From Chitinophagales bacterium (lineage in GTDB: Bacteria > Bacteroidota > Bacteroidia > Chitinophagales > UBA2359): 33,878 bases of DNA. The stretch's first letter is position 1, and each line of letters starts with the position of its first letter. The notes beneath the pieces are model-generated. The model was not told the origin of the DNA and ran no database searches. It was given only the letters and a program-made list of their open reading frames with translations. Shown one piece after another: positions 1 to 33,878 of this stretch. The stretch lies in contig JAEUUX010000091.1 of NCBI GenBank assembly GCA_016787295.1, positions 1 to 33,878 on the forward strand. Direction: 5' to 3'. The translations under genes were made by a program, and so were the position numbers.

Positions 1-345
1 AACCACCCAATAATCATAACCACCTTGGCTTGCTTCTGTTTGGTCTCCGAAAACGATAGAATTAGAATATCCTCCCAAAATATATCCACCATCTACGGTT
101 TGCTGAATACTAGTAAGCATATCATCATAATTTCCTCCAATAGTATTTTGCCATTCAATAGTACTAGTAGCAGATAATTTAACTATCCAGTAATCATAGT
201 AACTACTGGAACCTACTGCATTCTCTGTCTTATCACCCGAAATACTAGATTGCGAAGACCCTCCTAAAATATATCCTGCATCAGTAGTTTGTTGAATAGA
301 TTGCAAATAATCATTATTGCTTCCACCAATAGTATTTTGCGCGAT
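1..345 (-). repeat. Start of a second propeller-type repeat array in the subtilase
   Basis: After about 160 residues of PKD-like sequence, the same repeat restarts: one complete 189-bp unit (345-157, with the NAVGSSSYYDYW insertion also seen in the second unit of the first array) and a partial unit running off the edge. This suggests a second propeller downstream, outside the window. Confidence 0.85.
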
Positions 346-3300
346 AATCTCACTGGGAATACCGCAATTATTTAAATCGTTTAGTGTAATGTTTTTACAT
401 CTCGTAGTCATTCCACAATTATTTACAATCCCCTCTAAACAAACTTCATACGTCCCAACATTACTATAGATATGTTGAGTATTGGCACCACTATCATTGT
501 TACCATCTCCAAAATGCCAAACATAACTATTGGCACCAGAAGCCGAAAAATTGGCGGTCAAACCATCAGTGCTAATACTATATTCAACGAAGGGTTCAGT
601 AATAATAATCGTTTGGCTAAGGGTATCACTACATACCGCATTATTACCAATTAAGGTAATAGTATATTGTCCGCTTGTTTCAAAACTGTGGTTGAATTGC
701 ACATCATTACTCATAGGAATACCATCAATTAACCATTCGTAATGATTGGCATTTATGCTATAATTTAAGCAGGTAATCGTTTCTGATACGCAGGCATTGG
801 TAGGTATAGAAAAATCTGCATCTAAAGAATTAGTAATTGTATTAGTGGTTTTTAATACCCAATAATCGTAGTATCCTTGACACGTTTCTGTCTTGTCTCC
901 TAAGATATCCGAATCGGAATATCCACCCAACATATATCCACCATCAGTAGTTAATTGAATAGATCGAAGGTAGTCGTAATTATTTCCTTGAATGGTACGT
1001 TGCCATTGTATAGTACCAATAGGGGATATTTTAACTACCCAATAGTCATTAACTCCTTGTGTTACATCTGTCTTGTCACCTGATATTCCAGACGATGACG
1101 TACCTCCCAGTATGTACCCACCATCTATAGTTTGTTGAAAGGATGCTAAATAATCATTGTTGCTTCCTCCAATCGTATTTTGCCATTCAATAATACCTGT
1201 AGCCGATACTTTAACTACCCAATAATCATTAACTCCTTGTGATATTTCTGTCTTGTCACCTGATATACCAGAAGAAGAAGAGCCTCCCAAGATATAGCCA
1301 CCATCAGAAGTTTGTTGAATGGATTGGAAATAATCGTAGTTATTTCCGCCAATGGTATTTTGCCATTCAATAATACCTGTAGCCGATACTTTAACTACCC
1401 AATAATCATCATAACCTTGACTTGCTTCTGTCTTGTCACCTGAAATACCCGAAGTTGAATACCCTCCTAAAATGTATCCGCCATCGGCGGTTTGTTCAAT
1501 GGAGCGTAAATAATCATAATTGCTTCCTCCAATCGTATTTTGCCATTCACTTGAACCTGTGGCGGATAGTTTCACTACCCAATAATCAAAGGCTCCTTGT
1601 GCTACTTCTGTCTTGTCACCTGATATGCCAGACGATGACGTACCTCCCAGTATGTACCCCCCATCTACAGTTTGTTGAATGGATTCCAAATAATCGCTAC
1701 TACTTCCTCCAATCGTATTTTGCCATTCAATAGTACCCGTAGCAGATAATTTAACTATCCAGTAGTCATGGTAACTACTGGAACCTACTGCATTTTCTGT
1801 CTTATCGCCTGAAATATTTGACCTGGAATATCCTCCCAAAATATATCCACCATCAGCAGTCAGTTGTAGGTCGGTCAGACGATCCTCTCCACTTCCTCCA
1901 ATGGTTTTTTGGTTCTGTATGGTTCCATCTGCTGCCAATTTTACTATCCAATAATCAGTGCCTCCTTCATTATTGCCTGTTTTATCACCCGAAATATCGG
2001 AACTTGAACTACCACCCAAAATATATCCGCCATCATTAGTAGGACGAACAACCTCTAAATAATCACTGTAACTTCCACCAATAGTATTTTGCCATTCAAT
2101 AGGAGGAGCCGCATTACCACAATCAGTACTTAGGCTAACATTAATATCTTGGCAAGTTTGTAAGGTGTCGCAAACATTTTGAGCATTTAGACAGACGGTA
2201 TAGGTTCCCGCTGCGGTATAGGTATGTACCGCATTGCTATTGTTGCTCACGGGGCTATTGTCACCAAAGTTCCATGTATAAGTAACGCCTGTTGCCGCAG
2301 GCACAAAGAAAGCTGCGGAATAATTGTTACTATAATAGGTGAAATCGGCATCTAATGGTGCTACGCTATTGATAGTCTGATAGGTCGCATCGATGCAGTC
2401 ATTGTCTGTAGAAAAAAGTACTATGGTATGTGTGCCACCAGACGAAAAGTTATAGAGCAAGGGATTGGTGTATGTCGGAATAACCACCCCATCTACCGAC
2501 CATTGATAATTGCTGCCATTGGTGCTGGTATTGGTGAAAGTAATTTGGTCTCCTGAACAATTGGTAATAGAAGAAGCGATAAAAGTGGCATTATTGCTGC
2601 AACAATCAGCAATAGCTCGTGTTTTAAAGGCGTTTAAACGCCCACTCGTAGCGCAAATACCGTCAAAATTTGTTTGAACATCTACACTACTCAATAAATG
2701 GGTTTTCAAATCGGTATAACTTGGATGATTGCAATAAGACAAAGCCGCTACTCCTGTCACCAAAGCCGTAGCCAGAGAAGTGCCATTGAGCGAAGTGTAG
2801 GTATTGCCCGGTTTGGTGGTGTAAATATCTACTCCCGGTGCCAACAAATCAACATTATTGTACCCAAAACTCGAGAACGAGGCTAAATTGCCACTCACAC
2901 CACTTGCTCCCACACATACAATATTGTTAATCGGATAGTTGGCGGGATAAAAAGGATTGGTATCAATATTTACACTATTGTTACCCGAAGATGTTACAAA
3001 AAGTTGGTTGTGGGTAGCAGCATCTTGTATGGCATTCTGTAAAGCAACCGAAGCCCCTTCACCACCCCAGCTATTGTTGGTCATGGTGGCATTCATGGCA
3101 GTGGCATATCGCACCGCATCGGTGGCATTGGCAGTATAACCACCACCGTCGGAGTCTAAGTATTTGAGTGCCATCATTTTCACCGTCCAGCAAAGCCCAC
3201 TAATGCCTTGAGCGTTGTTGGCTTTGGCTCCAATGACACCTGCCATTCCTGTACCGTGTCCATTGTCGTCCATAGGGTTGTTGTCGTTGTTGACAAAGTC

Positions 3301-3966
3301 CCAACCAATAAAGTCGTCTTTATAGCCGTTGTTGTCGTTGTCGGTGCTGTCAATGTCACCAGGGTCAAATTGCCACACGCCCGCCACTAATTCGAGGACG
3401 TGTCCGTCACCATCTGCATCTTCGCCCATGTTTTGCCAGATATTGTCCACCAAATCGGCGTGTCGCCAATCGATACCAGAGTCAATAACACCCACCACCA
3501 CATCGTTACAGTCGTGGTTCATTGTCCAAGCGTCGGGAGCGTTGATGTGTTTGTTGGTGGGGTGAAACAATGACCACTGTTGGGCAAAACCGGGGTCGTT
3601 GGGTGTCGTTGCCATGTCGTAGCGATAGTTCGGCTCGGCAAACGCCAAATAAGGGTGCGGTTGTTCGCCAAAATGTTGGGCAATTGCCGCAGGGTCTGCC
3701 ATGCGTTGTTCGTTCAGGTACAACACATCGGGCAAGGCAACGACATATAAATTCGGGTTGTGCGTGGGGCTTATTTTGCCTACTTGTCCTTGCAACAATT
3801 CAGCGATGGTAGCTTCTGCTTGTTCGGTAGCAATAGCTTTGTTGAGTTGCAACACCAATTGATGGGGTGCATACTGTTTGTTGGGTGCGTTTTGTGCCAA
3901 AGCAACAAAAGCCATGAAAAAATAGCCGCAAATGGCAACTATGCGAAGCGGGGTAAGGCATTTCAT
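1..3966 (-). CDS. Secreted subtilisin-like (S8) serine protease with PKD domains and beta-propeller arrays, C-terminally cut by the window edge
   Basis: The frame is open from ATG at 3966 to base 1 (1,322 codons), so the C-terminus lies outside the window. Residues 1-24 look like a Sec signal peptide (hydrophobic core, ending ALAQ), followed by a propeptide-like stretch. The S8 catalytic triad is readable: Asp162 in VIDSGIDW, His237 in NGHGTGMAG and Ser397 in NGTSLATA; SSGNN carries the likely oxyanion Asn. After the protease come two PKD-like domains (about 2620-2120), seven propeller-type repeats (2097-829), two further PKD-like domains (828-346) and a second repeat array. Family knowledge: such Bacteroidota subtilases usually end in a T9SS sorting domain, which would be beyond base 1. 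The predicted role is an extracellular or surface protease; the substrate is unknown. The start is supported by the signal peptide and by a TAACTTTG element 25 bases upstream. The protease assignment is firm; the export route is inferred. Confidence 0.93.
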   Translation of the reverse strand, partial: MKCLTPLRIVAICGYFFMAFVALAQNAPNKQYAPHQLVLQLNKAIATEQAEATIAELLQGQVGKISPTHNPNLYVVALPDVLYLNEQRMADPAAIAQHFGEQPHPYLAFAEPNYRYDMATTPNDPGFAQQWSLFHPTNKHINAPDAWTMNHDCNDVVVGVIDSGIDWRHADLVDNIWQNMGEDADGDGHVLELVAGVWQFDPGDIDSTDNDNNGYKDDFIGWDFVNNDNNPMDDNGHGTGMAGVIGAKANNAQGISGLCWTVKMMALKYLDSDGGGYTANATDAVRYATAMNATMTNNSWGGEGASVALQNAIQDAATHNQLFVTSSGNNSVNIDTNPFYPANYPINNIVCVGASGVSGNLASFSSFGYNNVDLLAPGVDIYTTKPGNTYTSLNGTSLATALVTGVAALSYCNHPSYTDLKTHLLSSVDVQTNFDGICATSGRLNAFKTRAIADCCSNNATFIASSITNCSGDQITFTNTSTNGSNYQWSVDGVVIPTYTNPLLYNFSSGGTHTIVLFSTDNDCIDATYQTINSVAPLDADFTYYSNNYSAAFFVPAATGVTYTWNFGDNSPVSNNSNAVHTYTAAGTYTVCLNAQNVCDTLQTCQDINVSLSTDCGNAAPPIEWQNTIGGSYSDYLEVVRPTNDGGYILGGSSSSDISGDKTGNNEGGTDYWIVKLAADGTIQNQKTIGGSGEDRLTDLQLTADGGYILGGYSRSNISGDKTENAVGSSSYHDYWIVKLSATGTIEWQNTIGGSSSDYLESIQQTVDGGYILGGTSSSGISGDKTEVAQGAFDYWVVKLSATGSSEWQNTIGGSNYDYLRSIEQTADGGYILGGYSTSGISGDKTEASQGYDDYWVVKVSATGIIEWQNTIGGNNYDYFQSIQQTSDGGYILGGSSSSGISGDKTEISQGVNDYWVVKVSATGIIEWQNTIGGSNNDYLASFQQTIDGGYILGGTSSSGISGDKTDVTQGVNDYWVVKISPIGTIQWQRTIQGNNYDYLRSIQLTTDGGYMLGGYSDSDILGDKTETCQGYYDYWVLKTTNTITNSLDADFSIPTNACVSETITCLNYSINANHYEWLIDGIPMSNDVQFNHSFETSGQYTITLIGNNAVCSDTLSQTIIITEPFVEYSISTDGLTANFSASGANSYVWHFGDGNNDSGANTQHIYSNVGTYEVCLEGIVNNCGMTTRCKNITLNDLNNCGIPSEIIAQNTIGGSNNDYLQSIQQTTDAGYILGGSSQSSISGDKTENAVGSSSYYDYWIVKLSATSTIEWQNTIGGNYDDMLTSIQQTVDGGYILGGYSNSIVFGDQTEASQGGYDYWVV
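829..2097 (-). repeat. Seven 60-residue beta-propeller-type repeats inside the subtilase
   Basis: Seven consecutive units follow the pattern WQNTIGGSNYDYL...QTxDGGYILGG...SGDKTE...DYWVVKLSATG. The period is 180 bp. One unit, the second in protein order, has three extra residues, so the array spans 1,269 bp (7 x 180 + 9). Seven blades is the right number for one closed beta-propeller. The GG-x-DYG/DGGYI-type core resembles SBBP-like propeller repeats, but the fold is inferred. Neighbouring units are also similar at DNA level, which fits internal duplication. Confidence 0.9.
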
Positions 3967-3990
3967 AATATAAGAGGGTTTTTACAAGCA

Positions 3991-3998
3991 CAAAGTTA
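3991..3998 (-). promoter_or_regulatory. TAACTTTG -7 element of the subtilase gene
   Basis: On the minus strand TAACTTTG matches the Bacteroidota -7 consensus TAnnTTTG and lies 25 bases before the ATG. No clear TTTG at -33 was found, so this is a moderate call. A second TAACTTTG on the same strand (4193-4200) lies about 230 bases before the start and could be an alternative. Confidence 0.5.
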
Positions 3999-4226
3999 TG
4001 TTTTTTTTCGTTTCTGTAGCGCATTGGGCAACAAAAATAAACATTATTTTTTTGCGTATCTTTATAGAGCTTAGTTTTCAACACCTTTCCAATGTATTTT
4101 GTAGTATCGATTAATTGCCTTTTGCAATGACAAATAAATGACACAAACGCATTGTCCTGTCATACAGAAACCAAATAATCACAATATAGCCACAAAGTTA
4201 AGGTTTTTTGTCTCAAAATTTGGCTT

Positions 4227-4256
4227 TTTGCCAAAAATATCCCAATTTTGCCTTTG
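4227..4256 (+). promoter_or_regulatory. Promoter-like pair reading into the 42-bp tandem array
   Basis: TTTG at 4227-4230 is followed after 18 bases by TGCCTTTG (4249-4256). This differs from TAnnTTTG by one base. If used, transcription would begin just before the repeat array at 4284. No ATG follows before the repeats. The call is weak. Confidence 0.3.
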
Positions 4257-4283
4257 TATTGTCCATTTTTTAGCAAAATCATC

Positions 4284-4661
4284 GGACTAAAGAAAAACTT
4301 TAGGGGTATTTCTTCGGAAGAAAGGGGTCTAAAGAAAAACTTTAGGGGTATTTCTTCGGAAGAAAGGGGTCTAAAGGAAAACTTTAGGGGTGTTTCTTCG
4401 GGAGAAAGGGGTCTAAAGAAAAACTTCAGGGGTGTTTCTTCGGGAGAAAGGGGTCTAAAGAAAAACTTCAGGGGTGTTTCTTCGGGAGAAAGGGGTCTAA
4501 AGGAAAACTTTAGGGGTGTTTCTTCGGGAGAAAGGGGTCTAAAGGAAAACTTTAGGGGTGTTTCTTCGGAAGAAAGGGGTCTAAAGGAAAACTTCAGGGG
4601 TGTTTCTTCGGGAGAAATCGGACTAAAGGAAAACTTCAGGGGTGTTTCTTTGACAGTAATT
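4284..4661 (+). repeat. 42-bp tandem repeat array, eight full units plus one degenerate unit
   Basis: Units start at 4284, 4326, 4368, 4410, 4452, 4494, 4536, 4578 and 4620. The last loses similarity after about 32 bases. A typical unit begins GGTCTAAAG, continues through CTTTAGGGGT and ends TTTCTTCGG(A/G)AGAAAGG. Differences between units are almost all at four positions, each with two alternative bases that differ by a transition. The plus strand is open across the array (14-residue unit GLKENFRGVSSGER; frame 4248-4664, but only a TTG start). One minus-strand frame is open too (unit PLSPEETPLKFSFR), so open frames alone do not show coding. The sequence can fold as CTAAAG-loop-CTTTAG and TTTCTT-loop-AAGAAA in several units. 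There are no unique spacers, so it is not CRISPR. It lies between the start of the subtilase and the end of a peroxidase gene. Confidence 0.95.
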
Positions 4662-4695
4662 TGACTAAAATCAAAGTTTTTGCACCCCCAAAAGC

Positions 4696-4732
4696 ATAAA
4701 GGCTAATGGTTGTTGATGCCATTAGCCTTTAT
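4696..4732 (-). terminator. Intrinsic terminator downstream of the MauG-like gene
   Basis: A perfect 14-bp inverted repeat (ATAAAGGCTAATGG at 4696-4709, CCATTAGCCTTTAT at 4719-4732) with a 9-base loop lies 23 bases past the stop at 4755. The U-tract on the minus strand is short, so termination may be helped by stem strength. It could also stop transcripts coming from the repeat array. Confidence 0.75.
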
Positions 4733-4754
4733 CATTTGCTTGAGTAGTGTTTTT

Positions 4755-6125
4755 TTATGGAATGATTTGCGTTACCTGAATAGTACCCGTCGTGCCACCT
4801 GTCCAACGCACTGTGCAGTTGGTGTCGTTGGCACCGCAACCCGAAACAAGGACATAACTTCCCACAATATTCCACAAATAAGTCGTGCCTGCTTCGTTGG
4901 GAGTGATGCTATAGGTAATAGGTTCGTTGACACAAACCTCGCTTTGTCCAACAATGGCAGGAACGCAAGTATTCAAGCAAAAAGGATTGCTCCAGCGTTC
5001 GTCTGTGGTAATGGTGGTATCGGTGAGGGTTTGTAGGAATGCCACTAATGCTTGTTTTTCGGTGGGTGTATAATGAATAATTCGCGGCGGGCAAGTGTTG
5101 CAAGGATTATTGTTGGGGTCAACGGTTCCCGGTAAAATTTCTCGCAAGAAACCCGATAGATTAGGGTGAGCTTTGATGGAGTCGCTATAAAAATCGACCA
5201 CTTCTTCCAAAGTATTGAAACGTCCATCGTGCATATAAGGCGGCGTAAGTGCTACATTGATGAGCGAAGGCACGCTGAATTGTCCGTTTTTATTGGTATT
5301 TCCTGTGACAGCCCCCACACCATTATCGGCATACACCAAATCTAAGCCAATGTTCTTTGTTCCTTGCTGTACCATGACGTTGCGGGTGTGGCAGGCTTGA
5401 CAATTGCCACGATATTCGTCCATAAACAAATCTTTACCCAAATTTTCTTGCGCTGTAAAATTGGCAAAAGGTGTGGTAGCGGGATTGCCGTTGGTGGCAT
5501 TGACACCTTCTCTGAATTTTGACCCAAAAGTGTTCATGCTGCGCACAAATTGCGCTAAGGCACGAGCAATTTTGTCGGGTGTAACGTCGGGTGTGCCAAA
5601 GGCATTTTGGAATAAAGATGGATAAAACGATTTGGCAGCTATGCGACTGACCAAAGTGTCTAAGCTTAAACCCATTTCTATTGGGTCTTGAATAGGCATT
5701 AGGGCTTGTGCCTCCAAAGATGGGGCGCGGTTGTCCCAAAAGAAAGCGGCATCTTTCTGGAAACGCGCATGTATCAAACCCATCGAGTTGCGTGTGCCTA
5801 ATTGTCCGTTGAAGCCAACACTGAAGCGTGCGGTATCGCTAAACGAAAATTGTTGTATGTGGCAAGAGGCACACGAAACGGTGTGATTTTGCGATAAATC
5901 TTCGTCATAAAACAGCACCCTTCCGAGTGTAGCACCCGCATCGGTTGTTGGGTTGGCAGTGGGCATATTGTCCATTTCTGTAAGGTTGTTCACAATGTCA
6001 GATGGAAAGACAATGTTGGCATAATTTAATAAAGTGGCGGGTAATTGGATACACCCATAGTCTATGAGTTCGAAAGCCGTTAAGGTCAAACAAAGACAAC
6101 TTAAAATCCATAGTTTTTTGTTCAT
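4755..6125 (-). CDS. Di-heme cytochrome c peroxidase (MauG/CcpA family) with C-terminal PKD-like domain
   Basis: A protein of 456 residues. A hydrophobic N-terminus (residues 5-19) suggests export. Two c-type heme motifs are visible, CASCH (85-89) and CQACH (242-246), with family landmarks LGRVLFYDEDLS, FWDNRAPSLEAQA (129-141) and PYMHDGRFNTLEEVVDFY (296-313). Known family members reduce hydrogen peroxide or oxidise protein substrates in the periplasm. After the catalytic part (about residue 380) comes a Cys-rich linker and a PKD-like domain (VCVNEPITYSI...YLWNI...GTIQVTQ). The protein then stops without the T9SS sorting domain that often follows such tails. A terminator follows the stop, and no TAnnTTTG was found in the 173 bases upstream. 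A second, differently built di-heme peroxidase lies at 13254-14624. Confidence 0.9.
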   Translation of the reverse strand: MNKKLWILSCLCLTLTAFELIDYGCIQLPATLLNYANIVFPSDIVNNLTEMDNMPTANPTTDAGATLGRVLFYDEDLSQNHTVSCASCHIQQFSFSDTARFSVGFNGQLGTRNSMGLIHARFQKDAAFFWDNRAPSLEAQALMPIQDPIEMGLSLDTLVSRIAAKSFYPSLFQNAFGTPDVTPDKIARALAQFVRSMNTFGSKFREGVNATNGNPATTPFANFTAQENLGKDLFMDEYRGNCQACHTRNVMVQQGTKNIGLDLVYADNGVGAVTGNTNKNGQFSVPSLINVALTPPYMHDGRFNTLEEVVDFYSDSIKAHPNLSGFLREILPGTVDPNNNPCNTCPPRIIHYTPTEKQALVAFLQTLTDTTITTDERWSNPFCLNTCVPAIVGQSEVCVNEPITYSITPNEAGTTYLWNIVGSYVLVSGCGANDTNCTVRWTGGTTGTIQVTQIIP

Positions 6126-6240
6126 GTAAAAGTGTTTTTGTTGTGTTAGACCAATGAGATGTTTTTTTTATTTTGTCTCTATCCTCAAAAAATAAGAATA
6201 TTGCTTTTCGATGTAGCACAACTAACAACCAAATCTCACT

Positions 6241-6275
6241 TTTGTAACAATATCTGCCAAAAAGTGGTATCTTTG
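6241..6275 (+). promoter_or_regulatory. Promoter of xerD
   Basis: TTTG (6241-6244) and TATCTTTG (6268-6275) are 23 bases apart, matching the Bacteroidota -33/-7 pattern. The ATG follows 23 bases after the -7 element, giving a very short leader. Confidence 0.75.
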
Positions 6276-6298
6276 TCCCTCAAAAAAGCATTAAAACT

Positions 6299-7228
6299 AT
6301 GTATGGAGATGTTTTAGAAGGTTTATTGAAAGATTTTACGGCATTTTTGAGCCTCGAACGTTCTTTGTCCGACAATTCTATAGCGGCTTATACGGCTGAT
6401 GTTCGCAAATTTTTTGATTATTTAGAAAAAAATACGACTATTACAGCCATAGCAGGCATTGATTCTGTGGTAGCAGAGGCATTTTTGTTGCACCTGAACG
6501 ATTTGGGGATAGCTGCCAATTCGCAAGCACGTACTTTGTCGGGTTTGAAAACATTTTACAAATTTTTGTTGGTGGAAGAATTGATTGCTAATAACCCTTT
6601 GCAGTTGGTTGAAACGCCCAGATTGCAACGCAAAATTCCTGAAGTATTGAGTGTCGCGGAAATTGAGGCTATCTTCAAAGCCATCGACCACAGTACGCCC
6701 GAAGGTATGCGCAACCGTGCTATTGTTGAGGTGTTGTATGGGAGCGGCTTGCGGGTGTCGGAGCTGATTAATATCCAATTGTCTAATCTTTTTTTGGATA
6801 TTGGCTTTATTCGGATTATTGGTAAGGGCAATAAGGAGCGTTTGGCACCGATTAATCCGTCTGCTATTCAGCAAGTTAAATGGTATTGCAGCACCATTCG
6901 TCCGCAAATGCCAATACAAAAAGATTCGACCGATATTTTGTTTCTCAATAGGCGCGGACATGGCTTGACGCGTGTGATGGTGTTTTATATTGTGCGTGAG
7001 GCAGCTCGAGCGGCGGGTATCACCAAAACGGTCAGTCCTCATGCTTTTCGTCATTCTTTTGCGACGCATCTTTATGATGGTGGTGCTGATTTGAGAGCCA
7101 TACAAGCTTTGTTGGGGCATGAATCTATTACAACTACCGAAATTTATACCAAAGTAGATAGCCAATATTTGCGCGACACTGTTTTGCGTTTTCACCCACG
7201 CAGCCAATATCATATACCGCGCCGATGA
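6299..7228 (+). CDS. xerD: Site-specific tyrosine recombinase XerD
   Basis: 309 residues, the usual length of XerC/XerD. The N-terminal SAM-like DNA-binding domain (about 8-95) begins FLSLERSLSDNSIAAYTADV. The catalytic domain shows the full set: Arg152 (GSGLRVSEL), Lys176 (GKGNKERLAPI), His248 and Arg251 (HAFRHSFATH), His274 (LLGHESITTT) and nucleophile Tyr283 (TEIYTKV). FLNRRGHGLTRVM and the FHPRS ending are typical of XerD in Bacteroidota rather than a phage integrase. Its known role is to resolve chromosome dimers at dif together with a partner recombinase. It is monocistronic, with its own promoter and a strong terminator. No dif site was recognised nearby. Confidence 0.93.
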   Translation: MYGDVLEGLLKDFTAFLSLERSLSDNSIAAYTADVRKFFDYLEKNTTITAIAGIDSVVAEAFLLHLNDLGIAANSQARTLSGLKTFYKFLLVEELIANNPLQLVETPRLQRKIPEVLSVAEIEAIFKAIDHSTPEGMRNRAIVEVLYGSGLRVSELINIQLSNLFLDIGFIRIIGKGNKERLAPINPSAIQQVKWYCSTIRPQMPIQKDSTDILFLNRRGHGLTRVMVFYIVREAARAAGITKTVSPHAFRHSFATHLYDGGADLRAIQALLGHESITTTEIYTKVDSQYLRDTVLRFHPRSQYHIPRR

Positions 7229-7237
7229 TGAACATAA

Positions 7238-7273
7238 AAAAATCTCGATAAGCTGTTGCCTATCGAGATTTTT
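7238..7273 (+). terminator. Intrinsic terminator of xerD
   Basis: A perfect 13-bp stem (AAAAATCTCGATA at 7238-7250, TATCGAGATTTTT at 7261-7273) with a 10-base loop is followed by a run of T (7275-7280). It begins 10 bases after the xerD stop. Confidence 0.88.
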
Positions 7274-7322
7274 ATTTTTTGTTGTTGAGATGATATTGTG
7301 TTGTTATTGGATATGGAGGCAA

Positions 7323-7470
7323 GGGCGTTAGCCCGCCGCCCCGAAGGAGTTGTGGACAAGCGTTCGAGTGGCGAAGCGCGTTAGGGATTGTAGGGGCAGC
7401 CGTTAGGCTGGTGCTTGCACCGAAGCGGTAGCGAAGCCCCGTAAAGCCCGACCCCAACGGGGAAACGCCC
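7323..7470. repeat. GC-rich structured intergenic element, probably a dispersed repeat or structured RNA
   Basis: About 148 bases of strikingly GC-rich sequence in an AT-rich intergenic gap, with several nested inverted repeats. The ends can pair (GGGCGTT 7323-7329 with AACGCCC 7464-7470), or the left end can fold locally as GGGC-GTTA-GCCC. Inside, GGGGC (7393-7397) and GCCCC (7436-7440) enclose AGCC-GTTA-GGCT (7398-7409) and GGTGC-TT-GCACC (7410-7421). CCCC at 7452-7455 faces GGGG at 7459-7462. There is no convincing coding frame. The composition and multi-stem layout resemble dispersed intergenic repeats known from some Bacteroidota, but only one copy is in this window, so repeat status is inferred. 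Confidence 0.6.
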
Positions 7471-7534
7471 AGAAAAGAATAAAAATAAATGCTTGTTTGA
7501 TAATTTGTGTGTTGTTGGGCAGTAGGTATTTTTT

Positions 7535-8419
7535 TTATTTGGGTGTACCATCAACATCTTTGAGCAACAATTGGCGAAGGCTATCTAATTGTACTTCATT
7601 GTACTGCGGACTTTCTTCGTTCATTGGGTCGCTGTCCATGCCCGACATATCGCTTCCGAAGTCGATGGCATCGGAGCCATAGTTGGCATCTTGCAATACT
7701 TTTTCGCGCAATTCGGAGCTAACTTTTTGTTCGCCACAATCGTCACAGGGTTTGTTAGCAATAGGCGTGGCTACATCTTTTATGTTAGCCGCAGAAGATT
7801 GTGCGGGTGTGGGGAGTTCCTCATTCATCATGGTAGCGGGTTTGTTGCCTTGTTGTTTCATGGCGCTGGTAGCGGCTTTTTGGGCAGCTAATTTTTGTGC
7901 TTTTCGAGTTTCGCGAGCTAATTTTTTAGTTGTTTTGTTGGTGTTTATTGTTGTTGTGGCAAGGGGCGGTTCATCGGCTTTGCCTTTGTAGATGGGTGTT
8001 GCGGGAGCTGCTGTATTTGCAGCCACATAGTCTGGATTGGGGTATGATATTCTTTGGGTGGGAGTTTGATATGCCATATTGGTTTCGCTTGTCCACACAA
8101 TTTCATATCCCATACTGTTTAAGTTTTTCACTAAATTGGCGTTAGTGAGCAAAAATTTTAGATCAGTATTAGGTTTGGCTACTAATTTGAATTTGTGGGT
8201 GCTAATGTCCGACTCGCAACGAGCTATACCATTTTGTTGCATAAAAAATCGCACCAATTGAACAGCATCGGCTACCTGAAAAGTTGAGATGGGAGCGGTT
8301 GCTGTTTTTCTAATTTGTAGGTTTATTTGTTCATACTGAATTACCTGTGCTTTGGCGGTGTATACGTTGCAAATACACCCAAATAACAAAATGAAACCAT
8401 ATTTTGATACCGTTTTCAT
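7535..8419 (-). CDS. Secreted protein of unknown function
   Basis: 294 residues; not recognised. Residues 1-24 form a typical signal peptide (KYGFILLFGCICNVYTAKAQ), so the mature protein begins near VIQYEQINLQ. Residues 25-115 look folded (mixed hydrophobic pattern, YEIVWTSETN). Residues 120-225 are low-complexity, rich in Ala, Thr, Pro and Lys, with a basic helical stretch (KKLARETRKAQKLAAQKA). A CxxC pair (Cys225, Cys228 in PCDDCG) precedes an acidic, Met/Asp/Ser-rich C-terminus. The middle may be a flexible linker in the periplasm or at the surface. It is a single gene, converging on xerD across the GC-rich element. The upstream TACCTTCG (8494-8501, minus strand) is a near-match to the -7 consensus. 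Confidence 0.7.
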   Translation of the reverse strand: MKTVSKYGFILLFGCICNVYTAKAQVIQYEQINLQIRKTATAPISTFQVADAVQLVRFFMQQNGIARCESDISTHKFKLVAKPNTDLKFLLTNANLVKNLNSMGYEIVWTSETNMAYQTPTQRISYPNPDYVAANTAAPATPIYKGKADEPPLATTTINTNKTTKKLARETRKAQKLAAQKAATSAMKQQGNKPATMMNEELPTPAQSSAANIKDVATPIANKPCDDCGEQKVSSELREKVLQDANYGSDAIDFGSDMSGMDSDPMNEESPQYNEVQLDSLRQLLLKDVDGTPK

Positions 8420-8910
8420 ACAAAAAGGGTTTAATCTTTATTAGGCAGAAATAAGAGAATAAGGGAAAAAATGAAAATGTAACTTTTGTCATGCGAAGGT
8501 AATGTTTATTTCTGAACTAACCAAGCGTTTTTGTTTTTTTTCTGCCTATTTTGTAACATTTTTTTTTCTTACATGAAAAAAAATACCATAAAGGCACTTT
8601 TAGTGTGTTGGTGTTCCTAAAAAAGCCAATTTCTTGCATCGATAAAGTTTTCGTTTGGGAGGTAGAAAGATGTAAGGCTGGGTGTTTTATGTATAAAATT
8701 TGACAATTGTTGAACAATAACAGACGATAATTGAGCGAGTTATTGCAAGCTTTTGGGGCAACAATTATTGTGTTGTCCGAAGAAAAATCGCTAAACTTTG
8801 TTTGCTCAAAACTTGACCAAATTAGTTGTATTTTAAGGTTGGTTTTATTGTTCTTTATTTGGGAAAGTTTGTTATTTAGTTGAGTCCTTATGCCTATAGG
8901 TATGTTTTTT
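8420..8910. other. 491-base intergenic region without a recognised gene
   Basis: AT-rich, with poly-T and poly-A runs around 8530-8590. The only small frame (8517-8717, minus strand) has no database-like features and no promoter, and looks random. A weak -7-like TACCTTCG (8494-8501, minus strand) may serve the gene at 8419. The palindrome CCTATAGG (8893-8900) lies near the end of the sulfatase-like gene, without a clear terminator stem. Confidence 0.6.
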
Positions 8911-10272
8911 TCAATTTCCCGTTCCTATTTTTTCTGCAAATGTTTTGAAGTCATTGAAAATAGCGTTTAGTTTTTTTCGGCGTTCGGGATTTTTGACAGC
9001 ATCATAAATTGGATTGGCTTGGGGTACTAAGGGTTCGAATTCGGGTTCGCGTCCGCCGTCTTTGCTAATCGGAGCCCAAAGCCAATTTGTGCTTCTATAG
9101 ACGTAGCGATGCTCGCCTTCCACAAAACAAATTTGGTTGTACTTGTACTGTGGTAGTGTTTTTCCTTTGTTGTTGTACCAATAGCTTTGTAATACCGACA
9201 CGGACTCTTCGGGATACTTGAGCAAGGAAGCCCCTGCTCCTATACCACAGCTATCCAGAATGGTAGCATACAAATCTTTTGTATTGACAGGCATAGCAAG
9301 GCTTTGAGGCTGTAGATTATCGTCGGGTGGGAGTATCATCAAAGGCACTTTGTTGCCTCCGTCTGTAACATTCGAAAAATGATATAGCCAACCTTGGTCG
9401 CCAAAGTTGTCGCCATGGTCAGAACCGAAAACCACCATGTTTTCTTGGTCGCGATGCACTTCTTCGGTAAAACGGTTGATAGCTGGAGCAATAATCTCCC
9501 AACTTTTTCGCTGCCGTTCGCGCAGCACTTTCAGCATTTCGGGTTTGATGCCCAATTTTCCTGTTGTCAAAAAAGTTTGATTGATGGTATTGAACAAAGC
9601 CGAACTTTCGCGCAAACGATTAACCATACCATCGGCAGACATCTCCAAAGTTGCGCCGACATGATACGGAAAATGCGACTCCATAAGGTTGAGAAAAATA
9701 AAACATTTCTCATTTTTGGCATCATGTTGTGCAATGATTTTGCGGGCTTCGTTAAAAACGTCTTCGTGAGTCAATTGTAACCATGTTTTTTGCATTTCTA
9801 TGTCTTCGCTTAACTTTTGGGCAATCAAATCTTTGGAGAATATCATACGGCGAAGGCGTGGTTTGCTTATCAATAACAAAAACTGTTGCAAACGGTTGAA
9901 ATGCGCGGGAACAATTTTCCATATTTTGCGAATTTCATCGAAACCTCTATGCAAACCAAAAACATCGGTCGTTGCCACATTTGCAGTCACCTGATAGGTA
10001 TGATAGCCAATGGCTTTTAGGCGTTCGGCAAGGGTAGGTACATCGGTTCGAACATAGCGTGTTTGGCTCGTTGCGCCGTGTTGATGCGGCATTAAGCCCG
10101 TAAACAAAGAAGCTGTTGCGGGCAAAGTCCAGCAACCACTCGAACGAGCTTGGGTATATTGAATGGCTTTTTGCTCAAAGTAGGGCAACAAAGTAGTATT
10201 GTTCCGATAAACAGCATCGTGACGCAAACTATCGGCTATTATAACAACAATATGGCGTGGTGGATTCATCAA
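8911..10272 (-). CDS. Sulfatase-superfamily (alkaline phosphatase fold) hydrolase or transferase with non-canonical active site
   Basis: 453 residues. The N-terminal metal-binding strand HIVVIIADSLRHDAV carries Asp14. The distal metal motif is VVFGSDHGDNFGDQG (Asp285, His286), with HFSNVTDGGNKVPLMI further on. At the position of the sulfatase C-x-P-S-R signature the protein reads CWTLPATASLFTG: Thr49 lies two residues before Pro51, where the formylglycine Cys should be. It is therefore unlikely to be a formylglycine sulfatase. Thr nucleophiles occur in phosphotransferase and phosphodiesterase members of the superfamily, but the substrate cannot be read from the sequence. There is no signal peptide or membrane segment, so it is probably cytoplasmic. 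It is a single gene, divergent from nfu. The start just follows a TACTTTTG element. Confidence 0.85.
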   Translation of the reverse strand: MMNPPRHIVVIIADSLRHDAVYRNNTTLLPYFEQKAIQYTQARSSGCWTLPATASLFTGLMPHQHGATSQTRYVRTDVPTLAERLKAIGYHTYQVTANVATTDVFGLHRGFDEIRKIWKIVPAHFNRLQQFLLLISKPRLRRMIFSKDLIAQKLSEDIEMQKTWLQLTHEDVFNEARKIIAQHDAKNEKCFIFLNLMESHFPYHVGATLEMSADGMVNRLRESSALFNTINQTFLTTGKLGIKPEMLKVLRERQRKSWEIIAPAINRFTEEVHRDQENMVVFGSDHGDNFGDQGWLYHFSNVTDGGNKVPLMILPPDDNLQPQSLAMPVNTKDLYATILDSCGIGAGASLLKYPEESVSVLQSYWYNNKGKTLPQYKYNQICFVEGEHRYVYRSTNWLWAPISKDGGREPEFEPLVPQANPIYDAVKNPERRKKLNAIFNDFKTFAEKIGTGN

Positions 10273-10300
10273 TTTGTTCAGTTTGTGTTTTTTTAAGCCG

Positions 10301-10308
10301 CAAAAGTA
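10301..10308 (-). promoter_or_regulatory. -7 element of the sulfatase-like gene
   Basis: TACTTTTG on the minus strand fits TAnnTTTG and lies 28 bases before the ATG at 10272. No clear -33 TTTG is seen. Confidence 0.5.
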
Positions 10309-10396
10309 CTAAAAAAACAGCTAAAAACACTCTTTATCCCACTGCGAAACTATAAATGCTACTTAAAATAATGCTTATAAGCACAAAAAAAGTTTT

Positions 10397-10432
10397 TTTG
10401 TACTATTTTTAAACAATTTTGCCGTACCTTTG
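10397..10432 (+). promoter_or_regulatory. Promoter of the Nfu gene
   Basis: TTTG (10397-10400) and TACCTTTG (10425-10432) with 24 bases between. The element lies 34 bases before the ATG at 10467. It rules out the in-frame upstream start at 10419, which would be mostly untranscribed. Confidence 0.72.
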
Positions 10433-10466
10433 TTGTCTATTATTTATCACCTCATCAAAAAAAAGT

Positions 10467-11075
10467 ATGACACAAAATTCTATAGTCAGTATCTATTCGG
10501 AAGCGACCCCGAATCCCGATACCATGAAATTCGTTTTGAACCGTTTATTATTTGCGCACCAAAGCGCCGATTTTCCTACGGAAGAAGAAGCGGCTATTGC
10601 TTCGCCTTTAGCTGCGGCTTTGTTCCACAATTTCTCCTACGTGAATGGCGTGTTTATCATGAATAACTTTTTGACCATTACTAAAAAAACAGACCAAGAA
10701 TGGTTTGAACTTATTCCTGATTTGCGCGAGTTTATTCGCAACTATATTGCCGATGGAGGAGAAGTTATTGACGAATCCTTGTTGCAAGAAAAACTGTCAG
10801 CCAATAGTAGTGTTGGTGCCAATGCCATTCATGAGAACGACGACGAAGTGGTGCGAAAAATCAAAGAAATTATTGCCAAATATGTGCAACCTGCTGTGGA
10901 AATGGACGGCGGCACGATTGTCTACCGCGATTTTACCAACGGCATTGTTACGCTTGGTATGCAAGGCTCGTGTAGTGGTTGTCCGTCATCTACGGTTACG
11001 CTCAAATCGGGCATCGAAGGACTCTTGAAACGCATGGTGCCAGAAGTGTCCTCTGTTGAGGCAGAGGCAATGTAG
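10467..11075 (+). CDS. Nfu-type iron-sulfur cluster scaffold/carrier protein
   Basis: 202 residues. The N-terminal Nfu_N domain (about 5-92) has the hallmark EATPNPDTMKF. A linker follows (about 93-125), then a C-terminal NifU-like domain (126-195) with KYVQPAVEMDGG and the cluster-binding CSGC motif (Cys169, Cys172) in GSCSGCPSSTVTLK. Known family members assemble or transfer [4Fe-4S] clusters to client apoproteins in the cytoplasm. The promoter position fixes the start at MTQNSIV. It is monocistronic, with a long terminator hairpin 24 bases after the stop. One plausible local client is the Fe-S serine dehydratase at 18978-20372, but co-location alone does not show this. Confidence 0.93.
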   Translation: MTQNSIVSIYSEATPNPDTMKFVLNRLLFAHQSADFPTEEEAAIASPLAAALFHNFSYVNGVFIMNNFLTITKKTDQEWFELIPDLREFIRNYIADGGEVIDESLLQEKLSANSSVGANAIHENDDEVVRKIKEIIAKYVQPAVEMDGGTIVYRDFTNGIVTLGMQGSCSGCPSSTVTLKSGIEGLLKRMVPEVSSVEAEAM

Positions 11076-11099
11076 CCGTTTTTTTGCTGTGTTTTGTAA

Positions 11100-11140
11100 A
11101 ACAAACTCCGTTCTGATAATAGGTCAGAACGGAGTTTGTT
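11100..11140 (+). terminator. Terminator of the Nfu gene
   Basis: A perfect 17-bp stem (11100-11116 with 11124-11140; core CTCCGTTCTGA / TCAGAACGGAG) and a 7-base loop, starting 24 bases after the stop. The following T-tract is weak. Its core resembles the terminator at 16858-16896. Confidence 0.8.
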
Positions 11141-11236
11141 GTTTATAATCTCAAATAATTGGTTTTACCTACTGTGGCGTTTTTTGCATAACGGTTTTAC
11201 AAAAAATCTAATTAATTTCGGCAGTCACTTTGATAA

Positions 11237-11490
11237 CAGCAGAGTAGAGACCAAGTAGCTGAAGACGAACTTTTGTTTGAAAGTGAACAATTGCAGATGA
11301 GTCTGTCTCCTAATCCTACCTGCAACGAAGTAACTTTGCACTACGAAAGTGGTGATAATCAATCTTTGCAACTGCATATCTATAACCTAATGGGGCGGTT
11401 GCAATATGAACAAAACTTGTCTGCGACTAATCCACCACTTTCAAATCAACCTACATCAATATCCCGCAAGGATTTAAATGTCATGTCATA
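11237..11490 (+). pseudogene. Remnant of a T9SS type A sorting domain (C-terminal fragment)
   Basis: After a TAA (11234-11236) the frame reads through ESEQLQMSLSPNPTCNEVTL...LHIYNLMGRLQYEQNLS. This matches the T9SS Por-secretion tail (SPNPT...V..L, then an IYN..G strand). Near 11455 the expected closing strand shifts to another frame (INIPQGFKCHVIKTPS, like the usual IPQGxYxVxIK), while the original frame continues as unrelated sequence to TAA at 11488. So it has no proper start, no catalytic or repeat part upstream and a frameshift: the tail end of a lost secreted protein. A terminator hairpin right after it is probably the old gene's own. The only start in frame is a TTG at 11273. Confidence 0.75.
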
Positions 11491-11535
11491 AAAACCCCCT
11501 CCGTACTAAATTGATTAGGTATGGAGGGGGTTTTT
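11490..11535 (+). terminator. Intrinsic terminator after the T9SS remnant
   Basis: The stem AAAAACCCCCTCCGTAC (11490-11506) pairs with GTATGGAGGGGGTTTTT (11519-11535), with one G-T pair and a 12-base loop, ending in T5. It is a strong canonical hairpin. Confidence 0.88.
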
Positions 11536-11670
11536 GTTATAAGATGTGTTGTATCCAAACAAAATGTACGATGTTTAGATTTGTAAATAGGCAAACAGGC
11601 TTTCAATTTGTTGTAGATAGCGCAAATTTTCAATAACAAAAAACTTCACGGATTTAAAGTCTTCGGGGGA

Positions 11671-11702
11671 TTGTGATATTAATAAAAAAACACCTATCTT
11701 TG
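11671..11702 (+). promoter_or_regulatory. Promoter of the DNA glycosylase gene
   Basis: TATCTTTG (11695-11702) is a perfect -7 element 19 bases before the ATG. TTG at 11671-11673 (ATTG) is an imperfect -33 match, 21 bases upstream. Confidence 0.7.
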
Positions 11703-11721
11703 CGAAGGAAAACAAACAAAT

Positions 11722-12324
11722 ATGCCAACAAAACTTCCGCCCGCTTTTTATCAACAAGATGATGTTGTGTCTATTGCACGGCAACTTCTTGGTAAGCGAC
11801 TTTGCACCTACATCGATGGACAAATTACGGCAGGTATGATAGTAGAAACAGAAGCTTATCGAGCGCCAGAAGACCCTGCTTCACATGCCCACAACTATCG
11901 TCGCACCCACCGCAACGAAGCTATGTATTTGCAAGGAGGTATGAGCTATGTTTATCTTATTTATGGTATCTACAAATTGTTCAATGTGGTGACCAATAGC
12001 CAAGATATACCTCATGCAGTTCTTATTCGCGCCATCGAGCCATTGGAAGGTATAACCACCATGCTACAACGCCGACAATTGCCGAAGATTCAAACCCGTC
12101 TTAGTGCAGGACCGGGAGTGTTGGGTCAAGCCTTGGGTATTGATCTTTGCCATTCTGGTATCGATTTACAAGGCAACACTATTTGGATTAGCCCTTATCA
12201 AGAAATCGAAGCTGACCACATTGTGGCAAGTCCACGCATAGGGTTGGGCAAAAGCGTAACGGAACCTTATTTTTCTATGCCCTGGCGTTTTCATATCAAA
12301 GACAATTGTTGGGTAAGCAAATGA
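11722..12324 (+). CDS. mpg: 3-methyladenine DNA glycosylase, AAG/MPG family
   Basis: 200 residues, normal for the compact bacterial AAG fold. It acts in base-excision repair by removing alkylated purines. Recognisable blocks in order: LLGKRLC, MIVETEAYRAPEDPASHA (39-56, holding the catalytic Glu region and metal-free active site of the family), NEAMYLQGGMSYVYLIYGIYK (65-85), AVLIRAIEPLEG (99-110, conserved Arg103) and SAGPGVLGQALGI (128-140). These align by eye to human AAG (GRIVETEAY, LLRALEPLEG, GPGKLCQAL). The ATG follows the -7 element closely. The gene is monocistronic and convergent with the DivIC-like gene. No clear terminator was seen in the 109-base gap, only short hairpins near 12395-12423. 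Confidence 0.95.
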   Translation: MPTKLPPAFYQQDDVVSIARQLLGKRLCTYIDGQITAGMIVETEAYRAPEDPASHAHNYRRTHRNEAMYLQGGMSYVYLIYGIYKLFNVVTNSQDIPHAVLIRAIEPLEGITTMLQRRQLPKIQTRLSAGPGVLGQALGIDLCHSGIDLQGNTIWISPYQEIEADHIVASPRIGLGKSVTEPYFSMPWRFHIKDNCWVSK

Positions 12325-12433
12325 ACAATAGGATTTCTATATTTTTGCATATCACTGTATTGGCTTTGGTCTTATTGCATAAACACAAAAAAACACAAAA
12401 CCTTTTGTAACGTTATTGATAACCAGTTCTCTA

Positions 12434-12727
12434 TCAGTTATTTTCTTCCACCACAAAAACATCTTCATTATGGTGTTTCATAAGATAATGTTCGCGTGCA
12501 AATTTTTCTTTTGTGGCGGCGTTGGTCTCTAACTCTTCGAGGGCTTGCTCTATACTTTGGATTTCTTGTTCATAATAAGTCGACTTTAGTTGTAGTTGTT
12601 CTATTTGTTGGCTTACTTTCCATTGATTCCACAAGCTATTGCTATCGAAAAACAACATCCAAAAACTAAACAGAACTGCCGCCAAAGCATAACGATTGGT
12701 CAATAGACGGAATAGATAGGGAGGCAT
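12434..12727 (-). CDS. DivIC/FtsB-like septum formation initiator
   Basis: 97 residues with the size and layout of the DivIC/FtsB family: a short cytoplasmic N-terminus, one membrane segment (about 13-28, ALAAVLFSFWMLFF), a periplasmic coiled coil (about 35-72, QQIEQLQLKSTYYEQEIQSI) and the family's C-terminal block REHYLMKHHNEDVFVVEE. Known role: a small bitopic protein of the divisome that bridges FtsL and FtsQ and helps activate septal wall synthesis. The start codon is the first ATG of the open frame. Its promoter may be the minus-strand TATCTTTG at 12844-12851, about 115 bases upstream. Confidence 0.88.
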   Translation of the reverse strand: MPPYLFRLLTNRYALAAVLFSFWMLFFDSNSLWNQWKVSQQIEQLQLKSTYYEQEIQSIEQALEELETNAATKEKFAREHYLMKHHNEDVFVVEENN

Positions 12728-12792
12728 AAAAAATAAATCTTGTTAAAAAAAGTAAAATAATAGCTCAAACAGTCATTGCTAAATAATAAATC

Positions 12793-12853
12793 TGTATCTT
12801 TGCCGTTCCAAATAAGAAAAAAGGCTTTTAGCTGTTTGCGGTGCAAAGATACA
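12793..12853. promoter_or_regulatory. Facing -7 elements within an 11-bp inverted repeat
   Basis: TGTATCTTTGC (12793-12803) and GCAAAGATACA (12843-12853) are exact inverted copies 39 bases apart, and each contains TATCTTTG. The minus-strand copy points to the DivIC-like gene. The plus-strand copy points into DNA with no clear gene. The -33 matches are poor for both (plus strand: TTG at 12776-12778, 16 bases away). Confidence 0.5.
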
Positions 12854-13122
12854 AAAAAAAACTCCAATGAACGGTGGAATTTCTATTCAACCGATTTTTT
12901 CTCTGCAAGGACGCAAAATACGGCAAAATACTTTTTCTGTTGTTATGCTTGCTTATGCAACATTGCCAATATGCAAGCCCGACAATTAGATGGCTGATTT
13001 TCAGGTGATTATAAATAAAAAATACAATAATTCAAATAAATCATGGTAGAGATTGTGAAAAAAAATAGGCTAACTTTTCTATTTTTTTTGACAAAATGAT
13101 GACATACTGGCTGATTAGGTTG

Positions 13123-13130
13123 TATCTTTG
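13123..13130 (+). promoter_or_regulatory. -7 element of the second di-heme peroxidase gene
   Basis: A perfect TATCTTTG, giving a leader of roughly 115 bases before the ATG at 13254. No TTTG at the right distance is seen. Confidence 0.6.
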
Positions 13131-13253
13131 TGCTGGTTTGGGGCTATTAACAAGAGAAACCCACACGATTTGGCACATAATTTGGATATAAACTTGCTGA
13201 TAGTTGCCCAACCTATCAAAACCTATTTTGTCATTTTTTTAATCTCCTTTATC

Positions 13254-14624
13254 ATGAAAAAGCAATCCTTGTTAACCTCTCTTATCTTTGTTAGTTTATT
13301 GTTATCGATAACAAGTTGTAATAGAGAGGACGACCCTTATTCAGACCTTAGTAGCTTAGACCGCGAAATTATGTTACTTCTTGAAAAAGCAGCACCCAAC
13401 AAAAATATAGACTATTTTTTGCTCCCCGAAAGCACCGATTTTAGTACTATTCCACAAGACCCTAACAATCCGCTTACTGCCGAAAAAGTAGCACTCGGAC
13501 GTTTGTTGTTCCATGAAACAGGTTTAGCACTCAATCCCAAATTGCCTGAAGGCATGAAAACCTATTCTTGTGCCAGTTGTCACCACAGTAAAGCAGGTTT
13601 TCAGGCTTGTTTGCCTCAAGGCGTTGGCGAAGGCGGGCAGGGATTTGGCATCACAGGCGAAGGTCGTTCCCAAAATGCCAGTTATGCCGATACAGAAATT
13701 GATGTACAACCGCTTCGAACACCTTCCGCGCTAAATGTTGCCTATCAGACCAATATACTCTGGAACGGACAATTTGGTGCAACGGGTGTCAATATCGGCA
13801 CAGAGGCTAATTGGACAACTGGTACTCCCAAAGAAAAAAACTTTTTGGGTTTTGAAGGAACAGAAACCCAAGCAATTGCAGGTATGGGCGTACATCGTCT
13901 GAACATTGACCAAAATTTCGTAACCCAATATCCCGAATATAAAGCATTGTTTAATGCTGCTTTTAGCAACTTGCCTGCCAATGAACGTGTAAGTGTTAAA
14001 ACAGCAGGCTTGGCTATTGCTGCATATGAACGCACCTTATTGGCAAACCAAGCACCTTTTCAACGTTGGTTAAAAGGCGATTATAATGCCATGACTGACC
14101 GTCAACGTCTTGGTGCTATGTATTTCTTTGGGCAAGCCAACTGCGTGTCGTGTCACACAGGACCTGCCCTCAACAAAATGGATTTCTATGCCTTGGGTAT
14201 GAACAACCTCAACCATGGCAATTATGGCAATGTAGTTAATGTGAACGACCAACAACCCGACCATAAAGGACGCGGTGGGTTTACAGGTAAAGCAGAAGAT
14301 ATGTACAAATTTAAAGTACCGCAAATCTACAACCTAAAAACATCACCTTTCTATGGACATGGAGCCTCTTTCATATCTATAGAGTCTATTGTTCGCTACA
14401 AAAACAATGCCGTAGCCGAAAATTCTATTGTTCCCCAAAGCCAATTGGCACCCGAATTTGAACCTTTGCATTTGACTGATAATCAAATCAAAGCCATTGC
14501 AGATTTTATTGAAAACGCGCTATATGACCCCAACCTAAACCGATATGTCCCCACAGCTTTGCCCACAGGACAGTGTTTTCCTAATAACGATACACAATCG
14601 CGCATCGATTTAGGTTGCCTATAA
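13254..14624 (+). CDS. Di-heme cytochrome c peroxidase, lipoprotein
   Basis: 456 residues from ATG 13254; an upstream in-frame start would overlap the -7 element. Residues 1-21 form a lipoprotein signal ending in the lipobox ITSC, with Cys22 the likely lipidated residue. Heme motifs are CASCH (106-110) and CVSCH (297-301). Family landmarks are ALGRLLFHETGLA, RTPSALNVAYQTNILWNGQF (the DNR-type block) and SPFYGHGASFISIESIVRY, which corresponds to the HDGRF block of MauG-like proteins. The predicted role is periplasmic or membrane-anchored peroxide reduction using electrons from cytochrome c. The region between the hemes (111-160) has an insertion (KAGFQACLPQGVGEGGQGF). It differs from the peroxidase at 4755-6125 in anchoring and in lacking a PKD tail. 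Confidence 0.92.
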   Translation: MKKQSLLTSLIFVSLLLSITSCNREDDPYSDLSSLDREIMLLLEKAAPNKNIDYFLLPESTDFSTIPQDPNNPLTAEKVALGRLLFHETGLALNPKLPEGMKTYSCASCHHSKAGFQACLPQGVGEGGQGFGITGEGRSQNASYADTEIDVQPLRTPSALNVAYQTNILWNGQFGATGVNIGTEANWTTGTPKEKNFLGFEGTETQAIAGMGVHRLNIDQNFVTQYPEYKALFNAAFSNLPANERVSVKTAGLAIAAYERTLLANQAPFQRWLKGDYNAMTDRQRLGAMYFFGQANCVSCHTGPALNKMDFYALGMNNLNHGNYGNVVNVNDQQPDHKGRGGFTGKAEDMYKFKVPQIYNLKTSPFYGHGASFISIESIVRYKNNAVAENSIVPQSQLAPEFEPLHLTDNQIKAIADFIENALYDPNLNRYVPTALPTGQCFPNNDTQSRIDLGCL

Positions 14625-14646
14625 AAAGTATAGGTAGAAAATAGAC

Positions 14647-14800
14647 AAAAAGCGTTTTCTGTTATAGTGTTTAACAAAAAAACATTTAGAACAAATACTG
14701 CAAATACAATTAATTGTTGTAAATAAGATGCCTAACCATCGAGTTTTGTAACCAAGTTACAGCAAGATGTAGGTATTATTATATCCAGAAAACGCTTTTT
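14647..14800 (+). other. Long-range 15-bp inverted repeat ending in a T-run, between the peroxidase and TPR genes
   Basis: AAAAAGCGTTTTCTG (14647-14661) and CAGAAAACGCTTTTT (14786-14800) are perfect complements separated by 124 bases and followed by TTATTTTTTT. The spacer has its own small inverted repeats: ACAATTAATTGT (palindrome, near 14705-14716) and GTAAC-CAA-GTTAC (14748-14760). It starts 22 bases after the peroxidase stop and ends 51 bases before the TPR start. No TAnnTTTG promoter was seen for the TPR gene, so this could be a terminator with a large structured loop, an attenuator or a small RNA. Confidence 0.6.
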
Positions 14801-14851
14801 TATTTTTTTAAGCCATCCCAAGCTTTTTATCACCTATTCCAAAACCTATCC

Positions 14852-16591
14852 ATGAACAAATTTCATCACATCATAGTAGCTGTGTTTTGCTGCTTGATTG
14901 CTGGTATGCCCACACAACTTTGGGCGCAAAAAAAGACCAAATCTGCCAAAGGTAGCAAAACAAATACTGCTACCGAAGACCGTTCAAACATGGTCGTCAA
15001 TCAATTGTTTTTTGATGCCCTTAATAGGCAAATCAAAAACGATGTAGAAGGTTCTATTGTTGCTTACAAAAAAGTATTGGAACAAGACCCCCGAAATGAT
15101 GCAGCAATGTTTGCTCTTGCTAAAATCTATGCCGATGGACAAAATAACGAGCAAGCAATTTTTTATGCCGAAAAAGCCATTGACACCGACCCTAATAATC
15201 TATGGTATGCTGCCTTGTATGCCGAAACATTGGGAGAAGAAGGGAAATATGATGCAGCCGTTGAGGTTTATAAAAAAATAGTAGACAAAAACCCTAATGC
15301 TTTTGAATACTATTTTGATTGGGCTTTTATGCTTATCAAAGCCAGAAAGTATGAACAAGCTATTGGTGTGTATGACCAAATAGAAAAATTGGTAGGTATC
15401 GGCGAAGATATTTCTATCCAAAAACAAAAACTTTATATCCAAGTTGGCAAATTGGACAAAGCTGTTGCTGAAGCCCAACGGCTTATCGATAGTGACCCTA
15501 CTGAACCTCACTACTACGAAGGTTTAGCCGAATTGTATGAAGCCAACGATATGTATGATAAAGCCATGGAGGTGTATGAAAAATTACTATCCATTGACCC
15601 CAACAACCCCAATGCACAATTAGCAATGGCACAGCACCACCTTAAAAAAGGAGATACTGCTGCTTTTCTCAAAAGCCTCAATGCCATTATTGCACGTCCT
15701 GAAGTGCCAATTAACGAAAAAACGAAAATTTTATCGGGTTATATTGGCATGAAAGATAAATCACCTGAATTAGAAAAACTGTTTTATACCTTAGTACAAA
15801 CACACCCCAAAGAGGCGTTGAGTTATATTTTGCTGGGCGACTATCTCTATAATGTACAAAACAACAAAACAGAGGCATTGGCACAATTCCAAAAAGGTGC
15901 TGCTATCGATGGCAATCATTTTGAAGTATGGGCGCAAATCATGGAAATAGAACTCGACTTACAAAACTTTAATGACTTAACTAAAGATAGCCAAAAAGCT
16001 GTAGAACTGTTTCCGAATGAAGCCACAGCACATTTTTATAACGGTGTGGCACACAATCGCATGAAAAAATATGATAGCGCCGTGAAATCTTTGAAAAAAG
16101 CAGCTATGCTATCCGTAAAAAACGAAAATTTGTTGATACAAAGCTACATTTTGTTGGGAGATTCCTATAATGAACTGAAAGATTATGCCAAATCTGATGA
16201 AAGTTATGAAAAAGCCCTCAAAGTTTCACCCAACGATGTGACAGTGCTGAACAATTATGCTTACTTCTTGTCGTTACGCAACGAACGGCTGCCCGATGCA
16301 GCAGCTATGGCAGCCAAAGCGAACCAATTAGCTCCTAATACGGCTTCTTATATGGATACGTATGCTTGGGTGCTGTATATGCAAAAAAACTACCAAGAAG
16401 CGCGCATCTGGATGGAAAAAGCTATTGCTGCCGAAGGTAATACACCAAGTAGTACTATTGTAGAACATTATGGTGACGTGTTGTTCCAATTGGGAGAGGT
16501 GGAAAAAGCAGTAGAACAGTGGAAAAAAGCCAAAACCTTGCCCGATGCCTCCGAAATGTTGGAGAAAAAAATTAAAGATAAACGTCCATAA
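14852..16591 (+). CDS. Periplasmic tetratricopeptide-repeat protein
   Basis: 579 residues. Residues 1-26 form a signal peptide (hydrophobic core, ending LWAQ) and are followed by a Lys-rich linker. From about residue 45 to 560 the protein is almost entirely TPR-like helices with the usual 34-residue rhythm. Clear examples are GSIVAYKKVLEQDPRNDAAM, AIFYAEKAIDTDPNNLWYAA, AMEVYEKLLSIDPNNPNAQL, SDESYEKALKVSPNDVTVLN and ARIWMEKAIAAEG. The middle (about 270-370) is less regular. Such all-TPR exported proteins are common in Bacteroidota and act as protein-binding scaffolds in the periplasm or at the outer membrane; the partner cannot be read from the sequence. Only a weak hairpin (about 16626-16642) follows the stop. 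Confidence 0.88.
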   Translation: MNKFHHIIVAVFCCLIAGMPTQLWAQKKTKSAKGSKTNTATEDRSNMVVNQLFFDALNRQIKNDVEGSIVAYKKVLEQDPRNDAAMFALAKIYADGQNNEQAIFYAEKAIDTDPNNLWYAALYAETLGEEGKYDAAVEVYKKIVDKNPNAFEYYFDWAFMLIKARKYEQAIGVYDQIEKLVGIGEDISIQKQKLYIQVGKLDKAVAEAQRLIDSDPTEPHYYEGLAELYEANDMYDKAMEVYEKLLSIDPNNPNAQLAMAQHHLKKGDTAAFLKSLNAIIARPEVPINEKTKILSGYIGMKDKSPELEKLFYTLVQTHPKEALSYILLGDYLYNVQNNKTEALAQFQKGAAIDGNHFEVWAQIMEIELDLQNFNDLTKDSQKAVELFPNEATAHFYNGVAHNRMKKYDSAVKSLKKAAMLSVKNENLLIQSYILLGDSYNELKDYAKSDESYEKALKVSPNDVTVLNNYAYFLSLRNERLPDAAAMAAKANQLAPNTASYMDTYAWVLYMQKNYQEARIWMEKAIAAEGNTPSSTIVEHYGDVLFQLGEVEKAVEQWKKAKTLPDASEMLEKKIKDKRP

Positions 16592-16717
16592 GTGGCAAGA
16601 AAAAACAACATCAAAACGCTAATTAGCTTGTTCAAACAAGTTTAAATGGTAAAATAATGAACTTGCTGACGAGAAAGGTAAAAAAATGCAAAAAAAAAGT
16701 AAAAAAATGCAAAAAAA

Positions 16718-16749
16718 TTTGGTGGAACAAAAAAAACACCATACCTTTG
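16718..16749 (+). promoter_or_regulatory. Promoter of the candidate small RNA
   Basis: TTTG (16718-16721) and TACCTTTG (16742-16749) with 20 bases between make a textbook Bacteroidota promoter. It is preceded by two 21-bp direct repeats (from 16678 and 16699), each with a GTAAAAAAATGC core in a poly-A run. No open reading frame of note follows. Confidence 0.75.
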
Positions 16750-16812
16750 TCCCAGCGAGTTGGGGGTAGTGATTTGAAGGAGGATACCCCGTAAAAAGGG
16801 TATCCTTTTTTT
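16750..16812 (+). ncRNA. Candidate small RNA of about 60 nt, defined by promoter and terminator
   Basis: Transcription from the promoter at 16718-16749 should begin near 16752-16756. The predicted RNA has a small 5' hairpin (CCCA 16751-16754 with TGGG 16761-16764), a linker containing GAAGGAGG (16776-16783) and a terminator stem AGGATACCC (16781-16789) / GGGTATCCT (16798-16806) followed by a T-run to 16812. The next gene downstream lies on the opposite strand, so this is not a leader. I do not recognise a known RNA family. Existence is inferred from the two signals; the function is unknown. Confidence 0.55.
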
Positions 16813-16857
16813 ATTTCTAAGTATTTATGAATGTCGTACAAATAACTCTGCTAAAGG

Positions 16858-16896
16858 CAAAACCTCCGCCCTGATAAAAGTCAGGACGGAGGTTTT
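16858..16896 (-). terminator. Terminator of asd
   Basis: The arms at 16858-16874 and 16881-16896 (core CCTCCG...CTGA / TCAGGACGGAGG) form a long stem. The single mismatch is C-A on the plus strand but a G-U pair in minus-strand RNA, which fits termination of asd, whose stop is at 16925. Confidence 0.75.
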
Positions 16897-16924
16897 TGGG
16901 TGCAAACAATATGAAAAAACACCA

Positions 16925-17935
16925 CTAATTGACTGTTGCTAATGGTTGTACAATTTTGTGTTGCAATAAATATTCACCAATTTGGACGGCATTGGTGGCA
17001 GCACCTTTGCGCAAATTATCCGAAACTATCCACATATTGAGTGCATTGTCTTCGGATTCGTCTTTACGGATTCTACCCACAAACACCTCATCTTTGCCTT
17101 TGGAATACAGCGGCATAGGGTAGATGAACTGGTCGATATTGTCCATCACCGACACGCCGGGCATGGCTGCCATCAATTGGCGGGCTGTTTCTACATCTAC
17201 ATCTTGGTTTAGACGAACATTGACCGACTCGGAGTGACCACCAATGACAGGCACGCGAACAGCAGTAGCCGTAACACGAATTTGGGGAGCTTGTAAAATT
17301 TTTCGGGTTTCGTTCACCAATTTCATTTCTTCTTTGGTGTAACCATTGTCCAAAAATTTGTCACAATGTGGTATACAATTTAGGTCAATGTTGTAAGGAT
17401 ATACACGTTCGCCTTCCATTTTTGAACGTTCTTTGCTCAACTGTTCCACAGCGGCTTTGCCTGTACCAGTAACAGATTGATAGGTCGATACAACAATGCG
17501 GTCAATACCAAAAGCTCGATGCAAAGGATATAAAGCCATCACCATTTGAATAGTGGAACAATTGGGATTGGCAATAATTTTATCGTTTTCGGTCAAAATA
17601 TTGCCATTAATTTCAGGCACTATCAAAGGAGTATTTTCGTGCATACGCCAAGCAGAGGAATTGTCAATGACAAACGTTCCCATTTCGGCAAACTTGGGTG
17701 CCCACTCCAAAGAGGTGCTGGCTCCTGCCGAAAACAAGGCGATATCAGGGCGGTTATAGAGGGCAACGTCCATGCTCACTACAGGAATCTCTTGCCCACG
17801 AAAAACCACTTTTTTGCCAACAGAAGATTCAGAGGCAACAGGAATGAGTTGTGTTACGGGAAACTTGCGCTCCTCCAGCACCTCAAGCATCACTCTGCCG
17901 ACCATGCCAGTGGCTCCAACAACAGCTACTTTCAT
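16925..17935 (-). CDS. asd: Aspartate-semialdehyde dehydrogenase
   Basis: 336 residues. It makes aspartate semialdehyde from aspartyl phosphate with NADPH in the cytoplasm, feeding lysine/diaminopimelate, threonine and methionine synthesis. Seen in order: nucleotide-binding GATGMVG (7-13), FSAGASTSLEWAP (68-80), IDNSSAWRM (90-98), catalytic Cys126 in NPNCSTIQM, GTGKAAVEQL (157-166) and the catalytic-base region IGGHSESVNV with His234. The start MKVAVVGATG is the family's normal N-terminus. The frame is open for about 80 more codons upstream, but those would read through the TACCTTTG at 17986-17993 and are not conserved. It is a single gene with its own terminator. Confidence 0.96.
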   Translation of the reverse strand: MKVAVVGATGMVGRVMLEVLEERKFPVTQLIPVASESSVGKKVVFRGQEIPVVSMDVALYNRPDIALFSAGASTSLEWAPKFAEMGTFVIDNSSAWRMHENTPLIVPEINGNILTENDKIIANPNCSTIQMVMALYPLHRAFGIDRIVVSTYQSVTGTGKAAVEQLSKERSKMEGERVYPYNIDLNCIPHCDKFLDNGYTKEEMKLVNETRKILQAPQIRVTATAVRVPVIGGHSESVNVRLNQDVDVETARQLMAAMPGVSVMDNIDQFIYPMPLYSKGKDEVFVGRIRKDESEDNALNMWIVSDNLRKGAATNAVQIGEYLLQHKIVQPLATVN

Positions 17936-17985
17936 GTACTTACTATTAAGAATGTTAGAAAGATAAAAAAATAAGAAAATGGCTG

Positions 17986-17993
17986 CAAAGGTA
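17986..17993 (-). promoter_or_regulatory. -7 element of asd
   Basis: TACCTTTG on the minus strand, about 50 bases before the ATG at 17935. No matching -33 is seen. Confidence 0.6.
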
Positions 17994-18056
17994 CGGTTTT
18001 TTAACCATAATTTCGTTATTTTGGGTATAGAAACGAAAAAAAACGTGCATGAAAGC

Positions 18057-18758
18057 CTACAAATCACCCAATTGGGGGCGTAAAACGATTTCTTCAACCA
18101 CCGTTCGACTCGAAAGGCTATGGCACTCAACGATGATTTGAGCAATATCTTCTGCCGACATAAGGCGGTTGGGATCAATATCGGAGCCGCTCCACGAGTC
18201 TGTAAAAATAGCTCCTGGCAGCACTGTTGTCACACGTACTCCTTGCGGCTTTAGTTCTTCGCGCAAAACTTGTGAAAACCCTTGCAGGGCGTGTTTCGAG
18301 ATGGTGTAGGCAGCACAATTGTCAAAGGTTCGGCGGCTGGCAATGGAACCGATATTGAAAATATGTCCGTTTTTTTGTGTCACAAATTGGGGCATCAGAG
18401 CTTTTGTCAGATAGTAAGCGCCATAAACATTGGTGGCTAATGTTTGCTCCAAAGTATTGTCAGTTTCGTTCTGAATGCTGCTTGGTTGAAATGTGCCTGC
18501 ATTGTTGACCAATACGCTTATTTGTGAGGCGTGTTGTTGCACAAAAGCCGCAAAATGTTGTACCGACTTTTTGTCTGCCATATCTGCCACGCGTGTAAAA
18601 ATGGATAGGTGTGGAAAATCTGTTTGTAGGTCTTGCTGGAATTGTATTAAAGCCGCTACCTCGCGCGAACAACCTATGATATGATAACCTTTTTGGGCAA
18701 AAGCCACCGCAATGGCGCGTCCCAAACCTTTTGAAATACCTGTAATAACTGCGTACAT
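18057..18758 (-). CDS. Short-chain dehydrogenase/reductase (classical SDR)
   Basis: 233 residues, the usual length of classical SDRs. The Rossmann cofactor motif TGISKGLG (6-13) is at the very N-terminus. NNAG is at 85-88, catalytic Ser138 in FNIGSIAS, and the YxxxK pair is Tyr151/Lys155 in YTISKHALQG. PGAIFTDSW follows in the usual position after the active site. The family carries out NAD(P)-dependent oxidoreduction of alcohols and ketones; the substrate cannot be assigned. SREV after the second strand gives a basic residue, which would favour NADP(H). It lies upstream of asd on the same strand with a 121-base gap holding the asd promoter, so it is probably a separate unit. Confidence 0.93.
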   Translation of the reverse strand: MYAVITGISKGLGRAIAVAFAQKGYHIIGCSREVAALIQFQQDLQTDFPHLSIFTRVADMADKKSVQHFAAFVQQHASQISVLVNNAGTFQPSSIQNETDNTLEQTLATNVYGAYYLTKALMPQFVTQKNGHIFNIGSIASRRTFDNCAAYTISKHALQGFSQVLREELKPQGVRVTTVLPGAIFTDSWSGSDIDPNRLMSAEDIAQIIVECHSLSSRTVVEEIVLRPQLGDL

Positions 18759-18815
18759 TGTTAGAAATTTTATGTGGAAGGGTAGGAGAGGAGTTGTGTC
18801 TCATTTTAGAATTGG

Positions 18816-18823
18816 CAAAGGTA
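18816..18823 (-). promoter_or_regulatory. -7 element of the SDR gene
   Basis: TACCTTTG on the minus strand, 57 bases before the ATG at 18758. The rest of the 18759-18977 gap shows nothing else recognisable. Confidence 0.58.
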
Positions 18824-18977
18824 GGTATTGGCGAGCATTTGCGCGCTATGTTTTGCGCAAACTTTGGGGTTTAGGGTGTAGGTTGTTGGTTTTTTGAGAA
18901 ATTTTGTACTACAACAACACAAACCAAGTTAAAAATTGACTTATGTATTTTTCTTCGTCAAAACAAACAAGAGTGAA

Positions 18978-20372
18978 TTAACTCCCCGGCATATTCCCCC
19001 AGCCAAAAGAAGTTGCCAAACCACCCAAAGCTGTTTCCTTATATTTTGCCGAAAGGTCGAGTCCTGTTTGTCGCATCACTTCCACTACTTGGTCAAACGA
19101 AATCAGCGGTTGTGTGGTACGCCCCGATGCCAACAAATAGGCATTATAAGCTTTCACCGCCCCAGTAGCATTGCGCTCAATGCAAGGAATTTGCACCAAA
19201 CCTTTTATGGGATCGCAAGTCATACCCAAATGATGCTCCATAGCAATTTCGGCAGCAGAGGCAATAACGTCTAAGGGTTCGCCATAGCAAAAGCTGAACA
19301 AAGCTGCCGCCATCGCCGCCGCCGACCCCACTTCTGCCTGACACCCCAGTTCGGCTCCCGAAATAGAGGCATTGTCCTTAATAATGAACCCCACCATCGC
19401 CGCCACTAACAAACCCCTGCTAATCGTTTCGCGCCCAACATGACAATCGTTCACCAAATAGGCAATAGTAGCAGGGATAACACCCGCCGCACCATTAGTG
19501 GGCGCTGTCACTACCATCTGTCCTGCTGCATTTTCCTCCGATGTTGCCAAAGCGTAGGCATTCAAGCGAGCAAACAAAGCATCTCCCCAGCGACCTTGTT
19601 CTGTCAGGTGTTGAGCTTTTTCATACATACTTTTGGCACGCCGATGTACCTGCAAACCACCCGGTAATATGCCCTCTTTTTGCAAACCATTCACCACACT
19701 TTGCTCCATGATTTCCAAAATATCAGCAATGCGAGCAAACACCTCTTGTTCGGTCATCAGAGAAATTGCCATTTCGTTTGCCAACAAAATAACATCTACA
19801 GATACCCCTGACTCTTGCTGCAATTGTTGCAAATCAGCCATATTACTATATATATAGGTAGGCGTTCCTTTAGTTATCATAAGCGTTGCTGCTTCGTGCT
19901 TATCGGTTTCTATAAAACCACCACCAACAGAATAAAACACCTGCTCTAAAACAGGTACATAATCTTGTAACAATACGAATTTCATCGTATTCGGATGCCT
20001 GTAGGGATTGTGACCATAGTCAAAATAAATGTCACTTTCTACAAAAGTTATTTTTTGTTCGCCTAACAACAGACAATAACTTTCGTCTGTAGCCGTAAAA
20101 AAATTGTTTAATGCTGTGATAGGCACATTGGTTGGTAAATATCCCAACAAACCCGCCAGTAAAGCGCGATGTGTTCCATGCCCATGTCCTGTTGCTGCTA
20201 AAGCCCCATATAACGCTATTCGCAAAGAAATATGCTTATCTGATGAACAATTTTGTAAATAATTTGTTATTGTTTGTCTAAATTCAAAAGCAGCTCGCAT
20301 AGGTCCTACTGTATGTGAACTCGACGGTCCCGGTCCTATTTTAAACAACTCAAAAAACGATGTATTAATCAT
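18978..20372 (-). CDS. sdaA: L-serine ammonia-lyase (iron-sulfur type, single chain)
   Basis: 464 residues; converts L-serine to pyruvate and ammonia in the cytoplasm. The N-terminal beta domain (about 1-155) begins with the hallmark FKIGPGPSSSHTVGPM (10-25). The alpha domain (about 180-460) holds the [4Fe-4S] ligand cysteines Cys344 (GCQAEVGSAAAMAAAL), Cys386 and Cys397 (MTCDPIKGLVQIPC) and the catalytic-site block APTNGAAGVIPA (290-301). Both domains are fused, as in E. coli SdaA, rather than split as in Bacillus SdaAA/SdaAB. The start at ATG 20372 is chosen because an upstream in-frame TTG (20390) falls within the -7 element. It is a single gene. Its Fe-S cluster makes it a possible client of the Nfu protein encoded at 10467. 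Confidence 0.96.
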   Translation of the reverse strand: MINTSFFELFKIGPGPSSSHTVGPMRAAFEFRQTITNYLQNCSSDKHISLRIALYGALAATGHGHGTHRALLAGLLGYLPTNVPITALNNFFTATDESYCLLLGEQKITFVESDIYFDYGHNPYRHPNTMKFVLLQDYVPVLEQVFYSVGGGFIETDKHEAATLMITKGTPTYIYSNMADLQQLQQESGVSVDVILLANEMAISLMTEQEVFARIADILEIMEQSVVNGLQKEGILPGGLQVHRRAKSMYEKAQHLTEQGRWGDALFARLNAYALATSEENAAGQMVVTAPTNGAAGVIPATIAYLVNDCHVGRETISRGLLVAAMVGFIIKDNASISGAELGCQAEVGSAAAMAAALFSFCYGEPLDVIASAAEIAMEHHLGMTCDPIKGLVQIPCIERNATGAVKAYNAYLLASGRTTQPLISFDQVVEVMRQTGLDLSAKYKETALGGLATSFGWGNMPGS

Positions 20373-20387
20373 TGCACTTTTTTTATG

Positions 20388-20422
20388 CAAAGGTAGTCAA
20401 TTTGTTTTATAGCGCCTACAAA
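20388..20422 (-). promoter_or_regulatory. Promoter of sdaA
   Basis: On the minus strand TTTG (20422-20419) and TACCTTTG (20395-20388) are 23 bases apart. The leader to the ATG at 20372 would be only about 10 bases. Confidence 0.75.
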
Positions 20423-20498
20423 ATAATGACAAAACAAACCCCAAAAATTGTACATTTTTTTTCTTTATTAAAGTAGCCTTAAATCCAGAAAATGTACT

Positions 20499-20506
20499 TA
20501 CCTTTG
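20499..20506 (+). promoter_or_regulatory. -7 element upstream of the giant adhesin gene
   Basis: TACCTTTG on the plus strand, about 310 bases before the adhesin ATG. No good TTTG is seen at -33. It is the only clear TAnnTTTG on this strand between sdaA and the adhesin. Confidence 0.55.
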
Positions 20507-20813
20507 TGCTTAATATCCCTTCCCCCGATCCCTCTCTATTTTGTTTCTTGTTTTACCACCTAATTTATATAACTCTTAGCTCAAAATACCCTCGAAATCT
20601 CTTTGTTTTATCATTACTCTAATTTATTCAATCCATAAAGGCGTACTTTTTATCATTTTTAATTAACTACAAATAGTAACGTATGCCACAAGAAACAAGT
20701 TTTTTCTACAGTATTTTTCTATAATAGCCCTCATACATATAGCTATGTGTATGGTAGGGCTTTTATTGTCGTAAATAAAATCAAAAAATATTTTTTAACA
20801 AAAAGTCTTTTAC
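20507..20813 (+). other. Long leader of the giant adhesin gene
   Basis: There is no gene in these 307 bases. TTGTTTCTTGT (20541-20551) is exactly complementary to ACAAGAAACAA (20688-20698), and a T-run follows. A second, compact hairpin with a T-rich tail is at 20726-20765. The region from the hairpin to the ATG is A/T only in long runs and shows no further promoter consensus. It could be a regulated leader or hold a separate small RNA. Confidence 0.5.
20726..20765 (+). terminator. Terminator-like hairpin in the adhesin leader
   Basis: AGCCCT (20726-20731) pairs with AGGGCT (20756-20761) and CATAC (20732-20736) with GTATG (20749-20753), with a two-base bulge; TTTTATT follows. No plus-strand gene lies upstream that would need it, because sdaA is on the other strand and divergent. 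Confidence 0.6.
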
Positions 20814-23800
20814 ATGAAAAAACCCATTACATTTTCATCAAAGGGCGTGCCAATTGCAAGAGGTATTCCGCGAACAATGCGGCTGTGTGTACTATTAATA
20901 ATAAGTATACTCGGTTGGCTTGGTTTGGGTAATGCTGAACTTTCGGCGCAGATTTCTGTCACAGCAACTGCTGGAACAGTAGGACCTACAACCTACACTA
21001 CCCTTAATGCTGCCTTGGCTGCTATTAACGCAGGCACACACCAAGGAGCAGTTATTGTTAACATTAATGCCAATACAACAGAAGGTACAGCAACCTGTCT
21101 TCTCAATGCAAGCGGAGCAGGATCAGCTCTTTATACTTCTGTTTTAATTAGACCTACTATAGATAATGCTGTAGTGTCTGGCGCACCTACATCTTTAAAT
21201 TTAATTACATTAAACGGTGCAGACAATGTAACAATTGATGGTGATAACCCAAATACAGCATGTGTTAATCGAAATCTAACTTTCCAAAATACCTTAGCTA
21301 ATACAACTGCCAATACATCAGTAATACGGTTAGCAGCTACGGCATCACCTGGGTTAGGAGCCGATAACAACACCATTAAAAATTGTAATATCATAGGCAA
21401 TGGAAATACAGGTACAGCTACTACTTCCCCTGTCAATGCTGCCTTTGGTATTTATGCAGGAACTGCTCACACGAATGCTACAACAGCTCCTACTACAGGC
21501 ACAACTGTAGGAGGAACAAGTACCTCTTATACCAATTTATTAATTGACAATAATACGATTACTACTTGTGGACGTGGTATTCAAATTGGAGGTAGTGCTG
21601 CAACCGCTTGTAATAATTTAAGAATTACTAATAACATAATAGGTAGTAATACTGCTGCAAACTATGTTACTAGTTTTGGTATTAATATTGCAGGAGCCAC
21701 CGCAGCACTTATATCCGGCAATACAGTATTTAATATCATTAATGGAGTTGGGAGCAGTAATATGACACATGGTATTGCCGTTAATGCAATCAATCCTACT
21801 GCTACTGATGTAGTGGTAACCAAAAATATTGTTAATACAGTAACTTGTACAAGTACAAGTGGATTTGCAGCTCGTGGAATTTCACTTAATGGAGCTAATA
21901 ACCACATAGTAAGTCAAAACTGTATTACCAATGTTACCAACGTTACTGCAGGTAGTTTTAATGGTAATTTTAGTGCAGGAGCTATTTGGATAACAACAGG
22001 AACAGGGCATAAAATATACAACAACTCCGTTAATACTACCCAAACCGTTAATGGCGTAAGTAGCGGTACTGTTTCTGCATTGCATATAATCACAACTGGC
22101 TCTACAGGAATGGATATTAGAAATAATATCTTTTCGATGCAATCTGCCACAACAGGCACAGGGGCAGTGTTAGCATGTATTACTATGCCTTCAGGAGGAA
22201 CCTCCGCTATGGCACTTACCCTAAATAATAATGCTTATTACGCATCGGGTGCTAATCTTATCGCTCAAGTAGGAACAACTGTTGGTACAGGCAACTACAC
22301 CGCAGCTAATTTCGTGCAAGGTGCCACAACACCCGCCACAAATTTGCGCGCCTATACATCAACATTAGGTACAAGTACCAACGACAACGCATCATGGGCA
22401 TTTTCCACCGCAGCACCTTTTACAAGTGCCACCGACCTACACATTCCAAACGGTACCACTACTGCATTGGAGTCGGGTGGTGCCGTACTAACAGGCATTT
22501 CTCCTGAGATGGACAATGACATTCGTCCAGGTCCTCGTTATAGCCTAAATGGTGGTGGTATTACACCCGATATTGGTTGTGATGAGTTTGACGGTTATAG
22601 AGCAGGTTGCAGTACTTTGCCCACAGCAAGTATCGCAGCTTCTCCTGTGTCTGGCTCTACTTGTGCAAATGTTAATCCAAACAAGGTCACACTTACTGCT
22701 TCCGGAGGAACTACCTACGATTGGTCACCAAGTACTGGTTTAAGCGCCATTACAGGAGCCACCGTAGATGCCACACCTACTTCTACTACCATATATACTG
22801 TTACCGTAACAGACGCATCAGGTTGTAAAGCAACTGCTACACAATTGGTAGATGTGCCAATCAACCTTACTGTAACAGCTACTCCTACTTCTGTTTGTGC
22901 AAGTAGCCCTAATACGCAATTATTAGCAGCCGTGTCAGACAGTTGCAGTTACTACAAAATGAGTAGCATTACTCACGCACCCATTGCCGACCCTGGCGGC
23001 TCCACCACCATTAGCACATGGACAGGTGACTCTAACGATGGTGCATCAACAGCAATAGCACTGCCATTTACTTTCAAGTATTATTGTAATGATTATACCA
23101 ATGTATATGTAAGTAATAATGGCTATATTAGTTTCAACGATTTGTCTACCTTAACCTCTACCGAAAGCAAAACTGCCCAGACCATTGTTTCTTCAGGCAA
23201 TCCAAACAATCTTATTGCTTTGTGTATGTCTGATTTAAATGTTGGAGCAGGCGGAACTATCAAATACTATACAACAGGTTCTACACCGAATAGAGTATTT
23301 GTTGTAGATTTTGCCAATGTTCCTTTTGCAACTTGTGCAGGTTCGGTAAGTGGTCAAATCCAATTGTATGAAACAACCAACAATGTAGAAGTACACATTA
23401 CCAACGTAACACATGGTACTGCTACCTACTACAATACAATGGGTATCGAAAATAGTAGCGGCACAGTGGGTGCATCGCCTTATTCGCGCAACAACACTCG
23501 TTGGGACGCAACTGGCGAAGCATGGCGTTTTGAGTATTCACGCCTTACTTATGCTTGGGCATCTGACCCAACTTTAAGCGCTACCAATATCAAAAACCCT
23601 ACTGCGAATAACCTAACTGCAACCACTACCTATACTGTTACTGTAACAAGTAGTAATGGTTGCACAGCCACACGTTCTATCACAGTATCGTTTGCTGGTT
23701 CAATTACCTTGTCACCAACAGCCACACCTGCTACTATCTGCGCAGGTCAAAGTTCTACTTTGGCAAGCGGAGCAACAGGAGGTAGCGGAACGTATTCATA

Positions 23801-26800
23801 TACGTGGAATAATGGAGTGAGCGACTTTTCTACTTTGGAAAGCCCTGTAGTAGCACCCACGGTCACCACCACCTATACCGTGACCGTTAGCGACAACTGT
23901 TCGCCCGCTAATAGTTCCACAGCAACCGTAACTGTAACTGTTAACCCATTGCCTAATGCAGCAATAGCACCCACCACACCTTTGATTTGTGGTACAGGTA
24001 GTGTTACACTTACGGCTTCAGGCGGCAGTACTTATGCGTGGTCTCCAAGTACAGACTTAAGCGCTACAAACACAGCCATAGTAACTGCCTCTCCCACCAG
24101 CACCACAACTTACACAGTAACGGTGACAAGTGCAGCAGGCTGTAGTTCAACGACAAGCGTGACAGTAACAGTATCGCCAAACTATTCTATTATTGCATCT
24201 GCAACACCCACAACGGTGTGCTCTGGTGCCAATTCACAATTGAATGTTTCAGCGGGTACCACACCTACCTATACTGTTGCTGCCAATACCTTAACTCCTT
24301 ATAGCACAACAGGTTTAACAGCAGGTACATATACTACCGTTCCTAATGGTGATGATGCAGTTTCCAATTCCGTTCCAATTGGTTTTAACTTTAGTTTTTA
24401 TGGCAATACCTATACCACTTTCCAAGTTAGTACCAATGGTAATATTCAATTTGGAGGTAGTGCCTCTAATGCATGGACACCAGCTACTATTCCCGCAGCG
24501 GCTGTACCTAACAATTACATTGCCTTGGCATGGCGCGACTGGACATCGGTTGTTACTGGTGAAATCAATTATTATACAACAGGCACAGCACCTGACCGAG
24601 TTTTAATAGTAGATTTTAACGATGCAGGTAATTATGTAGGTCAAATTATACTACATGAAACAACCAATGTTGTAGATATCATAAGCACCAATATCGGAAC
24701 TAATACAAGTGTGCAAGGGGTGGAAAATTCTACAGGAACAGCGGGCGTTGCGGCTCCTTCCCGCAATAATGTTAGTTGGTCTTCTACAGCCGTTAGTTCC
24801 TATACTTTTACACCTTCTTTTACAGGTGGAACATATACCTATCTTTGGTCGCCAACTACTTATATAGTAGGACAAGAGACAACAAGCAATCCATTAGCAA
24901 CTGTTGTGACTGCTACAACAACCTATACTGTGACAGTTACAGATGCGTTGGGTTGTACAAAAACAGCAAGCGTAACAGTTACGGTTGCTCCGCTTGCTGC
25001 TACCCCAACTGCCACACCCACCACCATCTGCGCGGGGCAAAGTAGTACCTTAGCAGCAGGAGCTACAGGTGGCGGGGCTCCATACACCTATCTTTGGAGT
25101 ACATCTGGTACAGCAGCAAGTATCACGGTAACGCCCACCACCACCACCACCTATACTGTAACAGTAAGTGATAATTGTGGTGCCACAGCAACAGGAACAA
25201 TTGCTGTAACTGTTAATCCGCTACCAACAGCTACCATAACAACTAATAGTCCCATTTGTGCAGGAAGCGATTTGAACTTAACCCTCACTTCAGATGGTTC
25301 TACCTTCAGTTGGGCAGGTCCAAATAGCTTTACCTCTGCCTTGCAAAGTCCAACTATTACCGCTGCCACAACAGCAGCTACTGGTACTTATACTGTGACA
25401 GTAACCTCAACGGCGGGTTGTACAATAACAGCTACTACAGCAGTTGTAGTCAATCCTTTGCCTGCTGTTACTGCATTGGCATCACCAACTATAGTCTGTT
25501 CAGGAAGTTCATCAACACTTACCGCTATACCGGGTGTTGTGCTACCAATTACTACCTATACTCCAGCAAGTATCGCGTATGCACCCGTTGCTGTGCCAGG
25601 TACGGGAGTAACCACATTGTGCAACAATGCTGTAGCGACAGTAGCACTATCGAGTGGAACCCTTGATGATGGACGCTGGAACAATATAGCATTGCCATTT
25701 AGTTTCCCATTCTTTAGCAGCACCTATACAACCGTCGGCATAGGAACAAATGGTGTTATCGGTTTTGGCGGTGATTTAGCTACTAATGGTGGCTATGGAA
25801 ATGCTATGCCTTCTGCAACCATACCTAATAACATCTTTGCTGCCTTTTTTACCGACTTAGATATGGATACCGCACCTCTTGGAGGTATCAGTTATTGGAC
25901 AGATGGCACTGCCCCTAATCGTCGTTTCATTGTTAACTATAATGACGTTGATTTTTTTAGTAACACTGGAAGCATAAGTATTCAGGCTATAATCTATGAA
26001 AATGGAAAATTGGAAACTTATGTAAACGCACCCACTCCTGATACTGATAATGCTGTTATTGGTGTAGAAAATCCTACAGGTACTGTGGCTTTTACAGCAA
26101 CAGGTATCAATAATGTGGCTTCTAACACCTTAACGTATCCTTTAGCTTGGAGTTTTACACCAGTACAACCTACTTTTACCTACGCATGGAGTGACCCAAC
26201 TAATGCAACAACCACCAGCGTAAGTGTAACGCCAACAGCTACTACTACCTATACGGTGACAGTTACTAATGCAAATACAAACTGTTCTACTACCGCAACT
26301 GTAACGGTTAATGTACCTACCATTACAGCTTCAAGCAATAGTCCTATTTGTGCAGGAAGTGACCTTAACCTCACTTCAAGTCCTGCAAGTGCAACTACTT
26401 ATGCTTGGGCGGGACCTAATAGCTTTACATCATCTGTACAAAATCCAACTATTACTGCCGCTACTACCGCGGCTGCTGGTACTTATACTGTTACGGTTAC
26501 AAGTGCAGCTACGCCAACCACTGGTTGTACTGCCACCACCACAGTAGTAGTAAATACACCAATTACCGCACCTACCTTATCTGGCGCAACCTATTGCGTT
26601 GGTGCTACCGCCACCGCTTTAGATGCAACAACGACCGGTGCAACAGCATATTTGTGGAGTGATGGTTCAGCTACTGCTAGCATTACGCCATCTACTGCAA
26701 CTGCTGGCACAACGACCTATACCGTTACTGTATCAGCACCGACAGGCTGTACTGCTGTAACAGCAACTGCTACTATAGTAGTAAATACACCAATTACCGC

Positions 26801-29800
26801 ACCTACCTTGACTGGTACAACCTACTGCGTTGGTGCTACCGCCACCGCTTTAGATGCAACAACGACTGGTGCAACGGCATATTTGTGGAGTGAAAGTTCC
26901 ACGACAGCAAGTATTACGCCCTCTACGGCAACTGCTGGTACAACAACCTACACCGTTACCGTATCTGCACCGACAGGCTGTACGGCTGTAATGGCAACTG
27001 CTACTATAGTAGTAAATGCACCAATTACCGCACCTACCTTGACTGGTACAACCTATTGCGTTGGCGCTACTGCCACCGCTTTAGATGCAACAACGACCGG
27101 TGCAACGGCATATTTGTGGAGTGAAAGTTCCACAACAGCAAGCATTACGCCATCTACGGCAACTGCTGGCACAACGACCTATACCGTTACTGTATCAGCA
27201 CCGACAGGCTGTACTGCTGTAACAGCAACTGCTACTATAGTAGTAAATGTACCAATTACCGCACCTACCTTGTCTGGTACAACCTACTGCGTTGGTGCTA
27301 CCGCCACCGCTTTAGATGCAACAACGACTGGTGCAACAGCATATTTGTGGAGTGATGGTTCAGCTACTGCTAGCATTACGCCATCTACTGCAACTGCTGG
27401 TACAACGACTTATACCGTTACTGTATCAGCACCGACAGGCTGTACTGCTGTAACAGCAAGTGCTGCTATAGTTGTAAATGCACCAATTACCGCACCTACC
27501 TTGTCTGGTACATCGTATTGTGTTGGTGCTACGGCAACCGCTTTAGATGCAACAACGACCGGTGCAACGGCATATTTGTGGAGCGAGAGTTCAACAACAG
27601 CAAGCATTACGCCATCTACGGCAACTGCTGGCACAACAACCTACACTGTTACCGTATCTGCACCGACAGGCTGTACTGCTGTAACAGCAAGTGCAACAAT
27701 TGTAGTGAATGCTAATCCAAGCATTGTGTCTATCACTAATACACCAACAGGTTGCTCAAGTCCATCTGGTACTGCAACCGTGAGTGTATCAGGCGGCACA
27801 AGCCCCTACACTTATTTGTGGAGTAATAGTCAAACTACCGCAATAGCAAATGCTTTAGGAGTAGCCACTTATACTGTCACTGTTAGCGATTCTAATACTT
27901 GTTCGACAACAGGTACAACAACCATCGCAGCAGCAGGCGCACCTATTGCAACAGCTACTCCTTCACCTGCTTCGTTGACTATTTGTCAAGGAGGTGCTAT
28001 TAGTGTAACTTTCGACGTTACCAATGCTTTTGTGGGTGAAAAATTTGCTGTTTCGTTTGATATTGTTTCTTCGTCTGGTGCAATACCTTATGGAACATTG
28101 AACAACAATGCAACTTTTACTGTTGGTCCATTTACCGAAGGCGTATTGTTCGGAGGTAATGTAACTTTGCAAAATATAGTAATTACCAGCCAAACGAGCA
28201 ATTGTTCTGTAGCATTATCGAATATCAGTTTTACAGTTAATCCTAAACCCGTAGTAAGTGTTCCTACTACTACTGTTTGCTTTGGTGCTACAAATGGCAC
28301 TTTGACTGCTAATGTTACAGGTAGTACTGCTACGCCATTTACCTATTCATGGAATAATACCCAAACTACTAATCCTGCTACAGGTTTAGCTGCGGGTAGT
28401 TATACTGTTACTGTAACAGACAGTAATACTTGCTCTGCAACCGCTTCTGGCACAGTAACACAACCTACCTCTGCTTTAGCTGCTGCTCCCACTACCACAG
28501 GCACAACTTGTAATGGTAGTACAGGTACAGCCACTGCTAATGCAACAGGTGGTACAAGTCCATATACCTATAGTTGGAGCAATGGACAAACCTCAGCCAC
28601 AGCGACAGGTTTAGCTGCAAGTACCTATACGGTTACTGTAACAGATGCGAATAGTTGTACAACTACAGCCACCGCAACTGTTACTAACACTACCAATCCA
28701 CCTGTAGCTTCGGCTACACCATCGTCAACTGCTATTTGTGAAGATGCTAGCTTCAATGTTAGCTTTACTTCTGACCAAAACTTCAATGTTTCTATGACAT
28801 TGAACTCTTCTTCTGGTTCATTCTTATATGGAGCTAACAATAAAGCCTCTGGTTTTACAACGCCTAACTTTACCGAAGGTGTATTGTTTGATGGTACTGT
28901 AACCATAACAGGTATTACTATCACAAGTGTTTCCACAGGTTGTATTACTACGCTACCTGATATTACAGTAACAGTTAATCCAAAACCAACAGCTACTGTA
29001 AGCACCACACCAACTTGTTTTGGTAGTACCAATGGTACTGCAACTGTCAATGCAAGTGGTGGTACACCTACCTATACTTATATATGGAATACAACCGCAA
29101 CTACCCAAACCATTACTGCTTTGGGTCCTGCTACCTATTTTGTAACAGTTAGCGATGCTGCAAATTGTACCGCTACAGCAAGTGGTAATGTTATTCAGGG
29201 GGCAAGCCTAACTGCTACTACAGCTACTACAAGTGTAAGTTGTTTTGGTGGCAATGATGGTACTGCCACTGTTACTCCAACAGGCGGAATCTCACCATAT
29301 ACATACAATTGGAGTAATGGTCAAACAACTGCTACAGCTACCAATCTAACTGCTGGTAGCTACTTGGTAACTATTACAGATGGAGCTACTTGCTCTACTG
29401 TTGCCAACGTAACCGTAGCACAACCAGCCGCTGCCTTAGCTACTGGAACGCCTACCACAACTCCACGAACTTGTACTGCTGCTGATGGTACTGCCACTGT
29501 TGCACCAACAGGTGGTACAGCACCTTATACCTATAGTTGGAGTAATGGTCAAACAACTGCAACAGCTACTGGTTTGAACAATACCAACTATAATGTTACT
29601 GTTACAGACTCCAAAGGTTGCACAGCAGTAACTTTTGCAACAGTAGGTATTACACCTAATCCTACTCCGGGAGCAAGCAATAATAGTCCTGTTTGTGCGG
29701 GTAGCGACATTTCTCTGACTGGTACAGGCGGAACAAGCTATGCTTGGAGTGGTCCAAGTGGATTTACCTCAAGCAGCAACCCTGCTACCTTGACAGCAGT

Positions 29801-32800
29801 GACAGCAGCTATGACCAACAATATCTATACTGTAACAGTTACAGATGCTAATGGTTGTACTGCCTCTACTACTACCCAAATTACTGTATATCCACTTCCT
29901 GTTGCTACAGCGACTAACAATGGTCCAGTATGTCCTGGTAGTGATATTACTCTTACTGCGACAGGTGGAACAAGTTATGCTTGGAGTGGTCCAAATGCTT
30001 ATACAGCAACAGGTACACCTGCAACCCTTAGTGCTGTGACATACGCACAAAATGGCGAAGTATATACCGTTACTGTAACCGATGCAAATGGTTGTACAAA
30101 AACTGCCACCACAACCATCGTTGTAAATCCACAACCCGCCGCCCCAATTACAACTGACAAAGCTATTTGTCAAAACGAAGTATTGGGAATAGGGCAAGGC
30201 TTAACCGCTTCGTCGCCTGGTTTAATATTCGCTTCTTCAACAAGTAGTGTAAGTGCGAGCAACACTACCAACGGTGCTTCGTTTGGCACAACATATCCGG
30301 GTACTCCTATGAGTGTAGTTTTCCCCGCTGCTGGCGCATCCGGTGGTGTTCCAGTAGGTGCCACAGTGACAGGAGTGACCGTCAATATTACCTATACAGC
30401 CATCAATGGTTCGTGGATGAGTGAGTTGCGCACCCTCGTAACACCTCCAGCGGGCTACAATGCACAAGTAAATGACATTCAACCTAAAACAGCGGCTAAC
30501 GTAGCCCCTGGTGGTAGTAGCGGTACCTTTACAGGTTTAATTGACCCCAACAGTAACCCAACTACGGCTCCGGCTTGGCCCGCTGCTAACCCTGCGGGTA
30601 CATGGACATTTGATTTCCGTGAAACTTTTGATGATGGTGGAACATCTGTACAAGATGCCAATATCACCAATATCACCATTGTAGCTAATTATAGTTTGAC
30701 CCAAAATGCCACACTTACTTGGTGGGACGCTACAACAGGTGGGACACAAGTAGCAAGTGGCGCACCATTCAATCCAACTACAGTTCCTGTAGCTTCAGGT
30801 GGTGTGGATAATACTGTAATCGGTTCTACTACTTATTATGCACAAGTAACAAGTTTGACAACAGGTTGTACAAGTGACCGTAGTGCCGCTGTCTTTACTG
30901 TAGACCCACCAGCCTCTGCTGATGCAGGTGCCGATATCGTTTGTGTTGATGGCGCAACACCTATTAGTGTTTCGGGCGTATTTGGTGGTACAGCAAGTTC
31001 AGGTACTTGGTCAACCTCTGGTACGGGAACATTCTCCAATGTACAAACAAGTGGTACAACAGTAACTGCCGACTACACCCCAAGTGCCGCTGATATTGCA
31101 GCAACCTCTGTTACATTGACCTTTACTACTGACGACCCAGTTGGCGGTTGTGTGGCAGCAAGTGATAATTTAACGGTGTCATTCATTCCTACAGCAGCCA
31201 CTACAAGCAACTATTCAACTTGTCCGTATGTAGCTCCGCCTACAGGACAAGGCTTGAGTGCAACTTGCCCAAGTACTTTGCCAGCAATAGCAGGAGGTGC
31301 AACAATTTTTGCCAACGGACCAATAGATGTTGAAACTGCAAGTAATGCGTTTTCTTTAAATACCTTATCAATTCCGGTTACAACAGCTAATATACCTGCC
31401 AATGCTACGGTAACGGGTGTAGTAGCCCGTGTTACTTACACAGCATTTAGTGCTTCGTGGACAGCCGACCTTACCGTGCGTGTAACGCCACCCGCAGCCG
31501 TAGGTGCCGCCCGCACAAGTACAAGCATAACAGGCGAAATTAATGGAGCAGGCTCTTTAACTGATGCCGTTATTAACCTTGGTGCAGGTACTTGGAACTT
31601 AGCAGGCTCTAATCCACAAGGCAACTGGTTATTCGAGTTTGCCGATGAGTTTAACGACACTGTTAACCCCGATGAAACAGTTACCAATGTAAGCCTTGTA
31701 TTTACTTATACTACTCCGGCTATCACACCTACATGGTGGACAGCCGCATCGGGTGGCACACAGGTAGGCTCGGGTGGTATATTCGACCCAACGATGGTAG
31801 CTCTCCCTGATGGAGTAGACATTACGCAAGTAGGTACTACTACATATTATGCACAATGTACATCTCCTAATGGTTGCTCAAGCACACGTACCGCTGCTGA
31901 TTTCATTATCGAAAGCGCTATTGTAATAGATGCAGGTGCTGACCAAAACTGTTTGGCAAGCACAACAACTACTATTAACTTATCCGGTTCGGTAAGTGGT
32001 TTGGGTGTAACAACTGGTACATGGAGCGGCGGCACAGGTATTTTTGCTGATGCTACAAGCCTAACTACCACCTATACCCCAACAACAACTGAAATAGAAG
32101 ACGGTTATATTGTATTAACTTTAACATCTGGTGACCCTGCTGGTCCTTGTGGTCCTGTAAGCGATCAAATTATTATCACTTTCAATCCACCAGCTCCAAC
32201 AGCAATAGATTATACCATCTGTCAGTATGATATTGTACCATCAGGTGAGGGTTTAGATGCAACTTGTCCTTCTCGCCCTCCAACTCCTGCTATATCAGGT
32301 AACATAACAGGTTCAGGCACAGGCGGTACTTCTAGTGCTACAACTTATGGGGGGGCAGGTAATAATCCTATTTATGTAGATATTCCAAGTGGCTCGTTAC
32401 CTACGGGTGCTATTGTTAATAGCGTAACCGTAACAACAAGTTATACTGCTTTGGGATCTTCTTTCCTTAGTGAATTGCGTGTTCGTGTAACGCCCCCTGC
32501 TCAGTTTGGGGCTGTACAAACGGATATTCAATTAAGCACAAATACTTTCGCAGGCATTCTTGCCAATGTTCCTACTGGCACATTTGCAGCCTTAGACCCT
32601 GCTGGTTTATGGACATTTGATTTCCGTGAAACCTTTGATGATACTAATGCTGGATTTAGTGGAACAGATGCAAGCATAGACAATATTACTGTTACTGCCA
32701 ACTATACTATTCCTGCTGATCCGGGTATTACTTACCAAGTTAATTGGTGGGATGCAGCCACAGGAGGTAATTTATTGGCTTCTAATGTAGATCCATTTAA

Positions 32801-33878
32801 TCCAACAGCTATACCAGTTATTGCAGGTGGTGTAGACAATACTGTTCCGGGAACAACAACATATTATGCCGAATGCTACAATACCACAGGTGGTTGTGGC
32901 AGTGAACGTACTGTAGCTGTGTTTACCGTTGACCCATTACCAGTAGTAGATGCTGGTTCTGCTATATTAATTTCATGTGTAGGCAATGATGTTGCTTTGA
33001 ATGGTACTGTCACTATTGGAGCTAATGCTGGTACAGGCACATGGTCAAGTACTGGTACAGGTACATTTGGTGATGCTTCAGCTTTGAGTACTACATATAC
33101 ACCAAGTACCGACGATTATTTAGCTGGTACAATTACGCTTACCTTAACTTCAGAAGACCCTGCTGGACCTTGTGGAGTGGTAACAGACAATATAGTTGTC
33201 ATATTCGGGCAAGTAACCATTTCTACAAGTGCTGTAGATGCGGTTTGTTTTGGCGGCACTGGTACTGCAACTGTAACTGCTTTAAGTGGTACTGCTCCTT
33301 ACAGTTATTTATGGAGTAATAATGGCACTGATAATGCTATTACAGCAGTTGCTGGTACTTATAGTGTAACTGTAACTGATGACAATGGATGTAGCTCTAT
33401 TAGTTCAGCTACTATTAATGAGCCTACTCAGTTATTAGCTTCTGCTATTGCGACCGATGCACTTTGTAATGGAGGCAATGGTAGCGTAGATTTGACAGTT
33501 AGCGGTGGTACAAGTGGCTACACCTACCTTTGGGACGATGCTACAGCTTCTACAACAGAAGATTTAGCTACTGTTCCTGCTGGTACATATAATGTTACTG
33601 TTACTGATACAAATGGTTGTTCTACAACTGCTTCTGCAACCGTATCAGAACCTGCTATTTTAACAGCCTCTGCAAGTGCGACCGATGCACTTTGTAATGG
33701 AGGCAATGGTAGCGTAGATTTGACAGTTAGCGGTGGCACAAGTGGCTACACCTACCTTTGGGACGATGCTACAGCTTCTACAACAGAAGATTTAGCTACT
33801 GTTCCTGCTGGCACATACAACGTTACTGTTACTGATGCCAATGGTTGTACTACAACTGCTTCTGCAACGGTATCAGAA
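20814..33878 (+). CDS. Giant secreted adhesin-like protein with beta-helix, Ig/PKD-like and SprB-type repeats, cut by the window edge
   Basis: The frame is open from ATG 20814 to the last base (4,355 codons, no stop). A signal peptide ends at about residue 46 (GNAELSAQ); M22 (20877) is an alternative start. Domains in order: right-handed parallel beta-helix (about 47-592; turns such as LRITNNIIGSN, ALISGNTVFN, MDIRNNIFSM, ending PDIGCDEFDG); Ig/PKD-like modules with Cys near the start and YTVTVT near the end, alternating with three nidogen-like modules; five 77-residue repeats (1916-2300); SprB-type repeats (SPYTYSWSNGQT...YTVTVTDANSCT); two cohesin-like stretches; three P-domain-like modules; more SprB-type repeats at the edge. 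Family knowledge: SprB is the T9SS-exported gliding adhesin of Flavobacterium, and related giants mediate adhesion. No T9SS or gliding gene is in the window, so both roles are inferred. The C-terminus, with any sorting domain, is missing. Confidence 0.93.
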   Translation, partial: MKKPITFSSKGVPIARGIPRTMRLCVLLIISILGWLGLGNAELSAQISVTATAGTVGPTTYTTLNAALAAINAGTHQGAVIVNINANTTEGTATCLLNASGAGSALYTSVLIRPTIDNAVVSGAPTSLNLITLNGADNVTIDGDNPNTACVNRNLTFQNTLANTTANTSVIRLAATASPGLGADNNTIKNCNIIGNGNTGTATTSPVNAAFGIYAGTAHTNATTAPTTGTTVGGTSTSYTNLLIDNNTITTCGRGIQIGGSAATACNNLRITNNIIGSNTAANYVTSFGINIAGATAALISGNTVFNIINGVGSSNMTHGIAVNAINPTATDVVVTKNIVNTVTCTSTSGFAARGISLNGANNHIVSQNCITNVTNVTAGSFNGNFSAGAIWITTGTGHKIYNNSVNTTQTVNGVSSGTVSALHIITTGSTGMDIRNNIFSMQSATTGTGAVLACITMPSGGTSAMALTLNNNAYYASGANLIAQVGTTVGTGNYTAANFVQGATTPATNLRAYTSTLGTSTNDNASWAFSTAAPFTSATDLHIPNGTTTALESGGAVLTGISPEMDNDIRPGPRYSLNGGGITPDIGCDEFDGYRAGCSTLPTASIAASPVSGSTCANVNPNKVTLTASGGTTYDWSPSTGLSAITGATVDATPTSTTIYTVTVTDASGCKATATQLVDVPINLTVTATPTSVCASSPNTQLLAAVSDSCSYYKMSSITHAPIADPGGSTTISTWTGDSNDGASTAIALPFTFKYYCNDYTNVYVSNNGYISFNDLSTLTSTESKTAQTIVSSGNPNNLIALCMSDLNVGAGGTIKYYTTGSTPNRVFVVDFANVPFATCAGSVSGQIQLYETTNNVEVHITNVTHGTATYYNTMGIENSSGTVGASPYSRNNTRWDATGEAWRFEYSRLTYAWASDPTLSATNIKNPTANNLTATTTYTVTVTSSNGCTATRSITVSFAGSITLSPTATPATICAGQSSTLASGATGGSGTYSYTWNNGVSDFSTLESPVVAPTVTTTYTVTVSDNCSPANSSTATVTVTVNPLPNAAIAPTTPLICGTGSVTLTASGGSTYAWSPSTDLSATNTAIVTASPTSTTTYTVTVTSAAGCSSTTSVTVTVSPNYSIIASATPTTVCSGANSQLNVSAGTTPTYTVAANTLTPYSTTGLTAGTYTTVPNGDDAVSNSVPIGFNFSFYGNTYTTFQVSTNGNIQFGGSASNAWTPATIPAAAVPNNYIALAWRDWTSVVTGEINYYTTGTAPDRVLIVDFNDAGNYVGQIILHETTNVVDIISTNIGTNTSVQGVENSTGTAGVAAPSRNNVSWSSTAVSSYTFTPSFTGGTYTYLWSPTTYIVGQETTSNPLATVVTATTTYTVTVTDALGCTKTASVTVTVAPLAATPTATPTTICAGQSSTLAAGATGGGAPYTYLWSTSGTAASITVTPTTTTTYTVTVSDNCGATATGTIAVTVNPLPTATITTNSPICAGSDLNLTLTSDGSTFSWAGPNSFTSALQSPTITAATTAATGTYTVTVTSTAGCTITATTAVVVNPLPAVTALASPTIVCSGSSSTLTAIPGVVLPITTYTPASIAYAPVAVPGTGVTTLCNNAVATVALSSGTLDDGRWNNIALPFSFPFFSSTYTTVGIGTNGVIGFGGDLATNGGYGNAMPSATIPNNIFAAFFTDLDMDTAPLGGISYWTDGTAPNRRFIVNYNDVDFFSNTGSISIQAIIYENGKLETYVNAPTPDTDNAVIGVENPTGTVAFTATGINNVASNTLTYPLAWSFTPVQPTFTYAWSDPTNATTTSVSVTPTATTTYTVTVTNANTNCSTTATVTVNVPTITASSNSPICAGSDLNLTSSPASATTYAWAGPNSFTSSVQNPTITAATTAAAGTYTVTVTSAATPTTGCTATTTVVVNTPITAPTLSGATYCVGATATALDATTTGATAYLWSDGSATASITPSTATAGTTTYTVTVSAPTGCTAVTATATIVVNTPITAPTLTGTTYCVGATATALDATTTGATAYLWSESSTTASITPSTATAGTTTYTVTVSAPTGCTAVMATATIVVNAPITAPTLTGTTYCVGATATALDATTTGATAYLWSESSTTASITPSTATAGTTTYTVTVSAPTGCTAVTATATIVVNVPITAPTLSGTTYCVGATATALDATTTGATAYLWSDGSATASITPSTATAGTTTYTVTVSAPTGCTAVTASAAIVVNAPITAPTLSGTSYCVGATATALDATTTGATAYLWSESSTTASITPSTATAGTTTYTVTVSAPTGCTAVTASATIVVNANPSIVSITNTPTGCSSPSGTATVSVSGGTSPYTYLWSNSQTTAIANALGVATYTVTVSDSNTCSTTGTTTIAAAGAPIATATPSPASLTICQGGAISVTFDVTNAFVGEKFAVSFDIVSSSGAIPYGTLNNNATFTVGPFTEGVLFGGNVTLQNIVITSQTSNCSVALSNISFTVNPKPVVSVPTTTVCFGATNGTLTANVTGSTATPFTYSWNNTQTTNPATGLAAGSYTVTVTDSNTCSATASGTVTQPTSALAAAPTTTGTTCNGSTGTATANATGGTSPYTYSWSNGQTSATATGLAASTYTVTVTDANSCTTTATATVTNTTNPPVASATPSSTAICEDASFNVSFTSDQNFNVSMTLNSSSGSFLYGANNKASGFTTPNFTEGVLFDGTVTITGITITSVSTGCITTLPDITVTVNPKPTATVSTTPTCFGSTNGTATVNASGGTPTYTYIWNTTATTQTITALGPATYFVTVSDAANCTATASGNVIQGASLTATTATTSVSCFGGNDGTATVTPTGGISPYTYNWSNGQTTATATNLTAGSYLVTITDGATCSTVANVTVAQPAAALATGTPTTTPRTCTAADGTATVAPTGGTAPYTYSWSNGQTTATATGLNNTNYNVTVTDSKGCTAVTFATVGITPNPTPGASNNSPVCAGSDISLTGTGGTSYAWSGPSGFTSSSNPATLTAVTAAMTNNIYTVTVTDANGCTASTTTQITVYPLPVATATNNGPVCPGSDITLTATGGTSYAWSGPNAYTATGTPATLSAVTYAQNGEVYTVTVTDANGCTKTATTTIVVNPQPAAPITTDKAICQNEVLGIGQGLTASSPGLIFASSTSSVSASNTTNGASFGTTYPGTPMSVVFPAAGASGGVPVGATVTGVTVNITYTAINGSWMSELRTLVTPPAGYNAQVNDIQPKTAANVAPGGSSGTFTGLIDPNSNPTTAPAWPAANPAGTWTFDFRETFDDGGTSVQDANITNITIVANYSLTQNATLTWWDATTGGTQVASGAPFNPTTVPVASGGVDNTVIGSTTYYAQVTSLTTGCTSDRSAAVFTVDPPASADAGADIVCVDGATPISVSGVFGGTASSGTWSTSGTGTFSNVQTSGTTVTADYTPSAADIAATSVTLTFTTDDPVGGCVAASDNLTVSFIPTAATTSNYSTCPYVAPPTGQGLSATCPSTLPAIAGGATIFANGPIDVETASNAFSLNTLSIPVTTANIPANATVTGVVARVTYTAFSASWTADLTVRVTPPAAVGAARTSTSITGEINGAGSLTDAVINLGAGTWNLAGSNPQGNWLFEFADEFNDTVNPDETVTNVSLVFTYTTPAITPTWWTAASGGTQVGSGGIFDPTMVALPDGVDITQVGTTTYYAQCTSPNGCSSTRTAADFIIESAIVIDAGADQNCLASTTTTINLSGSVSGLGVTTGTWSGGTGIFADATSLTTTYTPTTTEIEDGYIVLTLTSGDPAGPCGPVSDQIIITFNPPAPTAIDYTICQYDIVPSGEGLDATCPSRPPTPAISGNITGSGTGGTSSATTYGGAGNNPIYVDIPSGSLPTGAIVNSVTVTTSYTALGSSFLSELRVRVTPPAQFGAVQTDIQLSTNTFAGILANVPTGTFAALDPAGLWTFDFRETFDDTNAGFSGTDASIDNITVTANYTIPADPGITYQVNWWDAATGGNLLASNVDPFNPTAIPVIAGGVDNTVPGTTTYYAECYNTTGGCGSERTVAVFTVDPLPVVDAGSAILISCVGNDVALNGTVTIGANAGTGTWSSTGTGTFGDASALSTTYTPSTDDYLAGTITLTLTSEDPAGPCGVVTDNIVVIFGQVTISTSAVDAVCFGGTGTATVTALSGTAPYSYLWSNNGTDNAITAVAGTYSVTVTDDNGCSSISSATINEPTQLLASAIATDALCNGGNGSVDLTVSGGTSGYTYLWDDATASTTEDLATVPAGTYNVTVTDTNGCSTTASATVSEPAILTASASATDALCNGGNGSVDLTVSGGTSGYTYLWDDATASTTEDLATVPAGTYNVTVTDANGCTTTASATVSE
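22941..26160 (+). repeat. Three nidogen-like beta-sandwich modules interspersed with Ig-like modules in the adhesin
   Basis: Approximate extents are 22941-23550, 24262-24825 and 25548-26160. Each has a segment of the type IALPFTFKYYCNDYTNVYVS, then NGYISF or NGVIGF, a central NNYIALAWRDW-like strand, YYTTGTAPDRVLIVDF and GVENSTGT. The three are clearly homologous but diverged, so this is old modular duplication. The fold name is an inference from the pattern. Confidence 0.75.
26559..27713 (+). repeat. Five near-identical 231-bp tandem repeats in the adhesin
   Basis: Units begin at 26559, 26790, 27021, 27252 and 27483, each starting CCAATTACCGCACCTACC. The period is exactly 231 bp (77 residues: PITAPTLSG...YCVGATATALDATTTG...YTVTVSAPTGCTAV...IVVN). 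Alternative versions (DGSATAS or ESSTTAS; TCTGG or ACTGG) are mixed between units, which suggests recent duplication and gene conversion. Confidence 0.97.
30150..33205 (+). repeat. Three about 1-kb P-domain-like modules in the adhesin
   Basis: Modules begin near 30150, 31191 and 32195. Each has GxGL near the start, then TGVTVNITYTA..SWMSELR, a strand of the type GTWTFDFRETFDDG, then WWDATTGG, GGVDNT, TTYYAQ, and ends in AGAD..C...GTWS...Y.PS.....TLTLT..DP.G.C. The first half resembles the proprotein-convertase P domain (jelly roll). All three are intact and in frame. Confidence 0.75.
33450..33878 (+). repeat. 228-bp SprB-type tandem repeats running off the right edge
   Basis: Copies start at 33450 and 33678 with GCGACCGATGCACTTTGTAA. 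The second is cut by the window end. I count about eight differences over the 201 compared bases. The unit reads TDALCNGGNGSVDLTVSGGT...YLWDDATASTTEDL...GTYNVTVTDxNGCxTTASATVSEP, matching the SprB repeat pattern. A more diverged copy precedes them (about 33222-33440). Confidence 0.9.

What the first reader, a model, noticed from the sequence alone, without database searches (positions are those of the whole stretch)
16718..16812. Orphan small-RNA unit with a GGAGG linker
A textbook TTTG-N20-TACCTTTG promoter is followed within about 60 bases by a canonical terminator, and nothing downstream on that strand needs a leader. The predicted RNA has a 5' hairpin and exposes GAAGGAGG, which is Shine-Dalgarno-like in a phylum that rarely uses such sites and partly overlaps the terminator stem. 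A role in titrating the anti-SD or binding a C-rich target is speculative.
Basis: partly seen in the sequence, partly recalled or inferred. Interest (0 to 1): 0.6.

Follow-up and report, generated by a model that had tools for sequence, protein, structure and literature searches.

The report
Multicopy 5'-seed small RNA family
The sequence is one of eight copies in this genome of a previously unlisted small-RNA gene family whose first ~20 bases are identical across several bacterial genera while everything around them has changed, which points to a regulatory RNA that recognises its partners with its 5' end.

Summary
The promoter and terminator are real, but the unit is no orphan and the GGAGG linker is not its conserved part. 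The genome holds eight copies: five (window included) with housekeeping promoters (TACCTTTG) and three diverged copies with an ECF-sigma-like promoter (TGTGAC-N15/16-GTCTTA). Fifteen more copies occur in nine genomes of the same family (six other genera); all have an ECF-like promoter. What is conserved is the predicted RNA 5' end: GAGTTGAGTGTAGTGATTTGAA is 100% identical in representatives of seven genera, while far flanks are 27% identical and terminators 22-29%. Both promoter classes place the predicted start at or next to this block. No Rfam match; one family only; no shared synteny. Best reading: a trans-acting sRNA family with a 5'-terminal seed plus intrinsic terminator, ancestrally ECF-controlled, partly rewired to constitutive promoters here. 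It resembles Bacteroides FopS in layout and sigma-E-dependent sRNAs (RybB/MicA, FoxI/FoxJ) in regulation. Targets were sought and not found. Expression, start site and cognate sigma factor are untested. New family of a known kind.

The parts
16718..16721 (+). -33 element TTTG of a Bacteroidota housekeeping (sigma-ABfr type) promoter
   Evidence: consensus TTTG / TAnnTTTG as given in PMC7366714. Present in four of the five housekeeping-type copies.
16742..16749 (+). -7 element TACCTTTG
   Evidence: kept in all five housekeeping-type copies, 6-7 bases before the GAGTTG block.
16757..16778 (+). Conserved 5' block of the predicted RNA (here GAGTTGGGGGTAGTGATTTGAA, two changes from the family sequence GAGTTGAGTGTAGTGATTTGAA); proposed seed; predicted RNA start about 16755-16757
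   Evidence: Invariant over seven genera. Start position is inferred from promoter spacing, not measured.
16776..16783 (+).
16782..16812 (+). Intrinsic terminator: GGATACCC, 8-base loop, GGGTATCC, T7
   Evidence: replaced by unrelated terminators in relatives

Best explanation
A gene for a ~56-58 nt regulatory small RNA, one of eight paralogues in this genome and one member of a family detected only in one bacterial family. Shown by comparison: a free-standing unit of promoter, ~20-nt invariant 5' block and intrinsic terminator, without shared neighbours. Inferred: the RNA starts at or next to the invariant block and uses it as a seed to base-pair with mRNAs in trans, probably changing their translation or stability; the terminator only ends and protects the RNA. 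In relatives, and for three copies here, transcription is inferred to depend on an ECF sigma factor recognising TGTGAC-N15/17-CGTCT, so the RNA would be the noncoding arm of an envelope-stress-like response. In this genome five copies, the window's among them, stand behind strong tRNA-type housekeeping promoters, which would make part of the RNA pool constitutive. Hfq was not found in the family, so an RRM protein (RbpB-like) is the likeliest partner protein (inference).
For: Eight own-genome copies. 22-nt block with 0-1 mismatches in 9 other genomes and 0 matches to reversed-pattern controls; 100% identity against 27% far flanks and 22-29% terminator over seven genera. ECF-like promoter in 18 of 18 non-housekeeping copies (one, G006:C176, with GTTAC instead of GTGAC), spacer 15-17, and 17-18 bases from the start of the CGTCT-type motif to the GAGTG core. 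Motif TGTGACY-N14/16-CGTCTWW in seven genomes: 12 hits, 0 controls; the six not at this RNA all lie 25-140 bases upstream of a protein start, including an ECF sigma gene in this genome and a DUF3078 protein in a relative. No common neighbours for most copies. Housekeeping and ECF promoters both place the start at the same block. No Hfq in 20 of 20 genomes, RRM proteins in 17 of 20. Same layout as FopS, which bind mRNAs with a single-stranded 5' seed (PMC11697453).
Against: No transcript evidence. No target found: 11-nt antisense matches do not lie at gene starts, TonB-receptor start regions show no enrichment over shuffled cores, and 15-nt antisense matches (about 176 non-family hits against 113 reversed-pattern controls) gave no recurrent target among 40 regions inspected. 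Mean predicted unpairedness of the core is only 0.62. The ECF sigma gene with the matching promoter here does not keep a clear version of it in relatives, so the cognate sigma is unknown. Ten of 20 genomes of the family lack a detectable copy.
Confidence: 0.68

Rival explanations
1. The conserved 5' block is a binding site for a protein (for example an RRM protein), so the RNA is a protein sponge or protein-bound RNA that does not pair with mRNAs.
For: No mRNA target was found. The whole ~20-nt block is invariant, longer than many pairing seeds. RRM proteins are present in 17 of 20 genomes, and RbpB binds single-stranded 5' parts of FopS (PMC11697453).
Against: RRM proteins are also present in genomes that lack the RNA. 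FopS shows that protein binding and mRNA pairing can coincide. The target searches were limited and could easily miss short imperfect seeds.
Confidence: 0.17
2. An anti-SD decoy, or a binder of C-rich sites, acting through the GAAGGAGG linker.
For: AAGGAGG is complementary to the usual 16S rRNA 3' end (established knowledge); the linker is kept in five copies of this genome.
Against: Linker changed in every copy outside these five while a terminator is kept; paired in the predicted fold; [quoted passage not shown] coli (PMC8710568).
Confidence: 0.03
3. A DNA-level repeat or mobile element, not an RNA gene.
For: Several copies per genome at unrelated places.
Against: Identity stops at the ends of the predicted transcript; promoters differ in kind but keep their distance to the block; terminators differ in sequence but persist. 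No phage, plasmid or viral match.
Confidence: 0.04
4. Chance coincidence of a promoter-like and a terminator-like pattern.
For: Either pattern alone is near chance level in the window.
Against: 23 copies in ten genomes share the same arrangement, with zero hits for control patterns.
Confidence: 0.01

Closest known systems
FopS (family of paralogous sRNAs) of Bacteroides thetaiotaomicron
   Same: Multicopy sRNAs, most of them intergenic, of about 65-70 nt; [quoted passage not shown] sigma-ABfr promoters; same phylum (PMC11697453).
   Different: No Rfam family matched the window unit, though I could not confirm that FopS is in that release and did not align the two directly. The family here has mostly ECF-like promoters and is about 56-73 nt. 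RbpB binding and SusC targets are untested here, and TonB-receptor start regions showed no enrichment.
Sigma-E-dependent sRNAs RybB and MicA (enterobacteria)
   Same: ECF-type promoter directly before a short RNA with a conserved 5'-terminal seed and a terminator (layout from established knowledge; sigma-E-dependent omp mRNA decay, PMC1804206).
   Different: No Hfq in these genomes. Cognate sigma and targets unknown. Up to eight copies, some with housekeeping promoters.
FoxI and FoxJ of Fusobacterium nucleatum
   Same: ECF (sigma-E) controlled sRNAs outside Proteobacteria (PMC11005410).
   Different: FoxJ is about 156 nt and its likely seed is a C-stretch; the RNA here is under 75 nt with an invariant, C-free 5' block.
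LhrC1-7 (Listeria), Cia-dependent sRNAs (Streptococcus), Qrr (Vibrio)
   Same: Multicopy paralogous sRNAs (as summarised in PMC11697453).
   Different: Other hosts and regulators; no sequence relation known or found by the Rfam scan.

Membership tests
FopS sRNA family | Matches the family by sequence/structure (an Rfam entry is reported by its authors) | tested here: inconclusive
   No Rfam family reached its threshold for the window or, apart from two tRNAs, for seven related loci, and none of the E<=10 matches was FopS; not confirmed that FopS is in this Rfam copy.
[quoted passage not shown]
   Layout seen in the copies folded; core mean unpaired 0.62; block invariant. This is likeness of architecture, not homology.
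FopS sRNA family | Canonical sigma-ABfr promoter | tested here: met
   Met for the window copy and four other own-genome copies (one of these without the TTTG element); not for the three ECF-type copies here nor for the 15 in relatives.
FopS sRNA family | Binds RbpB and represses SusC-like mRNAs | not testable with these tools
   RRM proteins exist in 17 of 20 genomes; duplex scan of 29 TonB-receptor starts gave no enrichment.
ECF-sigma-dependent sRNA (RybB/MicA-like) | ECF-type promoter placing the start at the seed | tested here: inconclusive
   Met in form by 18 copies (GTGAC/GTTAC-N15/17-CGTCT-type motif 17-18 bases before the GAGTG core; strict motif 12 hits against 0 controls in seven genomes). 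Not met by the window's own copy, which has a housekeeping promoter.
ECF-sigma-dependent sRNA (RybB/MicA-like) | Loss of transcription without the cognate sigma factor | not testable with these tools
   A candidate ECF gene with the same promoter exists here (G000:C246), but its best homologues in relatives lack a clear version of the motif.
ECF-sigma-dependent sRNA (RybB/MicA-like) | Hfq-dependent pairing with omp mRNAs | tested here: not met
   No Hfq in 20 of 20 genomes, while control genomes rang. Omp pairing not demonstrated.
Anti-SD decoy RNA | Conserved, exposed SD-like sequence | tested here: not met
   Linker differs in all copies outside the five own-genome housekeeping-type ones and is paired in the predicted fold.

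The most novel reading that the evidence does not exclude
An ECF-controlled, Hfq-independent sRNA family forming the noncoding arm of an envelope-type stress response in Bacteroidota, in which the promoter class was exchanged in one lineage (ECF to housekeeping, with copy expansion) while the RNA 5' end was kept almost to the base.
Probability: 0.45. Interest if true: 0.7.

Novelty: new member of a known kind. Interest (0 to 1): 0.52.

Why it matters
Most of what the papers retrieved here report on sRNAs in Bacteroidota comes from the gut genus Bacteroides, and none of them describes a family under an ECF sigma factor in this phylum. A family with a perfectly conserved 5' end, freely changing terminators and two alternative promoter classes separates the part that matters (the 5' ~20 nt) from what only terminates the RNA. 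It also offers a natural promoter-swap experiment: presumably stress-controlled in relatives, presumably constitutive in this genome.

Tried and rejected
Rfam at gathering and E<=10 thresholds: nothing credible; the best hit, RsaA (27.1 bits against a cut-off of 50), looks like a chance fit. Riboswitch/attenuator reading (GGGGTA pairing with TACCCC as an anti-terminator): considered because the window copy can fold that way when cut short, rejected because the GGGGG is a private change of this copy (GAGTG in the others) and no downstream gene exists. tRNA or tmRNA: none in the window. Phage, plasmid or viral origin: no match. Wider distribution: no convincing member in 178 other-family genomes of the order; the weak hits inspected lie in coding-like sequence or are promoter-only, and one 2-mismatch hit (G086) also looks coding. 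Conserved neighbours: none for most copies. Targets: exact 11-mers, TonB-receptor start regions, 15-mers with 2 mismatches, none convincing. Identity of the cognate ECF sigma: candidate in this genome, not supported by promoter conservation in relatives.

Full report
Observation. The promoter elements TTTG (16718-16721), a 20-base spacer and TACCTTTG (16742-16749) are present, followed by an intrinsic terminator (16782-16812). By themselves these patterns are near chance level in the window (3 promoter matches, 1.4 expected; 5 terminator-like sites, 4.6 expected). The 57-nt RNA folds better than shuffles (z -3.4), almost all of it from the terminator. No Rfam family, tRNA or tmRNA matches. The next gene, asd, lies on the other strand.

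Not an orphan. A search of the window's own genome found four further full copies (C41 twice, C293 twice), all with TACCTTTG 6-7 bases before GAGTTG and with the same linker and terminator stem. Partial hits covering only the first ~50 bases are the shared strong promoter, which also precedes tRNA-Met, tRNA-Gln and tRNA-Cys genes. A covariance model of the five copies then found three more, diverged, copies in the same genome (C29, C292, C46) and copies in relatives.

What is conserved. In nine other genomes of the same family (six other genera) the 22-mer GAGTTGAGTGTAGTGATTTGAA recurs with 0-1 mismatches, with no match to the reversed-pattern control. G010 and G015 each also hold a second copy that diverges after GAGTTGAGTGTAGT. 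Over seven genera (one copy each) the block is 100% identical, far flanks 27%, and the terminator region 22-29%. Over all copies the invariant core is TGAGTGTAGTRATT, except that the window's own copy has TGGGGGTAGTGATT. The linker is GAAGGAGGAT only in the five own-genome housekeeping-type copies; elsewhere GAAGTAGGAT, GAAATGATTT, AAAGATTTTT or GAAGTAGCAT. In the predicted fold GGAGG is paired into the terminator stem, and the 5' hairpin is not robust.

Two promoter classes. The 18 copies without a housekeeping promoter (15 in relatives, 3 here) have GTGAC, in one case GTTAC, then 15-17 bases, then a CGTCT-type motif (CGTCT, GTCT, CGTAT or CGTCA), with 17-18 bases from that motif to the GAGTG core. 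This has the form of an ECF-sigma promoter (inference from general knowledge of ECF consensus sequences). The strict motif gave 12 hits and 0 controls in seven genomes; the six hits not at this RNA each lie 25-140 bases upstream of a protein start, among them an ECF sigma gene in this genome and a DUF3078 protein in a relative. The nearest homologues of that ECF gene in relatives do not keep a clear version of the motif, so the cognate sigma is not identified. Both promoter classes place the expected start at or next to the same base, which is what one expects if the RNA's 5' end is the functional part.

Distribution and context. Named records with the core are unnamed Bacteroidetes/Sphingobacteriales assemblies (UBA2322, TSM_CSM 8, TSM_CSS 12, several numbered MAGs). 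None was found convincingly outside this family in 178 other genomes of the order with the model, nor with the 22-mer in 278 (one coding-like 2-mismatch hit). The exact core is absent from viral contigs, and the window unit has no match in phage or plasmid records. Neighbouring genes differ between most copies.

Mechanism. A short RNA with an invariant 5' end and an exchangeable terminator is the architecture of FopS in Bacteroides, whose 5' seed binds near start codons of SusC-like mRNAs (PMC11697453), and (established knowledge) of the sigma-E sRNAs RybB and MicA. I infer seed pairing in trans. Hfq was not found in 20 of 20 genomes; RRM proteins are in 17. Target searches failed: no recurrent antisense site, and TonB-receptor start regions are no better than for shuffled cores. 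The 15-mer antisense search showed more hits than its reversed control (about 176 against 113 after removing family copies), but base composition or further diverged copies could explain this, and 40 inspected regions gave no recurrent target. A protein-binding role therefore remains open.

Verdict. A real sRNA family (my confidence about 0.9 from comparison alone), most probably a 5'-seed regulator (about 0.7), most probably ECF-controlled outside the five housekeeping copies (about 0.75). The anti-SD interpretation is not supported.

Noticed in passing
window 20814-33878 (+): Reading frame of at least 4355 aa running off the window end, with internal tandem repeats (231-base unit at 26545-27712; 228-base unit at 33437-33878): a giant repetitive protein.
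   Followed up: no
window 1-3966 (-): Another long open frame (at least 1322 aa) running off the window start, with about 180-base repeats at 885-1769.
   Followed up: no
window 4287-4650: Tandem array of a 42-base unit, 8.7 copies, 95% matches, beside the gene at 4755-6125.
   Followed up: no
window 16861-16897: Strong, nearly symmetrical inverted repeat (AAAACCTCCGCCCTGA / TCAGGACGGAGGTTTT) between the sRNA and asd, able to act as a terminator in both directions.
   Followed up: no
L285:126-420 (G000:C212): Two tandem units, 141 bases apart, each with a TTTGG ... TACCTTTG promoter-like pair followed by TATGCTATATGCAACCAAGAGGTGTTATGTTATG (second copy TACGC...): possibly another small transcribed unit of this genome.
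   Followed up: partly
L160 (G000:C246:77783-77812, -): ECF sigma factor gene preceded by both a TATCTTTG housekeeping-type element and TGTGACC...CGTCTTA, suggesting autoregulation.
   Followed up: partly
L084:610 and L085:1389: In G010 and G015 a second sRNA copy lies about 175-216 bases downstream of the first; it diverges after GAGTTGAGTGTAGT (AATTTTTTCAGTAG), a possible specialised subfamily.
   Followed up: partly
L070:4128-4185 (G000:C77:39128-39185, -): Degenerate relative AGTGTTTGAAGTAGTGTTGTTTTGAAGGAGGGTACCC with a terminator-like hairpin but no recognisable promoter; perhaps a decayed copy.
   Followed up: no
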